Assembly (NCBI RefSeq): GCF_902168175.1
Contig: NZ_CABHOU010000016.1
Span: forward strand, 1 to 64,000
Source: an uncultured Chitinophaga sp.
GTDB taxonomy: Bacteria; Bacteroidota; Bacteroidia; Chitinophagales; Chitinophagaceae
DNA: 64,000 nt
Direction of reading: 5' to 3'
Of this stretch, positions 1 through 64,000 are shown in pieces. A program made the position numbers and the translations under genes. The notes below the pieces were generated by a model, which did no database searches, was not told the origin of the DNA, and was given only the letters and a program-made list of their open reading frames with translations. Position 1 is the first letter of the stretch. Each line of letters opens with the position of its first letter.

Positions 1-2
1 TG

Positions 3-152
3 CTTGTAGATACGCTGCAAGGCGGAGATAGTGGCTTTGTTGTATATACAGGCAACACCTGCAGTTACCTGTTGGAACTTAAACGTATTCCCTTTGACGC
101 AGGTAGAAAAGGAACTATTGATAATGAAGCTTTTCATAACGATTTAGATTAG
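3..152 (+). CDS. C-terminal fragment of an unrecognised protein
   Basis: An open frame enters from the left edge and ends at TAG 150-152, giving about 49 C-terminal residues of a gene whose start lies outside the window. The tail is mixed and hydrophilic, with no membrane segment and an acidic end (HNDLD). I do not recognise the family. The codon use looks coding, and a good intrinsic terminator lies 24 bp after the stop, which supports a real gene end. The gene converges on the cytochrome oxidase operon. Confidence 0.55.
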   Translation, partial: LVDTLQGGDSGFVVYTGNTCSYLLELKRIPFDAGRKGTIDNEAFHNDLD

Positions 153-175
153 TAATAAATTGATGCGAGTACATG

Positions 176-210
176 AAGCGGGTTTCTTTTCAGTTACCCG
201 TTTATTTTTT
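176..210 (+). terminator. Rho-independent terminator after the left-edge gene
   Basis: An 8-bp stem pairs 176-183 with 196-203 (one G-T pair) around a 12-nt loop. It runs into a T-rich tract at 201-210. It ends transcription of the plus-strand gene that stops at 152. Confidence 0.7.
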
Positions 211-220
211 CTCCACACAC

Positions 221-246
221 AAAAAAGCGCGGGTAAAAACCCACGC
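221..246 (-). terminator. Rho-independent terminator of the cytochrome oxidase operon
   Basis: Read on the minus strand, an 8-bp stem (239-246 with 227-234, one G-U pair) with a 4-nt loop is followed by six T (complement of 221-226). It lies about 140 bp beyond the stop of the membrane cytochrome c gene and is back to back with the plus-strand terminator at 176-210. Confidence 0.75.
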
Positions 247-382
247 CTGTTCGATTGGTCACATGTTTGACTAAAATATATACACAATGTCAGAACTTAT
301 CCTAAGGTGGTGGCACGGGTAGATACCCGTACCGGTTATATGATCAGCCGCGGTGATGCAGCTGATGTTTAAGCATAAACCA

Positions 383-910
383 TTATTTCTTTTTCAATTC
401 CCGCTCTACACCTTTCACACTCACAGCTAACAACAGCACCAGTATGAGCAACAGCACCACACTTACGAAACCGGTTATATAACCATAGTCGGTAAGCTGC
501 AAAGGCCTGTAAAGCGGCGCACGTACGCCTACAGATACCGTTTTGGTTAAGGAAACATCGCCCCCTTCCTGCGATTTGATGTACGCCACAATACTCTCTA
601 CCTGTGCGGCAGTGATGTCTTTGTGGTCGGGCATCGGCGTATTGTTGTACTCTTCGAACAAGGCAACGGCCTCTTTATCGCCGCTTTTAATTACCGCCTG
701 GGATGACTGGATGAAACTGGTGATCCAATCCATACTATGTCTGTCATAAACTTTCGACAGCGCGGGGCCCAGTACTTTTTTATTGACGTTATGGCAGCCG
801 GCACAGCGGTTCTTGAATATCAGCTTACCCTCTTCTTCGGAAGGTGGCGCGGCATAAGCACTAACGCCCAATACAAGCAGCAATAGCAGGAAAAATATAT
901 TACGGTTCAT
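383..910 (-). CDS. Membrane-anchored class I cytochrome c
   Basis: A 175-residue protein with an N-terminal signal peptide ending near AYA, then one heme c motif CAGCH at about residues 36-40. A Met in a TPMPDH segment near residue 92 is the likely axial ligand. A single hydrophobic helix near residues 143-165 and a basic tail anchor it, so the heme domain faces the periplasm. Last gene of the oxidase operon, overlapping the Sco gene by 11 bp. Its likely role is to pass electrons to the CuA site of subunit II. Family assignment is firm; the electron partner is inferred from the operon. Confidence 0.9.
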   Translation of the reverse strand: MNRNIFFLLLLLVLGVSAYAAPPSEEEGKLIFKNRCAGCHNVNKKVLGPALSKVYDRHSMDWITSFIQSSQAVIKSGDKEAVALFEEYNNTPMPDHKDITAAQVESIVAYIKSQEGGDVSLTKTVSVGVRAPLYRPLQLTDYGYITGFVSVVLLLILVLLLAVSVKGVERELKKK

Positions 911-1496
911 GGTTGAGTTGTTTTATATGGTGAATAAGCATATCTACAGCCGCGGCATCGGTACCTTCATAATATCCCCTGATCCTTGACTGGCCATCCA
1001 GCAGCACCAGCTGATCGCTGTGAATGAAATCGGTTGGTCCGCCATCGCCTTCGGTAGCTATGAGGCGGAAGCCATTGCGGGCCAGTCGGTAAAGCGATGC
1101 TTTATCGCCGGTGATGAGCTGCCAGTGTATACCATGCTTTGTTGCATATTGGTTTAACATGTTAGGATCATCGTGCGCAGGATCTACTGTAAAGGATAAC
1201 ATCCGCACTTCTTCTCCCAGCGCTGCCTGCACCCGCAACAACTGCTTCATCATTTTAGGGCATACGATCGGGCAACTGGTGAAGAAAAAACTGGCTACGG
1301 TTACACGGTTGCTCTTTTGCTCCAGCACAAAGGGTGCTGCATGCTGATCGATAAACACATAACTGCTATCGGTTTGCAACTGACTGTATATGGACAGCGC
1401 TACAAATTCTCTTTCGTAAGCCCTTACGCCCAGCCAGGCGATGAGCGGCAACACCAGCACCATTATTGCCCAAATCCATTTTCTCTTATGGTTCAT
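900..1496 (-). CDS. SCO1/SenC family copper chaperone
   Basis: A 198-residue protein with an N-terminal membrane anchor (about residues 8-25) and a thioredoxin-like SCO domain. The copper-binding CPIVC motif (CxxxC) follows a beta strand (ASFFFTSC), and the distal conserved His lies in an IHSDQ segment near the C terminus, as in SCO proteins. These proteins deliver copper to, or reduce, the CuA site of cytochrome oxidase subunit II. It sits 15 bp after the subunit I gene and overlaps the cytochrome c gene, so the operon carries its own CuA assembly factor. Confidence 0.9.
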   Translation of the reverse strand: MNHKRKWIWAIMVLVLPLIAWLGVRAYEREFVALSIYSQLQTDSSYVFIDQHAAPFVLEQKSNRVTVASFFFTSCPIVCPKMMKQLLRVQAALGEEVRMLSFTVDPAHDDPNMLNQYATKHGIHWQLITGDKASLYRLARNGFRLIATEGDGGPTDFIHSDQLVLLDGQSRIRGYYEGTDAAAVDMLIHHIKQLNHEP

Positions 1497-1511
1497 ATTA
1501 CAAGGCTTTTA

Positions 1512-3182
1512 TCAGATACCAGGCATGGGGTTGTGAGGAAGATGTGGCGGTGCCCCGGGACCACTATTACTCAACACATCTACCAGGGCAGGCACATAAG
1601 CAATAAGGATAATGATGATCATCACCAGCAACCACGGCTTGAAGCCGTTGAACAAGGGCACCATTTTTTCGTCGTGGTACGCTTCACTCACAGGTAAATC
1701 CAGTGCTGCCTTTTCTGTTTGTTTGCTGAAGAAGGTCCCGAAGAACACTACGAAGTACAACATGCCTGCTATAAACATAATGAAACCTCCGGCCAGCGCC
1801 AGCATGGTGGATGGCACCCACTGCGGATGATACAATTCGCTCCCAGGGTTCAGGTAAGTCATGCCCAGGTTGGTGCGCCTTGGCTCTCCCATCAATCCAC
1901 CCCACATCAACCCTGTAGAGAATATCAGTACACCGATCATCCATAGATAAGGAATGATAACGTTTACTGCAGGCAGGAATATTTTACGGCCGCGCAATGT
2001 TGCCACCAGGTGTAAACCCATACCGATAATGGCGAGGAATACAGGCCCGGCTACTGTCATATGGAAGTGCCCGGGCAACCAGGAAGTGTTATGTATCACA
2101 TTATTCAGTGCATAACTTGAATTGACGATGCCGGTAAAACCACCGAATATGAACAGGATAAGACCTGCGATCATATAAGCGAAGAGGTAACGGCTGCTAT
2201 CGAGATAAGGCAGTTTACCAAAATAACCGAGTAAACCTTTCGCTCCCCGCTGCCTGCCAGCGTACTCCAAAGAAGCAGACAGTGTAAAAGCGGTAATGAA
2301 GCTCGGAATAGCTACGGCGAATGTGAGAATAGTAGACAACCATTTAGTGCTGCTGCTGATATTAGGATCGCTGAACTGGTGGTGAACACCTACAGGTACA
2401 GATAACAACAGGAACAGGAACAGCGCGATACGGCCTGCCAGGTCGGAGTACAACTTACCACCGGCCAGTTTAGGCAGCATGGTATAAAACATGATGTAAG
2501 CCGGTAACAGCCAGAAATATACCAGTGCATGACCAAAGAACCAGAACAGGGTACGCGCCAGGGTTACATTTACAGTAGGCGTATAACCCATAGCCCATGG
2601 CAGCAACAGCACCAGCACCTCATAAGCTACAGCCAGCGTACACACGAACCAGATGATAAAGTTCACCAGTGTGCCCAATACTGCCAGTGGCACCTTTTGA
2701 CCGGGGTTCTCCCGTTTCCAGGTACGGTACATTACCCACCAGTCAAACAAAGGCAGCCATGAACCTACAATGAGCAGGGCGGTACCGAGGTAAAACAATG
2801 GGTGACCTTTTAAGGGAGGATAAAAAGTATACAGCACAGAAGCCTTACCGGCAATCATCGCCCAGGCCGCCATTACGGTACCCACTACCATTAAGGCAAG
2901 AGATATCCAGGATAACTTTTTATTGGGTTCTTTTTTAAGGTAAAAGATCATTGTAGCGTGCCCGAAAGCAACCGCAAAAAAGGTGGTAAGCACTATGGCA
3001 TTAATAACGCCGTGCAGTGTAAGTCCCTGGTAATAGTCCAGTTTAACCGCCGCCGCCTGGTGAAGTACGCCGGCCCTGTACACTACCTGCATAAGGCCGT
3101 GATAAATACCAAGAATAAGAAGAGTGATGGGAACGAATAATTCTATGATAATTACATTCCGCATTGAACGACTAACTGACAT
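1512..3182 (-). CDS. B-type (ba3-like) heme-copper oxidase subunit I
   Basis: A 556-residue polytopic protein with about 13 membrane helices, close to the length of Thermus ba3 subunit I. Visible metal ligands are a His in LHGVINA (low-spin heme side), the CuB/cross-linked Tyr motif HALVYFWLLPAY, the CuB pair HH in VHHQFSD, and the heme-ligand pair in PGHFHMTV. The HxxVYFWLLPAY form is typical of B-type oxidases. It reduces O2 to water at the inner membrane and pumps protons. It lies 4 bp after the subunit II gene. The start at 3182 places a first helix soon after a short N terminus. Confidence 0.93.
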   Translation of the reverse strand: MSVSRSMRNVIIIELFVPITLLILGIYHGLMQVVYRAGVLHQAAAVKLDYYQGLTLHGVINAIVLTTFFAVAFGHATMIFYLKKEPNKKLSWISLALMVVGTVMAAWAMIAGKASVLYTFYPPLKGHPLFYLGTALLIVGSWLPLFDWWVMYRTWKRENPGQKVPLAVLGTLVNFIIWFVCTLAVAYEVLVLLLPWAMGYTPTVNVTLARTLFWFFGHALVYFWLLPAYIMFYTMLPKLAGGKLYSDLAGRIALFLFLLLSVPVGVHHQFSDPNISSSTKWLSTILTFAVAIPSFITAFTLSASLEYAGRQRGAKGLLGYFGKLPYLDSSRYLFAYMIAGLILFIFGGFTGIVNSSYALNNVIHNTSWLPGHFHMTVAGPVFLAIIGMGLHLVATLRGRKIFLPAVNVIIPYLWMIGVLIFSTGLMWGGLMGEPRRTNLGMTYLNPGSELYHPQWVPSTMLALAGGFIMFIAGMLYFVVFFGTFFSKQTEKAALDLPVSEAYHDEKMVPLFNGFKPWLLVMIIIILIAYVPALVDVLSNSGPGAPPHLPHNPMPGI

Positions 3183-3186
3183 ATGA

Positions 3187-3639
3187 TTAAGGATTAGGAT
3201 AATCTACAATTACTTCCGCCTGCATGTTCTGGTGACCTGTACCACAGTATTCATGACAGGTAATCTTATATACCCCGGGCTCTTTGAACTTTACCGTAGT
3301 TTTGGAAATACCTCCGTAAACCGCCATCATGTTTACATTCCTTTCGGCGATATTAAACCCGTGTACCACATCTTTGGAGGTCACGTAAAAGTCGACCTCG
3401 GTACCGGGAGGAATATTGATCACGGAGGGCTCAAAAGACCACATACCCGCTACGGCGAACACCTGGTACGTTTTATCATCGATCTTCTGAATACGGGGCT
3501 CCGTGTAGGCTTTATCGTACGGTATACACTCTGTTACATCTACCTTTCGTTTGCCGGTTACATATAAAATGGCAAAGAAAAAGATGACGATGAGCAGCCC
3601 GGTGATGCGTAAAACCTTGATTTCGAATTTATCCAGCAT
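3187..3639 (-). CDS. B-type cytochrome c oxidase subunit II (CuA)
   Basis: A 150-residue protein with one N-terminal transmembrane helix (about residues 11-29) and a cupredoxin domain. All CuA ligands are visible: a His in DVVHGF and the C-terminal CHEYCGTGHQNM cluster with two Cys, a His and a Met. The single helix and short length match ba3-type subunit II rather than the two-helix A-type. It accepts electrons from cytochrome c for subunit I. Confidence 0.93.
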   Translation of the reverse strand: MLDKFEIKVLRITGLLIVIFFFAILYVTGKRKVDVTECIPYDKAYTEPRIQKIDDKTYQVFAVAGMWSFEPSVINIPPGTEVDFYVTSKDVVHGFNIAERNVNMMAVYGGISKTTVKFKEPGVYKITCHEYCGTGHQNMQAEVIVDYPNP

Positions 3640-3650
3640 AGGAAAATAGT

Positions 3651-3770
3651 TTAGGCCCGTTCGAGCATGATATTATAGATGTAAAACCAGATACCGGCAC
3701 AAAGCAGCGCCAGCAGGATGAAAAAGGCAAGGCTGCCTTTTGGAATGAATTTTTCAGTGTCGTGATTCAT
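3651..3770 (-). CDS. Cytochrome c oxidase subunit IIa (single-helix small subunit)
   Basis: A 39-residue ORF (ATG at 3770, TAA at 3651) that is easy to miss by length. It has a short polar N terminus (MNHDTEKFIPKG), one hydrophobic helix of about 22 residues, and a short basic tail (LERA). This matches the ba3 subunit IIa (CoxIIa) family, whose Thermus member is about 34 residues and completes the subunit II helix bundle. It is the first gene of the operon, 11 bp before the subunit II start. Size, topology, IPKG motif and position all agree. Confidence 0.85.
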   Translation of the reverse strand: MNHDTEKFIPKGSLAFFILLALLCAGIWFYIYNIMLERA

Positions 3771-3823
3771 GGTGTTTAGGATTTACGACAAAACTACCGG
3801 GCACAGGCCGCAACATACATGAG

Positions 3824-3875
3824 TGACATAACCATGACGCATGAGAGTCGTCAAAGCAGGAAATGACTTATGTCA
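3824..3875. promoter_or_regulatory. Cluster of TGAC/GTCA half-sites between oxidase operon and two-component system
   Basis: In the 155-bp divergent region there is a perfect TGAC-N4-GTCA palindrome (3864-3875). The octamer TGACATAA at 3824-3831 is the exact inverted copy of TTATGTCA at 3868-3875, and TGACG/CGTCA arms lie at 3835-3839 and 3849-3853. TTGAC-N4-GTCAA-type sites are known for Dnr/NnrR members of the CRP/FNR family. The adjacent response regulator carries a CRP-type output, so it is the inferred binder. Confidence 0.5.
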
Positions 3876-3925
3876 GGTATGCCTGCCATACATTTGTTAA
3901 CTTGCATCATTATATTACTACAACC

Positions 3926-5482
3926 ATGTTTCGCTTCGGACAGCAACAAATTCTGGCAATAGCCGTCTTTATACTGGTCATAACGACCTACTTACTGGTC
4001 TGGCGGCCGGATTATAACTTTTTTGACGGGGGACTGATGACCGCCATCCTGCTCACCATGTTCATTAAGAAGGACGCGGCCACTCACTGGATGGGTGCGG
4101 CCTGTACGATCATCGTGATCGTTATTGCCTGCCTGCCCCACCGAAACCCCGACTACGCCGAAGTATTCATCGAACATTTCTTTTCCCTGATACTGGTAAT
4201 AAGCGCCACCCTGCTTACCCTGTTCGTAAAAAGACTGTACCGCACACTGGAGGCTGATGAAAATCAACTGGACGCACTGTTCCGTAACGCCACCGAGGGT
4301 ATCATCCTTACTAATTCCAAAGGCCGCATTGTGCTGGCCAACCCGGAAGTAGAAAAACTGTTCGGTTATGCATCTGAAGAATTATTAGGGAAGGATATTG
4401 AAACACTGATACCGAAGCGTTACTATAAATCGCACGTAACCCAGCGCAGCGAATACATGCACAAACCCGTTTCCCGCCCTATGGGCCACGGTGTAAACCT
4501 GTTCGGGCTGCGGAAAGATGGAAGCGAGTTCCCCGTAGAAGTAAGTCTCAGCCATTTCCGCCAGGCATCGGAAGATTTTGTACTGGCCTTTGTGATGGAC
4601 ATTACCATGCGTAAAATTGCAGAGAACGAGCAACTGGAGCAGAAGAAACAACTGGAAACCATGGCTGCCGAAATGCAGTTACTGAACCAGGAACTGGAAC
4701 GAAAGGTAGAATCGCGCACCAACAACCTGCACGAGGCCATGAAACAGTTGGAGTTATCACAAACAGAACTGCAGGACGCTTTACATAAAGAGAAGGAACT
4801 TGGGGAGATCAAGTCCCGGTTCGTGTCCATGGCGTCCCATGAGTTCCGGACACCATTGAGCGCGATTTTATCATCCGCCGCACTTATTGGTAAATATACC
4901 ACTACAGGCGACCAGGATAAACGGGAGAAGCACGTACATAAGATCAAGGAATCGGTTAAACACCTGAACGAACTGCTCGAAGACTTCCTTTCGCTGGGCA
5001 GGATAGAAGAAGGAAAGATACAATCGAAACCCACCTACTTAGACCTGCAAACATTTATATCCGAAACGGCAGATGAGGTACAGGGCCTGTTAAAGCCGGG
5101 ACAAATATTACATAAGGAGCTAAGAGGTACTACAGGTTTTGTGACCGACAAACGTCTGCTCAAACATATTTTCGTGAACCTGCTTACCAATGCCTCCAAA
5201 TTTTCGCCCGCCAACACGCCCATTACCTGGCAGGTATGGCAGGACGATGGCCACATAAAGGCCCGCGTAAGTGATAAAGGCATGGGCATTCCCGAAGAGG
5301 ACAAACCCTATTTGTTCAGCAGCTTTTTCCGCGCCCGTAACGTAACAAATATCCAGGGCACAGGGCTTGGCCTGCATATTGTGAAAAGATATGTAGACAT
5401 GCTGGACGGAGAGATTATTATAGACAGTAAAAACGGAGAAGGCACGAGTATACAGCTTAGCTTTCCAAACCATACAACCTGA
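3926..5482 (+). CDS. Membrane PAS-domain sensor histidine kinase
   Basis: The start at ATG 3926 gives 518 residues; an upstream in-frame ATG at 3863 lies inside the putative operator palindrome and would add a polar, non-family leader. About four membrane helices (residues 9-103) precede a PAS domain (about 113-230), a coiled coil (231-295), a HisKA domain with the phosphorylatable His in SHEFRTP (residue 305), and an HATPase domain with an N box (NLLTNASKFSP) and GTGLGL box. The gap to the response regulator gene is only 5 bp. Its signal is unknown; the neighbouring oxidase suggests oxygen, NO or redox state. Confidence 0.92.
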   Translation: MFRFGQQQILAIAVFILVITTYLLVWRPDYNFFDGGLMTAILLTMFIKKDAATHWMGAACTIIVIVIACLPHRNPDYAEVFIEHFFSLILVISATLLTLFVKRLYRTLEADENQLDALFRNATEGIILTNSKGRIVLANPEVEKLFGYASEELLGKDIETLIPKRYYKSHVTQRSEYMHKPVSRPMGHGVNLFGLRKDGSEFPVEVSLSHFRQASEDFVLAFVMDITMRKIAENEQLEQKKQLETMAAEMQLLNQELERKVESRTNNLHEAMKQLELSQTELQDALHKEKELGEIKSRFVSMASHEFRTPLSAILSSAALIGKYTTTGDQDKREKHVHKIKESVKHLNELLEDFLSLGRIEEGKIQSKPTYLDLQTFISETADEVQGLLKPGQILHKELRGTTGFVTDKRLLKHIFVNLLTNASKFSPANTPITWQVWQDDGHIKARVSDKGMGIPEEDKPYLFSSFFRARNVTNIQGTGLGLHIVKRYVDMLDGEIIIDSKNGEGTSIQLSFPNHTT

Positions 5483-5487
5483 CAACA

Positions 5488-6549
5488 ATGGCCACCATTT
5501 TAGTAGTAGACGATCACCAGGACATTCGCGAAAATGTAGCAGAAATATTATCACTCGCAGGTTACCAGGCGCTGGAAGCCGAAAACGGGAAGCGTGCCCT
5601 GGAAATAGCCCGGGCGCAAAAGCCCGACCTTATTGTGTGCGACATTATGATGCCCGAACTGGACGGTTACGGCGTATTACACCTCATGCGCAAGAACCCG
5701 GAAACAGAACACATCCCCTTTATCTTCCTGACTGCCAAAACGGAACGCAGCGACTTTCGTAAGGGCATGGAAATGGGTGCCGACGACTACATCACCAAAC
5801 CATTTGAAGATGTGGAACTGCTGACCGCCGTAGAAATACGCCTCAAAAAGCAACAACTGCTACTCGACAAATTCAACGCGGCCGAAAAACAATCGGTCAC
5901 CGCCATGCTACAGGAATGGCAGCAGGCAGGCCTCCTGCAGCTCGACATGGACCATTACCATACGGCGGCACTTACGAAAAAACAGGCCGTTTACCGGGAA
6001 GGCAAATACCCGCAATTCCTGTACTACGTAAAAAGTGGCAAGGTAAAAACCTACCGCCAGAACGACGATGGTAAAGAATATATCACCAACCTTTACAGCA
6101 CCGGCGATTACTTCGGTTATGTTGCGCTGATAGAAGATCATATTTATGATGAGAATGCAGAGGCACTGGAAAATTCAGAGATCGTACAAATCCCCAAAGA
6201 TATTTTCCTGCAGCAGCTGCTGAACGACATTCGCGCCGCAAGGGTGTTCATCCGACATATTGCATTGGATGTGAAAGAGAAGGAAGATCGCCTGCTGCAA
6301 CTGGCTTACGATTCACTACGGAAGCGCGTAGCCAGCGGGCTGGTAGCCATCCACGACAAGCTGCATAAGGAACAGGGGCCTGATGCGTTAATAGAGCTGT
6401 CGAGAGATGATATTGCGCATTTCGTGGGTACAGCCACGGAATCGCTCATCCGCACCCTCAGCGATTTTAAATCGGAGAAACTGATAGAGATGCAGGGCAC
6501 ACGCATCCGCATTTTACAGGCGGAACAATTAAGGAAATTACTTTATTAG
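5488..6549 (+). CDS. Response regulator with receiver fused to CRP/FNR DNA-binding module
   Basis: A 353-residue protein. The receiver (1-125) shows the acidic pair D8/D9, the phospho-acceptor D52 in CDIMMPELDG, T82 and K104 (TKPF). A linker leads to a cyclic-nucleotide-binding-type barrel (about 135-250, with a YFGYVALIED segment) and a C-terminal CRP-type winged helix (about 265-345, with SRDDIAHFVGTATE as helix-turn-helix). No Cys cluster for an FeS centre is visible in the barrel, so phosphorylation is the likely input. It probably binds the TGAC/GTCA sites upstream. Its stop overlaps the convergent SusD stop by 12 bp. Confidence 0.9.
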   Translation: MATILVVDDHQDIRENVAEILSLAGYQALEAENGKRALEIARAQKPDLIVCDIMMPELDGYGVLHLMRKNPETEHIPFIFLTAKTERSDFRKGMEMGADDYITKPFEDVELLTAVEIRLKKQQLLLDKFNAAEKQSVTAMLQEWQQAGLLQLDMDHYHTAALTKKQAVYREGKYPQFLYYVKSGKVKTYRQNDDGKEYITNLYSTGDYFGYVALIEDHIYDENAEALENSEIVQIPKDIFLQQLLNDIRAARVFIRHIALDVKEKEDRLLQLAYDSLRKRVASGLVAIHDKLHKEQGPDALIELSRDDIAHFVGTATESLIRTLSDFKSEKLIEMQGTRIRILQAEQLRKLLY

Positions 6550-8007
6550 CCACATGCGGGTAGTTTGCTCATCACCCCCCATCTGCGTTTTAGCCTTTTG
6601 ATATTCAACCGCGTTGTTGAGTATTTCGGTAAGCGGGTACATGTAGCGCAACGGAATGTTGCGATGCGCCGCCAGCGGACCAGTAGTGAACTGCGGAAAG
6701 CCGGTACGGCGATGGTCCATCCAACCTTCGGCACCAACAAATAACTGCGACAGCCACTTCTGCTGAATGAGCTGCTGCAGTGTTCCGTTGTATTTTATAC
6801 TGTATTGTTTGTAGTAGTTATGAGCATCGGGAGTACCCGTCAGCCCATAATATTCCATAGACTGCTCTATACCACGCGTATAAAGGCTTTGTGCTGTTTC
6901 GCCACCCACGGTAATTTTACCCGCCTGCACACATTCTGCCAGTATGAACGACACTTCCCAACAGCCAATCAGCATGGCTTGGAAGGCATTATCCGCGGCT
7001 TTGTTAAGCGCCGGGGCAAAGTGAGAGATGTTACTGTTACCACCGTTATACTGCGCCGGCTGGGAAATAGCATTGGGTACACCTACGTAATCCTGGTTAT
7101 CGACGGTACCGCGCGTGCGGTCAGCCACCTTATCTACCCAAACAGTGATACGCGGGTCTTTTAAATACAACAAGGCATCCACCAACTCTTTAGAAGGCTT
7201 ACGTTTATCAAATTCGTCGTAACTATTGGCGATATCGCTGCCGGGCCAGCTGTTCTCAGCATTGGTGCCCAGGTATTTCAAACAGGCATTCTGCGATTGG
7301 GTGCCGATGAGCGGGTATTGAGAAGGATTATTGATGATCTGCTGAATTTCGGTATAGGCGGAGGCATAGTTTTTCGCACAACGAAGCAGCATACGCAGGC
7401 GAAGTGAATTAGCGAAGCGACGCCATAACAACTGGTCGCCATGAAACAACACATCGTAATCTGCATCTATTGCCGGCAATTGGGCCATCAGCACTTCATT
7501 ACTTTCCTTCAGTTCTTTTAAAAGATCCGGATAAATGTCCTGCTGGCGGTCGAATGGCGCGTGGATAATATCGTCTGAACGTGCCAATAACGCCTTTGAG
7601 TAAGGTGCATCGCCCCACAGGTCGGTGATATAAGCAAAGTTAAAAGCGCGCAGAATACGGCTGATCACTACGTATTGTGGCTGATCATGTTGTAACGCCT
7701 GGTCGTGCAGTTGTTTAATAGTGGCCAGGCGGTTGTAAATCGTTGTCCAATCGCGGGGGCCCCAGGCAAACTTGTCCATGGTTTCGTTACGTACCAGTGT
7801 GGTGTAACGGCCTGCCGATGCAGGGTGGCGAAAGAAAGCCTCATCCTGGTAACCGTAAGCGGTTTTTGTAATGGATGTAGATAACAGGTAAATCACATCT
7901 ACATCGGTCACCTCACCGGGAGGGGTGTTAATGTCGTCGAACTTGCCGTCGCAGCCCGTCACAAGCAGGCAACAAAGTAAAAAGTATATGGTGAGTCTGA
8001 ATGTCAT
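6538..8007 (-). CDS. SusD/RagB-family outer-membrane lipoprotein (SusD-like_2 type)
   Basis: A 489-residue protein with a lipoprotein signal (LLVTGC, Cys19) followed by a TPR-like alpha-helical SusD fold. The N-terminal FDDINTPPGE segment and the W..IYN..A.IKQL helix are typical of the SusD-like_2 branch. It forms the lid on the SusC-type channel and binds substrate at the cell surface. The gene starts 2 bp after the SusC stop, so the two are cotranscribed. The C terminus overlaps the end of the convergent response regulator gene by 12 bp. Substrate is unknown. Confidence 0.9.
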   Translation of the reverse strand: MTFRLTIYFLLCCLLVTGCDGKFDDINTPPGEVTDVDVIYLLSTSITKTAYGYQDEAFFRHPASAGRYTTLVRNETMDKFAWGPRDWTTIYNRLATIKQLHDQALQHDQPQYVVISRILRAFNFAYITDLWGDAPYSKALLARSDDIIHAPFDRQQDIYPDLLKELKESNEVLMAQLPAIDADYDVLFHGDQLLWRRFANSLRLRMLLRCAKNYASAYTEIQQIINNPSQYPLIGTQSQNACLKYLGTNAENSWPGSDIANSYDEFDKRKPSKELVDALLYLKDPRITVWVDKVADRTRGTVDNQDYVGVPNAISQPAQYNGGNSNISHFAPALNKAADNAFQAMLIGCWEVSFILAECVQAGKITVGGETAQSLYTRGIEQSMEYYGLTGTPDAHNYYKQYSIKYNGTLQQLIQQKWLSQLFVGAEGWMDHRRTGFPQFTTGPLAAHRNIPLRYMYPLTEILNNAVEYQKAKTQMGGDEQTTRMWLIK

Positions 8008-8009
8008 CT

Positions 8010-11000
8010 TTAAAAATTAAAGTCAAGTTTCAGTCCATAGGAACGGATGGCGGGCAGGGTCCAGGTGTTAATGCCGAGATTATACCTGCCGTCGGATATT
8101 TTATTGGATGTTTCGGGATCGTAACCGTTATTGGCGGCCGTCCAGCTAAAAAGGTTGCGTGCAGTGAAAGTGATAGCCGTTCTTTCCACGAACCGGAACG
8201 GCTTGTTGATGGTGTACGAAAACGACAATTCACGCAACTTAATGTACGAGGCGCTGTACGAATTGCGGGCGGGATAATCCCAGTAGTAGTTGGGATAGTA
8301 TGATTCGGGTCCTATCACCACATCATTTTTCCTGAACGTACCATCCGTATTTTGCAACCAGCCGTCGAGCAGCATACCATCGTTACGTGGCCTTCCCTGG
8401 TCATCTGTCCAGGCAACACCACCATTCTCTGCCCCCCTGCCACGTAAAGTATTTACTACCCTCCCATCGGACTGAAGATTATTCGCCGTGTACGAATAAA
8501 ACACGCCGCCCTGTCGCCAGTCGAGCAAAAAACTGAGGTTAAACCTACGCCAGCTGAAGGTATTGGAGAGCCCCACCATAAAGTCAGGGTTATAGTTCCC
8601 AAATCGCTGGAAGTTATCGCCCAGTAACTGGTACTCGCCGTTGTCGGATAACCATGCTTCCCCTTTATTAGGGCCATCGGGTATTACCCGGTAGATCTCT
8701 CCGTACATATCGCCCATTCTCCCTCCAACACGCGCCAACACTTTGGACCATTCGCCGCCGGAGAGGTAAATCTCTCCTTCGGTTAACTCGGGCGTCAGTT
8801 CTATCACTTTCTCGCGACTCCTCGTAAAGTTCAGGGTCGTTTCCCATGTAAGCGCACGTTTTACCGGCACAGCATTCAATTGTATTTCCAAACCCGTAGT
8901 ACGGATGTTGCCGGCATTTATAATTTTATCCGTTACACCAGAAGAACTGGCAGTAGGGATAGGGATGATCTGGTTCCGGTTAGCCGTGCGATAGTAACTA
9001 AGATCAAGTCCCAACCGGCCTTTAAAGAAACGAAGGTCCGTACCCACTTCAAAAGAAGTACTAATCTCCGGTTTCAGTTTATTGTTCTTCATCAGCGTTT
9101 CCATTTCGGCACGTTTAATATCGCCCCAATCGCTGATGAAGTCGTATGTATTGTAAAGATTGTATGGGTCCGTATCCTTCCCCACCTGCGCGAGATTCAC
9201 ACGTAACTTGGCAAAACTGAGGAAGCTGCTGGTTGGCACTTTCAACAAATCGGACATAATGGCCGATACCGATACCGCCGGGTACAGGAACGAATTATGC
9301 CTGCGCGGCAGCGTACTGGACCAATCGTTACGGGCAGATATATCAGCAAAAAAAGACCTGCCGTAAGCCAGTTGTGCGGTGGCGTACAAGCTGTTAATAC
9401 GTTTACGGTAGTAGAATGGATCGTACCAAATGCTGCCGGGCGCACCGTTGGCAATGGTGTACAGGCCAGGTATTACCAGTTTAGCCGCAGTGATGGTATT
9501 ACCACGATTGCGGCGGTCCATACGGTTACCACCAGCAGATACGGAGGCAGACCATTTACCAGCCAGTTGCTGATCGTACGTTAACAGGAAATCAGAATTA
9601 AGTTCACGGAAAAAGATATCGCCGGAACTGAAGTATCCCTCTGTAAAATCCGCAGAACTAAAGGCCTTGCGACTGTTCCTGCTTTCCACATACTGATCAA
9701 CCCCCGTACGTAACATTAACTTCAGGTTGTCCAGTATACGGTAATTGAGCTGCAGCATTCCGTTGGTACGGTTACGGGCGAAGGCGTTAGGTTGCTCGTA
9801 CGCCACGAAATACGGATTATCCTCCATTGGTTTGCCAGTGGACATATCCTGCACATGTGAAAATTGCTCTTTGCCTTCACGGCCCGGTTTCCAGTAATTG
9901 CGGAGTTTACGCACATCTACATTGGGCGTAGTAGTATAAAGATGATTAATTACTCCATTCCTGTCGCCGCTAAAGCGATTATCACTTCCTGAGGAATTAT
10001 ACATCATACTAACGTTTACGTTTACACGCGATGTAATATTATAACCTGCAGACATGTTCACGGAGGTTTTATGCATTTCCGTATTGGGGATAATACCCAG
10101 GTTATGCACGTCTGTATATGAAAGACGGAAATTGCCCTTTGCGTTAAGGCCGCTCTCTACCGCTATATTGTTAGTGTAAGTTTGCCCGATACGGAAGAAA
10201 TCTTTTATCCTGTCAGGATAAGCCACCCAGTCGAGCGGCACCGGGTTACCCTGCGCATCCCGCGGACTATTCCACTGTACACGTTTAGAACCATCATTCA
10301 ATTTCGCACCCCAGGAAGCTTCTCCATAAGTATCTGTTGCGTACAGGTCGCTGCCCGCACCATAGGTATTTTGGAACTTGGGGAATTGCCAAGCCTGGTC
10401 AAACATGGCGGAGGAACTTATACTTACGCCAAGACCTTTATTAGAATTTTTTCCATTTTTAGTTGTGATAATAATCACCCCGCCGCCCGCGCGGGAGCCG
10501 TACAAAGCAGCAGCACTGGCTCCTTTAAGTACAGTTATTTCCTCGATATCGTCCGTATTAATATCAGAAATTATATTGCCATAATCCACATTTCCGCCAA
10601 TGCTTGCCCCGGCGGCTACCGGTATACCATCGATTACGAACAGCGGCTGGTTATTACCAGTAAGCGACGATTCGCCGCGGATAACGATAAACGCGGAGGA
10701 CGCAGGATCCGGACTCATACTGCGGATCTGCACACCGGGGACTTTCGCTGAGAGGGCGTTGATAACGTTAGGCGTCTTTACGGTATTAACATCCTTATTA
10801 GACAAAGTATTTACCGCATACCCCACCGAACGTTGTGCGCGGCTCACACCGAGCGCTGTTACCACCACCTGGCCCAGTTGCAGTGTATCGGCCATATCGT
10901 ATTGCGACGGCAGCACTACTTCCGGTATTTGCTTCAATTTAATTTTGTAGATGATGACCTGGCGGCCTTCAGATTTAAAGGCAAAGGGCTTGCCGGCCAG

Positions 11001-11291
11001 CAGGTCGGTAAGTATTTGCTGGAGCGATTGCCGGTCGTATTTACGCGCGGTTACTTTATGCCGCGATAGCTCCGCGGCATCATATATAAAAGAAACACCT
11101 GCTGCTCTTTCGAGCCGCATTATAGCAACATCCAGGTTCTCCCTACCAATATTAACGGTAACAGGTGTGCCTGACGGATGTTGCCTTGCAGACAAGGCTG
11201 CCGGCCAAAGGTACATTGTGCAAACAAGCACAATGATGCAAACCAGCATACTTTTCAGCATGCGCATAAGGTTGCGTACAATTACAGGCAT
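8010..11291 (-). CDS. SusC/RagA-family TonB-dependent transporter with N-terminal STN signalling domain
   Basis: A 1093-residue outer-membrane transporter: signal sequence to about residue 35, STN domain (about 43-113), plug with a LGQVVVTALG motif near residue 140 and an LFVIDGIP segment, then a 22-stranded barrel ending in aromatic LKLDFNF. The STN domain in SusC proteins talks to a FecR partner, which is encoded upstream with its sigma factor. Only about 20 residues separate the STN and plug, so the CarboxypepD_reg-like domain usual in this family seems to be missing. It imports the ligand captured by the SusD partner using TonB energy. Confidence 0.93.
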   Translation of the reverse strand: MPVIVRNLMRMLKSMLVCIIVLVCTMYLWPAALSARQHPSGTPVTVNIGRENLDVAIMRLERAAGVSFIYDAAELSRHKVTARKYDRQSLQQILTDLLAGKPFAFKSEGRQVIIYKIKLKQIPEVVLPSQYDMADTLQLGQVVVTALGVSRAQRSVGYAVNTLSNKDVNTVKTPNVINALSAKVPGVQIRSMSPDPASSAFIVIRGESSLTGNNQPLFVIDGIPVAAGASIGGNVDYGNIISDINTDDIEEITVLKGASAAALYGSRAGGGVIIITTKNGKNSNKGLGVSISSSAMFDQAWQFPKFQNTYGAGSDLYATDTYGEASWGAKLNDGSKRVQWNSPRDAQGNPVPLDWVAYPDRIKDFFRIGQTYTNNIAVESGLNAKGNFRLSYTDVHNLGIIPNTEMHKTSVNMSAGYNITSRVNVNVSMMYNSSGSDNRFSGDRNGVINHLYTTTPNVDVRKLRNYWKPGREGKEQFSHVQDMSTGKPMEDNPYFVAYEQPNAFARNRTNGMLQLNYRILDNLKLMLRTGVDQYVESRNSRKAFSSADFTEGYFSSGDIFFRELNSDFLLTYDQQLAGKWSASVSAGGNRMDRRNRGNTITAAKLVIPGLYTIANGAPGSIWYDPFYYRKRINSLYATAQLAYGRSFFADISARNDWSSTLPRRHNSFLYPAVSVSAIMSDLLKVPTSSFLSFAKLRVNLAQVGKDTDPYNLYNTYDFISDWGDIKRAEMETLMKNNKLKPEISTSFEVGTDLRFFKGRLGLDLSYYRTANRNQIIPIPTASSSGVTDKIINAGNIRTTGLEIQLNAVPVKRALTWETTLNFTRSREKVIELTPELTEGEIYLSGGEWSKVLARVGGRMGDMYGEIYRVIPDGPNKGEAWLSDNGEYQLLGDNFQRFGNYNPDFMVGLSNTFSWRRFNLSFLLDWRQGGVFYSYTANNLQSDGRVVNTLRGRGAENGGVAWTDDQGRPRNDGMLLDGWLQNTDGTFRKNDVVIGPESYYPNYYWDYPARNSYSASYIKLRELSFSYTINKPFRFVERTAITFTARNLFSWTAANNGYDPETSNKISDGRYNLGINTWTLPAIRSYGLKLDFNF

Positions 11292-11372
11292 AGGTGGTCC
11301 TGTTTAAATATTTTTTAATAGTAAAAACGGGCGAAAGCAGCGCTCTCCCCTATCAAATCATCACACGTGGTT

Positions 11373-12353
11373 TTACTCGGATATGGTATAACTATTTCCC
11401 TGCTTTGTATATCTATTGCCGTTAACGGTGCATAACGAGCTTAAAATTTCATCTGGCGACTGCCGGTAACTAAACCGTCCAGTCATGCGCAAAGTTGCCA
11501 GCTGTTCGTCTTTAAAATTCACTTTAATGTCGTAATAGTCTTCCAGTTCATTCGCAATACATTTAAACTGCTGCTGGCGGAAAACCATTTCTCCATTTTT
11601 CCAGGCGCCGCGCATGGCTGCAACCGGAATTTCTTTCACTATATAATCACCGTGCTCTTTTACAATTTCTTCTCCTGCGTCCAGCACTTCTTTGCTTCCC
11701 GATCCTATTGCCACCTGTACCTTTCCGGTGATCACACTTACCGATGCGACTTTTCTTTTATCATAATTCCTCACATTGAAGGAGGTACCTAATACGCGCG
11801 TTACACATTCGCCTGAAGTAAGGATAAAGGGTCTTTTTTCATCCTTTGCTACTTCCAGGAAAGCCTCGCCGTTCAATAACGTTACTGTTCTTTCATTGTT
11901 CGCAAAATGTTCGGGATAACTGATGCTGCTGCCGGCTTTTAGCCATACGTGAGTACCGTCCTCCATTGTCAGGTGCAGAATATCGCCTGCCTTAGCCGTG
12001 GTGGTGTCCCAGTTTTGCATCACATTTTCCATGTACGTGTAGCGGTGAGCATTATCTTCCCACCAGTTAATCGTCATGAATACCAAACCAAAAATTAACG
12101 CCGCTGCACCAACTTGCCACCATATACTATGACGGCCGAAGAAGGGTTTTCTGCTACGTAACATATTTGATGATACGTCGTTCCAAACCTCGGCTTTAAG
12201 TGCTGCGCGATCTTCTTCGCTTAATAACGACTCGTCGGGCAGATCAACATCTAACTGATCGTACCACTCGTCCACAAGTATTCGTTCTTCTTCTGTGCAG
12301 GTATTTTTCAGATATCTGTCTAAAATATGTCTATCTGGTATTCCCACATTCAC
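11373..12353 (-). CDS. FecR-family anti-sigma factor (DUF4974 type)
   Basis: About 326 residues. The cytoplasmic N-terminal region (1-80) binds sigma, one membrane helix (about 87-105, IWWQVGAAALIFG) crosses the inner membrane, then a FecR beta domain (about 115-215) and a C-terminal DUF4974 domain (255-326) lie in the periplasm, where the STN domain of SusC would contact it. The start seems to be GTG at 12353; no ATG occurs in the next 60 codons. The gene lies 18 bp after the sigma factor and 81 bp before susC. Confidence 0.88.
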   Translation of the reverse strand: MNVGIPDRHILDRYLKNTCTEEERILVDEWYDQLDVDLPDESLLSEEDRAALKAEVWNDVSSNMLRSRKPFFGRHSIWWQVGAAALIFGLVFMTINWWEDNAHRYTYMENVMQNWDTTTAKAGDILHLTMEDGTHVWLKAGSSISYPEHFANNERTVTLLNGEAFLEVAKDEKRPFILTSGECVTRVLGTSFNVRNYDKRKVASVSVITGKVQVAIGSGSKEVLDAGEEIVKEHGDYIVKEIPVAAMRGAWKNGEMVFRQQQFKCIANELEDYYDIKVNFKDEQLATLRMTGRFSYRQSPDEILSSLCTVNGNRYTKQGNSYTISE

Positions 12354-12371
12354 CCTATTTATAAGTCACAA

Positions 12372-12974
12372 TCAAAAGCCTGATAAAAAAACTGCTGCTA
12401 CAAGCATTAACGGTACCAATGTATCCTCGTACGAGGCCATTGCTGCTCTCAATCTCTTAAGTGCCGATGTAAGTTGGTTCTTAACTGTTTGTTCACTCAA
12501 CCTAAGCGAATTTGCTATCTCGTTCACACTCATAAACTGCTGCCTGCTCATTCTATATATTTCCTGCATACGCGCCGGCATACGTTGTACTTCTGCTTCC
12601 AACAATCCGGCAACTTCTTTTGCCTGCACCTTATGTAAACCGCCAATATGTTCGGTTTGCTGTACACGGTACGACCTCGATCCTGCTATCCGCGACACCG
12701 ATGCCCTAAAGTGACTGATGATCCTGATTTTCAGGGCAGAATAAAAGAAAGTGCGGAAGCAACCTTCTACCTGCAGCAGGTGCCGCTGGTTCCACAACCT
12801 GATAAACAGTTCCTGGGTACAGTCCATGGCATCCGCATCATTACCCATCTTCCGCGTTGCCTCTAACAACGCAGCTTCCCAATAACGGCCGAACAATATG
12901 GCAAACGCCTGCTCGTCGCTACCGGTTACACGGCTCCACAAAACTTCATCCTGGATATGATATAGGTCAGACAT
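12372..12974 (-). CDS. ECF sigma factor (FecI-like)
   Basis: A 200-residue protein with sigma-70 region 2 (about 24-95, with LFIRLWNQR) and region 4 (about 130-180, with SVNEIANSLRLSEQTVKNQL as helix-turn-helix). The last 20 residues form a hydrophobic tail (LVPLMLVAAVFLSGF) beyond region 4. It directs RNA polymerase to the susCD locus when the FecR protein is released by ligand binding at SusC. First gene of the sigma-fecR-susC-susD set. Confidence 0.92.
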   Translation of the reverse strand: MSDLYHIQDEVLWSRVTGSDEQAFAILFGRYWEAALLEATRKMGNDADAMDCTQELFIRLWNQRHLLQVEGCFRTFFYSALKIRIISHFRASVSRIAGSRSYRVQQTEHIGGLHKVQAKEVAGLLEAEVQRMPARMQEIYRMSRQQFMSVNEIANSLRLSEQTVKNQLTSALKRLRAAMASYEDTLVPLMLVAAVFLSGF

Positions 12975-13083
12975 AAGAAAAGGCTGCGAACGGATTCACG
13001 ATAAGATCACTTAGTGCAGAAAAGGTGCTTCGGTATAGTATCTAATTCGTCTTAATGGTTAAATTTTCCTGCATTACTTCGCG

Positions 13084-13093
13084 TGAACGTTCA
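13084..13093. promoter_or_regulatory. 10-bp perfect palindrome upstream of the ECF sigma gene
   Basis: TGAACGTTCA is a perfect 10-bp palindrome 110 bp upstream of the sigma factor start, within the 249-bp gap between the GH3 stop and the sigma gene. It could be an operator. No binder is known, and a palindrome of this size can occur by chance. Confidence 0.25.
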
Positions 13094-13162
13094 AAGACGA
13101 GCATAAAAATAACAAAATGTGTTATAACAAGAAAAGATAAGCAAATATTTAAACATTAATCT

Positions 13163-13209
13163 GGTAACTATATGTATTTACCAGCTATACATATATTATA
13201 CACGTTACC
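13163..13209. repeat. Nested AT-rich inverted repeats after the GH3 gene
   Basis: Outer arms GGTAAC (13163-13168) and GTTACC (13204-13209) enclose inner arms ATATGTAT (13170-13177) and ATACATAT (13187-13194). It lies 15 bp past the GH3 stop. It may form a hairpin at the mRNA 3' end, but there is no T-tract, so a simple intrinsic terminator is not supported. Confidence 0.4.
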
Positions 13210-13223
13210 GTATACAAGCATAA

Positions 13224-15491
13224 CTATCTCATCAACTCAAAATCCGCCTCCTGGACGTCACGGCTGTTGCTGCCCACGAACACTTTGCAGGCCCCGGGTT
13301 CATTGATAAATTTCAGATCGCTGTTATAAAACTTAAGGTCGGCGGCAGCAATCCGGAAGCTTACAATCTGGTTGGCGCCCTTTGGCAAAAATATCTTTTT
13401 AAAGCCTTTCAATTCCTTCACCGGCCGGGTTACGCTGCCCACCAGATCCTGCACATACAGTTGCACCACTTCCTCTCCGTCGTATTTACCGGTATTGGTA
13501 ACGGTTACACTCACCTCCAACGAACCGTTTGCGGCCATTTGCGCACGGCTTACCCGCAGGTTGCTGTAGGAAAACTGCGTATAGCTAAGTCCATAACCAA
13601 ATGGGTACAGTGGTGTATTGGGTGCATCGAGGTACTTGGAGGAGTATTTATTATTAGGATCGATGGGACGGCCTGTATGTTTGCTGTTGTAATAAATGGG
13701 GATTTGACCCTCGTTACGGGGAAAGGTCATCGTGAGTTTACCGGCCGGATTATAATCGCCGAACAGGACGTCCGCAATGGCATGACCGGCCTGTGTGCCC
13801 AGGAACCATGTTTCCAGGATGGCCGGCACATTCGCATCTTCCCACTCAAGCGTCATCGGGCGGCCGTTCGTCAGCACCAGCACCACCGGTTTACCCGTGG
13901 CCAAAACAGCTTTGAGTAGAGCCTTCTGGTTGGCGGGAATGCCAATATCAGTGCGGCTGGCCGCTTCGCCTGTCATTCCCTGTGATTCACCCAGGGCCAT
14001 AATCACCACATCGGCACTGCGCGCCAGCGCTACGGCTTCGGCCTGCATCTGCGCAGCATTGGCGGTGTCGGCCGGCTCCAGTTTACGGTAATTCAGGAGT
14101 TTGCGCAGCATGGCTGTATCGCCCGTAACATAAGCCCCCGGCGCGTAGCTTATTTTTACACTGCCGCCTGATTTTGCTTTTAACCCATCGAGCAAAGTCA
14201 CCGCCTTTTGCCAGTCGCCTGCCGCCGACCAGTTCCCAATCATATCCCGTTTACTATCGGCCAGTGGCCCAATGAGCGCAATGCTTCCCTGTTTCCGAAG
14301 CGGCAACACATCACCTTCATTCTTCAGTAAAACAATGCTCCGCACCGCAATATCTTTTGCCACCTGCAGATGTTCTTCATTCATGATATCGCGCTGCGCA
14401 CGAACAGTATCGCAGTACAGGTATGGGTTTTTAAAAAGACCGAGATTGTATTTCGCTTCCAGCACCCGGTACACTGCCTGGTCTATTTCCTTTTGTGTGA
14501 TTTTTTTATCTTTTAAAAGCCCGGCAATATGACCCGCAAACACGCTCCCCTGCATATCCATATCTACACCGGCACGCAGCGCCAGTCCGCCCGCTTCGTA
14601 TTCATCTTTCACCACACCGTGATTAATCATTTCGTTAATGGAGGTGTAATCGGTTACCACAAAACCTTTAAAGCCCCACTGTTTGCGCAGCAGGTCGGTA
14701 AGCAGCCACTTGTTACCGGTAGCGGGCACGCCGTCTATTTCATTAAAGGATGTCATGACGGTAGCGGCGCCTGCATCAATAGCAGCTTTGTAGGGTGGCA
14801 GGTAAGTTTCGAGCATGCGGATGCGGCTCATGTCGACCGTATTGTAATCGCGGCCAGCCTCGGCAGCGCCGTAGAGGGCAAAGTGTTTAACGCAGGCAAG
14901 TATGGTGTTAGCGGCCGACAAATCGGTTCCCTGGTAGCCTTTCACTTTTGCCTTGGCTACCTGCACCCCCAGCCATGTATCTTCCCCTACTCCCTCTGCC
15001 ACGCGGCCCCAGCGTGGATCGCGGGCAATGTCGGCCATGGGGGAATACGTCCAGTGCAAACCATCGGCACTTGCTTCCACGGCGGCAATGCGCGCACTTT
15101 TTTCCATCAGGGCTAAATCCCAGGTACAGGCTTCACCTAAAGGAATCGGAAAAATAGTCTTATGTCCATGAATTACATCGTAACCAAACAGCAGGGGGAT
15201 TTTAAGCCGGGTCTTCATAGCCATGTCCTGCAGTTTGCGCGTAAACTGCGGCGTATAGGCATTAAAGATGGCTCCACAGCGGCCCTTCTCAATATCGCTT
15301 ACATAATCATCTTTCATAAAAGGACCCGTTTGGTCCATGAAGCTGGTCAGCAGGTTCAGTTGCCCTACCTTTTCGTCCAAAGTCATTTTGGCAATAAGGC
15401 TGTTAAGGAACTGCGCTTTCGTTTGCTGCGCCAATGCGGAGGTACCGAGTAATATGGCCGTTGCCAGGAACAGTATTTGCTTTGGGATCAT
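13224..15491 (-). CDS. bglX: Secreted GH3 beta-glucosidase (BglX-like)
   Basis: A 755-residue enzyme with a signal peptide (cleavage near ALAQ), a GH3 N-terminal TIM-barrel (about 35-330) with the nucleophile Asp281 in GFVVTDY, an alpha/beta-sandwich domain (about 385-600), and a C-terminal fibronectin III-like domain (about 670-745). The length and the KHFALYGAAEAGRDY substrate loop match periplasmic BglX. It removes terminal beta-linked glucose (or xylose) from oligosaccharides, probably in the periplasm. It is a single-gene unit upstream of the susCD regulator genes; a functional link with them is only suggested by position. Confidence 0.9.
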   Translation of the reverse strand: MIPKQILFLATAILLGTSALAQQTKAQFLNSLIAKMTLDEKVGQLNLLTSFMDQTGPFMKDDYVSDIEKGRCGAIFNAYTPQFTRKLQDMAMKTRLKIPLLFGYDVIHGHKTIFPIPLGEACTWDLALMEKSARIAAVEASADGLHWTYSPMADIARDPRWGRVAEGVGEDTWLGVQVAKAKVKGYQGTDLSAANTILACVKHFALYGAAEAGRDYNTVDMSRIRMLETYLPPYKAAIDAGAATVMTSFNEIDGVPATGNKWLLTDLLRKQWGFKGFVVTDYTSINEMINHGVVKDEYEAGGLALRAGVDMDMQGSVFAGHIAGLLKDKKITQKEIDQAVYRVLEAKYNLGLFKNPYLYCDTVRAQRDIMNEEHLQVAKDIAVRSIVLLKNEGDVLPLRKQGSIALIGPLADSKRDMIGNWSAAGDWQKAVTLLDGLKAKSGGSVKISYAPGAYVTGDTAMLRKLLNYRKLEPADTANAAQMQAEAVALARSADVVIMALGESQGMTGEAASRTDIGIPANQKALLKAVLATGKPVVLVLTNGRPMTLEWEDANVPAILETWFLGTQAGHAIADVLFGDYNPAGKLTMTFPRNEGQIPIYYNSKHTGRPIDPNNKYSSKYLDAPNTPLYPFGYGLSYTQFSYSNLRVSRAQMAANGSLEVSVTVTNTGKYDGEEVVQLYVQDLVGSVTRPVKELKGFKKIFLPKGANQIVSFRIAAADLKFYNSDLKFINEPGACKVFVGSNSRDVQEADFELMR

Positions 15492-15538
15492 TATTGTTCA
15501 GTTTTTGGGAATCCAGGGGATAAACGGGGCGTATGTTA

Positions 15539-15568
15539 TAAAGTTAAGCTTTTTTGAACCTGAACAAA
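15539..15568 (-). promoter_or_regulatory. Candidate Bacteroidota promoter for the GH3 gene
   Basis: On the minus strand TTTG (complement of 15565-15568) is followed after 18 bp by TAACTTTA (15546-15539), 7 of 8 to the TAnnTTTG -7 box. The spacing is 1-2 bp short of the usual. The predicted leader is about 40 nt. Confidence 0.35.
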
Positions 15569-15596
15569 GGAACGTTGTTTATTATTAAATTTAGGT

Positions 15597-16496
15597 ATGC
15601 TGCTAAAACAAAACCTGAGCCTCATCCGGGTACTTAAGATCACCTGGCAAATTGACCTGCTGATGCTGGCCTCGTGTACCCTGGCGTATTTCGTAGATAC
15701 CAGGATACTTATGAGCTGGCATTTGCCTACTACTTTTCCGGCCCTGATGGGTACAGCCATTGCCTTTTTTATCGGCTTTAGTAACAATGAAGCCTACAGC
15801 CGCTGGTGGGAAGCGCGTATCATCTGGGGCGGACTGGTAAACGACTCCCGCACATGGGCCAGGAACCTGATGGCCTACAGCCACCTGGACAATTACAAAG
15901 GCATCACACAGTTCGAACATAAAATGATCAAAAGGCACCTTGCTTTTCTCTATGCACTAAAAGCATCGCTACGCAGAAATCCGGATGGCCTCTATGAAAA
16001 ATACCTCGACGAACAAGACCGTGAGCTGGTAAAGAAATTTACCAATATCCCCAACGCCATTTTAGATATACAGGCCCGCGACCTGCAAACGCTGCAGGAC
16101 ATGAAATATATCGATGGCTTTAAGTTCATGGCGTTAAATACCACCTTACAAAACTTTACGGACGGGATGGGAAAATCAGAGCGGATCAACAATACCGTAT
16201 TTCCTACTACTTACGTTTATTTTACAAGACTTTTCATCTGGATGCTGGTGGTACTTGTTACCATTGCCAGTTCAGACATAGGGCCGTCCTCTATCATCCT
16301 GGGGTGGATCATCGGTTTTGTATTTCATACCACGCACATCAATGGTATGAGCCTGATGAACCCTTTTGAATACATACCTTCCGCCATACCACTCGACAAT
16401 ATTACGCGCACCATAGAGATCAACTTATTAGAAGGGCTGGGAGAACGATTCATCCCAGCCCCAATACCCCCTGTAAACGGGGAATTTGTTTTGTAA
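15597..16496 (+). CDS. Bestrophin-like membrane channel protein (RFP-TM/UPF0187)
   Basis: A 299-residue protein with paired N-terminal membrane helices (about 22-70), the conserved FFIGFSNNEAYSRWWEAR and WGGLVNDSR motifs of the bestrophin/UPF0187 family, and two further helices near residues 203-245. Bacterial members form pentameric channels; some conduct Na+, others anions. It is the only plus-strand gene here, divergent from GH3 and convergent with the sialate esterase, with just 2 bp between the stops. Physiological role is unknown. Confidence 0.88.
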   Translation: MLLKQNLSLIRVLKITWQIDLLMLASCTLAYFVDTRILMSWHLPTTFPALMGTAIAFFIGFSNNEAYSRWWEARIIWGGLVNDSRTWARNLMAYSHLDNYKGITQFEHKMIKRHLAFLYALKASLRRNPDGLYEKYLDEQDRELVKKFTNIPNAILDIQARDLQTLQDMKYIDGFKFMALNTTLQNFTDGMGKSERINNTVFPTTYVYFTRLFIWMLVVLVTIASSDIGPSSIILGWIIGFVFHTTHINGMSLMNPFEYIPSAIPLDNITRTIEINLLEGLGERFIPAPIPPVNGEFVL

Positions 16497-16498
16497 AC

Positions 16499-17890
16499 TT
16501 ACCAGTTATCTGTACGGAACGGCGTTGCCGGCAAACCTTCTTTACTAAACAGGTTACCTTCGCCCATATTGGTAAAACCAAAACGCACGGCCACCGGCTC
16601 TTTCACCGGGCTAGATAGCGTGATGGTATTACCTTTAACCTTACCTGTCGCTTGCACGAAATTCTTATCGGCACCAGCTACAAAGAATTCTTTCAGGGTA
16701 TCGCCTTTGATTACCAGACCACCCGGCACGTCTTTAAATGTAACCACCACTTTACCTTTCACTACTTCCATCTTCTCATAAACAGGGTATTGGTAAGGCA
16801 AAGAAGCTACAGGTTTGTTGTAAGTTTTAGCTAATGCCAAACCTGCCAGGCGATAACCAACATCATGTTTATTGATCGGATGAATGTCCTTTACATTATG
16901 TACCAGGTCGGTAACAACGGCCATACCCGTATTTGGCGTAACAGCCAGGGTATTGAACTGTGCTTCACGCAGCAGCGAGCCGTTAATATTATCAGTTCCG
17001 TAGTTGAAAGGCGCTATCTGCACGAAATAGAAAGCAAAATTCTTTTTCCACTCCTCTCTCCATTTATTGATCATGGCTGAAAATAATTTGGTATAAGAGC
17101 TATTGGTACCTACGTTAGATTCGCCCTGGTACCAGATTGCACCTGCAATATTAAAATTGCGGAGCGGAGCGATCATCCCATTATAGGTATAACCCGGGTC
17201 GCGCGGCCAGTATTGTGAAACACCTAACTTTCCGGCAGCGCGGGAGAGGATGCTGTCTGTTTTTACGGCAGACTCGGGCGTCCAGGTTTCCGCAGGGGTC
17301 CCCCCCCAGCTGGCGTTAATAAGCCCCACGGGTGCGTTAAGTTCGCGGTGCAGGGTTTTTCCGAAGAAGTAACCTACGGCGCTGAAGCTTTGCAGCGATT
17401 TCGCATCACACTCCACCCACCGCGCATTTACATCATCCTGCGGCGTAGTAGAAGTAGTTTTAGGAATGTGGAAGAAGCGGATTTTAGGATTGGCTGCTTT
17501 GGGCAACTCCGCTTTAATGTCTGGCAGGTTGTTGTTGCCACTGTATTCCATATTCGACTGGCCGGAGCAAAGCCACACTTCCCCAATAAGAACATCATCA
17601 AGTTTAATAGTGTTCCAGCCTTGCAGTGTAATCGTGTAAGGACCACCCGCTGCGGGCGTCTTTATCTCGATAAACCAGTTCGCGTTTGGGGTAGTCGTTA
17701 CCGAATCTACGCTGTTGTTCCAGGAGCAGGTTACTTTAACTCTTTCGCCAGGAAGCGCCCAGCCCCAGAGTTTAACCGTAGCGTTTTGCTGCAACACCAT
17801 TTTACTCGAAATAATAGCGGGCAAACGAATTTCGGCCCTGGCAGCGCCAAAAACGGCCATCAATAATAAGAATGAAAGGATCTTCTTCAT
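16499..17890 (-). CDS. Sialate O-acetylesterase-like secreted esterase (SASA family)
   Basis: A 463-residue protein with a signal peptide (cleavage near ARA). The SASA/SGNH catalytic motif CSGQSNM places the nucleophile Ser at residue 112; a downstream WYQGESN block and a DIHP segment supply the oxyanion/His part. The family removes acetyl groups from sialic acids or from xylan and other glycans. It is separated by 214 bp from the esterase upstream, so it may be the last gene of the amino-sugar operon or a separate unit. Sialate specificity is not provable from sequence. Confidence 0.85.
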   Translation of the reverse strand: MKKILSFLLLMAVFGAARAEIRLPAIISSKMVLQQNATVKLWGWALPGERVKVTCSWNNSVDSVTTTPNANWFIEIKTPAAGGPYTITLQGWNTIKLDDVLIGEVWLCSGQSNMEYSGNNNLPDIKAELPKAANPKIRFFHIPKTTSTTPQDDVNARWVECDAKSLQSFSAVGYFFGKTLHRELNAPVGLINASWGGTPAETWTPESAVKTDSILSRAAGKLGVSQYWPRDPGYTYNGMIAPLRNFNIAGAIWYQGESNVGTNSSYTKLFSAMINKWREEWKKNFAFYFVQIAPFNYGTDNINGSLLREAQFNTLAVTPNTGMAVVTDLVHNVKDIHPINKHDVGYRLAGLALAKTYNKPVASLPYQYPVYEKMEVVKGKVVVTFKDVPGGLVIKGDTLKEFFVAGADKNFVQATGKVKGNTITLSSPVKEPVAVRFGFTNMGEGNLFSKEGLPATPFRTDNW

Positions 17891-17992
17891 TTGGGTGGAA
17901 TTTTATAGAGAGGGGTAAGATAGGATATTTGGCGAATGGATGCAATGCCCTTCATACTTTTGCGGTAGAACGGGGTTATTTAATTTAACCAG

Positions 17993-18017
17993 CGGCGGCT
18001 AATCAATTAAGCCGCCG
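17993..18017. repeat. GC-rich 8-bp inverted repeat between two esterase genes
   Basis: CGGCGGCT (17993-18000) and AGCCGCCG (18010-18017) are perfect arms around a 9-nt AT-rich loop. It lies 88 bp after the esterase stop, in the 214-bp gap before the sialate esterase. On the minus strand it is followed by a weak T/A-rich stretch, so it may be a terminator or an mRNA processing/stability hairpin splitting the operon. Confidence 0.45.
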
Positions 18018-18104
18018 TTGTGTCACTCCCTTCAGCGGCCGTAACAACATTCGGCAACGTGCAGTTCTTCTATTGCGACGGTCTATACACCGACATGCTA
18101 CCCC

Positions 18105-18962
18105 CTACTGCTTAATTTCCTCGGCCTTAAACCCTTTACCGCTATTCACCTTCGAAGTAAAATTCTCTATCTCTTTATAATGCGTAAACATGTACCACGA
18201 AATTTCGTGTCCCTTATTAGCAAAGGAATACAACAACGCCGGTTTATCCAGTTCCTTCGCCTTTTCAAATATTGAACCGGCACCAAAAAACATTAGCCAG
18301 CCTGGCGAAAGTGCGTTACAAAAACGGTGAGCCGCTGTACCATAAGGCACCAGCTGGTCGCTCGTACCGTGCAACAGCAGCAATGGTACAAAGTTATCCT
18401 TCCTCACCAGGTTTAAATCTATCAATGCCCCGGCAAACACCATCGCACCCGCAAAACGGAACGTCTTGAAGAAGTCGTAGCGTTTAGTATCTGTTTTCGC
18501 AAATGGGTTAAATACCAGGTGCAGAATGGCTTCTGCGCCCGCACTGCTGCCTGCTATATAAAATTTACGGTTATCAACGCCCAGCTCCACGGCGTGGTCG
18601 TAAATATATTTTGTCGCATCTGCTGCATCTTCTACGGCCAGGCGAATGGCCTTCAGCTTCTCCGGGGTCGGTGTATTACAGCCAAAACCAACACCTTTCA
18701 GGTATAACCTGTACGACATTACAAATACCCTGTAACCACGCGCGGCCATACTATCACCGAACATTTTTTGGTTATCGGGATGCCCGTTTTCAAAAGCCCC
18801 TCCGTGCATAAACAGTACGGTCATGCCGTTTGACTTCCCAGTTGGCGCGTAATGGTCCAGGTATTGAACAGTATCTTTTACGGCATAAGTGAGGTGCTTT
18901 TCCTGGGCCTTTGCAACAAACACCGGTAATAACAGCAGTAGTAAAAACAGTTTCCGCATCAT
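18105..18962 (-). CDS. Secreted alpha/beta-hydrolase esterase
   Basis: The start at 18962 gives 285 residues and a clear signal peptide (MMRKLFLLLL to AKAQ). A longer frame to 19199 would run into the epimerase gene and lacks sense. The fold shows an oxyanion HGGAF motif near residue 53, a GSSAG nucleophile elbow (Ser140), a HGTSDQ segment with the acid, and a late KGHEIS His. This is the carboxylesterase/lipase-type family with an HGG motif. Situated after the 2-epimerase gene, it probably de-esterifies the sugar substrate, for example by removing O-acetyl groups. Confidence 0.82.
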   Translation of the reverse strand: MMRKLFLLLLLLPVFVAKAQEKHLTYAVKDTVQYLDHYAPTGKSNGMTVLFMHGGAFENGHPDNQKMFGDSMAARGYRVFVMSYRLYLKGVGFGCNTPTPEKLKAIRLAVEDAADATKYIYDHAVELGVDNRKFYIAGSSAGAEAILHLVFNPFAKTDTKRYDFFKTFRFAGAMVFAGALIDLNLVRKDNFVPLLLLHGTSDQLVPYGTAAHRFCNALSPGWLMFFGAGSIFEKAKELDKPALLYSFANKGHEISWYMFTHYKEIENFTSKVNSGKGFKAEEIKQ

Positions 18963-19045
18963 CCTTAAATTTATAATAATACCCGGGAAAGTCGAATTCC
19001 CCGGGTTCTCCATTTCTAAAATCAACATTTGTAGAAGAAAAAATA

Positions 19046-20230
19046 TTATAAGGCGGGCAACGCTTCTGGCACTGCTACGGGCTTTTCTAATGTTTTCCAT
19101 ACCTGGAACAACGCCCGTGGCACATGGAAACAACCTTTCCATTTTCCACCTTTCAGCGGCAACAACACTTCGCCCTGGCGGTTCAGGTAACCGAACCACT
19201 CCATGTATTCCGGATCGCGGAAGTGCTTCCAGGTATATTCGTGTACTTTATCGAACCAGGTTTTACAGGCCTCGCTGCCGGTAAGCTGGTAACCTTTGGC
19301 CAGGCAAACCAGGGTTTCCATATGTACCCACCACAGCTTCTGGTCCCACTCAAGCTGCTGCACCGGCTGACCTTTAATATCCATGAAATAAAAGATGCCG
19401 CCGTATTGCTGGTCCCAGCCGTATTCCAGCGTGCGTAACGCAATTTCCACCGCACGCTCTGCCAGTTTCGGATCGTTCAGGCGTACCGAAAGGTCCATAA
19501 TAAACCACATGGCCTCTATTGCGTGCCCGGGGTTTAACAGGCGACCTTCGAAGGTATCGGAGAAGCTGCCGTTCAGCTCAACGTTCTCCAGGATCAACCC
19601 TTCTTCTTTATGATAAAATACATCCATTACCTCTTCAATCACTTCCGGGATAAACTTGTTCACCACTTCGCTTCCCAGGATATGCTCCAGTTCCAGCGAA
19701 AGATTACAAAGGATCATCGGCAGTGCGAAGTTCTTCAGATTACGCGTACCGGGATAGGCCTTGCTGTATTTGCCTTTAGGATTGTTCCTGCGCGCTACTA
19801 TGTTTTCGAAAGTATACTTCGCCAGGTCGTGGTAACGCATATCGGGCATGGCTTTGTACAATGCACCAAAAGCCATGGCAGCAAAACAGTCGGAGAAAAT
19901 ATTGTAAGGCTGTACCAATGGCTCGCCCTGCTGGTTCAGCGAAAAATAGAAGTTCCCGTTTTCATCATGACCGTACTTTTCCAGGAAACGGGCTCCGTGC
20001 AGGGCCATATCCAGCCATTCCGGGCGTTTTTCTACTTCGTTGTAAAGCATGGAGAACATCCATACTTCCCGGCCCTGCAGCCAGATGAATTTATCGGTAT
20101 CAAACACGTTCCCAAAACGGTCGAGGCAGGTAAAAAAACCACCATGGTTTTGGTCCTTGGAATGCTTCAGCCAAAATGGGATCACGTTGTTCAGCAGTTC
20201 CTGTTTATACTGCTCTGCGTATTGTTTCAT
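19046..20230 (-). CDS. N-acylglucosamine 2-epimerase (AGE/RENBP family)
   Basis: A 394-residue cytoplasmic (alpha/alpha)6-barrel protein. NHGGFFTCLDRFG near the N terminus, WLQGREVWMFS, and KLWWVHMETL are characteristic of AGE/renin-binding-protein epimerases rather than cellobiose 2-epimerases. It interconverts N-acetylmannosamine and N-acetylglucosamine, the step after sialic acid lyase. It lies 21 bp after the DUF4434 gene in the amino-sugar operon. No lyase (NanA) or ManNAc kinase is in the window, so the source of ManNAc is open. Confidence 0.88.
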   Translation of the reverse strand: MKQYAEQYKQELLNNVIPFWLKHSKDQNHGGFFTCLDRFGNVFDTDKFIWLQGREVWMFSMLYNEVEKRPEWLDMALHGARFLEKYGHDENGNFYFSLNQQGEPLVQPYNIFSDCFAAMAFGALYKAMPDMRYHDLAKYTFENIVARRNNPKGKYSKAYPGTRNLKNFALPMILCNLSLELEHILGSEVVNKFIPEVIEEVMDVFYHKEEGLILENVELNGSFSDTFEGRLLNPGHAIEAMWFIMDLSVRLNDPKLAERAVEIALRTLEYGWDQQYGGIFYFMDIKGQPVQQLEWDQKLWWVHMETLVCLAKGYQLTGSEACKTWFDKVHEYTWKHFRDPEYMEWFGYLNRQGEVLLPLKGGKWKGCFHVPRALFQVWKTLEKPVAVPEALPAL

Positions 20231-20251
20231 ATTTGTTACGGGTCTGTTAGT

Positions 20252-21193
20252 TTATTGGTTCAATAAAGACTGTGTGTACTCTTTGTAACGGTTGTACAAG
20301 TGTCCCGCCTGCAGGTACGCCGACTGTGGACTCATAAAATGCGAGAACTCGAAGGTGATGGCCTTGTCGTACCCCGCTTTGCGCGCCGCTTCCAGTTTCA
20401 ACCGCAGCTTCTCGAACTTGATGGGCAAAAACTTAATGGGCATATCGCGGTCAAATGACTCGGCATTTGTCCAGCATTGTAACCCGAAACGGTCGGCCAT
20501 ACTTTTATTCACTGCAAAAAATTCTTCCAACTGGTGATAATCAATGTGCCCGTCCTGGAACGCAACGGCATCTACCGCACCGCGCACGCCTTCAAATATT
20601 TCGCTCCACTCCTTTTCATGTTCCTGCACCGATACGGCGTCGGCCTTTGTGAGTTCACCCGATGCTGCCATCACTGCTTTCTTCCCATCTATCCAGGGCG
20701 ATATAAAAGTGGGCAGGCCGCCGCTCACCTGTTTGCATTGTAAGCCCAGGGTGCGGAAAGCATCGGTAGCGCCTTTGGTTCGACGGCTAATTTCCATGCT
20801 CAGGTACCAGCCTTTAAAACTTTTATAATGGCCATATTGCGCCCATACTTCATCAATCACGAAACGGTTCGCATCTATCTCTCCCTGCATATCGCCACTG
20901 TCCCAGTAATGACCGCTGTCATACAGGCCAAAGTAAAAGCTCATGCCATGTTTATCCGCCAGTTCCAGGTACATTTTTACCAGGTCGACCGGTGGTCCGT
21001 AGCAGCCGTACTGCTTTTGCAGGTATGCCGACGGGTAAGTAATGAAACGGCGGTAACCGCTGCGGATCATGATCACTGTATCTATACCCACTGCTTTCAT
21101 ATATCCGAAATCGCGGTCCCATTCTTCGCGTCCCCAGTTCTGGTGCGGAATATCGTGGCTTATCTCATCCAGGAAAGTGCCTGTTATTTTCAT
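20252..21193 (-). CDS. DUF4434 domain protein, glycoside-hydrolase-like barrel
   Basis: A 313-residue protein with no signal peptide; it begins directly with a TIM-barrel-like strand (KITGTFLDEI). The IDTVIMIRSGY, YFGLYDSG and FKGWYLSMEIS blocks match DUF4434, a family related in fold to glycoside hydrolases but without an assigned activity. Acidic residues at barrel strand ends (for example the Glu of YLSMEIS) could be catalytic. It lies between the SGNH esterase and the epimerase in the same operon, so it probably acts on the imported amino sugar or its glycoside in the cytoplasm. Confidence 0.75.
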   Translation of the reverse strand: MKITGTFLDEISHDIPHQNWGREEWDRDFGYMKAVGIDTVIMIRSGYRRFITYPSAYLQKQYGCYGPPVDLVKMYLELADKHGMSFYFGLYDSGHYWDSGDMQGEIDANRFVIDEVWAQYGHYKSFKGWYLSMEISRRTKGATDAFRTLGLQCKQVSGGLPTFISPWIDGKKAVMAASGELTKADAVSVQEHEKEWSEIFEGVRGAVDAVAFQDGHIDYHQLEEFFAVNKSMADRFGLQCWTNAESFDRDMPIKFLPIKFEKLRLKLEAARKAGYDKAITFEFSHFMSPQSAYLQAGHLYNRYKEYTQSLLNQ

Positions 21194-21230
21194 ATCGATG
21201 TATGCTTGATTGATGAAAATTCTTGTATCA

Positions 21231-21899
21231 TCACAAATACCTTTTTTGCTTCAGATAGTTTACCCATTTGATGTAGGCGGCGGCTTGCAGATGTAACCCA
21301 TCCGTAGTCAGCTCTTTTACCAGGTGTCCATCGGGCCCTGCAAATACTTCGTGCAGGTTTACATAATACACAGCGTACCTAGTAGCAAGTGCTTTTATCA
21401 GCCCATTCAGTTCGTTTATCTTCTCATTTCCCACCTCCTTATAAATCGCCTGCAGCATACTTTCATTTACCGGCAAAACGCTTTGCAGGTAAAGTTTGGT
21501 TTTAGGAGATGCGGTAACGATGTGCTTCACGATGTCCTCATAACTTTCCGCGATCACGGCTGGTGAATGCCCACGTTTCATCTCATTTACACCAATCAGC
21601 AAAAATATTTTCGCTGGTTTGGATGACAGTACTTCGTCCAGCCGCGCCTTTATGCCAAATGTTACGTCGCCGCTGATGCCGCGGTTAACAACATGTTTAC
21701 CTGGCACCAACTCCTGCCACTCTCCCGCTTCTGTAATACTATTGCCCAGGAAAACGATTTCCTTCTTTTGATCGGGCATTTGCCGGAAGTAGTTGAGCCG
21801 CTGGCGGTAGTGACTGTTATTATAACTCGTATCTATCTGCTGCGCCTGCACTACCAGCGGCAACAAGCCCAAAACCATTATGTAGCTCCACTTTATCAT
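21231..21899 (-). CDS. Secreted SGNH/GDSL-family esterase
   Basis: A 222-residue protein with a signal peptide (cleavage near VQAQ). All four SGNH blocks are visible: nucleophile Ser54 in FLGNSITE, the Gly in RGISGD, Asn105 in IGVNEM, and the Asp200/His203 pair in DGLHL. It is likely a carbohydrate acetylesterase. Its ATG overlaps the symporter stop by 4 bp (ATGA), indicating translational coupling to the transporter. Confidence 0.88.
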   Translation of the reverse strand: MIKWSYIMVLGLLPLVVQAQQIDTSYNNSHYRQRLNYFRQMPDQKKEIVFLGNSITEAGEWQELVPGKHVVNRGISGDVTFGIKARLDEVLSSKPAKIFLLIGVNEMKRGHSPAVIAESYEDIVKHIVTASPKTKLYLQSVLPVNESMLQAIYKEVGNEKINELNGLIKALATRYAVYYVNLHEVFAGPDGHLVKELTTDGLHLQAAAYIKWVNYLKQKRYL

Positions 21900-23767
21900 G
21901 CCCTGTCTGATATAACTGATGGCTGCACTGCTTTTGCCGGCACCGTTTCATCCGCTTCGCTCAGTTTGTCCCACCAGAATTTTTTCAGCAGGTAAGTGGT
22001 AAGCAGAAATATTGCGCTCCAGGCCAGCATTTTGTAGTTCTCGCGGATCATGAAATAGATGGGTATTACTACCTGCGCCATTTGCCATACAATACCGGTA
22101 ACGATGTTAAACACGTCGCGTTTAAAGTCTCTGTTTGGTTTAAAATCAGGGTTCTCCGCCATCACTTCTCTCTTAATCGGCCCCCAGAAACCCCATGGGC
22201 GTGTTTGACGATAAAACTCCTTCACCGTTTCCCTGTTTTCCAATGGGTTCATAAATGTTCCGATAATGCAACCAATGAACGACATCAGCAGGATAATCGG
22301 GAATACGTAGATATCTACTATTTCAGGGAAATAGAACAGCTTAACAGATGACCCCAGCAGGCCGAACAGCATACCGTAAAAGTAACCCATGCCGGTAAAA
22401 CGCCACCAGATCCATTTCAGCACGTTAGAGGCAGCGTAACCGCCATACAATGCAGAGGTGATCCACAGGGTGAGTTTGGTAAGCGACGAGGCATTAAACC
22501 CGAATACAATACCCACCATTACCAGGCATAAAGAAGAAATGATGCTCAGGCGGATGTACTTTTTATTGGAAGCGTTAGGGTTTACGTATTTCTTGTAAAT
22601 ATCGTTTACAATGTAGGCCGGCGCCGCATTTACGAAGGCTGAGAAGGTGCCCATAAAGGAGGCCAGCAACCCGGCCAGTAACAATCCTTTCAATCCTGCG
22701 GGTACGAACTGCGAGATGGCCATCGGCAACACTTTCTCAAAATCTATATCACCACCCAACTGCGGACCGATGTACACCAGTGCCAGTACAGCGAACGAAG
22801 CTACCATCAGGTAACGCGGCATGTACATCACCAATATGGTGCTGGCACTCATTTTGGCAGCATCGCTGGGTTTGCGGGTAGACAATACACGCTGCATATC
22901 GTAGCTCGGAACCGGTCCGGCCAGCGAAGCGAAAATGCCTTTAAACAACATCATCATAAACAATAAGCCAAACAGCCCGAAACCATCCGATTCAATTTTC
23001 TTATTTACACTGGGTATTACGGTTGTACTCCAATCAAGGTCCAGCTTCCAGCCGAAAAATAATTCGCTCCAGCCTTTAGGTACTACTGCATGTATCTGTT
23101 CGGCAGTAACCGCGTTGTACGCCACATAACCAATTACAAAAGCACAAATCGTCATAATGAAGAACTGCAGTACTTCCGTGGCTACCACGCTGTACATACC
23201 TCCTTTCATGGTGTAAAGCGTAGTAAGTATACAAAGAATAAGTGCGTAAGATCTTTCAGACGAAAGGTGCATGGTACCGAGGTTAGCGGACAAGTCCCAG
23301 GGTAATATGGAAGTACTGAACTTGCCGATACCTTCGAAGAAATAGGCGATAAAACCGATTACACTTACTACCGCAAATGCTACGATAATGATATGCGACA
23401 GCCTGGCCCCTTTTCCATCGCCGAAGCGGAAGGTAATCCACTGCGCGCCCGTCATGGTATTCGATCGCCGCATCCAAACCGCCAGGTACACAAATACGAA
23501 CACCTGGTTCCAAACGGGCCACAGCCAGGGTATCCAGGCACTTTTCAGGCCGTAAATAAACAGGATGCTCACCGTCCACATGGTGCCCGAAATATCGAAC
23601 ATACCCGAAGCATTACTCAGCCCGAGGTAGTACCACTTCATGCTGTTACCGCCCAAAAAATACGACTGCAGATCTTTATTGGCCTTCTTGGAAATGTAAA
23701 ATCCCAGGAAGATCATGCCTGCGATGTAGGCGATAATAATGCTGATATCTAATAAACTTAACGACAT
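21896..23767 (-). CDS. Sodium:solute symporter (SSS family)
   Basis: A 623-residue inner-membrane protein with about 13-14 helices. The N terminus (LLDISIIIAYIAGMIFLGFYISKK) and SYFLGGNSMKWYYLGLSNASG match SSS transporters of the sugar/sialic acid branch. It takes up a solute with Na+. Placed between the NagX-like gene and the SGNH esterase, its likely cargo is an N-acetyl amino sugar or sialic acid; substrate is inferred only. Confidence 0.9.
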   Translation of the reverse strand: MSLSLLDISIIIAYIAGMIFLGFYISKKANKDLQSYFLGGNSMKWYYLGLSNASGMFDISGTMWTVSILFIYGLKSAWIPWLWPVWNQVFVFVYLAVWMRRSNTMTGAQWITFRFGDGKGARLSHIIIVAFAVVSVIGFIAYFFEGIGKFSTSILPWDLSANLGTMHLSSERSYALILCILTTLYTMKGGMYSVVATEVLQFFIMTICAFVIGYVAYNAVTAEQIHAVVPKGWSELFFGWKLDLDWSTTVIPSVNKKIESDGFGLFGLLFMMMLFKGIFASLAGPVPSYDMQRVLSTRKPSDAAKMSASTILVMYMPRYLMVASFAVLALVYIGPQLGGDIDFEKVLPMAISQFVPAGLKGLLLAGLLASFMGTFSAFVNAAPAYIVNDIYKKYVNPNASNKKYIRLSIISSLCLVMVGIVFGFNASSLTKLTLWITSALYGGYAASNVLKWIWWRFTGMGYFYGMLFGLLGSSVKLFYFPEIVDIYVFPIILLMSFIGCIIGTFMNPLENRETVKEFYRQTRPWGFWGPIKREVMAENPDFKPNRDFKRDVFNIVTGIVWQMAQVVIPIYFMIRENYKMLAWSAIFLLTTYLLKKFWWDKLSEADETVPAKAVQPSVISDRA

Positions 23768-23804
23768 TGATGAAAATAAAATGGTTGATAAAATGTGTTG
23801 ACAA

Positions 23805-25163
23805 TTATGTTTTCCAATACCATTTCCGCTTTACACAAAAAATGGTGATCAGTGATACGATGCCTGTGAACAACACGCCACGCAATACACCCTCAAAGGC
23901 GTTATGTTGCAAACTGTCGAACAGGGGCATGATACCTGTGATGTGTAATATTGGTATAAGGACGAGGTTGCCCGCCGTATAAGCCACCATCGGGTTCCTG
24001 CCATTAAGGGCAAAAAAATAGATGATCTTACCGAGGTAACCGAAATATTCGGATATGCTGAAAGCCAGTAGCGTAAGAAAGGCCAGCCCTGCTGTCACAA
24101 AATAATAGCTGTACGTGGAAGGGTCTTTTTTGATACCAGCTTCATAACCTTCAAACGCAAGGCCAAGCAGCAGAAGATATACGCCGGCCTGTAAATACTT
24201 TTTAAAGCAACTGTTCTCCGTTCTCATCCTCCCCATCAACCCTAATAAAATTGTACATAACAACAGGGTAATAAACAGGTTGATGAGCAGCAGGCGGCTG
24301 AACAGGCCTGCCAGGTTCACCAGCACTAGCAGCAGGGAAATACAGGCAACCGTCATCCATGCTGTTTTATCATCCTTTACCTGCTCCCTTGGCCTTTGCA
24401 TGAGCCACTCGCCTGCAAAAGTGCCCGGTATAATAATGAACAGGTACTTTAGGTAATAGAAGGTGTACATCCAGGGCAGCGGCGACCAGGTGAACAGTTC
24501 GTGGTTCCAGGTACCTTCGGTTTTACCGGCCAGGAAAACAGCCATGATAAAAGGAAGTATGCCAATACGCAACCACGGATTATTTCGGGTCCCCCACCAT
24601 ATCAGCGATCCGAAGAAAGCCATATTGGCAAGTACGATGATGATGATATCGCTTTTGTTGATGTCAAAACCTTTGGGTGTAAGCGCCAGGAACAGTACCG
24701 CCAGTGCATAAGCCAACAGTTTTATGATCAGTCCCCACCTGCCTTCCCACTTCACGTACATAAAGAACAGCAGTACGAAACAACCTATCGACAACAAATA
24801 GGTAGCTACGCCCGGATCAGCATTAATATTTTTCGCCCTTGCATGCACTGTGAACAGTGCGAAGAACACTAACAAAAGGTAACGCTGCAGTATGTAACCA
24901 AACGTTTTATAAAATGGCCCCTGCGCTACCCTCTTGTGCAAAGCCAATGGCAACGCGGCCCCCATCGAAAACAGGAAGAAGGGAAATACGAGATCGACCC
25001 AGGTAATACCTGGCAACTCCGGGTTAAACGCATGGTACGGCGGCGGCACCTGCGCATGGAACATCCAGGCGGGCAGCGCGTTGCCGAAAGCAATGCTGCC
25101 CGAAAGCACCATCGCCAATATGGCAATACCTCTTAATGCATCTAAACTGTTGCTGCGTTCCAT
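23805..25163 (-). CDS. NagX-like / heparan-alpha-glucosaminide N-acetyltransferase-type membrane protein (DUF5009)
   Basis: A 452-residue protein with about 11-12 membrane helices. The start SLDALRGIAIL and the WVDLVFPFFLFSMGAALPLAL block define the DUF5009/COG4299 family, which includes lysosomal HGSNAT and bacterial NagX, the latter found in N-acetylglucosamine catabolic operons. It may move or acetylate amino sugars across the inner membrane. The gene is 4 bp after the FAD oxidoreductase and 37 bp before the symporter. A second paralogue lies at 30617-31774. Confidence 0.85.
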   Translation of the reverse strand: MERSNSLDALRGIAILAMVLSGSIAFGNALPAWMFHAQVPPPYHAFNPELPGITWVDLVFPFFLFSMGAALPLALHKRVAQGPFYKTFGYILQRYLLLVFFALFTVHARAKNINADPGVATYLLSIGCFVLLFFMYVKWEGRWGLIIKLLAYALAVLFLALTPKGFDINKSDIIIIVLANMAFFGSLIWWGTRNNPWLRIGILPFIMAVFLAGKTEGTWNHELFTWSPLPWMYTFYYLKYLFIIIPGTFAGEWLMQRPREQVKDDKTAWMTVACISLLLVLVNLAGLFSRLLLINLFITLLLCTILLGLMGRMRTENSCFKKYLQAGVYLLLLGLAFEGYEAGIKKDPSTYSYYFVTAGLAFLTLLAFSISEYFGYLGKIIYFFALNGRNPMVAYTAGNLVLIPILHITGIMPLFDSLQHNAFEGVLRGVLFTGIVSLITIFCVKRKWYWKT

Positions 25164-25167
25164 GATA

Positions 25168-27006
25168 TTATTTTATCCAACGGCCGGTAAAGGACACTTT
25201 TTTACTGTTAAAAGGATTGATCTTGTTATCGATCAGCACCGCCAGTTCGCGGCGGCTGATCAGGCGATGACCATCGGCAGTTGCTGCCGGCGTTTGGTTA
25301 TTATAAGCAGCCACTATTTTATTGGCATCGTTCACGGTGAGTGGCTGATGGCTGGCAAAACGAGCCAGATCTATCGTACTGTTAAAGTCCTTAAACCCTT
25401 CTACGAGTGTGGCTGCAGTGATCGCGCTGTCCGGGTAAAACCAGGTTTGGTTTGCCCATTTATACGGAACGCCTTTTCCTTTAAGTATACCGGTAACGCC
25501 TATTCGCTGAATGGCAGCAAACGCCGTATCGGTTGGATTTACATCTATATAAGGAAGTAAATATGCTTTTGCTTTTAACAACTCCGCCTGTACCTGGCGT
25601 ACATCAATTTTAGCGGGTGTTGTTTTTTGTTGCACTGTAAGCGCGGCCAGTACACCGGCGGCCTGTCCGGTAAGCAGCACGCATGGCTGCAAACGCGTTG
25701 TACCATTCACCACGTTACTAACTGAAATGCCTTTCTCCGCTACAATCAGACCTTCTGTTTTTTCCGGTATCATTACGCCCAAAGGCACACCAAATGACGG
25801 TATCGGATAAAACTCCAGGTGCTGCGGGGCTTCCTTTCTATTTTTCTTATGATGATGATCAATGGGATAATCGCCTACACTGATCGCAGTGCGGTACAGC
25901 GGATCGCCATAATGATAAGGATCGTCGATGTGGCGCATGGTGAAACGTACCAGCCCTTTTACACGACGGCCTTCGCGGTGATAGGGAATAAGCGGCAGCA
26001 AATCTTTGGTCGGATATTCATCATCGGCCAGCCCCAGGTGTTTGAAGCCCAGTTCCTGCTGTACGAAATAGATGAAACGTAACGTGGTTTCTTTCGCTTT
26101 TACCAGTTCTTTTTCGCGCTGCGCATCGCTCATCTCCACGATGTTCAGATAAGTATCGTTGCCGTACTTCGGCCAGTTGATCAGGTATTTATGATGCGGC
26201 AACTGCGCATACTCCAGCATCTTCGCCGCATCCACACTCGGTTTTTCCCGGGTGGTATCGTGGCAGTAAGATGTATTGGAACAGTCGAACTCCATCGGGT
26301 CATAGTTCGCCGGACGGGCAATCGTTTTATCTGCACCAGCGCCATAGTCTTTCAGGATGGCTGCGTAAGTAAGGTCCTGCACAATGCGATTGGTTTGGGT
26401 AATGCCTACCGTTTCACCCGTAATGCTGCCTGCTTCCATCCCCAGGTCGTAAGCTGCGCCGGCCTTTGCCAGCACATCACCCAACTCTGTACCGTCGACC
26501 ACTACCGTGGCGCTTATCCGCAGCTCTTTGCCGGTACTGTCTTTAAATACAGCGCCCGTTACCTTTTTGCCGGTTTTAAGGACCGATACGAAACGGCATT
26601 TATATAACACCTGCAGGTTCTTTTCCGCAGCGGCCATTCTTTTCAGGATGCTATCAGCTACATGCGGTTCGAACTGCGTATGGCTCACCCAGCCGGTGGC
26701 TACCTTTTCGGGCCCACCATACACATTATATATCTTTTCCCGGAACTCGTTCCATAAGCCAGAAGGCAGGTTGTGGTTACCATCAATGGCCGATACGCCT
26801 GCCGAAGATAACATACCACCCAGCCAGGGCGTAGCCTCGGCTATAATCGTGGCCGCACCCGAGCGCGCCGATTGGATACCTGCTGCCGTACCGCCGGTAC
26901 CACCGCCAATCACCAGCACCTGGGTAGTCACCTTTCGTTGTGCCACTGCTGTTATACATGCGCAGCAGCTCAACATCAACAATACTATATGCTTACTGTT
27001 TATCAT
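25168..27006 (-). CDS. Secreted FAD-dependent oxidoreductase (FAD_oxidored family)
   Basis: The start at ATG 27006 gives 612 residues with a signal peptide (MINSKHIVLLML to AVAQ); a longer frame to 27099 adds a basic leader in the promoter region. A Rossmann FAD motif VLVIGGGTGGTAAG follows directly, with a later VVVDGTELGD block, typical of PF12831 proteins. These are often found in polysaccharide or amino-sugar clusters; no precise reaction is known. A C-terminal region (about 490-600) looks like an added helical domain. First gene of the long amino-sugar operon, divergent from the ROK regulator. Confidence 0.82.
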   Translation of the reverse strand: MINSKHIVLLMLSCCACITAVAQRKVTTQVLVIGGGTGGTAAGIQSARSGAATIIAEATPWLGGMLSSAGVSAIDGNHNLPSGLWNEFREKIYNVYGGPEKVATGWVSHTQFEPHVADSILKRMAAAEKNLQVLYKCRFVSVLKTGKKVTGAVFKDSTGKELRISATVVVDGTELGDVLAKAGAAYDLGMEAGSITGETVGITQTNRIVQDLTYAAILKDYGAGADKTIARPANYDPMEFDCSNTSYCHDTTREKPSVDAAKMLEYAQLPHHKYLINWPKYGNDTYLNIVEMSDAQREKELVKAKETTLRFIYFVQQELGFKHLGLADDEYPTKDLLPLIPYHREGRRVKGLVRFTMRHIDDPYHYGDPLYRTAISVGDYPIDHHHKKNRKEAPQHLEFYPIPSFGVPLGVMIPEKTEGLIVAEKGISVSNVVNGTTRLQPCVLLTGQAAGVLAALTVQQKTTPAKIDVRQVQAELLKAKAYLLPYIDVNPTDTAFAAIQRIGVTGILKGKGVPYKWANQTWFYPDSAITAATLVEGFKDFNSTIDLARFASHQPLTVNDANKIVAAYNNQTPAATADGHRLISRRELAVLIDNKINPFNSKKVSFTGRWIK

Positions 27007-27401
27007 TCTGGTTGCCTCTGCGGTACCCTCGTACCGTATTTTAATTATTAGATGGAGAACACGACGCGGTTCCTTATCTTTAAAACCAATAGCCCTCATT
27101 ACAGCCTCACCTGGTTGTAACGCAGTTATTAACGATTTAGATCAAGTTGAAGGCTAAATAAGAATATTTTTTACTAAACTCAAAGTACTTTTTTAATTTT
27201 TTTTAAAACTATAGGTAAATTAACCGTTTTCTAAAAGAAGATCAGTGTGCCGGTTTAAGTAAAGATAGCCAGTGAAATTGACCACCAATAAGTATTACAA
27301 CCTCATAACTAACTGATAATCTGACACATAAGTATCTGTTCGTGATTTGTTTCTAATATTTTTTAAAAAGGGCGCATATTTGCCTAATATTTTCAAATTG
27401 T
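27007..27401. promoter_or_regulatory. Divergent promoter region between amino-sugar operon and ROK regulator
   Basis: 395 bp without a gene. An 11-mer AATATTTTTTA occurs at 27163-27173 and again at 27355-27365. CTAATATTTT is repeated at 27353-27362 and 27384-27393, exactly 31 bp apart (about three helical turns). AAAGTACTTT (27182-27191) is a 10-bp palindrome. These are candidate operators for the ROK protein, which would repress both directions. The region is AT-rich, so chance matches are possible. Confidence 0.45.
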
Positions 27402-28631
27402 ATGACTGCCAAGCAGACTTTCTTTGACGAACTCACTAGCGATGTTGCAGGTGGTGTAGCTTATAAGAACCTTTATCTAAAGAAGAAGATCATCGCTTAC
27501 TTTGCCAACAATGGTAACGCTACCATCGCTGACCTTAGCAAGGAGCTTAACTCCAGCGCCCCTAAAGTAACCACTTTGCTTACCGACCTCATATCGGATG
27601 GCATGGTGCAGGACTATGGCAAGATAGATTCCACTGGCGGCCGCAGGCCTAACCTTTACGGACTGGCACCGGAATCGGGCTTCTTCGTAGGCGTAGAGGT
27701 AAAGCGGAACCACGTTAACGTTGGCCTGCTCGACTTCAAAAAGAACCTGGTGAAACATGCCGAGCGTGTTCCTTATAAATTAAACAACACACAGGCTTCC
27801 CTCGACGACCTTTGCCGTATCATCATCGATTTTCTACAGGAGTACCCGGCGGCTAAGGATAAGATACTGGGCTGCGGCGTTAACCTTTCGGGCCGTATTA
27901 ACTTCGCTACCGGCTACAGTTATAGTTTCTTTTATTTTGACGAAGAGCCCTTGAGCAAGATCATTGAGTCGCGCATTGGTATTCGCACCTACCTGGAGAA
28001 TGATTCCAGGGCTATGGCTTATGGTGAGTTCAGCAACGGTGTGGTGAACGAGGAAAAGAATGTACTGTTCGTGAACCTCGACCATGGTATCGGCTTGGGC
28101 ATATTGATAAACGGGCAGCTCTATTACGGTAAGTCCGGCTTTGCGGGCGAGTTTGGCCATATTCCATTCTTCAACAATGAAATCATTTGTCACTGTGGTA
28201 AAAAGGGCTGCCTCGAAACCGAAGCCTCCGGCCAGGCGCTGTTACGCATATTCCGCGAAAAGCTGGACGAAGGCTCTTCTACCGTTATTACCCGCAAAAA
28301 CAAACGACCGGAGGATGTAACACTGGAAGACATTATTCAGGCTGCCATTAACGACGACGTACTGGCCATTGAGCTGATTGCTGAAATAGGCGAAAAGCTC
28401 GGCCGCGGTATTGCGTTGCTCATCAACCTGTTTAATCCGGAACTGGTCATCCTTGGCGGCAGCCTCAGTTACACGGGCGATTACATCCGACTCCCGATAA
28501 AAAGCGCTATCAACAAATTTTCACTGAGCCTGGTCAATAACGATACACAGCTTAAAATCTCCAAGCTGGGCGAAAAGGCTGGTATGATGGGCGCCTGTTT
28601 ACTTGTGCGTAATAAGCTGCTGACTTTTTAA
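27402..28631 (+). CDS. ROK-family transcriptional regulator (NagC-like)
   Basis: A 409-residue protein: N-terminal winged helix (about 25-85, TIADLSKELNSSAPKVTTLL), then an actin-like ROK domain with a phosphate-binding GHGIGLGILING-like block and the zinc motif CHCGKKGCLE. The GEFGHIPF segment matches ROK sugar binders. It is the likely sensor of an amino sugar or its phosphate and repressor of the divergent operon. Its stop overlaps the convergent outer-membrane protein stop by 4 bp. Confidence 0.9.
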   Translation: MTAKQTFFDELTSDVAGGVAYKNLYLKKKIIAYFANNGNATIADLSKELNSSAPKVTTLLTDLISDGMVQDYGKIDSTGGRRPNLYGLAPESGFFVGVEVKRNHVNVGLLDFKKNLVKHAERVPYKLNNTQASLDDLCRIIIDFLQEYPAAKDKILGCGVNLSGRINFATGYSYSFFYFDEEPLSKIIESRIGIRTYLENDSRAMAYGEFSNGVVNEEKNVLFVNLDHGIGLGILINGQLYYGKSGFAGEFGHIPFFNNEIICHCGKKGCLETEASGQALLRIFREKLDEGSSTVITRKNKRPEDVTLEDIIQAAINDDVLAIELIAEIGEKLGRGIALLINLFNPELVILGGSLSYTGDYIRLPIKSAINKFSLSLVNNDTQLKISKLGEKAGMMGACLLVRNKLLTF

Positions 28632-30511
28632 CGGAACTGCAGGAAACCGGGCGCTTTAATACCGAAGATATCGAAGCGGAAGTCCGTGATGGTGGTAATT
28701 TCAATGAACAGCGGGTTCATGCCCGGCGGATGATTAGGATAGTAGTTCGCAGAAAGTTTTAAAGTATTTAGCGACAGGTTTTCGTTCCTGATACGGCAAC
28801 CGGCGCCAATACCTGCATAGATAGGATTCTTGAAGATCGCATTATTCTGCTCTGTCAGTTGCGAAACCTGTAACGCGGAGAAGAAGTTCGCTTTAAACCC
28901 AAAGAATTTCCAGGGACTGTAATACACAGTTTCTGTGCGGAGGTTAAGCCTGGCGTAACCATTTACCCTGGTGTGCCTGAAGCCCCACACCCCATATTCC
29001 ATATTGATATTAAGCGGTTTGTACAGGTCATTGTTCGGCGTACCCAGGTAATCGGCGTACAGGAACTGGCGAAAACGGTGGCGACCGTTAGGATTAAACA
29101 TACGGCTGTAGTAATCGATACGGCCATGTAAAACGGCGTCCGCGGATTTGCCGCCTTCCCAGAAACTGCTCACACCGGCCTGTACGGCCAGTATGCCTTT
29201 CAACTTTGTTACCCAGTACTTCTGAATTTCACCTCCTGAATAATAGCGCCTCCTACCCGTCCAGTTTTCCCAGCCACCAGATATGTTGGCATTAAAGCCA
29301 TAGGGAATATCCTCCGTTCTGCCGAAGCCGAAGAAGTGGTGCGACTTTAAAAACTCCTGTTTAAACAGCACCAGCGAGGCTATATAGTAGTGCCGGTGGT
29401 TATATATCGGGTCTTCCTTAAACACCTCCTGGTTGGGACGTTTGTCGAAAAACAGGTTTTGGTAACGGAAGGTTAAGGCCAGGTTAGGGCAGTCCTTGTA
29501 ACTCCCGTGTTTGCCCTGGCGATTGACGATGTTATACCCCGCCCACGCGTCCAGCAACTTATAGCTGTAATCGCGGAATACCGAATCGGGGTAGTCGCGG
29601 ATATTCATCGACCATTTACGCGCCAGTTGCAAACCGCCTGCAATACGGGCCGAGGTACGGTAAAGCGGCCGGTTGATGTTGATGTAATACGACCCTTCGT
29701 ACACATTGGTATCCAGCGGGGAGTTATTGTTCACCGTGGAGTAACCGATGGATGCATCAACGAAGGAGCCGCCTATGTTGTACTTCGTATAACGCGCTTC
29801 GGAACCCCATTGGGGCGTCCAGGTGTTGTGCCATTGCACACCCAGCATAAGACCCTGGGCCGCGCCAAACAGATTGTTATTGAACGCACGCGACTCAAAG
29901 TTCTGCGTAGTGATTGATGAGAGGTCTACACCATATTCAAACACGTCTTTGGTTACTACCAGCACATCTACCGAATCTGCATCTTCCGGAATTTTAATTA
30001 CGTAGATACGCGCATCGTTCAAAAACGGCCTGCTACGCAGGTAACGTTCATTATCAGCAAATTCAAAAGCATTGATCGTATCTCTTTCCCGGAAAAACAG
30101 CGACTGCCTTATTACCCATTGCTGCGAATGAACGTGCAGGCGGTTGGCGAACTTCAGCAGTTTCATATTGGTGGTAAAAGTGGTATCGGTAATGTTTTTG
30201 GGACCAAATACGTCCACCTTTTTGTAGTAGATGTTGCGGATGGGCATGCCCGAATAGGGCGTAAACTGCCGTTCACTTTTCACCATAACACTGTCGGTGG
30301 AAAGTGGCTCCGTTCTCTCGCGGTTCATGCGTTTGATCATGGAATCGCGGTAGCTGCGGCTGCGAATTGAGTCCATATAACGGTTTACCGAGCGAAACCA
30401 CCCACTTTTGGGTGTACGCGCAGTATCTACCTGGGCCTGCACAAATAATGGAAACAGGAGCAGTAAGATGTAACAGCCGATGTAGGGAGGCAGGAATATT
30501 TTTAATCTCAT
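28628..30511 (-). CDS. Outer-membrane beta-barrel protein with POTRA-like N terminus (BamA/Omp85-like)
   Basis: The start at ATG 30511 gives 627 residues with a signal peptide (MRLKIFLPPY to VQAQ). A periplasmic part (about 60-190) has a NIYYKKVDVFG strand and a helix-strand layout like a POTRA domain; the rest is rich in alternating aromatic strands and ends in Phe-Arg, as a large beta-barrel. No enzymatic motif is visible. It resembles conserved Omp85-like proteins of Bacteroidota without known cargo. It stands alone between the ROK gene and the second NagX paralogue. Confidence 0.7.
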   Translation of the reverse strand: MRLKIFLPPYIGCYILLLLFPLFVQAQVDTARTPKSGWFRSVNRYMDSIRSRSYRDSMIKRMNRERTEPLSTDSVMVKSERQFTPYSGMPIRNIYYKKVDVFGPKNITDTTFTTNMKLLKFANRLHVHSQQWVIRQSLFFRERDTINAFEFADNERYLRSRPFLNDARIYVIKIPEDADSVDVLVVTKDVFEYGVDLSSITTQNFESRAFNNNLFGAAQGLMLGVQWHNTWTPQWGSEARYTKYNIGGSFVDASIGYSTVNNNSPLDTNVYEGSYYININRPLYRTSARIAGGLQLARKWSMNIRDYPDSVFRDYSYKLLDAWAGYNIVNRQGKHGSYKDCPNLALTFRYQNLFFDKRPNQEVFKEDPIYNHRHYYIASLVLFKQEFLKSHHFFGFGRTEDIPYGFNANISGGWENWTGRRRYYSGGEIQKYWVTKLKGILAVQAGVSSFWEGGKSADAVLHGRIDYYSRMFNPNGRHRFRQFLYADYLGTPNNDLYKPLNINMEYGVWGFRHTRVNGYARLNLRTETVYYSPWKFFGFKANFFSALQVSQLTEQNNAIFKNPIYAGIGAGCRIRNENLSLNTLKLSANYYPNHPPGMNPLFIEITTITDFRFDIFGIKAPGFLQFR

Positions 30512-30616
30512 CTTCAATGTAACCGCACTAATACCTAAGACAACATTACAAAATTCCGACCAATTATAGCGCAGCCCCGGATACAATAAAGCACCCGGCC
30601 CTTCCGTTCGCCCCGG

Positions 30617-31774
30617 TTACAACTGTAGCCGGATGCCGATTTTATTCAGCAATTTCACCAAACCCATTACTGCCAGGGCAAATACCGCACAGTAAGCCGC
30701 CCCCAGCCACCCCGTCCGCCAGGCATCCGGGAACAGGAAAAAGTGAAAATAGTACATCAACGCATATAAAATAGACGGTATAATATAGGTAAGCAGTGGA
30801 TTGGCTGCAGCAGGCCGCAGGAACCCCGTCCAGCGATTGTACCCCTTTACGTCGGTGATCCAGTACACAACCGTGTATAACACGCAACAACTGGCAGCGC
30901 TGTAAAGTGCCCAACTCGGCGTAGCCCATATCTTTGAAATGGTATAATATGGACGTAACACATAGGCGGCTATGGCCAGCAATACGGCAAATACGATCGC
31001 CCAAAAGTAAGGCTGCTTCGTTTTCCCATCAAAGTAATTGAGTGAAAGTAACAATCCGCACAGTGCAATGCCTGTATGAATAGCATGCCCTGTTTGCCCA
31101 CTCGCCCACGTATCGGTTTCGCGGCCGAGTATGAAAAAACCCATACTGGCTATAATCGCGATGGCTACCCCGGCCTTATGACCTTTACACGCCAGGTAAA
31201 TTAAACTGGTAAACAGGTAAGCCCATCCTATCAAACCCAAAATACCCCACCAGTGCACCTGCATACCATTACCTTCGTTATCGCGGTATATCCATCCCAG
31301 TGTTATCAACCCAACTACGCCAATACCGCGCAACAGGTAGGCGATAAAGGGCTTTTCAAACTTATATACGTTCCAAACCAGTATTACGCTGGCGTAGAAT
31401 AACAATGTCCATAACGACTCCCTCAACCCGGTAGCTTCGGCATTGTAACCCGATTCGGCATTCACCATAAAAAGACCTAACACCAATAACCCCAATGTAC
31501 GGAAACCAATGTGTAACAATATCTTAGCTGTACTATCGCCCTTACTTTGCCGGTTCTTTACCGCAAATGGTACCGACATGCCCACGATAAACAGGAAGAA
31601 CGGGAACACCATATCCACAAAGGTCATCGCATCGGCATCGGCCTTCATATGCTGCGCCCATTGCGGAATGTTGCGGATACCCGCCAGTTCGTTCACAAAT
31701 ATCATTACAAGTATGGTAATGCCACGCAGGGCATCGATAGAAAGTATACGCGGTTGCGGTTTTAGTTCAGGCAT
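30617..31774 (-). CDS. Second NagX-like DUF5009 membrane protein
   Basis: A 385-residue polytopic protein, paralogous to the one at 23805-25163: LSIDALRGITILVMIFVNE and FVDMVFPFFLFIVGMSVPFAV blocks are shared, while the C-terminal half is shorter. About 10-11 helices. Probable role as for the first copy (amino-sugar transfer or acetylation at the membrane). It lies outside the operon, about 105 bp downstream of the barrel gene start, and appears to be its own unit. Confidence 0.83.
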   Translation of the reverse strand: MPELKPQPRILSIDALRGITILVMIFVNELAGIRNIPQWAQHMKADADAMTFVDMVFPFFLFIVGMSVPFAVKNRQSKGDSTAKILLHIGFRTLGLLVLGLFMVNAESGYNAEATGLRESLWTLLFYASVILVWNVYKFEKPFIAYLLRGIGVVGLITLGWIYRDNEGNGMQVHWWGILGLIGWAYLFTSLIYLACKGHKAGVAIAIIASMGFFILGRETDTWASGQTGHAIHTGIALCGLLLSLNYFDGKTKQPYFWAIVFAVLLAIAAYVLRPYYTISKIWATPSWALYSAASCCVLYTVVYWITDVKGYNRWTGFLRPAAANPLLTYIIPSILYALMYYFHFFLFPDAWRTGWLGAAYCAVFALAVMGLVKLLNKIGIRLQL

Positions 31775-31803
31775 AGACGTGGTTGATAAGGTATTGCTAA
31801 ATA

Positions 31804-31843
31804 TAAATAAAAAACGCCGCCCTTACAAACGTAAGGCGCGGCG
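31804..31843 (-). terminator. Rho-independent terminator of tonB
   Basis: On the minus strand an 11-12-bp stem (with a 1-nt bulge) from 31843 to 31815 with a short loop is followed by TTTTTTATTTAT. It lies 23 bp past the tonB stop. Confidence 0.8.
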
Positions 31844-31865
31844 TATATCCTAATGAAAGAAAACT

Positions 31866-32708
31866 TTATTGTTCTGCGAGGCGGAAGTTTACAGGGAGAT
31901 TGAACTGCACATTTACATTCTGACCATTCTGCCTGCCTGGTTTCCATTTTGGCATTTTCCTCACCACACGGATCGCCTCTTCTTCTAATCCACCACCTTT
32001 CTTCAGGCTTAAAATTTTCACCTCACTGATTTCGCCCGTTTTGCCTACTACAAACGACACACTCACAATTCCCTGGATACCATTATCCGAAGCTACAGCG
32101 GGATAGCTAATATTCCGTTGTAAAAACTTATTCAAGGCGGCTTCCCCACCAGGAAACTCAGGAGGGATCTCTACGAAAATATGCACCTTGTTTGGATCTT
32201 CTTTAATGGTCTCATTAGCAACGATACCGGTATTATTGCCTCCTTTTTCAAGCAATGCCGCGATCTCGTTCGAACCATCTTCACCATCCTGTCTTGCATT
32301 CGCAATTACTTTATTCTCCAGTTCAGAAATCTTTACCACTTCCTCCTCAGGCGCCACTGGTTCATCTGTAACCCTGAAAGTGTTAAACTTCTCTGTTGCG
32401 ATCTTAACAGGCGGCTCCTCAACTTTAACAGGCGGGGGCGGAATAAACTTAGGCTCTTCTATCTTCACATCAATCAGCTCTGTTTGGGTAATTAACGGTT
32501 TGTTATCCCTGTGCACATCGGCTGCACGTAAGTTGGTACCCAATACGTAACCGCCGATAATCACCAGCGCGATAGAGGCTGTACCCGCAATGGCATTGCG
32601 CACGCGCTTATCATATGTTACGCGATGTTTGTAAGCACCATAGTTTTTATTCCTTCCATCAAAGAGGATGTCGATAAATTCGGGAGTGGTAGATTTAGTG
32701 ATGTCCAT
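31866..32708 (-). CDS. tonB: TonB energy transducer
   Basis: A 280-residue protein: short cytoplasmic N terminus, one membrane helix (about 36-55, ASIALVIIGGYVLG), a proline/acid spacer with FIPPPPVKVEEPP, and a C-terminal TonB domain (about 185-278) with YPAVASDNGIQG and the VVRKMPKWKPGRQNG block. It transmits proton motive force from ExbBD to TonB-dependent receptors such as the SusC proteins here. No exbB/exbD is nearby. Single-gene unit with its own terminator. Confidence 0.92.
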   Translation of the reverse strand: MDITKSTTPEFIDILFDGRNKNYGAYKHRVTYDKRVRNAIAGTASIALVIIGGYVLGTNLRAADVHRDNKPLITQTELIDVKIEEPKFIPPPPVKVEEPPVKIATEKFNTFRVTDEPVAPEEEVVKISELENKVIANARQDGEDGSNEIAALLEKGGNNTGIVANETIKEDPNKVHIFVEIPPEFPGGEAALNKFLQRNISYPAVASDNGIQGIVSVSFVVGKTGEISEVKILSLKKGGGLEEEAIRVVRKMPKWKPGRQNGQNVNVQFNLPVNFRLAEQ

Positions 32709-32829
32709 GGCTTGTAGATTTGCATATAAGATGGCGCGCTAAATACTTTTCCATAGGGTTTTCGTCAATATTTATTTTTATGGAATTTTTTAACCGCTGC
32801 ATCTGCGGGCCACTATGGCGGATTATAAA

Positions 32830-32866
32830 GGATTGGTGTAGTCATCATCGGGAACACTACCAATCC
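32830..32866. repeat. 8-bp inverted repeat upstream of tonB
   Basis: GGATTGGT (32830-32837) and ACCAATCC (32859-32866) are perfect arms; a further TAGT/ACTA pairing is possible after a 2-nt bulge. It lies in the 256-bp gap between tonB and pgl. Function unknown: operator, or part of an untranslated RNA. Confidence 0.35.
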
Positions 32867-32910
32867 CCCGTTGCGTCGCACACTTCTACTTTATATTCCC
32901 TCATCAACAT

Positions 32911-32944
32911 AAAAAACCCCTGTTACACCAATGTATAACAGGGG
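32911..32944 (-). terminator. Rho-independent terminator of the gnd-zwf-pgl operon
   Basis: A perfect 9-bp stem CCCCTGTTA/TAACAGGGG (32917-32925 and 32936-32944) with a 10-nt loop; on the minus strand it is followed by six T. It sits 20 bp past the pgl stop. Confidence 0.85.
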
Positions 32945-32964
32945 CTCAGATACTATATAAAAAC

Positions 32965-33690
32965 TTATGCCTGCAAAGCAGCAGCCGCAGCTTCATCAAC
33001 AAACCAATGCAGTTCGCCCGTAACAGGTTTAATCACCTGCGAGGGATAGGTATCGGGCTTATATTCTCCTTCTATTACGCCCTGTAACGTAAGCGCTTTA
33101 CCATTACCTGTGGCCAAAAAAACGATGCGTGCCGCCTGGTTTACTACAGGAGCAGTAAGCGTAATACGGTACATTTCCTGCGCCGGCAAATAAAATGCTT
33201 TAGCCCATGCTTTTTTCTCATGCACTATTTCTGTACCCGGGAAAAGTGATAAGGTATGACCATCATCACCCATGCCTAACAACACGTAGTCGAATGTAAC
33301 ACCGGTACGTTTAAAATATTTTTGCAGCAATAATTCATATGCTTCTGCCGAAGCTTCGGGAGCAATATCGGTGCGCATTAAATGAATGTTTTCTTTAGGT
33401 ACACCTACTTTTTCCAGCAGTACTTCGCAGGCCATGCGGCCATTGTTGCGATCGTCGCTGTAAGGCACGGCCCTTTCATCACCCCAGAAGAAATGTATTT
33501 TATTCCAGGGAATCATTTGTGCATAAGGCTCTTTCGCCAGCAATGTGTACAGCAGTTTCGGCGTGCTGCCACCGGAGAGTACGAAAGTAAACAGTTCTTT
33601 TTCCTGTAGTGTTTCCAGGATGTAGTTGCAGGTCCACGCGGCGAGGTTTTCGCTCAGTTGTGCCGGGTCTTTTGCGATGTGCAGTTCCAT
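32965..33690 (-). CDS. pgl: 6-phosphogluconolactonase
   Basis: A 241-residue cytoplasmic enzyme of the DevB/Pgl branch. FVLSGGSTPKLLY near residue 38, the WGDERAVPYSD block near residue 70 and a LLGMGDDGHTLSLFPG block near residue 140 are diagnostic and include the catalytic His. It hydrolyses 6-phosphogluconolactone to 6-phosphogluconate in the oxidative pentose phosphate pathway. It follows zwf by 63 bp, a gap that holds a strong hairpin. Confidence 0.95.
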   Translation of the reverse strand: MELHIAKDPAQLSENLAAWTCNYILETLQEKELFTFVLSGGSTPKLLYTLLAKEPYAQMIPWNKIHFFWGDERAVPYSDDRNNGRMACEVLLEKVGVPKENIHLMRTDIAPEASAEAYELLLQKYFKRTGVTFDYVLLGMGDDGHTLSLFPGTEIVHEKKAWAKAFYLPAQEMYRITLTAPVVNQAARIVFLATGNGKALTLQGVIEGEYKPDTYPSQVIKPVTGELHWFVDEAAAAALQA

Positions 33691-33714
33691 GATCTAAAGG
33701 CTGTATAAAATGAA

Positions 33715-33740
33715 ACCGGCAGGCCTTATAGCCTGCCGGT
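33715..33740 (-). terminator. Hairpin between zwf and pgl (possible partial terminator)
   Basis: A perfect 10-bp stem ACCGGCAGGC/GCCTGCCGGT with a 6-nt loop, 13 bp after the zwf stop. On the minus strand it is followed by TTCATTTTATA, an interrupted T-tract. It may lower transcription into pgl or stabilise the zwf message end. Confidence 0.55.
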
Positions 33741-33753
33741 CGATAAATATATT

Positions 33754-35262
33754 TTACTTCGACGGCGCCAGGTTGATCCAGGCATGACCATCGCGTGCAA
33801 TAAGCGCTTCGGCATCTTCAGGTCCCCAGGTACCAGGAGAGTAGTTAGGAAAGTCTGTAGGTGTCCGGGCTTCCCATGCATGCAGGATAGGCATGATCAC
33901 CTTCCAGGCAGCTTCTACCTGGTCGGCACGCATGAACAGCGTAGCATCGCCTTCCATTACGTCGAGCAGCAGCGTTTCATATGCTTCTGGTGCATGTTCG
34001 CCGGCAGCATCGTCGTAATTAAAGATCATGTTCACCGGGTCAAGGGTCATCGTCTGGCCCGGACGTTTAGCCTGGAAGCGGATACGGATATCCATTTCGG
34101 GCTGTATACTGATGGTGAGCCTGTTACTTCTCCAGGTTTCGGCCGCTTCCGCCGGGAAGGCGTACTGTGGCGCGGGACGGAACTGGATAGTAATATGCGT
34201 GGCTTTCTGGTTCAGGAATTTACCAGTACGAACGTAGAACGGAACACCCTGCCAGCGCCAGTTATCAATGTAAAACTTAACGGCAGCGTAGGTCTCGGTT
34301 TCAGATTCAGGATTTACTCCTTTCTCTTCACGGTAACCGGGTACTTCTTTGCCTTTAATCCAGCCGGCGCCGTACTGGCCCCTCACTGCATACTCATGCA
34401 CTTCTTCCTTTTTAATCGGACGCAGTGCATGCAGCACATCTACCTTTTTATTTCGTACCTCGTTCGCATCGAAGTTAACGGGTACCTCCATAGCCACCAT
34501 ACATAACAGCTGCAGAATGTGGTTCTGCACCATGTCGCGCAGGGCGCCGGAGTTTTCGTAGTAACCACCACGGCCTTCCAAACCAACACTTTCGGCAGCA
34601 GTGATCTGTACATGCTCAATGTATTGCCTGTTCCAAACCGGCTCGAACAATGCGTTCGCAAAACGAAGTGCCAGGATGTTCTGCACCGTTTCTTTACCCA
34701 GGTAGTGGTCTATACGGAAAATTTGTTCTTCCTTATAAATGCTGCCCAGTAAGGTATTTAACTCCAGCGCGCTCTTAAGGTCGTGACCAAAAGGTTTCTC
34801 TACTACTATACGCGTAGAGTGCGTGTCTTTGCAAAGGTTCAGTTTACCCAGCTTCACCGCAATATCCGGCACCAACTGTGGCGCTACGGCCAGGTAAAAT
34901 ATTACATTGGGATGTTCGCCCCACTCCTGCTCTTTCTCTTTCACTTTGTCGGTGATTAAGCTGTACGCAGCTTCGTCGCCGGCATCCATTTGCAGGTAGT
35001 TTACGTGCTCAAAAAAATCATTATAGTGACCATTTTCCTCACCCTTACGGCGGGAGAACTTCTGTATACCATCCAGCAGGTGCGCACGGAAAGCCTCATC
35101 GGTGTAGGAACTACGGCCCAAACCGGCAATGGCAAATTTCTCGGGCATCCACTCATCAAGGAAAAGGTTGAAGAGTGCTGGTGTAAGCTTTCTCAGGTTC
35201 AGGTCGCCACTGCCACCGAAAATAAACAACACTGAGGCAGGGGGACGTTTATGGTTTTGCAT
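33754..35262 (-). CDS. zwf: Glucose-6-phosphate 1-dehydrogenase
   Basis: A 502-residue enzyme. The N-terminal nucleotide-binding loop is FGGSGDL (residues 15-21), a variant of the usual [16 protein letters not shown] near residue 153 and the active-site RIDHYLGKE with His186 are intact. It oxidises glucose 6-phosphate with NADP to the lactone. Middle gene of gnd-zwf-pgl, 24 bp after gnd. Length is normal. Confidence 0.96.
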
Positions 35263-35286
35263 ATAGAAATTATAAAAGATCTTGAG

Positions 35287-36699
35287 TTATTGCCATTCTG
35301 TGTGAAAAGTGCCAGGCATATCTATTCGCTGATAGGTATGTGCGCCGAAGTAATCGCGCTGGGCCTGTACCATGTTGGTGGGCAGGCGTTCGCTGCGATA
35401 CGCGTCGAAGTAAGACAGGGCCGACATAAAGGCAGAAGCCGGTAAGCCGGTTTGTGCTGCTTCTACGATCACTGCTCTTGCATTCGCTTCTGTTTGTTGC
35501 AACAGTTTCGCTACTTCTGCATCTAATAACAAATTTTGCAGGCCGGGGGTTTGCTTGTAGGCAGTATAAAATGCCGGCAGCAGTCCCGAGCGGATAATAC
35601 AACCTGCTCTCCATACGCGTACAGACTCTGGCAGGGAAATATCCATACCCAGTTCTTTAGACGCGGTCTGCAACAGGGCCAGGCCTTGTGCATAACAAAT
35701 GATGGTAGAGAACATCAGTGCATCGTGTACCTGTTTTACAAACGCTTCCTGCGAAGCGGTTACTTTGCCGGTAACGGTTTTGTACAGCGCTGCCGCCTGC
35801 GTTCTTTCTTCTTTGAGAGAGGAAATATTACGCATGGCCACCGCCGCATCGATCACGGTTACAGGCAAAGGCAAATCGAGCGCGTCCTGGGAAGTCCATT
35901 TACCGGTGCCTTTGGAGCCCGCCTTATCGGAAATCTTATCCAGCAGTTCGCCACTGCCTTTATCATCTTTTTGCAGGAATATATCGCGGGTAATTTCGAG
36001 CAGGAAGGATTGGTTAACGCCCTCGTTCCATTTGGAAAACACCTCGTGCAACTGCTGGTTGCTTAAACCGGCACCCTGGCGGAGCAGGTTGTAGCTTTCG
36101 CTGATGAGTTCCATAATCGCGTACTCGATACCATTATGCACCATTTTCACGAAGTGGCCTGCCGCACCTTTACCGAGATAACCAACACAGGGACTGTCGC
36201 CCACCTTGGCAGCTACCGCTTCCAGCATGGGTTTAACATGCTGATACGCTGCTTCGTCGCCGCCTGGCATAATGCTAGGACCGGTACGTGCGCCTTTTTC
36301 GCCGCCGGAAACGCCCATCCCCATAAAGTGGAGGCCTTTCCCTTTCAGGTAATCTACACGGCGCAGGGTATCTTTCCAGTACGAGTTACCACCATCTATC
36401 ACCACATCGCCCTTTTCGAGCAGTGGCAGCAGTGATTCTATAACATCGTCTACCGGTTTACCTGCGGGTACCAGCATCATAATTTTGCGGGGTGCTTTTA
36501 ACAACTGTACCATGGCGGAAAGTTCGGCTACGCCCTTTACCGTTGTACCCTTGGTGGCAGATTGTTCAAGGGCGTCTGTTTTTTGCTGGTCTTTATCAAA
36601 CCCTATTACAGAAAACCCATGATCGGCCATGTTAAGCAGGAAGTTCCTTCCCATAACACCGAGGCCAATCATTCCAAAGTCAAATAAGCTATTTGTCAT
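35287..36699 (-). CDS. gnd: 6-phosphogluconate dehydrogenase, decarboxylating
   Basis: A 470-residue enzyme with the Rossmann start GMIGLGVMGRN (residues 9-19), the GGNSYWKDT substrate block, GMGVSGGEKGAR, and the catalytic Lys in FVKMVHNGIEY. It converts 6-phosphogluconate to ribulose 5-phosphate, giving NADPH (or NADH) and CO2. First gene of the gnd-zwf-pgl operon; about 145 bp separate it from the aminotransferase stop, a region that must hold its promoter. Confidence 0.96.
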   Translation of the reverse strand: MTNSLFDFGMIGLGVMGRNFLLNMADHGFSVIGFDKDQQKTDALEQSATKGTTVKGVAELSAMVQLLKAPRKIMMLVPAGKPVDDVIESLLPLLEKGDVVIDGGNSYWKDTLRRVDYLKGKGLHFMGMGVSGGEKGARTGPSIMPGGDEAAYQHVKPMLEAVAAKVGDSPCVGYLGKGAAGHFVKMVHNGIEYAIMELISESYNLLRQGAGLSNQQLHEVFSKWNEGVNQSFLLEITRDIFLQKDDKGSGELLDKISDKAGSKGTGKWTSQDALDLPLPVTVIDAAVAMRNISSLKEERTQAAALYKTVTGKVTASQEAFVKQVHDALMFSTIICYAQGLALLQTASKELGMDISLPESVRVWRAGCIIRSGLLPAFYTAYKQTPGLQNLLLDAEVAKLLQQTEANARAVIVEAAQTGLPASAFMSALSYFDAYRSERLPTNMVQAQRDYFGAHTYQRIDMPGTFHTEWQ

Positions 36700-36844
36700 A
36701 GATATGTATGATGTGGTAAAACGAAGGTGTAAATTTAGACAATTTGAGCATACACTGGAAGCCTAAAATGAGGTGTTATAGTCCCGTGACAAAAAGGGGG
36801 TAAATCATTGTATATATTGAGGATGGGGTTGTACAAATTACTGC

Positions 36845-37996
36845 CTACATCCTCCTCAACCGCTCAGCCGCCTGCTCCAGCGTCGTTTTACGCTTCGCAA
36901 AGCAAAAACGGATCACCTTATCGTCCTTACCATCCTGGTAAAAGGCAGATACCGGGATAGTAGCTACACCAAACTCTTTCGTTACCCTTATCGCAAAATC
37001 TTTATCGCTTTCGTCGGATATCTGATGATATTGCATCAACTGAAAGTAGCTACCCTCGCCTGCTAAAGGGGTGAAGCGGGTATCTTTCATCAGTTGCAGG
37101 AAATAATCTCTTTTTTTCTGATAAAAATCCGGAAGTGTGAGGTAGTGTTCAGGATATTCGAGGAAAGACGCCAGGCCGTACTGCATGGGCGTATTCACTG
37201 AGAAGCAGAGGTATTGGTGTACTTTACGGTATTCGGCCATCAGGTGAGCAGGTGCTATGCAGTAACCCATTTTCCAGCCAGTGTTATGAAACACTTTACC
37301 GAAAGAGAAGGTGACAAAACTCCGCTGCAACAGGCCGGGGTAGCGCAAAACGCTCTCATGCCGGGCACCGTCGTACACCAGGTGTTCATATACTTCATCC
37401 GAAATAACCAGCAGGTTATGTTCCTCTGCCAATTGCTCAAGCTGCCGTATATCCATTTCCTTTAGAATACTACCGGTGGGGTTATGAGGGGTATTGATGA
37501 TGATCATCTTTGTACGCGCGGTTACCCTGCTTTTCACAAGGTCCCAGTTAATACTGTAGCCGGGAAAATCCAGTGGTATACGTACAGGCACGCCTCCGTT
37601 CACTAATATATTGGGAATGTAACTATCATATGCCGGTTCAAACACGATCACTTCATCGCCCGGACCAATACAGGTGGCAATAGCCGTGAATATAGCGTAG
37701 GTGCCTCCGGGTGTGATGGTAATTTCCGTATCCGGATTGATGGTTTGCTGGTACAGGCGCTGCACTTTGCCTGCAATTACTTCGCGCAGGGCCATGAGGC
37801 CGGGCATAGGTGCGTACTGGTTATTGCCGCGCTGCATGGCGTTATTCACCATATCCTTCAGCTCCTGGCTGCAGTCGAAATCGGGAAAGCCCTGCGAGAG
37901 GTTAATTGCCTTATGTTCTGCCGCCAGGGCCGACATTACGGTAAAAATGGTAGTGCCGGTATTGGGTAACTTGCTGTTGATATGGTAAGGTGCCAA
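36845..37996 (-). CDS. PLP-dependent aminotransferase, methionine/kynurenine type
   Basis: A 383-residue class I/II aminotransferase. The NLSQGFPDFD start, NTPHNPTG, SDEVYEHLVYDG and SFGKVFHNTGWKMGY (Schiff-base Lys in SFGK) match YbdL-type methionine aminotransferases and kynurenine aminotransferases. The start appears to be TTG at 37996 because no ATG lies in frame until residue 21, inside the conserved N-terminal part. It is the last gene of an operon with a SAM hydrolase that releases methionine, which fits methionine transamination. Confidence 0.85.
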   Translation of the reverse strand: MAPYHINSKLPNTGTTIFTVMSALAAEHKAINLSQGFPDFDCSQELKDMVNNAMQRGNNQYAPMPGLMALREVIAGKVQRLYQQTINPDTEITITPGGTYAIFTAIATCIGPGDEVIVFEPAYDSYIPNILVNGGVPVRIPLDFPGYSINWDLVKSRVTARTKMIIINTPHNPTGSILKEMDIRQLEQLAEEHNLLVISDEVYEHLVYDGARHESVLRYPGLLQRSFVTFSFGKVFHNTGWKMGYCIAPAHLMAEYRKVHQYLCFSVNTPMQYGLASFLEYPEHYLTLPDFYQKKRDYFLQLMKDTRFTPLAGEGSYFQLMQYHQISDESDKDFAIRVTKEFGVATIPVSAFYQDGKDDKVIRFCFAKRKTTLEQAAERLRRM

Positions 37997-38055
37997 GTGC
38001 TTAAGTATTTAAGCATCTAATTTACGGCACCAGTTGTTGATTTTTATCTAAAAAA

Positions 38056-38895
38056 TCAAGCTTCTTCGTCCAGCAGTTTTATTCCGGTTTGGGTAAAGAT
38101 GATGCGCTTTTGTTTGTAGAGGTTACCCGTAGTCATTTTGAAGGTTTTTTTACTCATTCCAAAGAAGGCGTAAATTTCCTCTGGGTCCGACTTATCGTGG
38201 TAAGGCAGGTAGCCATCGTTTTCCTGCAACAGGCGCAGTATTTTGCCGGCTTCGTCTTCTACTTTATCGTAGCCACGTTTGCCCAGCACCACGTCGATCT
38301 TGTTTTCTTCCTTAATGCTTTTGACAAAACCTGGTATTTTATCACCAATATCCACCTGTTTGAATATTTCGTTGGCATGCAGAATACCGGTGTGTTTACC
38401 ATTAATGATCACCTGGAAACCGAGGTCGTTGCGACGGTAAATGAGCAGCTCCACAGGATCCAGCTCTTTTACGGTTAACTCTTCATTGCTCAGGTACTGA
38501 TCTATTTTTTCGGAAGCGGCTACGCGGCCGGTCATTTTATCGAGGTAAATCATCACCAGGTACTCCTGGCCTGCTACCATCGTAGCATGCTGCTGTGATT
38601 TAGGTACAAATATATCCTTCATCAGCCCCCAGTCGAGGAAAGCACCCTGACCAGTGGCGTCTACCGCCTTCAGCAACACGATGTCGCCTACTTTGCCAAA
38701 AGGCCTTTGGGTGGTGGCAATCAGGCGGTTCTCAGAATCGTGGTACAGAAACACTTCCAGCTCGTCGCCGGTTTTGGTACCGCGGGGTACAAAACGTTTG
38801 GGAAGTAGTATTTCTTCCTCTCCGGCTGCCATATAAACGCCGAAATCGGTTTCCTTCTTTACTCTGAGATTGTTGTATTCGCCTACTTTGATCAT
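38056..38895 (-). CDS. S1 RNA-binding domain protein (CvfB/YitL family)
   Basis: The start MIKVGEYN at 38895 (279 residues) matches the family; an ATG 21 bp upstream is possible. Successive S1-like OB folds (about 1-65, 65-140, 145-210) contain GVYMAAG and GAFLDWGLMKDIFVPKS, and a C-terminal winged helix (about 220-279, with EIYAFFGMSKKTFKMTTGNL) follows. CvfB homologues bind RNA and alter virulence or stress gene expression in Gram-positives; the role here is unknown. Gap to the SAM hydrolase gene is 30 bp. Confidence 0.85.
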   Translation of the reverse strand: MIKVGEYNNLRVKKETDFGVYMAAGEEEILLPKRFVPRGTKTGDELEVFLYHDSENRLIATTQRPFGKVGDIVLLKAVDATGQGAFLDWGLMKDIFVPKSQQHATMVAGQEYLVMIYLDKMTGRVAASEKIDQYLSNEELTVKELDPVELLIYRRNDLGFQVIINGKHTGILHANEIFKQVDIGDKIPGFVKSIKEENKIDVVLGKRGYDKVEDEAGKILRLLQENDGYLPYHDKSDPEEIYAFFGMSKKTFKMTTGNLYKQKRIIFTQTGIKLLDEEA

Positions 38896-38925
38896 CACAT
38901 TTTTACTAAGAGGCAAAGGTATGAT

Positions 38926-39834
38926 TTATTTCCCCGGTTCAATTTTCTTTATTACTACCTGCCAGCCGGGACCACTATTTATATGATGCTGTTCGGAAAA
39001 ATTGCCCATATTCAGCGCAAAGGAAAGCTGTAACAGACTGTTAAGATAAGCCAGGGGCGCACCTTCCGGCACGGCCGAAAAGGTATTGGCAAACGGAATG
39101 CTGTCGCGATACACCAGCGAATCGGCCTGCGTAAACTCCACCAGCATCCTGTCGCCCGCCTTCACAGCTAGCTGACGAAAGGTGCTGTCATCGATATTGG
39201 TCCATACGTTGCCGTACTGCACATCCAGTATCGGAATACCGCCGGTTAACACCCCGTTATTAAAAGCAGGGCTGGTGAAGGGCAGACTGATCACTTTCGC
39301 CGGCAGTACCGGGCCTACTTCTTCGAAACGAATCACCCCCGCAGCCAGCCTGGCGCCCGTATAGGCATACACGTCGCGGCCATGAAAGGTGTACGACTTG
39401 CCAGAATCTTTACGGCGGTTCTTCACCTCATCTATCTCCCTCACTTCACTTATGCCCATAGAAGCCGCTACCAGTGTAAGTGTACCATTATCCGGCGTTA
39501 CAAAGTAATGTCCCGTCTGTGTTTTCAACACCACCGACTTCCTTTCCGAACCAACGCCCGGGTCTACCACCGATACGAACACCGTACCGGAGGGCCAGTA
39601 CTTCGCAGTTTGTTCAAGGCGGTAAGCTGCTTCCCATATATTATAGGCCGGTATCTCGTGTGTGAGGTCGTACAGGTGCAGGTCGGCCGATATGCTAAAG
39701 GCCACGCCTTTCATTGCCGACACGGCCCCATCTTTCAAACCAAAATCAGACTGAAACACCAGCGCGTGTTGGGGTACCGGTTGCTTACAGGCAAGCAGTA
39801 AAAGGGTTAAAAGGAAGAGATAACAGTTCCTCAT
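38926..39834 (-). CDS. SAM hydroxide adenosyltransferase (DUF62) with lipoprotein signal
   Basis: A 302-residue protein of the DUF62 fold. The start ALVFQSDFGLKDGAVSAMKG, a SVVDPGVGSERK block and a FHGRDVYAYTGARLA block carry the conserved Asp, Arg and His residues of SAM hydrolases, which use water to split S-adenosylmethionine to adenosine and methionine. The odd feature is the N terminus: a hydrophobic run ending LLLLAC (Cys16) predicts a lipoprotein facing the periplasm, while most relatives are cytoplasmic. It overlaps the MFS gene stop by 4 bp (ATGA). Confidence 0.85.
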   Translation of the reverse strand: MRNCYLFLLTLLLLACKQPVPQHALVFQSDFGLKDGAVSAMKGVAFSISADLHLYDLTHEIPAYNIWEAAYRLEQTAKYWPSGTVFVSVVDPGVGSERKSVVLKTQTGHYFVTPDNGTLTLVAASMGISEVREIDEVKNRRKDSGKSYTFHGRDVYAYTGARLAAGVIRFEEVGPVLPAKVISLPFTSPAFNNGVLTGGIPILDVQYGNVWTNIDDSTFRQLAVKAGDRMLVEFTQADSLVYRDSIPFANTFSAVPEGAPLAYLNSLLQLSFALNMGNFSEQHHINSGPGWQVVIKKIEPGK

Positions 39835-41117
39835 GAATTCAGATTTTCTTTGTCCATCCAGGACGTACGTTTGGAATCTTTAATGGCGGTATACACCAGT
39901 AACGATATAAATATACAACCCGAAACGTACCAATAGTACAGCGATTCGTGGCCGATATCTTTAAAGTACAGCGCCAGCATTTCTGCCGTACCGCCGAAGA
40001 TAGCCACCGTAAGCGCATAAGGTAAACCCACGCCCAGCGCCCGTACCTCCGCCGGAAACATTTCCGCCTTCACTACTGCGTTAATCGACGTGTAACCGCT
40101 TACGATCACCAGCGCCGCCAGTATGAGGAAAAAGGCGGCCGCCTCGGTATTGGCGTGACTCAGCGCCGTTAAGATCGGCACCGTCAGCAGGGTACCCAAT
40201 ACGCCAAAGCCTACCAGCAACGGTTTACGACCTACTTTATCCGACAGCCAGCCGAACAGCGGTTGCATGCCCGCATATATCAGCATCAAAAAGAACGTTA
40301 ACTGCGTTGCCCTGTCCTTACTAAGATGCACAGTATTCACCAGGAACTTCTGCATGTAAGTGGTATATGTATAGAACGCGATCGTGCCTCCAAGCGTAAG
40401 ACCCACCACCGTCAACACCGCACGCGGGTGTTTTTTCAGCATCAGTCTTAGTGTTCCCCTTTCTTTGGTCGTATCTATTTTTACTGATTCCTCCATGTTG
40501 CGCCGCAGGTATAGGGCCACAATGGCCAGCGCAGCACCGATCACGAACGGAATACGCCATCCCCATTCCTCCAGTTCGGCCGGTGTTAAGAACACCTTCT
40601 GCAGCAGCATTTGCACACCCAGCGCCGTAAGCTGACCACCAATAAGCGTTACATACTGGAAGCTGGAATAAAATCCACGTTTGCCGGGCTCTGCTACTTC
40701 GCTGAGGTAAGTGGCCGAAGTGCCGTACTCCCCTCCTACACTGAGGCCTTGTAACAGGCGGGCCACCAACAGTAATACCGGGGCGGCCAAACCAATGCTG
40801 TTATAAGTGGGGGTAAGAGCGATAATGAGGGAACCGAAAGACATCAGCATCACCGACAGGGTCATGGCAGCTTTACGGCCGGTACGGTCGGCAATGCGGC
40901 CAAACACCCAGCCGCCGATCGGGCGCATCAGGAACCCTACTGCGAAAATGGCAGCGGCGTTTAATTGTTGGGCGGTTTGATTGCCTTTCGGGAAAAAAGA
41001 GGGCGCGAAATAAAGTGCGAAGGCGGTGTATACGTACCAGTCGTACCATTCCACCAGGTTTCCCACAGAGCCGGAAAAGATAGCTTTTAACCGGGCGCGC
41101 GTTGTTTTTATCGTCAT
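39831..41117 (-). CDS. MFS transporter, metabolite:H+ symporter type
   Basis: A 428-residue inner-membrane protein with 12 helices. The GNLVEWYDWYVYTAFALYF start, the GGWVFGRIADRTGRK loop and LQGLSVGGEYGTSATYLSE define the MHS branch (ProP, KgtP, citrate and shikimate carriers). It imports an organic acid or zwitterion with protons. Translationally coupled to the SAM hydrolase gene downstream. Substrate not deducible; a 2-oxo acid for the aminotransferase is one option. Confidence 0.88.
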   Translation of the reverse strand: MTIKTTRARLKAIFSGSVGNLVEWYDWYVYTAFALYFAPSFFPKGNQTAQQLNAAAIFAVGFLMRPIGGWVFGRIADRTGRKAAMTLSVMLMSFGSLIIALTPTYNSIGLAAPVLLLVARLLQGLSVGGEYGTSATYLSEVAEPGKRGFYSSFQYVTLIGGQLTALGVQMLLQKVFLTPAELEEWGWRIPFVIGAALAIVALYLRRNMEESVKIDTTKERGTLRLMLKKHPRAVLTVVGLTLGGTIAFYTYTTYMQKFLVNTVHLSKDRATQLTFFLMLIYAGMQPLFGWLSDKVGRKPLLVGFGVLGTLLTVPILTALSHANTEAAAFFLILAALVIVSGYTSINAVVKAEMFPAEVRALGVGLPYALTVAIFGGTAEMLALYFKDIGHESLYYWYVSGCIFISLLVYTAIKDSKRTSWMDKENLNS

Positions 41118-41152
41118 AGGTTGTTACGAAATTGCGCCCAAAAGTAATATAT

Positions 41153-42049
41153 CTAGCGGTGTTGGTCGTACAAATTAATGCGAACGGCCTGGCGTAAAAA
41201 ATCCATTTCGGAATCTTTTAACGGCGGGGTATTGGTGGTACCTGCAGCCTCTTCCAACTGCTCCAGGGTGCGGATGCCTACTACGGCCGAGGTAATGGCC
41301 GGTTGCTGCAACACGAAACGCACGGCGGTTTGCGATGGCAGGCGTTCGCTGCCCGATAAGCCAGCCACATGTTTGGCAGCCATGGCCACGTCCAGTATAT
41401 TGTAGTTCAGGAACTCTTCAGGGGTTTTGCCCGTTAACAAACCTTTGGCCACGGTGCCGCGCGCCAGTACACCTACATTATACTCCTGTAATAAGGGCAG
41501 GCAAATTTCTTCGGGGCGGCGATCGAGCAGGCTATACTGCATCATCACACTCGTCAAATGAGAACGTTGCAACCAGGCGTGTATCACGTTAGGGCGTATA
41601 GAGGAAATGCCATAATAACGGATCTTTCCCTGCAACTTCAATAATTCAAACGCCGCTACGGCTTCGTCGATAGGGTCGTCAATAGTACCGCCGTGTAACT
41701 GGTAGAGGTCGATATAATCCGTTCCCAGGCGTCTAAGACTATCTTCCACCGCAGCCAGAATGTATTCCTTGGTAGGATTCCAGTCCCAGCCGCTTCCATC
41801 GGGTCGCCACTGATTACCCACTTTGGTAGCGATCACCACATCTTTCCTCTTATCTTTTAATGCTTTGCCCAGGGTTTCTTCGTTACGGCCGTGGTCGTAT
41901 AAATCCGCCGTATCAAAATAATTAATGCCAAGGTCGGCGGCGCGAGCCACCAGCGCGGCATTCTCCGCATCGCTGCCCTTCAGCGACATACATCCGAAAC
42001 CAATTTCGCTAATCCTGAGGTCTGACTTTCCGAGTAGATTATACTTCAT
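41153..42049 (-). CDS. Aldo/keto reductase
   Basis: The start at ATG 42049 (298 residues) fits the family (MKYNLLGKSDLRISEIGFG); a longer frame adds 13 residues. The AKR tetrad is visible: Asp and Tyr in FDTADLYDHG, Lys in VIATKVGN, His in YQLHGGTID. It reduces an aldehyde or ketone with NAD(P)H. Separate unit with a 457-bp gap upstream. Substrate unknown. Confidence 0.9.
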   Translation of the reverse strand: MKYNLLGKSDLRISEIGFGCMSLKGSDAENAALVARAADLGINYFDTADLYDHGRNEETLGKALKDKRKDVVIATKVGNQWRPDGSGWDWNPTKEYILAAVEDSLRRLGTDYIDLYQLHGGTIDDPIDEAVAAFELLKLQGKIRYYGISSIRPNVIHAWLQRSHLTSVMMQYSLLDRRPEEICLPLLQEYNVGVLARGTVAKGLLTGKTPEEFLNYNILDVAMAAKHVAGLSGSERLPSQTAVRFVLQQPAITSAVVGIRTLEQLEEAAGTTNTPPLKDSEMDFLRQAVRINLYDQHR

Positions 42050-42217
42050 ACTGGCGATTTGAGGTTTACATATCAAATTTAACACCATTTATCTGGTTTT
42101 GTTAACATAAAGCCGTCTAATTCAGGGTTTAAAGTATTAATTGCTCAAATGCCCGTACCTGGGCAGCTACGGCCTTCAATATTATATTCACCATCTTCAG
42201 GTTCTCTTCTCCTAGCT

Positions 42218-42248
42218 TTCAGGTATACTTCAGGTATACTTCAGCTAC
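42218..42248. repeat. 11-bp tandem repeat, two full and one partial copy
   Basis: TTCAGGTATAC is repeated head to tail at 42218-42228 and 42229-42239, followed by a degenerate TTCAGCTAC copy. The preceding bases make the first unit CTTTCAGG, a core shared with the second repeat set at 42288-42327. Confidence 0.8.
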
Positions 42249-42287
42249 TCTTGACGCTTTTTGTTAAGATACTATCAGTGATAAATA

Positions 42288-42327
42288 TTTTCTGCTTTCA
42301 GGACAACTTTTTCTGCTTTCAGGACAA
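42288..42327. repeat. 21-bp-period tandem repeat, two copies
   Basis: A 19-bp unit TTTTCTGCTTTCAGGACAA occurs at 42288-42306 and 42309-42327, exactly 21 bp apart (two helical turns). The regular phasing would suit binding of a regulator to one DNA face. Confidence 0.85.
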
Positions 42328-42465
42328 TTTTCCGGGGTTAGCGGAGGCTATCTTTGTGTAACATTCAATAAACGAGGCTGGGTTGGTGTAAATGCGGAGG
42401 GGCACCGCATGCGCGTTCAGAAGGGCTTTTGTTTTACAGGTGATTTACGGTTTGGAGGTGCCGTA

Positions 42466-42495
42466 AAGAAAAAGGCTGCCTCGTTCGAAGCAGCC
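42466..42495 (-). terminator. Rho-independent terminator of the susCD-EEP operon
   Basis: GGCTGC/GCAGCC stem (42474-42479 with 42490-42495), extendable by TCG/CGA, followed on the minus strand by TTTTTCTTTA. It lies 12 bp past the stop of the last EEP gene. Confidence 0.75.
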
Positions 42496-42506
42496 CCGTT
42501 ATCTCT

Positions 42507-43313
42507 TTAATAACTTAACACCGCCTTATAACCGAGGTGGTCCGATCCATAAAATCCTTCCATCAATACCTGCTCGCTCACTGTTTTAAAGCTGCTGGTT
42601 TTAGGGAAGAAGATATAATCGATCCTTCGTTTTGGGTTTACATTCGGAATCGTAGGCGCTTTATTAATGCTGGCGTCGGTAAAGAAAGCTGTGAGTGGTT
42701 GTATGGCACCCTTTTCATCAGTAGCGTTGAAGTCGCCGCCAATTACCAGGGGCAGGGACAAACTTTCGCCCAACTTCACGATAGCGGCCGTTTGCAATAC
42801 ACGGTTCTCTTCTTTACTAACATCGAGGTGGGTGCTGGCGAACCAGATATCTTTTTTACCGGGCAGACTTACACGTCCCAGGGCCACTACGCGATCCTCG
42901 CCTGTAAAGCCTTCTATTTTAGGCAACATGATCGTACGGGTTTCAGTAAGCGGGTATTTTGATAAGATACCTACGCCATAACCACCGCCCTCGTACGGGA
43001 TAGCTTTTCCGTAGTAATAGTACATGCCCAGTTTATCGGCCAGCAGTTTTAACTGGAACTCCTTATTAGCACGTACCGTTACGCTATCGAGTTCCTGCAG
43101 GGCTACCAGCTGGGCACCAGACTTACGGATCGTAGCAGCAATGGTGTCCAGGTCAATTACTTCCTTTGGCTGCGATGGCGGGTTAGCGTGATGCACATTA
43201 TATGTAACCACAGTTACCTCGCGACTGGCAGGCCCGGAACTTGTTTTCCGGGCACTGTTACAACCAGCCAACATCATCAGCATGAGTGAATAAAAAAAGA
43301 ATGTTCTTATCAT
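42507..43313 (-). CDS. EEP-superfamily phosphodiesterase/phosphatase lipoprotein (copy 1)
   Basis: A 268-residue lipoprotein (MLAGC, Cys18) with the endonuclease/exonuclease/phosphatase fold. Metal and catalytic residues are visible: Asn/His in YNVHHANPP, Glu in LQELDS, His in STHLDVS, Asp/Asn in GGDFNATD, and the C-terminal SDHLG. The superfamily includes DNases, sphingomyelinases and inositol-phosphate phosphatases. Last gene of the operon, 14 bp after the Ig-like lipoprotein. Paralogous to 44942-45820. Confidence 0.88.
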   Translation of the reverse strand: MIRTFFFYSLMLMMLAGCNSARKTSSGPASREVTVVTYNVHHANPPSQPKEVIDLDTIAATIRKSGAQLVALQELDSVTVRANKEFQLKLLADKLGMYYYYGKAIPYEGGGYGVGILSKYPLTETRTIMLPKIEGFTGEDRVVALGRVSLPGKKDIWFASTHLDVSKEENRVLQTAAIVKLGESLSLPLVIGGDFNATDEKGAIQPLTAFFTDASINKAPTIPNVNPKRRIDYIFFPKTSSFKTVSEQVLMEGFYGSDHLGYKAVLSY

Positions 43314-43327
43314 TGGTACATAGATTA

Positions 43328-44929
43328 TCAGGGGTAGGCTAAAGTAGATACCGGATTATATTTCGTGCGATTGTCTTCCGCAGGTGCTTTCACTTCAAGG
43401 GTTACGGTGGCCTGGCCATTGACAACCGCATACTCTTTAACCATCACTACCGCAAAAGCCTGGTTATTGGTCGGCGTCCATGAACCCCAACCGATAATGA
43501 AACCTTCGCCCGCTTTCAGTGCGCTGTTAAAGCGACGATTGGTGGTAGATACGTTATAGTTTTCTCCACCGGCAGCTACCGGTGCCTTCACTTTGTTATT
43601 GATGTAATCCGTAAGCTCACCATCCCACAACATACCATCAAAAAAGGCATTAGTAAGACTTGGACGGTTTACAGTAACCAGTGTATACGTGGCGGTATTG
43701 AAACCAACCATGTAAGGCGCCATGCCAGTGGAATACGCTGCTCCTGCATTAAATGCAGCAGCCGAAGATATACGGAAGTCCGTAGCACCGTGTTTGTACA
43801 TCAGGAAGTCCATAGCCAGCTGGTTAGCAGCGGCACCTGGCACATCAAATGTATAAGGTGCCTTGTTCATAGAGAACCAGTTATGTTTACCGGCTCCTAT
43901 TTCAGTAGTCAGTTTAATGTCTCTAACATGTACCAGTTTATTATACACCTGCGCTACCACATACTCTGCCTGCAGACTTTTACCACCTTCGTTCGCACCG
44001 CTGATGCGTACGGCCTGTACGCCATTTGTGCCCTGGTATTGTACACTGAACGCAAATTCATCCTTCGGCGTTCCGATAGTAATCGCTGTTTCCGCACCAT
44101 ACGTACCATTCACTTTCAGCGCGTAGGTAAGGGTGGACACTGCGGAACCAGAGAACACTGTACCCGCCAGTGTATTGTCAATACCCGCATACACTACCGG
44201 AATGTTTGTTTTATTGCCATCCAGCGCGATATTCACCGCATCGTCTACCACCGTACCAATCTTGAAGGTATCGAGTGCAGTACCATTGAAGCTGTTTTTT
44301 GCTTTTACGATAATACCGCTCATGTTTTTCACCACGGTAACGGTCAACGCAAAAGGCATGTTCTTTGCGTTAGTGATAGTGATCGGACTTTCGGACGATG
44401 CTGTGCCGTTTACAATAGTCTGGTAAGTAAGGGCCGTTACATCATGCTCTGATGTAAAACTACCTTCCACTTTAAATTGTTTGTTCTCAAAAACAGAGGC
44501 ACGGAACTTCACATTATCCTTAAAAGAAAGTACCGGCATAAGTCGTACGCCTTTTGGTTTGATATGCTTTTCGCTGTTCTTCATTTGTTTATCGAACGAA
44601 ATGACAACCAGTTCCACCATGTTCTGTGGCACCGTAAACACAATGTTCTGATCGAGTTCCTGTGGATGATTTTCTTTATAGTCAATCGTTACAGGCGTTC
44701 CTGAAGAGAGTCCCGATGCTGTTTGGGTGATGAAGTAGTAAGCCAGGCGGCGTATACCGGCGGGTGCTTTCACGTTCACGGGCACTGTTACCTGCTCACC
44801 CACGTTCAGGTTTTCCACTTCTTCAAATCCCGCCCCGAGTGTAATTACCGGCCCGGCAACCTTGTCGTCGTTTTTGTTACAGGCCAGCAGGCTTAAGCAA
44901 CATACGACTAGCAGTATATATTTTTTCAT
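43328..44929 (-). CDS. Surface lipoprotein with Ig-like repeats (SusE-position protein)
   Basis: A 533-residue lipoprotein (SLLAC, Cys17; KNDDK after it may help surface export). Three successive beta-sandwich-like segments (about 30-125, 130-220, 225-325) share the pattern of a strand, V.S..LTY....NGT, a PITI strand and a V.. strand. The C-terminal 200 residues form another domain with many Asn and aromatic residues. I recognise no enzyme motif. Position after SusC, SusD and an EEP gene suggests a substrate-binding surface protein. Family unknown to me. Confidence 0.72.
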   Translation of the reverse strand: MKKYILLVVCCLSLLACNKNDDKVAGPVITLGAGFEEVENLNVGEQVTVPVNVKAPAGIRRLAYYFITQTASGLSSGTPVTIDYKENHPQELDQNIVFTVPQNMVELVVISFDKQMKNSEKHIKPKGVRLMPVLSFKDNVKFRASVFENKQFKVEGSFTSEHDVTALTYQTIVNGTASSESPITITNAKNMPFALTVTVVKNMSGIIVKAKNSFNGTALDTFKIGTVVDDAVNIALDGNKTNIPVVYAGIDNTLAGTVFSGSAVSTLTYALKVNGTYGAETAITIGTPKDEFAFSVQYQGTNGVQAVRISGANEGGKSLQAEYVVAQVYNKLVHVRDIKLTTEIGAGKHNWFSMNKAPYTFDVPGAAANQLAMDFLMYKHGATDFRISSAAAFNAGAAYSTGMAPYMVGFNTATYTLVTVNRPSLTNAFFDGMLWDGELTDYINNKVKAPVAAGGENYNVSTTNRRFNSALKAGEGFIIGWGSWTPTNNQAFAVVMVKEYAVVNGQATVTLEVKAPAEDNRTKYNPVSTLAYP

Positions 44930-44941
44930 GATCGTTGTTGT

Positions 44942-45820
44942 TTATCGGTTAAACTTTAATTCCGCTATCACCGGCAGATGATCCGAGGCAACACGTTCCT
45001 GGATAACGTTGTGTGATAGAATACCGAATGCGTTCGAAGGACGGAACCCCAGGTGATCAATGATCACGGTTGGGTTCTGCGCGCTGGAAGTATTCGGACA
45101 GTTCACACCAACGCAGGTGCGGGTAAAGGCGCCGTCAAACACGTTAAAAAAATCGGTAGCTGAAGGGTTCTCATTTAAATCGCCGCCGATCAGTATGCGA
45201 TCGGAAGTTTTAGAAAGATGAGAGATCACTTCGTTGATCTGCGCCAGGCGTCCACCGCCAGCTGTATGCTGCAGGTGTGTTACCGCAAGCGTCAGTGAAT
45301 CAACACCAGGAAGATCAACGGTAGCAATACCCAGTACGCGCTGCTCGTCCGTAGCATTTGCTTTGGGCAGCATGTACTTCCTGTTATTTTTCAGCGGATA
45401 CTTACTGAGGATGGCGATCCCATAAAACCCACGCATGTAAGCAATAGAAGAATAAAACGAATAGTTCATTTTCACCAGCGCCGCAATCTCTTTTGCCATA
45501 TCACCTGTATAACCATTCCTGTTAGTTCCTTTATCCACTTCCTGCAGAAACAACACATCCGGATTGGCCTGTATGATCACATTGGCAATGGCGTTTATAT
45601 CCACCGTACCTGGCGCGCCCGGCGGGTTTGCTGCGTGAATGTTGTAGGTCATGTATTTGATGGTAGCCATTTTGGGCTCGGCATCGTTATTATTTCCGTA
45701 GGTGGCATCGCTGCTGCCCAACTCCACATAAGCAGGTGGTGTATTAGGCAGATAAGGATCTTTATTGCAGGCCAGCAGCAATAACGCCGCCACCATTATA
45801 CTTTTAGCATTGTTCATCAT
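44942..45820 (-). CDS. EEP-superfamily phosphodiesterase/phosphatase lipoprotein (copy 2)
   Basis: A 292-residue lipoprotein (LLLAC, Cys18) with the same fold as 42507-43313. Key residues: YNIHAANPP, Glu in FLQEVDK, His in VTHLQH, GGDLNENP, and SDHLPVIAEL. It starts within the SusD stop (4-bp overlap), so it is coupled to SusD. The shared YN.H.ANPP.. motif shows that the two copies arose by duplication or are a matched pair acting on the same substrate. Confidence 0.88.
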   Translation of the reverse strand: MMNNAKSIMVAALLLLACNKDPYLPNTPPAYVELGSSDATYGNNNDAEPKMATIKYMTYNIHAANPPGAPGTVDINAIANVIIQANPDVLFLQEVDKGTNRNGYTGDMAKEIAALVKMNYSFYSSIAYMRGFYGIAILSKYPLKNNRKYMLPKANATDEQRVLGIATVDLPGVDSLTLAVTHLQHTAGGGRLAQINEVISHLSKTSDRILIGGDLNENPSATDFFNVFDGAFTRTCVGVNCPNTSSAQNPTVIIDHLGFRPSNAFGILSHNVIQERVASDHLPVIAELKFNR

Positions 45821-47583
45821 TTCCAGAAAGGATTTTGTTCCAGTTTAGGATTAAGGGTGATGTCTTGTGTAGGCAGGGGCCAGAGGTAGTCTTTGGTTTC
45901 ATCAAAAACCTTTACCACACCTTTGTTCGTGAGTACATTACCGCTGTTACCATTCGTCAAATCGGTAACAGGTAACTGGTAAGGACCAGTAGCCGGTGGT
46001 TTCGTACCTGCATATATTTCTACATCATTGGTACCGTTGCGGTCCAGGTCATAGAAACCTGCGCCGGGGAAGTACATTCCCCTGTATGCAGTAGTTAACA
46101 ACTGACCTTCTTTCCAACGCATCAAATCGTCCCAACGGAAGTTGCTTTCCATTACGAGTTCTACCCTGCGCTCTCTTCTTATTTCGAGGATAAGGCCTTT
46201 ATTGGCACCTGCCACATTAGGGTACAAAGCTGCCTGGTAAGGATCGGGGTTTGCGTTTGCCGCTACCACATCGAGATTAGGCATGCCTGCACGGTCGCGC
46301 AGCAGTTTAATCGAAAGGTCAATATCTGCCTGTGAAATGGTATTTAATTCTGCTTTAGCCTCTGCATAGTTCAGCAATGTTTCTCCGAAACGGAAAATGA
46401 TCATATCATTGATAGACTGGCTGTTTCCATCGTAAGTAGCGATGTTCATCCATTTGATAGGCTGATAGCCGGTCATGGAAGACTCAAAGTCGGGCGCCAA
46501 CACCTGTGTACCGCCAATACGCATGTAACCGGGTGTGCGGATGGTTTGTGCCAGGCGCGGGTCACGGTTCTGCACCTCATCGTAAAACTGCATGGTTTCG
46601 TAGCCTGGGATGTCTGTAAAACGGGTACCGTCTTTCATCAGGTAACTGTTAACCAAACGTTTCTCCAGGCCGGGTTTACCCTGCGAACGGGCAGTTGTGT
46701 AGAACTGCAGGTTGTGTTTCAGGTTCAGCTCATTTGAATAACGACGGCCCAGTATCACTTCATCCGCCACTCCATCAATTTTAAGCGTAGCAAATAAATC
46801 CTGGTAAGCCTTTTTAGAAGGACCATCGATTTTAGTGTACACTTTGTATATACCGCCCTGCATCAGTTGCTCCGAAGCCGATACACATTCGTTCAGCCAC
46901 TTATCGGCATCGGGCAATGACATTTCTGTATGATATTTACGCCAGGTACCTTCGTACAGGCAAATACGCGATTTAAGCGCCAGCGCTGTCCATTTGGTTA
47001 CACGCTCTACACTTTTAGTGGCATCGAGTTTTTCTACTGCAAAGTTAATATCGGCCAGTACGGAGTCCATTACCAGCGTTCTTGGATCGCGGGCTTTGTA
47101 CAGGTTAGCCTGGTCGTTGGTTTCAATCACTACATTATAGAACGGTACATCACCAAAATACTGCACCTTGGTGAAGTAGAAGTAAGCACGGAAGAAACGG
47201 GCCAGAGCCACGTATTTATCACGCACCGCCACATCGCGATAGTTCTTTACGTTTTCGCTGTTCAGCAAAAAGTTGATACTGCGCAGTTGTGAAAAGCTCC
47301 ATTTCCCGTCTGTAAGCGGAATAAGCCTTGTACCCGCCACTTCCCTGTCTACAGAGGATTTAGCGATATTATCGGCTCCTTCGCTGTACAGGTAATCTGC
47401 CGCAGGGAAGTAGGTATAAAACTGGTTCGTATAAGTTTTAAAATCTGCTTCATTGGCAAAGAAGGTGGGTGGCGATACAGATGATGTAGGATATCGCTCC
47501 AGGAAGTCTTTACCACAGGATGATGTAAGTACAGCCGCAGCCGCCAGCATCCCTATTATTCTAATTTTTTTCATACTCATCAT
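45817..47583 (-). CDS. SusD/RagB-family outer-membrane lipoprotein
   Basis: A 588-residue protein with a lipoprotein signal (SSC, Cys23) and a canonical SusD start (GKDFLERYPTSSVSP). TPR-like helices follow (FFRAYFYFTKVQYFGDVPFY), with the C-terminal EIRRERRVELVMESNFRWDDLMRW block typical of RagB/SusD. It caps the SusC partner (gap 11 bp) and binds the nutrient. Substrate unknown; its operon lacks glycosidases. Confidence 0.93.
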   Translation of the reverse strand: MMSMKKIRIIGMLAAAAVLTSSCGKDFLERYPTSSVSPPTFFANEADFKTYTNQFYTYFPAADYLYSEGADNIAKSSVDREVAGTRLIPLTDGKWSFSQLRSINFLLNSENVKNYRDVAVRDKYVALARFFRAYFYFTKVQYFGDVPFYNVVIETNDQANLYKARDPRTLVMDSVLADINFAVEKLDATKSVERVTKWTALALKSRICLYEGTWRKYHTEMSLPDADKWLNECVSASEQLMQGGIYKVYTKIDGPSKKAYQDLFATLKIDGVADEVILGRRYSNELNLKHNLQFYTTARSQGKPGLEKRLVNSYLMKDGTRFTDIPGYETMQFYDEVQNRDPRLAQTIRTPGYMRIGGTQVLAPDFESSMTGYQPIKWMNIATYDGNSQSINDMIIFRFGETLLNYAEAKAELNTISQADIDLSIKLLRDRAGMPNLDVVAANANPDPYQAALYPNVAGANKGLILEIRRERRVELVMESNFRWDDLMRWKEGQLLTTAYRGMYFPGAGFYDLDRNGTNDVEIYAGTKPPATGPYQLPVTDLTNGNSGNVLTNKGVVKVFDETKDYLWPLPTQDITLNPKLEQNPFWK

Positions 47584-47594
47584 GGCTACAGGTT

Positions 47595-50500
47595 TTAGAA
47601 GGTAACATCAAAGCCAAAGGCATAAGTTTTGGAAAATGGATACACACGTCCGTCGATGTTCGACATAGCCTGCTCCGGATCGATGTATTTGGAGCGGAGT
47701 TTAGTCCAGGTCCACATATTTTCGCCGCTGACAAACACCCTGAAGCGTTCGATTTTTGCGCGCCTTGTGAGATGGGCGGGCAGGCTGTAACCGAGCGTCA
47801 TGTTCTTGAGGCGCAGGTAAGCCAGATCTTGCATGTAACGGTTATTAGTAGCACGCAATTCGTTGTTGGCATTCAGCGCCACGTATGCAAGCAGGTTCGG
47901 GAAGTAAGCGTTTTGGTTCGTTGGTGAATAAACGTCTTTCTCAAAGTCTGCAGGAATAAAGGAGAAGTACGGCCTTGAATAAGGCCCCCAGAAACGGTCG
48001 GCATTATTACCGGGGTACCAGTCCATTTTACCTAAACCCTGGAAGAGTGTAGTGAAGTCGAAACCATTCCAGTCGGCACCCACGTTAAAGGAATACTGGA
48101 AACGGGGCGTAGAGTTACCTACCACTCGCTGGTCGCCTGGGTTGGCGAGGGAGCTGCCGTTACCATTGGTGATTTTACCATCGCCGTCCAGATCTACCCA
48201 GCGAAGATCGCCAGCGCGGAGCGGGATGTTATTGTCTACACGCATTTTGTTCAACCATGTCTGGTCAACAGGATAGGTTTTTGCTTCCGCATCCGTTTTG
48301 AAGAAACCATCCGTTACATATCCCCATATCTCGCCTACATTTTTACCAACATACAGGCCGGTAATAATGGCCGCAGAATTAGAATTGTTTACCACTTTAG
48401 TGATGCGGGAACGGTTATCGCCCAGCACACCGCCAATATTGTAGTTAAAGTTTTTGCCCGCCAGTTTAAACCTGTCACGCCATTCGGCAGTAAGTTCAAA
48501 ACCCTCTGTACGTAAGGAAGCGGCGTTTACCAGGGGCTCTGCAGCACCAAATACATCGGGTAGGGCAATACCATTAGTAAGTACGTCACTGGTATTACGG
48601 ATATAACGATCGAAGCTAAAGTTCAGGCGGTTACGCAGGAACGCAACATCGATACCGGCGTTGTAGGAGGTAACTTTTTCCCATGTAAGACTGCCCGATA
48701 CCGGAGCCGGAGCACCGTAGTACTTCGACAGTTCGCCATCTAATATATAAGAAGCCGTACCGGGATTCATCGTAGAAATGTATGGGTATTGCCCACCAAT
48801 AGCCTGGTTACCCAGCGAACCATACGAACCGCGTAATTTCAGATCGCTGACAATTCCTTTAAGTGGTAAAAAGAACTTCTCTTCGCTCGCACGCCATCCT
48901 GCAGAAAAAGAGGGAAAGAAACCCCAGCGGCCGCCTTTAGGAAAACGGGAGGTACCATCGTAACGGCCATTCGCTTCAAACAGGTATTTACTTTTGTAAT
49001 CGTAGGTGAGGCGGTAAAAAAGACCCATCAACGCATATTCGCTGCTACCACCACCAACAGTTTGTTCACCGGTACCCAGGGCAAGGTCATTCAGATCTTC
49101 GGAAGAAATATTCATACGTGCCGCTGTAATTCTCTTTGGACGGCTTAACTCCTGGTTATACCCCACTACAAGTTTGAAATTATGGGCGTTGTTAAACGAC
49201 TTCAGGTAATCGGCATACACGTTAGCCACATGCACCTGGTTAAACTGCTGCGTTTCCGTCAACTTATCTGTACTATACTTCGGCGTCATCGTTACTACAC
49301 CTGGATATAGTGAGTAATAAGCTGGAGCAGCACGGTAAAAGTTAGGGTCGGTGTACATATTGTAGCTGTAGTTAGCCGTAATATTCAGGTTCTTGAGTGG
49401 CGTGATCACCACTTCATTAATCGAAGTCAGTTCAAACTTACGATCCACGCCCTTACTGTTACCATTTAACATCATGGCAAAAATACCGTCACCAATATCG
49501 TAGGCGTTTAAACCAGTAATGTAACTGGCGGTACCGTCGGGATTATACGGCGCGTAAGCAGGTGAGGCATGCACGTTGATGTGCGTGAAGTTAGCCGTAC
49601 CACCGCCTTCGCGGCCGTGATAGGAATAATTGGAATGATAGAAGTTAGTGTTCGAAGACACTTTCAACCACGGGTACAATTGAGCGCCTATTTTGGCACG
49701 CAGTGTTTTGGAACTGTATTTATCAGTGTTGATGCGGGTAATACCATCCTTGGTTTTCAGGTTACCGTTAATCATGAAGTTCACTTTATCGTTACCGCCG
49801 CTTAACGAAATGTTATGCGTTTGCATAGGCTGCCATTTGGTGAACATAATGTCCCACCAGTCGTAGTTGCCATAATACACATACTGGTCCTGCCCGTTAC
49901 GGTTCTGGATAGTTACCCATGGACGCGAAGGGTCTTCCGTTTTATCGTTACGACGCGCCAGCAGTTCTGCATAATCGCGTTCTGTATACCCGGAGTAACC
50001 GCCAATGTAATACAGTGCGCGGTCGTTCAGGCTCATCCAGTCGTAACCCTTAGTCATAAAATCGGTACTAACCGTAGGCGTCGAAAACGAGAAAGAATTG
50101 TTATAACGCACCACTGTTTTACCCGCAGTACCACTTTTAGTGGTGATCAAAACCACACCAAAAGAGCCACGGGCACCATATATCGCAGCAGAAGCCGCAT
50201 CTTTTAAAACGGAAATAGACTGCACCTCTTCCGGGTTAAGCCGGTCGAGCGTACCCGGAATACCATCGATCAGTACCAATGGACCACCAGATACAGCGCC
50301 GCCATTACTACCATCGATAGAAGTAACACCACGGATGTTAAGGGAGCCCATTTGGCCAGGCGTGCCACTCGCCACACGGATAGTTAGATTGGGCATAACG
50401 CCCTGCAACAGCGAGGAGATATTGGTGGCAGGGCGATCGCGCAGCTCATCACCGGAAATCTGGTTTACCGCACCCGTAAGATTTACTTTCTTCTGGGTAC

Positions 50501-50885
50501 CATAACCCACTACCACTACTTCCGACAGTTTACTTTCGTCGATAGTGAGACTCACCATTACGGAATTAGGCACACCGCTTTTCACCACATACCCCGTAAC
50601 CGAACGTTTCTGGTAACCGTAGGAGGAGAAGTCGAAAGCATAAGTACCTACTGTGGGCACGTTAGCGAACCGGAACCTTCCGAGTGAATCGGAAATGGCC
50701 GGGAATGATTTTTTAGTGAGCGTGTTGCGGGCCAGCACCGACACGAAAGGCAGGGGAACGCCCTGCTCGTCGGTAACCACGCCTTCAACGGTGGCTGTTT
50801 GCTCCTGGGCAAACACGCCAGTATTTAGCATAAGGAACAGGGAAAGGAAGAAAAGCCTCCCCCAACGCGGTAGCATTGTAAGCAT
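47595..50885 (-). CDS. SusC/RagA-family TonB-dependent transporter
   Basis: The ATG at 50885 is preferred over a GTG at 50912; this gives 1096 residues with a signal peptide ending at VFAQ. A CarboxypepD_reg-like domain (about 27-110), the VVVVGYGTQKK motif before the plug, LVLIDGIPG, and a barrel ending FGFDVTF follow. Unlike the SusC at 8010-11291 it has no STN domain, so contact with the upstream FecR protein is not obvious. First gene of the five-gene operon, 75 bp after fecR. Confidence 0.93.
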   Translation of the reverse strand: MLTMLPRWGRLFFLSLFLMLNTGVFAQEQTATVEGVVTDEQGVPLPFVSVLARNTLTKKSFPAISDSLGRFRFANVPTVGTYAFDFSSYGYQKRSVTGYVVKSGVPNSVMVSLTIDESKLSEVVVVGYGTQKKVNLTGAVNQISGDELRDRPATNISSLLQGVMPNLTIRVASGTPGQMGSLNIRGVTSIDGSNGGAVSGGPLVLIDGIPGTLDRLNPEEVQSISVLKDAASAAIYGARGSFGVVLITTKSGTAGKTVVRYNNSFSFSTPTVSTDFMTKGYDWMSLNDRALYYIGGYSGYTERDYAELLARRNDKTEDPSRPWVTIQNRNGQDQYVYYGNYDWWDIMFTKWQPMQTHNISLSGGNDKVNFMINGNLKTKDGITRINTDKYSSKTLRAKIGAQLYPWLKVSSNTNFYHSNYSYHGREGGGTANFTHINVHASPAYAPYNPDGTASYITGLNAYDIGDGIFAMMLNGNSKGVDRKFELTSINEVVITPLKNLNITANYSYNMYTDPNFYRAAPAYYSLYPGVVTMTPKYSTDKLTETQQFNQVHVANVYADYLKSFNNAHNFKLVVGYNQELSRPKRITAARMNISSEDLNDLALGTGEQTVGGGSSEYALMGLFYRLTYDYKSKYLFEANGRYDGTSRFPKGGRWGFFPSFSAGWRASEEKFFLPLKGIVSDLKLRGSYGSLGNQAIGGQYPYISTMNPGTASYILDGELSKYYGAPAPVSGSLTWEKVTSYNAGIDVAFLRNRLNFSFDRYIRNTSDVLTNGIALPDVFGAAEPLVNAASLRTEGFELTAEWRDRFKLAGKNFNYNIGGVLGDNRSRITKVVNNSNSAAIITGLYVGKNVGEIWGYVTDGFFKTDAEAKTYPVDQTWLNKMRVDNNIPLRAGDLRWVDLDGDGKITNGNGSSLANPGDQRVVGNSTPRFQYSFNVGADWNGFDFTTLFQGLGKMDWYPGNNADRFWGPYSRPYFSFIPADFEKDVYSPTNQNAYFPNLLAYVALNANNELRATNNRYMQDLAYLRLKNMTLGYSLPAHLTRRAKIERFRVFVSGENMWTWTKLRSKYIDPEQAMSNIDGRVYPFSKTYAFGFDVTF

Positions 50886-50960
50886 ATCAGCAGATTGAAT
50901 TTTAAGAAACACAATCTGAATACGTTTTACAAACTCAGTTGCCCCTAATGCGGACTAAAA

Positions 50961-51995
50961 TTATTTTGAAATGATGTACAAAGAATCGCCGGAAGCCTTG
51001 ACTTTCATACCGATAGTGCGACAAATATTTTGCAGCATCAGGTGTACTGGCTGGCCGGCATCAACCGATACGAGCATATTAGTGGCGAGCGCCACGTCAG
51101 TTGGATACCGTATTTCCACATTATACTGCACCGCAAGGTAGTCGAACATATCGCTGAGGGCCTGGTTCTGGAAATTGAGGTATGTTTTATGGTTAACGGG
51201 ATCGGTCACCTTTCTTGGCAAAGCAATTTTCTTCTTTATCATACGCGAAGCTACTACCTGCTTTACCAGTGGCACACCATTGATATCTACCGCTACAAAG
51301 CGTTTTTCATCAATGCGATAGGCCAGTGCTTCGCCCGGTAACGGGTATGCAGGTTGTACCGTATTAGCCGTATCTCTCACCCGTACCTTTCCTTCGTACA
51401 GGTGTACAAAAGCATTTTCGCCCCAGCCATCTACCCTAAACCTGGTACCGAGGGCCGTGGTGGCTATATTGCGGCAATACACCGTAAGCGGTTTGCGATC
51501 GTCTTTAAATACCTGGAATTCCGCGCTACCCTCGAGGTAGATGTCGCGGGAGGTATCGTTATAATTATCGGCGTAGTAAATTTTACTGTTGGCAAATAAT
51601 AATACCTGCGTACCATCCGGCAGGTTTATCCGTTCGGTACCTTTAGATTCATTTAGATGATCATATGCGGCCATCTGTGCAGGGCGGGGAAGTGTATTGC
51701 GGTACAGGAAGTAGAACGCGCTTCCGCAAATACACAACAACAGTATGATACCGAATCCTTTATAGAAGTTTTGTGCGCGTTTGGTTTTGAGAACAGAGGC
51801 TTTATAAACCGGGCGGTAAGTATCGTCGGGGAGTTCGTTATTACGGCCGGCATCGTTGGAATCGAGGTATTGTTTCCATTCATCCTCGGAAAGATATTCC
51901 TCTATATCCAACGACTTATCTTTAAGACGGCTTTGCAGTGCAGCGATCTCTTTTGCTCTTTTGGAGTCATCGTTGTATAAATGCTCATCTCTCAT
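50961..51995 (-). CDS. FecR-family anti-sigma factor (DUF4974 type)
   Basis: A 344-residue protein: an acidic N-terminal sigma-binding region (1-70), one membrane helix (about 81-99, GIILLLCICGSAFYFLY), a FecR domain (about 115-215) and a C-terminal DUF4974 domain (about 275-344). It lies 11 bp after the sigma gene. Its C-terminal domain should pair with an STN domain, which the adjacent SusC lacks, so its partner may be encoded elsewhere. Confidence 0.87.
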   Translation of the reverse strand: MRDEHLYNDDSKRAKEIAALQSRLKDKSLDIEEYLSEDEWKQYLDSNDAGRNNELPDDTYRPVYKASVLKTKRAQNFYKGFGIILLLCICGSAFYFLYRNTLPRPAQMAAYDHLNESKGTERINLPDGTQVLLFANSKIYYADNYNDTSRDIYLEGSAEFQVFKDDRKPLTVYCRNIATTALGTRFRVDGWGENAFVHLYEGKVRVRDTANTVQPAYPLPGEALAYRIDEKRFVAVDINGVPLVKQVVASRMIKKKIALPRKVTDPVNHKTYLNFQNQALSDMFDYLAVQYNVEIRYPTDVALATNMLVSVDAGQPVHLMLQNICRTIGMKVKASGDSLYIISK

Positions 51996-52006
51996 TAAAA
52001 CGCCTG

Positions 52007-52558
52007 TTAAGGCATTACAAGATTAGCAAATATTATTAAAACAAAACTAAAAAATGGGCGGATGAAACGGATAGCGAGGGTTAAATGGTTTTCTACAGTT
52101 TTGGGAGAGATGGATAAAATTTCGGCTATTTCGCTGGTGCTGCGGCTATGGATGCGGCTCAACTCAAACACCTCGCGACGTTTGGGTGGCAGCAGGTCCA
52201 GCAGCTTATGGAGCCGGGCTTTCGTATCGTTATAAGTTACCTGGTTCATTACCTCTTCCGATGCGGCGGGCCCCATGGTATAGGCATGGTAATGTTTTTC
52301 GCGCACCTGTATTTTCCGTAACTCGTCAATCAAAGTAGTTTTGGCAATTCTAAAAAGCTGAATGGCAATGTCTACGTTCGGATCGAGGTGGTGACGGAAG
52401 CGCCAGAGTTTAATAAAGGTGAGCTGCACTACTTCTTTTGCATAATATTCCGATTCAATTTTCCTGTACAGGAAATTAAATAGTGGATAGCGGTATTCCA
52501 CAAAGATGCTTTCGAATGCAGCCTCACTGTTATTCCTTAGTTCAGATACCCTATGCAT
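52007..52558 (-). CDS. ECF sigma factor
   Basis: The ATG at 52558 gives 183 residues; a TTG 9 bp upstream is less likely. Sigma region 2 (about 15-80, with QLTFIKLWRFR) and region 4 (about 112-165, with STSEIAEILSISPKTVENHL) are clear. As in the first sigma factor, a hydrophobic tail (FVLIIFANLVMP) follows region 4. It should drive the downstream susCD-EEP operon. Confidence 0.9.
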   Translation of the reverse strand: MHRVSELRNNSEAAFESIFVEYRYPLFNFLYRKIESEYYAKEVVQLTFIKLWRFRHHLDPNVDIAIQLFRIAKTTLIDELRKIQVREKHYHAYTMGPAASEEVMNQVTYNDTKARLHKLLDLLPPKRREVFELSRIHSRSTSEIAEILSISPKTVENHLTLAIRFIRPFFSFVLIIFANLVMP

Positions 52559-52692
52559 TTTAAACAACAGTTTAAAAATTAAAAACCGCGATAAAAGTAA
52601 AAAAGTGACGAGTAATTAGTTCCCTTTGGTTGATATGATAACCTTAAAATAATAAATAAACCCAGATTCCAAAAATTCCCGGGATAAACAGA

Positions 52693-52724
52693 AGATGGCG
52701 TCACCCAGCCGGGCAACGCCATCT
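52693..52724 (-). terminator. Hairpin after the PTP-like phosphatase gene
   Basis: Perfect 9-bp arms AGATGGCGT (52693-52701) and ACGCCATCT (52716-52724) around a 14-nt loop. On the minus strand it is followed by TCTGTTTATCC, a poor T-tract. It lies 24 bp past the phosphatase stop and is the probable 3' end of that operon. Confidence 0.6.
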
Positions 52725-52747
52725 TTCTGAAATATAAACAAACTGCT

Positions 52748-53557
52748 TTACATTGTGTATTTAGCGCGAAGCTGCTTCAGTTCTGCATCGCCCAGGCCTA
52801 ATACCTGTTTAAAAAATGCATCTACCGAACCGTACTGTTTGCGGATAGCATTGAATGAGGCCTCCAGGTAGGCTGGCTTTACGCCCATCATGTCGTTCAC
52901 CATTTTCTCGTCCAGCCCGTACTGTTTCACCATCATTTGTGTCATCGCCTTGTTCGCTTCTTTGCGGTATACAGCGGAGGCCAGGTAGTCGTTTTCGACC
53001 GTTTTATAAGGAACACCCAGCGCAGTAAGGATCAGCGCTGCGCCTACACCGGTACGGTCTTTCCCCGCAGAGCAATGAAACACCAGGGCCGAAGTGTCCT
53101 GCATGTCCAGCAGTTTCTGGAACATAGGTTTGTACTTTACTTCGTAATGGTCAATTTTTCCGTAGAAAGAAGTCATCAGCGAATCGCCGCTTTTGGTGTA
53201 CTTGAGCATGCTCATAAAATCACCTACATCTTCGGAGGCAGCGCAAAGGGTATAGTCAGCGTAAGGCAATAAGCGATCGGGCGCTTTCTGTGCTTCTTTT
53301 GTTTCGCGCAGATCGATTACGGTGTTGATGTGGCTGGCCGCCAGCTTTTGCATATCGGTATCGGTAAGTTTGCTGATGTCGGCCGAGCGGTACATTTTAC
53401 CCCACTTCACTGTTTTACCGTTGGTGGTTTTATAACCGCCCAGGTCGCGGAAATTAACGCCGCCTTCCAGTTTAACTAAACGTTTGCTGCTGTCGGCAAC
53501 CTGCGCCGTTGCCAGTAGGGGCATAGCGGCCAGGGCCAGGAGAATGATATTCTTCAT
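52748..53557 (-). CDS. Secreted PTP-fold phosphatase with AGKDR P-loop (LipA/MptpB-like)
   Basis: A 269-residue protein with a signal peptide (cleavage near ATAQ). The N-terminal GGVNFRDLGGY block and the P-loop HCSAGKDRTG (Cys162, Arg168) match the Y_phosphatase3 family, including Listeria LipA and mycobacterial MptpB. The Lys-Asp within the loop is linked in those enzymes to phosphoinositide as well as phosphoprotein activity. Periplasmic by signal. It lies 26 bp after the TonB receptor, so it probably acts on the imported ligand. Confidence 0.88.
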   Translation of the reverse strand: MKNIILLALAAMPLLATAQVADSSKRLVKLEGGVNFRDLGGYKTTNGKTVKWGKMYRSADISKLTDTDMQKLAASHINTVIDLRETKEAQKAPDRLLPYADYTLCAASEDVGDFMSMLKYTKSGDSLMTSFYGKIDHYEVKYKPMFQKLLDMQDTSALVFHCSAGKDRTGVGAALILTALGVPYKTVENDYLASAVYRKEANKAMTQMMVKQYGLDEKMVNDMMGVKPAYLEASFNAIRKQYGSVDAFFKQVLGLGDAELKQLRAKYTM

Positions 53558-53583
53558 GGTAATTGTTTTTTATAAGATGATGA

Positions 53584-56451
53584 TTATTTGATGATGTCCC
53601 AACGGAGGCCTGCCTGTCCGCGCAACCCATAACTTTCCAGCATGGTGATACGGCGCTTGTCGCCCATATAAGTGCGCAGCGGCTCATTGGTGAGGTTATT
53701 AAGCTCTACGAATACTTTAATACGTTTGGTAATGCTGGCAGTAGCCGAGGCATCGAGCGTAAAGTTCTTGTCGGTCCAGATGTAGAAATCGGGGCCTAAC
53801 TGCTGGTTAATAGTTTCGAGCGATTTGCCCCTGTAGTTACCAGCCAGGCGTACCATTACACCATTACGTTCGTAAAAGAGGATAGCGTTGAAAAGGTTTT
53901 TAGACTGGTTCGGCAAACTTGCTTTTTCTGTCACCGTTGCACCGTTCAGTAATCTCGGCACTTTCACTTCGGAGTGGATATAAGTGTAGTTAAACTCCAC
54001 ACCAAAACCGCTAAATAAGCCAGGCAGGAAGCTCAAACGCTTGCTGATACCCGCTTCGGCACCCACCAGTGAAGCGTCCTGCAGGTTCTTGGGCTGCGAC
54101 ATCAGGTAGCTGGTACCTTCTATCGTTTCCATCGAACGATCGGTGAAGATCACATCTTTAATCTGCTTATAAAATACACCACCAGATATTAAACCGATGT
54201 TAGAGAAATAATACTCTCCCATTACATCGAAGTTATTGGAAAAGGTAGGCTTCAGCGACGGGTTACCTTTGGTGATCGTTGCAGGTGTTTTAGTAAGATC
54301 GGCCGTTTCGCCCGGACTCAGATCAGGAAAATTAGGGCGAACGAAAGTACGCGTGTATGCTGCGCGCAGGTTAGCCTGCTCGTTCAGCGCATACTTAAGG
54401 TGTACCATCGGCAACAACGCGTTGTAATTGTTATTAACGGTTTGTGGTGTTACTTTAACACCCGAAGCATCGGTAGTTACTTTCGTACTGTTCAGTTCCA
54501 GGTGGGTGTATTCATTACGAACACCGGCTACCATTTTAAGTTTAGGTGTAACGTTATACTCGGCCATTACATAACCAGCCGTTACCGACTCATATCCTTC
54601 ATAATAAGAACTGGCGTTGGAGGCAGGCGACACATCGCGCATTCCATTAGCACGCAAAGCGGCTGTATCGTACAACCTGAACAATTGATCTTTGGTTAGC
54701 GGGTTCATTACGTACTGGCTGTAATCACCATCCAGGTTACCAAAGAAAGAACCTTTATTCGGAAAACTTTCTGTTTGCAGTTGCGAGAGAGTAAGTAATG
54801 CGGGAGAATTAGGTACGCCCAGCGCAGCATTCGGAATAAACACCTTGTTTGCGCCAAACGACCCTTCTCTATCTTTATGACGGTACTTCGCCCCCACTTT
54901 AACCGATAACTTTTCGTTCACTGTAAATTTAAAGTTTGCCTGCGCTACTTTATCATGTTCCTTCGTATCCAATTTCGAAATAACCAGCTGCTGTAAAGTC
55001 AGTTTCGCCGGGTCCATTTTCTCGTTGGGATCGGTGAGGTTGGCGTTAAAACGCATCGGGTCATCGCCTGTACCATCGGGCGAATCGAAGTACCAGTATT
55101 TCATACCATCGGATGCCAAACCATTAATACCGCCCGTAATGCGCTGGCGGAAGGTTGCAATCGGTAATCCCTTAAAACCATTTGTGGGCGGAGTTTCCAG
55201 GAAGAACTTCGACTCATGATCTGACACACTCCAATCGGCCTGCAGGCGTTTGCCCAGCTGATGCTCTCCACCTAACTCAAAGCTGTTGAGGGTAGTCTGG
55301 TAATGAGAGTAACGATAGTTATACTGATAACGCTTATTCGTAAAATCTACATACGATTCGTATACCGGGCGGATGTCATTGAACTTGTCCAGCAGTCCGC
55401 GGAAGAATAATTTATGGCTGGCATTGAATTTATATTCGAGTCCCAGGTTAGAGCCGTAGGTCTGGCGTTTACCCATATAACGTTTGAACATTACGGAGTT
55501 GATCGACTTTTGCTGGGTAGTGTTGGTAGAACCCGTATTGTACGAAACGTCGTAAGAGTCGGTACCCCATTGCCTGTCCCAGATGGCACCTGCGAGCATT
55601 ACACCGAGTTTGCCCTTAAAAAAGCGGTCGCCGTAAACAAGCGAGCCGTTATACGTACCATCTTTAGAAAAGCTGTTATAACCACCGGCAGCGCTCACGT
55701 TCAATTGCCTTTTCGCAGGTGCGGTGCGGGTGATGAAGTTGATAGATCCGCCAATGGCATCGCCTTCAATATCCGGCGTAATAGCTTTAGACACTTGTAC
55801 ATACTGGATCATTTCCGAGGGCACCGCGTCCAGTACCGACGCTCGGCTACCGGTTACGGAAGCGCTGGGCATACGCGTGCCGTTAAATAAGGTGGATGTC
55901 CAGGCGAACGGCGTACCACGTACGGTAGCAGCATCGGCCTCACCATGATAGCGGGCTACTGCCACACCCTGCATACGTTGTACAGCCTCGGCAGCGTTAC
56001 GGTCCGGCAGTTTACCAATGGCATCGGCGGCCATTACTTCCATGATGCCGAGGGCATTTTTCTTAATACTGAGGGCTTTGATTTGCGAAGGGGCCATGGT
56101 GCCATTTACCACCACTTCGCCCAACTGACCGCTGGCGGGTTGAAGTTCCAGCGCGCCGAGGTTGTTTAAACCGGCCTTAACGTCCAGCTCCATTTCCTTT
56201 ACCTTAAAACCCGTGTAAGTTATTTTAAGGGTGACTTTCCCCGTTTGTTGTGCATCGAGCGTAAACTGTCCATAGAGATCGGTGGCTACGCCTTTTTTCG
56301 TGTTGGCAATACTTACGGTGGCACCCGGCAACGATCCGCCTTCGCCCGTAATGGTGCCTTTAATTACCTGTGCGCCGGCCAGTGTTGGCAACAGTAGTAA
56401 ACCTGCTACCGGCATTTTTTGCATCAACCTGAAAAGTAAACAATTACTCAT
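53584..56451 (-). CDS. TonB-dependent receptor (TIGR01782-like class)
   Basis: The start at ATG 56451 (955 residues) gives a plausible signal region (to GAQ); the frame extends to 56553 with a basic leader that looks untranslated. A CarboxypepD_reg-like domain (about 28-105) precedes a plug with AIGKLPDRNAAEAVQRMQGV, a hallmark of the TonB-Xanth-Caul class rather than SusC. The barrel ends in LRGQAGLRWDIIK. No SusD partner is present. It is cotranscribed with the phosphatase. Confidence 0.88.
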   Translation of the reverse strand: MSNCLLFRLMQKMPVAGLLLLPTLAGAQVIKGTITGEGGSLPGATVSIANTKKGVATDLYGQFTLDAQQTGKVTLKITYTGFKVKEMELDVKAGLNNLGALELQPASGQLGEVVVNGTMAPSQIKALSIKKNALGIMEVMAADAIGKLPDRNAAEAVQRMQGVAVARYHGEADAATVRGTPFAWTSTLFNGTRMPSASVTGSRASVLDAVPSEMIQYVQVSKAITPDIEGDAIGGSINFITRTAPAKRQLNVSAAGGYNSFSKDGTYNGSLVYGDRFFKGKLGVMLAGAIWDRQWGTDSYDVSYNTGSTNTTQQKSINSVMFKRYMGKRQTYGSNLGLEYKFNASHKLFFRGLLDKFNDIRPVYESYVDFTNKRYQYNYRYSHYQTTLNSFELGGEHQLGKRLQADWSVSDHESKFFLETPPTNGFKGLPIATFRQRITGGINGLASDGMKYWYFDSPDGTGDDPMRFNANLTDPNEKMDPAKLTLQQLVISKLDTKEHDKVAQANFKFTVNEKLSVKVGAKYRHKDREGSFGANKVFIPNAALGVPNSPALLTLSQLQTESFPNKGSFFGNLDGDYSQYVMNPLTKDQLFRLYDTAALRANGMRDVSPASNASSYYEGYESVTAGYVMAEYNVTPKLKMVAGVRNEYTHLELNSTKVTTDASGVKVTPQTVNNNYNALLPMVHLKYALNEQANLRAAYTRTFVRPNFPDLSPGETADLTKTPATITKGNPSLKPTFSNNFDVMGEYYFSNIGLISGGVFYKQIKDVIFTDRSMETIEGTSYLMSQPKNLQDASLVGAEAGISKRLSFLPGLFSGFGVEFNYTYIHSEVKVPRLLNGATVTEKASLPNQSKNLFNAILFYERNGVMVRLAGNYRGKSLETINQQLGPDFYIWTDKNFTLDASATASITKRIKVFVELNNLTNEPLRTYMGDKRRITMLESYGLRGQAGLRWDIIK

Positions 56452-56601
56452 ACCAGTGTTTTTTTCTGCAAAGTTGCCGCGCTTACCGATGCCGGTCGAC
56501 CGGGTGTACACTCCCGCACTTCTCGCCCCTTTTCCCGATCTATTCGCACTCACATATTTTGATTTTCAAGCAGTTAGACTGTATTAAGGAAACGTTACCA
56601 A

Positions 56602-57780
56602 TCAGGCCAGACTATCCTTTGGGACTAATGGAAACTGCTCCTGCCGCAGGTATTCAGAAGGCGTATGGTGGGTTATTTTTTTAAAATAAAGGTTGAAGGA
56701 GGACTTTGATTTAAAACCTGCATCGTATGCCAGCAGCAGCAGGTTAGGAATCACGGAACCCGAACGGCATTTATCCAGGGAGCGGATCACCTCTCTTACA
56801 CGGTACTCATTTATATATTGATAGAATGATTTGCCGGCAAACTGGTTCAATACTTCAGAAATGTGGTTGCGGGAAAGGCCGAGGTTGGCGGAGAGTTTTT
56901 CCAGGGTGAGGTCGGCATCACGATACAATTTCTCCTGCTGCATTTTTTCTTCCAGCTTTTGCATAATATCCTGCTGCGCCTGGTGCTTTTTAGCACACCG
57001 GTCGTCGGTGATGATCTCTCCATCTACCACCAACACCAGCTCCGGCGTTGGCGCGGGCATCGGCTCCGGTTCTGCGTGGGCTGCTATTTCTTCATGGGTA
57101 ACCGGCCGGGTCATCAGGTGGTGCATGCTCAACTTGTAATGCGCCACGCGTAACACCATCAGTACGAGCATAGCGTAAACGATGCTGCGGTATAAGATGG
57201 CATAAGGAGCGCCATCAATATGAAACAGATCAAACCCATACGTCAGCACCAACGCGGAAGCCGGCAACACCAGGAACAACACCGAAATATGCTGTAGCAG
57301 TTTTTTCTCCATACTCCAGAAATCCGGCACCTTCCTCGAAATACGCAGCGCCAATAGCGCAAAACCCCCAAAAGCGATCGTGCAGAAAACCATTGCATTG
57401 TTATAGGCGTCAATCAGCGGATGCGGCACCTTGCCTGTAATCATAATAAACACCACGATAAACATATACCAGAACGCGGCCAGCGAAGAGGGCAGCAACA
57501 CGTACCAGTGACGGGCCGGCTGGTAGTGGTGGTCGTGCACTTTACGCGCGTACATCCACAGCAACGGGCCATAAGCCAAACCAATAAACGTCACGAGCTG
57601 GCGCTTTATCTCCTCGTACTCTACGGAAGTAAAAATGATAAATTTAAAGGTAAGATGGGTAAACACGCAAGCCACCAGCCAGAGCAACAGGTTGTCTGCC
57701 GGGCGTTTTTGCTTACTGCCCCATAAAACCGCCATCGCCATCAGCGACTGGAATACACCGACTGCTATAATGTAGTTCAT
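56602..57780 (-). CDS. Membrane-bound AraC-family regulator
   Basis: The start at ATG 57780 (392 residues) begins with a membrane helix (MNYIIAVGVFQSL); a longer frame adds 16 residues. About seven helices (residues 2-225) are followed by a cytoplasmic linker and a C-terminal AraC double helix-turn-helix (about 290-385, with LTLEKLSANLGLSRNHISEVL and AYDAGFKSKSSFNLYFKK). A signal sensed in the membrane is passed straight to DNA. It lies 150 bp upstream of the TonB receptor gene and is its likely activator. Confidence 0.88.
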   Translation of the reverse strand: MNYIIAVGVFQSLMAMAVLWGSKQKRPADNLLLWLVACVFTHLTFKFIIFTSVEYEEIKRQLVTFIGLAYGPLLWMYARKVHDHHYQPARHWYVLLPSSLAAFWYMFIVVFIMITGKVPHPLIDAYNNAMVFCTIAFGGFALLALRISRKVPDFWSMEKKLLQHISVLFLVLPASALVLTYGFDLFHIDGAPYAILYRSIVYAMLVLMVLRVAHYKLSMHHLMTRPVTHEEIAAHAEPEPMPAPTPELVLVVDGEIITDDRCAKKHQAQQDIMQKLEEKMQQEKLYRDADLTLEKLSANLGLSRNHISEVLNQFAGKSFYQYINEYRVREVIRSLDKCRSGSVIPNLLLLAYDAGFKSKSSFNLYFKKITHHTPSEYLRQEQFPLVPKDSLA

Positions 57781-57835
57781 AACAATACAAATGTATCCTT
57801 GTAATATTACTATAATGTTAAGCCACAAATCACAA

Positions 57836-57864
57836 ACGCCCCGGCGGGCAAACCACCGGGGCGT
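57836..57864 (-). terminator. Hairpin terminator of the GH20 gene
   Basis: Perfect 9-bp arms ACGCCCCGG (57836-57844) and CCGGGGCGT (57856-57864) with an 11-nt loop. On the minus strand TTTGTGATTTGTGG follows, T-rich but broken. It lies 22 bp past the GH20 stop. Confidence 0.65.
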
Positions 57865-57886
57865 TGTAATTACATTTTTTGACCTG

Positions 57887-60139
57887 CTAGTACACTATTA
57901 TCTCATCGGCGAACAGGAAACCCTTTTGGTTAGGCGCAAATACACGGATGTACCGGGCCTTTTTGCCTTTCAGGTTTACGATAAAGTCTTTGAACGTAAG
58001 AGATGCCTGCGTTGCCGGCACATCATTCTCCGCCTTTGGCAGCGGTGTATATTCCTTTCCATCTTCAGAAAGTGATACTTCGAGATACGGCGGCATGTAT
58101 ACACCGGGGCCGGTCAATTGCATAAAGTTCACAGAGAGGCTGTTCAGCGTTTCTACCTTCTCCATATCTATGATCACGTCCAGCGTTTGTAAAAAACCCT
58201 GCCACTGACCGTCCGAATAAGTGAGCGTACCACGGTAGCCATTGGTGAGCGTGCTGTCTTTTTGCGCCACATATCCCGTGCTGTAAGGTTTATTATAGGA
58301 AACCTTTTTACCAAGTGCTTTATGAAAGTCTACCGGAAGCGAAGCCACCGGTCCCATACGGGCGGAATCTTTAAATATGGCTGCCTTTACTTTCGCAGAG
58401 CCCGTAACATCGAAGGGGCCGCTGTAAACCTGGGACGATGCGGTAGGCATGCTATCGTTCAGCGTGTAACGAATAACCGGCAGGTACTGCTCGCTGTCGA
58501 ACGACACCGTCGCTTTACCGCCGCTATAATTAAACTGCGTTTTGATCTGCAGCTGGTAAGAAGGGCGGTAATAATTTACGTTCATCCTTTGCAGCAGTAG
58601 GTAATGCGCCTGCAGGCGTTCCTTAAAATCGAACCAGTCTTTTTTGCCTTTATCCGACCAAACTACTTCGGCCAGGGCCAGCATACGGGGGAACACCATG
58701 TATTCCACGTGATCGGTATTAGGCATGTATTCTGTCCAAACGTTGGCCTGGGCCCCCAATACGTGGTGGGCTTTAGAAGCGTCCAGTTCTTTGGGTACCG
58801 GTTCGTAGCTGTAAACTTTCGAGAGCGGCAGGTAACCGCTGATGGCTTCGGGTTGCGTTACCGGGTCGGCCTGGTAGGCGTCGAAGTAGCAATAGGCACC
58901 AGGCGTCATCACTACATCGTGGCCTTCAGAAGCGGCAGTAATGCCGCCTTTCTCACCCCGCCAGCTCATTACAGTGGCCTCTGGAGCGAGGCCACCTTCG
59001 AGTATTTCATCCCAACCCAACAATTTACGATTGTTGGCTATGAGAAACTTTTCCATGCGGCGGATACCATAACTCTGTAATTCATCCACATTCTTCAGAT
59101 GCTCGTCTGCAATGCGCTTCTGGCACTTAGGGCACTCTTTCCATGAACGTTTAGACGCTTCATCACCACCAATGTGAATGTATTTAGAGGGAAAGATCGC
59201 CATCGTTTCTTTCAGCACATCTTCAAGAAAAGTGAAAGTAGAATCGTTGCCCAAACACAGGTCAGAGCTTTGATAAGGCGCGCCGGCACAGGAAAGTTGT
59301 GGGTAAGCGGCATTTACTTCTTCAGAGTGGCCCGGCATTTCTATTTCAGGGATAACGGTGATGCCACGCGCTTGCGCGTACGCTACGATCTCCTTCGCAT
59401 CTTCCTGTGTGTAGTAACCGCCGTAGGCATTAGGCGCACCTTCTTCGGCATATTTCTTCAAACCACTGCCACGCCACCATTCTTTCCAGGTGAGGGCCGT
59501 ACGCCAGGCGGCCTTCTTTGTCAGTTCGGGATATTTCCTTATTTCGAGCCTCCAGCCGGCGCCATCAGTAAGGTGCCAGTGAAAGGTGTTCATCTTATAA
59601 AGGGCCATCAGATCGAGGTACTTTTTCACAAACGTTACCGGGTAAAAGTGGCGCGATACGTCGAGGTGCATACCGCGGTAAGCAAAACGCGGATGATCGT
59701 TGATCTCAACACAGGGCAGCTTTTTAGGATCGGGCTGGGTGCGGATGATCTGCAACAGTGTTTGCATACCATAAATAGCGCCGGTGGGCGAACTGCTGGT
59801 TATACGGATGTTGTCGGGCGTTATCTGCAGACGGTACGCCTCGCTGTTCATCTTTTTCTCACTTACCTTTTCGAACAGTATCCTGTTCTTCGTTTCCCTG
59901 ATGCCCGATTTCGACAACACCCTGCATGGAATACCGGTTTCACTGCCAAGTAGCTTTGCGGTACCATAAGCATCCGGGTACCCAGACTCAATCTGTACTT
60001 TGTCTGTTAAAAGGAAGAAACCCGGCTTCTCCGTTATTTCCGAAGGCCTGGGAATGATGTTCACTTTTTGCTGCGCCTGTATGGCTAAACTCATAAACAA
60101 TGCCGGCAGCAATGCGGCTAAACGATTAAGTATTTGCAT
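57887..60139 (-). CDS. Secreted GH20 beta-N-acetylhexosaminidase
   Basis: The start at ATG 60139 gives 750 residues and a signal peptide (MQILNRLAAL to AIQAQ). A GH20b domain (about 24-140) is followed by the catalytic barrel with the Asp326-Glu327 pair in HIGGDEASK and the HWHLTDGAGWR block. A C-terminal beta-rich domain (about 610-750) resembles an F5/8 or fibronectin module. It releases terminal GlcNAc or GalNAc from chitin oligomers or glycans, feeding the amino-sugar genes at 18-28 kb. Confidence 0.93.
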   Translation of the reverse strand: MQILNRLAALLPALFMSLAIQAQQKVNIIPRPSEITEKPGFFLLTDKVQIESGYPDAYGTAKLLGSETGIPCRVLSKSGIRETKNRILFEKVSEKKMNSEAYRLQITPDNIRITSSSPTGAIYGMQTLLQIIRTQPDPKKLPCVEINDHPRFAYRGMHLDVSRHFYPVTFVKKYLDLMALYKMNTFHWHLTDGAGWRLEIRKYPELTKKAAWRTALTWKEWWRGSGLKKYAEEGAPNAYGGYYTQEDAKEIVAYAQARGITVIPEIEMPGHSEEVNAAYPQLSCAGAPYQSSDLCLGNDSTFTFLEDVLKETMAIFPSKYIHIGGDEASKRSWKECPKCQKRIADEHLKNVDELQSYGIRRMEKFLIANNRKLLGWDEILEGGLAPEATVMSWRGEKGGITAASEGHDVVMTPGAYCYFDAYQADPVTQPEAISGYLPLSKVYSYEPVPKELDASKAHHVLGAQANVWTEYMPNTDHVEYMVFPRMLALAEVVWSDKGKKDWFDFKERLQAHYLLLQRMNVNYYRPSYQLQIKTQFNYSGGKATVSFDSEQYLPVIRYTLNDSMPTASSQVYSGPFDVTGSAKVKAAIFKDSARMGPVASLPVDFHKALGKKVSYNKPYSTGYVAQKDSTLTNGYRGTLTYSDGQWQGFLQTLDVIIDMEKVETLNSLSVNFMQLTGPGVYMPPYLEVSLSEDGKEYTPLPKAENDVPATQASLTFKDFIVNLKGKKARYIRVFAPNQKGFLFADEIIVY

Positions 60140-60162
60140 GACGTTTCCTCTGAAAGTATACG

Positions 60163-60194
60163 CGAATATAGTGCTTCCGGGATGTTTATGCAAT
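60163..60194 (-). promoter_or_regulatory. Bacteroidota-type promoter of the GH20 gene
   Basis: On the minus strand ATTG (complement of 60191-60194), 20 bp, then TATATTCG (60170-60163), 7 of 8 to TAnnTTTG. The spacing is right and the leader would be about 17 nt. Confidence 0.5.
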
Positions 60195-60208
60195 GTGGCG
60201 GACGGCGA

Positions 60209-60239
60209 CAAAAAAAGGGCCGCGCAAAAGCACAGCCCT
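60209..60239 (-). terminator. Rho-independent terminator of the GH127 gene
   Basis: On the minus strand AGGGC...GCCCT arms (60239-60235 and 60220-60216), with imperfect inner pairing, run into seven to eight T. It lies about 31 bp past the GH127 stop. Confidence 0.65.
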
Positions 60240-60270
60240 CGTCATGTAATTAATAGGTACTAAAACTATC

Positions 60271-62658
60271 TTATTCTTTTACCTTCCACTCGTAGATGCC
60301 GGAAGCATGATCTTTCGGCAACTTCACTTCCAGCCTGAGAGCTGAAGTTTGTATCGCATCAAAGTCTAAGGTGTTGAATTTATCTTTTACGCTTGGGTAA
60401 GCGGTTTTGGCTTTTACTTCTTTCCATTCGCCCTGCGTGTCTTTGTACAGTACTTTCCAGGAAGCAGGCACACGGCATCCGCCCCAAGGACTATCATCGT
60501 ACCAATACACTTCTACGCCAGACACATTAGCCATTTTCTCGAAATCGTATTGTACCCACTGTGTGGTATCTTTCATTGGCCACCAATGGTAGTAAGGAAC
60601 AGAAGCATCGTTAGAGGCAGAAGGTTCCAGTTGGTCGTTGATGGATTTCATGGTTTTAGTTCTGTGCGAACCGGACACCTTGCTTTTAGATGCAACAGTA
60701 GCTGGTTTCAGCTTAACCACACCACCTGGTTTATCTGCCACCCAAACGGTCATATCACCAGCGCCGCGGTTAGCCCAGGCGTAATAAGGGATTGCGGTAA
60801 CGGTCGCCTGCTTGTCCACCACTTTATTATCTGCTGTAATTTCCTGCGTCATCGCCGTGGTTTTAACCAGGTTAAGACCGTTCAGCAATTGCGCATCGTA
60901 TTGAATAGTAGCAGGATTAGATTCGTTGAGCAGCAGGTGGCGTACTTCGATATTGTTATTGTCGGGCCATTCGAAGCAGTAAACGATCGGACCACGTTGC
61001 AGGGCGGCTTTATTTTTATCCGCTTTTACTTTCTCGTCGGCTTTTACATAACGTACTTCCATCGGGAAGTCTACCGCTATTTTATCACCCTTTTTCCAGT
61101 TTCTTTTGATGACAGCATAACCGTTTTCCTGTTTGAATTCGGCCTTTTTACCATTTACGGTGATAGTGTATTGTTTCTTTTCCGGTGTTTCATAGCTGTA
61201 CAGGCCACCAGGCAAAGGAGCATCGCTTAACCAGGCAGGGATACGAACGGCTACATCGAAGGTGCCTGCAGTAGCAGGATCTACGTTGAAGGTTACATTG
61301 CCATCCCATGGATAGTTAGTTTGCTGCGCGAGTTTTATTTTGTTTTTACCAAGTGCAATTTCAGAGGTGCTCTGGATATAAAGGTTCACGTAAATACGAT
61401 CTTTACCTGTTGCATATACATAACCTGGTACAGATGGAATGAAGCGGCATACGTTGCTCGGACAGCATGCGCAACCGAACCACTCGCTCCTGCCATGCTG
61501 ACCCATAGATTCCAGCGGGTTAGGATAAAAGAAACGGTCGCCTTTGGCGGATACGCCGGAGATCATACCGTTATACAACACCTGCTCCAGTACATCATAA
61601 TATTTAGAATCGCCATGTAATAAAAACAGGCGGTAGTTCCAGTAGATGTTACCGATAGATGCGCAGGTTTCGTTGTAGGCGCTCATGTTAGGCAGTGAGT
61701 AGTCGGGTCCAAAACCTTCGTGACCACCTTCTGCACCAATACCGCCGGTGAGGTAAAGTTTATGATCTACCACATCATGCCAGATGGTGTCGATGGCGTG
61801 TACATATTTTTTATCGCCTGTAAGTGCAGCAACGTCTGCCATACCGCTATACATATAAGTGGCGCGCACAGCGTGACCCACTGCTTTTGTCTGCTCGGTT
61901 ACCGGCTGCTGCGACTGGCTATACTCGCTGCCACCTTTACGGATGTCGAGGAAATATTTAGCGAGGTCGAGGTATTTTTTGTTGTTGGTAGCGCGGTACA
62001 GTTTTACCAGCCCCATTTCGATGATCTGGTGACCAGGGTAGTATTTAAGACCGTCTACTACGAAGTCTTTATAAACAAGATCAGCGTTTTTAGTCGCTAC
62101 GTCGAGCAGGCTACGTTTACCGGTAGCCTGGTAGTGCGCAACAGCCGCTTCGTACAGGTGACCGCAGTTATACAGTTCGTGGCTCAGGTCCGGATCTTTC
62201 TCCCAGCGGGCTTTACCTACCCAGGCGTGCAAACGGCCAGAGTCTTTGGCAATAGTGCGGTTGGTAAACAGGTAACCATCGGGCTCCTGCGCTTTGGTAA
62301 TATAATAGATAAGGGTATCCAGCTGGGCTTCCAGCTTTTTATCGGGATAAGTTTGCAGCGAGTAGCTGGCACCTTCCAATATTTTGTAGATATCCGTGTC
62401 ATCGAAAGGATATTCGGTTAAGAATTTGCCTTCCTTCAGTTTACCGGCAATCAGGAAGTTGTCCACGCGGCCTGTCTTGTAGCACTGTTCGAGTGCAATT
62501 GGAATGGTTACTTTGTAGTTCCTCATAATCCTGGGTGCCCAGAAATTGTCCGTTACTTTAACGGAAGTAAAGGGTACAGGCTTTATGGGATAGTCCTGGG
62601 CGAAAGCGCCGAAGGTCAATACTGACATCATTAGTGTCAACCCGACAATTATTTTCAT
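60271..62658 (-). CDS. Secreted GH127 beta-L-arabinofuranosidase (DUF1680)
   Basis: The ATG at 62658 gives 795 residues with a signal peptide (to AFAQ); a TTG lies 6 bp upstream. The (alpha/alpha)6 barrel holds the Zn/Cys active site: Glu330 and Cys332 in NETCAS, and Cys396, Cys398, Cys399 in GCACCPSN, matching HypBA1 where a Cys is the nucleophile. A C-terminal region (about 655-795, with VSGVEVYWYDDS) looks like an F5/8 carbohydrate-binding module. It removes beta-L-arabinofuranose from plant glycans. Not linked to a susCD here. Confidence 0.92.
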   Translation of the reverse strand: MKIIVGLTLMMSVLTFGAFAQDYPIKPVPFTSVKVTDNFWAPRIMRNYKVTIPIALEQCYKTGRVDNFLIAGKLKEGKFLTEYPFDDTDIYKILEGASYSLQTYPDKKLEAQLDTLIYYITKAQEPDGYLFTNRTIAKDSGRLHAWVGKARWEKDPDLSHELYNCGHLYEAAVAHYQATGKRSLLDVATKNADLVYKDFVVDGLKYYPGHQIIEMGLVKLYRATNNKKYLDLAKYFLDIRKGGSEYSQSQQPVTEQTKAVGHAVRATYMYSGMADVAALTGDKKYVHAIDTIWHDVVDHKLYLTGGIGAEGGHEGFGPDYSLPNMSAYNETCASIGNIYWNYRLFLLHGDSKYYDVLEQVLYNGMISGVSAKGDRFFYPNPLESMGQHGRSEWFGCACCPSNVCRFIPSVPGYVYATGKDRIYVNLYIQSTSEIALGKNKIKLAQQTNYPWDGNVTFNVDPATAGTFDVAVRIPAWLSDAPLPGGLYSYETPEKKQYTITVNGKKAEFKQENGYAVIKRNWKKGDKIAVDFPMEVRYVKADEKVKADKNKAALQRGPIVYCFEWPDNNNIEVRHLLLNESNPATIQYDAQLLNGLNLVKTTAMTQEITADNKVVDKQATVTAIPYYAWANRGAGDMTVWVADKPGGVVKLKPATVASKSKVSGSHRTKTMKSINDQLEPSASNDASVPYYHWWPMKDTTQWVQYDFEKMANVSGVEVYWYDDSPWGGCRVPASWKVLYKDTQGEWKEVKAKTAYPSVKDKFNTLDFDAIQTSALRLEVKLPKDHASGIYEWKVKE

Positions 62659-62694
62659 ATTCAAATTTTTTTTGCGTTTTCTGGTAGTGGTCGA

Positions 62695-62726
62695 TAAAAG
62701 TATCCATATAAGACGGCATAGGCAAA
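62695..62726 (-). promoter_or_regulatory. Bacteroidota-type promoter of the GH127 gene
   Basis: On the minus strand TTTG (complement of 62723-62726), 20 bp, then TACTTTTA (62702-62695), 7 of 8 to TAnnTTTG. A start about 30 nt before the ATG is predicted. Confidence 0.5.
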
Positions 62727-62820
62727 CCGTATTTTAACCACTTAGCAACGGAATTTATTCTATTCCGGACAATTGGCAAAAAATAGAGGGGGAATGGTAA
62801 AGTGTTTTACATACACCTGA

Positions 62821-63999
62821 CTATCTGATCAATACGCTGGTGCCTTTGAGGAAATACTGCTGTCCGGTCTCCTTATTGGTGTACCGCAGCATCCAGGCGT
62901 AGGTGCCCACGTCTGCTTTTCGGCCGTTAATGGTGCCATCCCATTTATGGGTCCAGTTGGTAGAATGGAATACCTGGTTACCGGCGCGGTTAAATACGCG
63001 AAAGTCGAGGTCCTTGGACTTATAACCGCTCAGCGGGTAAAGGAAATCGTTTTGTCCGTCGCCGTTCGGTGTAAAGGCGGTGGGCACGTCGGTGTAACAA
63101 CTGCTTACGAGGGTTATATATTGAATGGCAGTATCGAGGCAGGTGTAATCGTTTTCGGTAATGAGCAGCACGGGTACGCGCTGTTCGGCCATTATACGCT
63201 GACGGTACATCTGAGGGGGCGGATTCAGCTGGTTACTTGTACTGCCGTTACCGAACTCCCAGCGGCGGGAAATAATGTTACCCTGACTTTTATCGAAAAA
63301 CATCCCAAAGTCTTCGGGGCACAGCAGGTCGCGCATCATCGTAAAATCGGCTACCTGGTGGTTGGCGAACGTGATGTCGGCGGTAGCCGTATCGAAACAA
63401 AGGCCATTAGTTACAGCCAGTTCTATATGTTTGGGAGCCCCGCCGGCAAAGATGATACTGGGGTTTTGCACCGAGTTGGCGAGTTGTCCGTCAACAAACC
63501 AGTGCCAGGTATCGGTAAAGTTGTTGCCGTCGTGCATAAAGGCTACGCCGTTGCCGCTGCAGGCAAGTGTTACATTATAGGTGAAGTCTGCATTTACCGG
63601 CGGCAGGGTATTAAAGGCTTCTACGCCACCCGGGGGCGTTTCTATATGGCATTCACTCAATAAAGTATTATTATCAGTGCCGCGCACCAGTGTGAGGGTA
63701 AAACCTGCTGCGATGTTTACCGGGGCATTCAGGTTCAGTATTATTTCTTTAGTGAGACCATTCGCACAGGAGGTGGTAACGCCCGTTATCCATACGCCAG
63801 CGGGACCCATCAGCTGAAAATCGCTGCCATTGGGTGCTACTGAACTACAACGAATCGCATCCCGGAAAACAACTTTAATACTGTTAGGGGAACAGCCTAT
63901 GGGCGCAATACTATCGTACGGTACGGGTGCGGGAAGTAACACTACAAAATTCATTGCACTGGCAACGGGAAGACCACTACCGCAAATATCGAGGATCGT
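62821..63999 (-). CDS. C-terminal part of a type IX-secreted surface protein (gliding motility-associated C-terminal domain)
   Basis: The frame is open through the right edge, so only about 392 C-terminal residues are seen; an in-frame ATG at 63954 is internal, as ICGSGLPVASAMNF continues upstream. The segment near the middle (NFTDTWHWFVDG, VNADF) resembles PKD-type repeats. The last about 85 residues (PTAFTPNGDGQNDFLYP, FNRAGNQVFHS, WDGTINGRKADVGTY) are the CHU_C/TIGR04131 sorting domain, which directs export by the type IX system and surface attachment. Function of the missing N-terminal part is unknown. Confidence 0.88.
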   Translation of the reverse strand, partial: TILDICGSGLPVASAMNFVVLLPAPVPYDSIAPIGCSPNSIKVVFRDAIRCSSVAPNGSDFQLMGPAGVWITGVTTSCANGLTKEIILNLNAPVNIAAGFTLTLVRGTDNNTLLSECHIETPPGGVEAFNTLPPVNADFTYNVTLACSGNGVAFMHDGNNFTDTWHWFVDGQLANSVQNPSIIFAGGAPKHIELAVTNGLCFDTATADITFANHQVADFTMMRDLLCPEDFGMFFDKSQGNIISRRWEFGNGSTSNQLNPPPQMYRQRIMAEQRVPVLLITENDYTCLDTAIQYITLVSSCYTDVPTAFTPNGDGQNDFLYPLSGYKSKDLDFRVFNRAGNQVFHSTNWTHKWDGTINGRKADVGTYAWMLRYTNKETGQQYFLKGTSVLIR

Positions 64000-64000
64000 G

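Follow-up and report, generated by a model that had tools for sequence, protein, structure and literature searches.

Many SusC/SusD (SusCD) pairs of the Bacteroidota are unassigned, and SusCD systems are usually read as importers of sugars. The closest described systems of a different kind are the Pus loci (PusCD) of Flavobacterium, in which, as described by Lidbury et al. (PMC8115612), SusCD genes stand beside phosphodi- and monoesterases, unlike in CAZyme-bearing PULs; PusD is reported there to be polyphyletic. Here we describe a Bacteroidota operon that likewise holds SusCD and predicted phosphodi- or monoesterases in one cluster. It lies in a 64,000-nucleotide stretch from an uncultured Chitinophaga sp. 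(contig NZ_CABHOU010000016.1, positions 1 to 64,000; hereafter the window), and it is probably a Sus-type uptake locus that imports a phosphodiester-containing polymer or oligomer. A preliminary description had called the locus one of a kind seldom described, which is fair, although the Flavobacterium Pus loci are a precedent (PMC8115612).

The unit comprises seven genes and two hairpins, with the following coordinates in the window:

52692..52725, minus strand: hairpin upstream of the sigma gene, dividing the unit from the preceding TonB receptor/tyrosine-phosphatase-like operon
52007..52567, minus strand: ECF sigma factor (probable ATG at 52558; TIGR02937 75 bits, over the cut-off)
50961..51995, minus strand: FecR-type anti-sigma regulator (PF04773 49.5 bits, PF16344 27.1 bits)
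47595..50885, minus strand: SusC/RagA TonB-linked outer-membrane transporter (TIGR04056 798 bits)
45817..47583, minus strand: SusD substrate-binding lipoprotein (PF07980 154.5 bits; N-terminus C-G-K-D)
44942..45820, minus strand: EEP1, a lipoprotein of the endonuclease/exonuclease/phosphatase (EEP) fold (PF03372 64.2 bits; N-terminus C-N-K-D-P)
43328..44929, minus strand: lipoprotein of 533 aa without a family match (surface-type N-terminus; 16-row alignment)
42507..43313, minus strand: EEP2, the second EEP-fold lipoprotein (PF03372 80.1 bits; N-terminus without acidic residues)
42472..42497, minus strand: intrinsic-terminator-like hairpin closing the operon (11 pairs, T-rich tail)

The order SusC-SusD-EEP1-lipoprotein-EEP2 and its coordinates agree with the preliminary description, and the tight spacing it reported is borne out by gaps of 11, 12 and 14 bp and, between SusD and EEP1, a 4-bp overlap. 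The proposed terminator is present as a hairpin directly 3' of EEP2, favoured by its position and stem length only, since the scan as a whole gave 15 terminator-like sites against 12.3 in shuffled sequences. Likewise, the sigma factor and FecR claimed as the operon's own both lie upstream of SusC on the same strand; the sigma factor also reaches 121.4 bits with TIGR02985, just under the cut-off of 126.4. For SusC, an alternative upstream start exists (GTG 50912), and the previously chosen ATG 50885 leaves a FecR-SusC gap resembling the 78-85 bp of five relatives, other relatives having 26-48 bp. SusC and SusD are adjacent, as in a PUL; Pfam and TIGR family searches found no glycosidase among the seven genes, as had been stated, and no other CAZy-type glycoside hydrolase, lyase or esterase. 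The upstream tyrosine-phosphatase-like operon was rejected as part of the unit, being absent from the 3.2 kb 5' of sigma in Chitinophaga sedimenti and separated here by the hairpin.

Both EEPs score far over the PF03372 cut-off of 24.5 bits and carry the complete catalytic set, the roles of whose residues are taken from DNase I-like enzymes. More specifically, these are N60, E94, H182, D214, N216, D255, D280 and H281 in EEP1, and N39, E74, H162, D194, N196, D232, D258 and H259 in EEP2. The Asn, Glu, His, Asp-x-Asn, Asp and Asp-His are invariant in 15 EEP1 and 13 EEP2 sequences, a count that leaves out the frameshifted EEP copies of C. sedimenti. The orthologues of EEP1 and EEP2 form separate groups in the tree (SH-aLRT 100 and 93).

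The predicted model of EEP1 (pLDDT 71.8, pTM 0.74) has the EEP fold, with PDB entry 4ruw as its best match (Z 25.6 over 231 residues at 3.1 Å). The preliminary description had named nucleic acid, sphingomyelin and inositol phosphate as substrates and had proposed structure comparison as a check. However, the model matches many EEP enzymes among the 50 PDB entries listed (Z 18.6-25.6), which neither discriminates between substrates nor singles out any of these three. The nearest folds among those entries include TDP2 and nocturnin, and the sphingomyelinases (Z 18.6-19.2 for bacterial enzymes, 21.8 for the human one) fall below several other EEPs; the list of 50 contains neither DNase I nor inositol-polyphosphate 5-phosphatases, which are not thereby excluded. 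A link to GPI or inositol lipids was considered through PF23226, the PGAP2IP/CWH43 nuclease-like domain, which presumably has a GPI-lipid role, and was rejected, both EEPs of the window lying below the cut-off of 27 bits (23.8 and 20.6 bits). The same domain scores above its cut-off in a NamZ-EEP fusion at another locus (L101, 55.6 bits).

The two enzymes differ at their N-termini. EEP1 carries C-N-K-D-P after the lipid cysteine in 14 of 16 sequences, resembling the SusD of the same operon, with one acidic residue as against two in the Capnocytophaga signal. In EEP2, none of the 12 rows having the cysteine shows an acidic residue at +2 to +6, and one further row has no lipobox. This difference agrees in direction with what PMC5080379 says of surface lipoproteins. 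The earlier picture of two surface phosphoesterases would hold for EEP1, which, with SusD and the 533-aa lipoprotein, has a surface-type N-terminus; EEP2, given its missing acidic residues, is probably periplasmic.

The 533-aa lipoprotein had been called Ig-like, for which we found no family match in support. No Pfam or PDB family matched the protein, its 16-sequence profile gave no PDB match up to E 5, and three Pfam families each weakly matched a single member (best E 0.017). The predicted model is rich in strands and of low confidence (pLDDT 42.4, built from two sequences). In the C-terminal part of the 16-row alignment, Trp, Arg, Asn and Gly residues are invariant, and the profile, run against the ORFs from the loci used, recovers the orthologues and nothing else. 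The lipoprotein is a candidate surface substrate-binding protein and may represent a new surface-binding family, which can be tested.

Together, these parts suggest a path for the substrate. The 533-aa lipoprotein and SusD would hold it at the cell surface, where EEP1, anchored outside, would break a phosphoester bond in it. SusC, with SusD as its lid, would import the pieces using TonB energy, and EEP2, anchored in the periplasm, would complete the cleavage, while sigma/FecR would probably turn the unit on. The STN domain of SusC usually signals to FecR. Since a Pfam search detected no such domain (PF07660) in this SusC and the sigma factor diverges between orthologue groups (57-81% versus 25-33% identity), control by this pair is something we infer, as we do the placement of the enzymes, the binding role of the lipoprotein and the order of cleavage. 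The observations behind the path are the conserved gene order, the intact catalytic sets, the separate EEP groups, the differing N-termini and an excess of phosphoesterases in the SusD clade, described below.

General scavenging of organic phosphorus from lipid head groups or nucleic acid, with phosphate as the prize, has been proposed for the Flavobacterium Pus loci, whose pairing of SusCD with phosphodi- and monoesterases in place of CAZymes (as described in PMC8115612) would fit such a role here too, as would TDP2 and nocturnin among the nearest folds of EEP1. However, the presence of sigma/FecR points to a specific inducer and not to a lack of phosphate, and a lipoprotein kept in 16 of 16 genomes suggests a specific ligand. 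We regard scavenging as unlikely here.

The gene set recurs in other genomes. In all 15 of those with a SusD match of at least 65% identity, whose loci we treat as orthologous, SusD is followed by EEP1 and then the lipoprotein. EEP2 comes next in 13 of the 15, including Chitinophaga sedimenti (G430), in which several genes are frameshifted. A search for the same set, which the preliminary description had suggested, thus gave a positive answer, and since the full order is kept in 13 of the 15 genomes, and all but EEP2 in the other two, the five-gene arrangement is not due to chance. Two EEP genes without a glycosidase over the cut-off are found in the five-gene unit of 14 of the 16 genomes (in one with frameshifted EEPs), and SusC is partial in G439. 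In G691, GH89 followed by MurQ occupies the place where EEP2 would be. The locus of G481 has neither EEP2 nor GH89 within the 19 kb examined; there, a 16S-tRNA-tRNA-23S-5S operon begins about 1.1 kb past the lipoprotein gene.

Some orthologous loci carry sugar-type genes 3' of EEP2, which count against the phosphodiester reading. In G439 these are a CBM9-like gene and a weak glycosidase-like gene below the cut-off, and G392 has the same clusters; G036 has a GFO/IDH/MocA oxidoreductase and G071 has ThuA. These four loci (G392 by cluster) would suit a phosphorylated glycan as the substrate, for example phosphomannan from yeast or some other sugar-phosphate diester, on which the EEPs would act like Bt3783 (PDB 4c1r), by its entry title a Bacteroides thetaiotaomicron EEP enzyme with sugar-phosphatase (mannosyl-6-phosphatase) activity. 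Bt3783 is among the folds listed for the EEP1 model (Z 22.5), GH89 accompanies EEPs at two loci (L083 and L088), and N-acylglucosamine 2-epimerase accompanies an EEP at a third (L073). Yet the operon holds no mannosidase or other glycosidase, and the fold comparison gives Bt3783 no preference over other EEPs. We give this alternative rather little credence.

The wider SusD family supports the phosphodiester reading. The clade that contains the window's SusD has 69 sampled rows and SH-aLRT support of 100. We counted the loci in which the next three genes on the same strand include a phosphoesterase or phosphodiester glycosidase. These are 30 of 50 clade loci chosen by SusD similarity and 5 of 20 other SusD operons taken as controls, the control count being obtained under a wide rule with all ORFs and home-made profiles (Fisher p 0.016). 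The clade count becomes 34/54 when four loci found through the EEP search are added (p 0.004), 28/50 without loci qualifying by NAGPA alone (p 0.033), and 35/54 under the wide rule, or 36 with L217, which has a Pfam match and no profile match; as the loci are related by descent, these p-values overstate independence. No such enzyme is present among the next three genes in 20 of the 54 loci, and 10 of the 54 lack any same-strand gene within 350 bp. The enzymes belong to several unrelated families: 89 downstream proteins of the clade include 13 EEP, 13 calcineurin-type, four type-I phosphodiesterase, three GDPD, three NAGPA and three phosphoesterase matches in Pfam. The window's own genome holds a further clade locus (L240) with calcineurin-type and type-I phosphodiesterase genes. 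The excess over controls is real but moderate and, together with the intact catalytic sets, supports the phosphoester substrate proposed previously. A branch of SusD found next to many unrelated phosphoesterases, more often than control SusDs are, would offer a sequence-based route to phosphoester-specific SusCD loci among the many unassigned pairs.

Among the five positive controls, L270 carries a GDPD gene, L258 a calcineurin-type gene, and L251, L261 and L267 carry EEPs and form a second SusD group (SH-aLRT 99), so that the pairing of EEP with SusCD also occurs outside the window's clade. The EEP of L261 sits behind an antisense ORF. EEPs in 3 of 20 control SusCD operons speak for an ordinary carbohydrate PUL with accessory EEPs and glycosidases supplied from elsewhere in the genome; the host has GH89 on another contig (C103), and GH3, GH20 and GH127 genes lie elsewhere in the window. 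Against this stand the two EEPs without a glycosidase in most orthologous units and the clade-wide phosphoesterase excess, and we consider an ordinary PUL improbable.

Judged by the partner genes in some relatives, phosphate polymers of the cell wall or phosphorylated glycans are at least as well indicated as the three substrates first named. The boldest candidate is wall teichoic acid attached to peptidoglycan through MurNAc C6, or a similar bacterial cell-wall phosphate polymer. The EEPs would cut polyol-phosphate or linkage-unit diesters, and relatives would also remove alpha-GlcNAc, cleave GlcNAc-1-phosphodiesters and salvage MurNAc. Consistent with this, G691 (L196) has GH89 (NAGLU 465.9 bits) and then MurQ (TIGR00274 314.8 bits, cut-off 302), and in G392, G439, G409 and G390 an ORF with two EEP domains is followed by a MurQ-like gene about 2.9 kb past the clade SusD. 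NamZ-EEP fusions occur in L101 and, judged from two NamZ members and a C-terminal EEP, probably L232; NAGPA is present in L223, L245 and L246, PhoD with GDPD in L228, and GDPD with a GlpT/PgtP-like transporter in L225. Both GlpQ and PhoD are familiar from work on wall teichoic acid.

MurQ gave 64 rows in 36 genomes, of which five lie no more than 6 kb from a listed clade SusD, against about 0.5 expected by hand estimate. Four of these five represent a single orthologous arrangement below the equivalog cut-off, which leaves about two independent links. MurQ as a marker of the clade is weakened, MurQ-like genes also adjoining SusD outside the listed clade matches (G408 C1:1148182, G393 C1:2501780). 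Furthermore, PhoD, GDPD, NAGPA, GH89 and MurQ are absent from the window's operon and from the 13 orthologous operons with EEP2. A cell-wall polymer as the substrate is a tentative possibility. Somewhat more doubtful is the larger proposal of a SusC/SusD branch specialised in phosphodiester cell-wall polymers (wall teichoic acids, the MurNAc-6-phosphate linkage), with the window as its two-EEP form and a teichoic-acid utilisation locus. The open-licence literature searched yielded no description of such a locus or of SusCD with teichoic acid. If true, the teichoic-acid reading would show by what route these bacteria feed on one of the main phosphorus reserves of their Gram-positive neighbours.

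With import of a phosphodiester-containing polymer or oligomer as the preferred reading, the unit can be set beside several known systems. Bacterial sphingomyelinases and DNase I-like nucleases share the fold and catalytic set of the EEPs, and structure comparison does not favour sphingomyelinases over other EEPs. Bt3783 shares the EEP fold and a Bacteroidota origin with EEP1, at 18% identity over the fold alignment, and we take it to be part of a mannan PUL, a locus full of glycosidases; as a known Bacteroides EEP enzyme with sugar-phosphatase activity it lends support to the preferred reading. With Sus-type PULs the unit has in common SusC, SusD, a further lipoprotein, probable surface and periplasmic enzymes and sigma/FecR, but it differs in having no glycosidase or lyase. 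The F. johnsoniae PUSI and PUSII enzymes are calcineurin-type (pf00149), pf16670 and PhoA, whereas two EEPs are found here, and the Pus loci as described in PMC8115612 are induced by phosphate starvation. The operon of the window has sigma/FecR and adds a lipoprotein without a family match.

The preliminary description had reported a tightly spaced unit of SusC, SusD, EEP, lipoprotein and EEP genes (EEP, endonuclease/exonuclease/phosphatase fold, PF03372), with a terminator and its own sigma/FecR, and this arrangement is present exactly as first noted.

50885-42507, minus strand: operon, in the order SusC, SusD, EEP1, 533-aa lipoprotein, EEP2
45820-44942, minus strand: EEP1
43313-42507, minus strand: EEP2
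42497-42472: terminator-like hairpin 3' of EEP2
52748-57828, minus strand: preceding operon with a tyrosine-phosphatase-like protein, a TonB receptor and an AraC-type regulator
57887-63954, minus strand: GH20 beta-hexosaminidase, GH127 protein with C-terminal F5/8-type domain, and CHU_C type IX secretion-tail protein

Going from SusC to EEP2, successive genes are first 11 bp apart, then overlap by 4 bp, and then lie 12 and 14 bp apart; a FecR and an ECF sigma gene lie upstream of SusC. Family profile searches gave clear scores for SusC, SusD, both EEPs, FecR and sigma, and found no sequence relative of the 533-aa lipoprotein in Pfam, NCBIfam or PDB. No RNA family exceeded its threshold within 42000-57900. 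In the preceding operon, the secreted tyrosine-phosphatase-like protein matches PF13350 (228.9 bits), its similarity to PTP-like phytases lies below the cut-off, and the TonB receptor is of the Caulobacter/Xanthomonas type; this operon is possibly another organic-phosphate uptake unit.

To place the gene set among other Bacteroidota, SusD searches were run over overlapping samples of 79 genus, 344 family and 395 phylum genomes. SusDs at least 65% identical to that of the window occur in 15 other genomes; EEP1 and the lipoprotein follow in order in all 15, and EEP2 is also present in 13, all within the family. The five-gene set was not found outside the family in the phylum sample of 395 genomes, where the best SusD beyond the family is 55% identical. 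The gene-set observation is sound and conserved. Chitinophaga sedimenti is the closest named genome among those searched, and its operon copy (L066, also L194) carries several frameshifts; in genome G439, SusC is partial. The EEP1 tree and the SusD tree both group the two genomes that lack EEP2: G691 has a GH89 gene and then MurQ in its place, while in G481 (L197:10285-17077) a complete rRNA operon follows. The genes 3' of EEP2 differ among the orthologous loci:

L192: one CBM9-like gene, plus one weakly glycosidase-like (below the cut-off)
L195: same gene clusters as L192
L068: GFO/IDH/MocA oxidoreductase
L069: ThuA
L071: M49 peptidase

Sigma and FecR adjoin the operon in the window and in most orthologous loci. 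Identity of sigma to the window copy is 57-81% in one group of these loci and 25-33% in the other, and a Pfam profile search detected no STN domain in SusC; together, these features make the regulator seem exchangeable.

The two EEPs of the window are 33% identical. A quick tree of 74 rows separates the EEP1 orthologues (one group, SH-aLRT 100) from those of EEP2 (another, SH-aLRT 93). Across 15 EEP1 and 13 EEP2 sequences, leaving out the frameshifted C. sedimenti copies, 29 positions are invariant, including the whole catalytic set. The predicted EEP1 model (pLDDT 71.8, pTM 0.74) adopts the EEP fold and matches best to 4ruw (Z 25.6), a structural-genomics entry to which no activity is assigned. 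Its many other matches include TDP2, nocturnin, Bt3783 mannosyl-6-phosphatase (Z 22.5), human neutral sphingomyelinase (Z 21.8) and bacterial sphingomyelinases (Z 18.6-19.2). For EEP1, the proposed structural comparison with known phosphoesterases bore out the fold, but many EEP enzymes match and the fold does not name the substrate.

SusD is a surface protein by family, and its N-terminus reads C-x-K-D in 15 of the 16 rows inspected by eye and in 13 of the 14 that the script scored. In Capnocytophaga, the minimal surface lipoprotein export signal is described as K-(D/E)2 or Q-A-(D/E)2 right behind the cysteine, with different acidic motifs in other genera (PMC5080379). EEP1 begins C-N-K-D-P in 14 of 16 rows (the others C-N-K-K and C-N-K-S); the case for its surface location rests on likeness to SusD because it has one acidic residue, not two. 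In the 533-aa lipoprotein, K is followed by acidic residues in each of the 14 rows with a correctly placed lipobox (L193 and L198, misplaced by the script, left out). In EEP2, acidic residues are absent from positions +2 to +6 in all 12 rows that have a cysteine. For L070 and L199 the script settled on an earlier cysteine, and the likely one also lacks acidic residues; the L067 copy has no lipobox. These short motifs predict an outer position for EEP1 and an inner one for EEP2, an arrangement shared with Sus systems, so that of the two EEPs first assigned to the surface, one appears to be of surface type and the other probably is not.

We compared the SusD clade of the window with controls. 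Fifty loci (SusD ~37-59% identical to the window SusD) were hand-picked across identity bands from the results of the SusD searches, their contents then unseen, and four entered through the EEP search. In a quick tree that carries a caution over long branches among the controls, these 54 loci together with 15 orthologue rows fall on one side of a branch (SH-aLRT 100) against 20 control SusDs (22-26% identical), taken as rows 2, 4 ... 40 of an E-value-sorted PF07980 list for 24 genomes holding clade SusDs. A same-strand downstream gene within 350 bp is present in 44 of 54 clade loci. L202, L203, L206-L209, L211 and L212 are lone SusCD pairs without one (SusD ~54-59% identity), and the first two of these have a convergent gene of about 1080 aa in common.

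Counting no more than the first three genes that follow SusD on its strand, with gaps of at most 350 bp and with enzymes assigned by hmmscan of representatives plus sequence clusters, a phosphoesterase or phosphodiester glycosidase lies downstream in 34/54 clade loci, or 30/50 without the EEP-search loci; L223 and L245 count on NAGPA alone. Among controls, 5/20 have a phosphoesterase in any ORF within 5 kb downstream: EEPs in L251, L261 and L267, calcineurin-type genes in L258 and L267, and a GDPD in L270. Against 5/20, Fisher tests give p = 0.0045 (34/54), 0.016 (30/50), 0.033 (28/50, two NAGPA-only loci removed), 0.0002 (34/44, loci with any downstream gene) and 0.0017 (36/54 under a wide rule, where profiles find 35 and Pfam adds L217), values that are a guide only since loci are related by descent; the profiles of the 5-kb ORF scan, built from clade members, favour the clade and work against the control count. 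L251 and L267 overlap EEP-search loci (L089 and L082) and entered the controls via the PF07980 list. In the SusD tree, L251, L261 and L267 cluster as a single group (SH-aLRT 99), so EEPs also accompany a second, unrelated lineage of SusD. In L251 the EEP is placed after a BT_3987-like/F5-8-type protein.

Among the families listed (25 of 61 in the control tally and 25 of 88 in the clade tally), Pfam assigned 13 EEP, 13 calcineurin-type, 4 type-I phosphodiesterase, 3 GDPD, 3 NAGPA, 3 phosphoesterase and 2 NamZ to 89 clade downstream proteins, and 3 EEP, 2 calcineurin-type and GH30, GH76, GH127-like and GH35 glycosidases to 44 control proteins. The excess in the clade is moderate; what stands out most is the range of unrelated phosphoesterases that accompany this single SusD clade, including EEP, calcineurin-type and purple-acid-type phosphatases, type-I phosphodiesterase, GDPD, PhoD, PHP, propeller-phosphoesterase and NAGPA.

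Companion genes in the clade include GH89, NamZ-EEP fusions, a GlpT/PgtP-like transporter and N-acylglucosamine epimerase. In L101:9606-11723 and L232:7306-9237 (NamZ of the latter inferred from the Pfam tally), the exo-beta-N-acetylmuramidase NamZ and an EEP domain form one fusion protein, encoded immediately behind the clade SusD. L088, outside the 54 loci (SusD 29% identical), encodes an EEP-GH89 alpha-N-acetylglucosaminidase fusion (L088:6415-9273), and the rest of its SusCD operon includes another EEP, another GH89, a glycerate kinase and a permease of the GntP type. In genomes G392, G439, G409 and G390, coordinates of separate searches place three genes in order on one strand: a clade SusD, a single ORF that carries two EEP domains in 527-568 aa, and, about 2.9 kb beyond SusD, a MurQ-like gene; MurQ-like genes also occur near SusDs not among the listed clade hits. 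The clade loci L224, L229, L230 and L246 carry a xylose-isomerase-like barrel or SGNH esterase, with NAGPA also in the last three, and may represent another substrate class.

Wall teichoic acid is linked to peptidoglycan via GlcNAc- and MurNAc-bearing phosphodiesters, and the partner genes of these relatives together hint at substrates of this kind. For the window this hint is indirect, because none of these partners (GH89, NAGPA, NamZ, GDPD, PhoD, MurQ) is in its own operon. A SusCD branch specialised in wall-teichoic phosphodiester polymers, with the window holding a two-EEP teichoic-acid utilisation locus, is an unlikely reading. That the window locus serves a phosphoester substrate, as originally proposed, is probable and is supported by the moderate clade excess over 5/20 controls; the candidates named then (nucleic acid, sphingomyelin, inositol phosphate) should be extended to phosphate polymers of the cell wall and to glycans that carry phosphate.

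As a whole, the window locus is predicted to work like a Pus or Sus locus. It contains no glycosidase, as first described, and falls outside PULs by the CAZyme criterion. Lidbury et al. (PMC8115612) describe Flavobacterium Pus loci as SusCD pairs beside phosphodi- and monoesterases, not CAZymes, induced by phosphate depletion, and report PusD to be polyphyletic. What marks the window locus as a variant is its two EEPs together with the unmatched lipoprotein and the adjacent sigma/FecR pair, in a SusD clade enriched for phosphoesterase neighbours.
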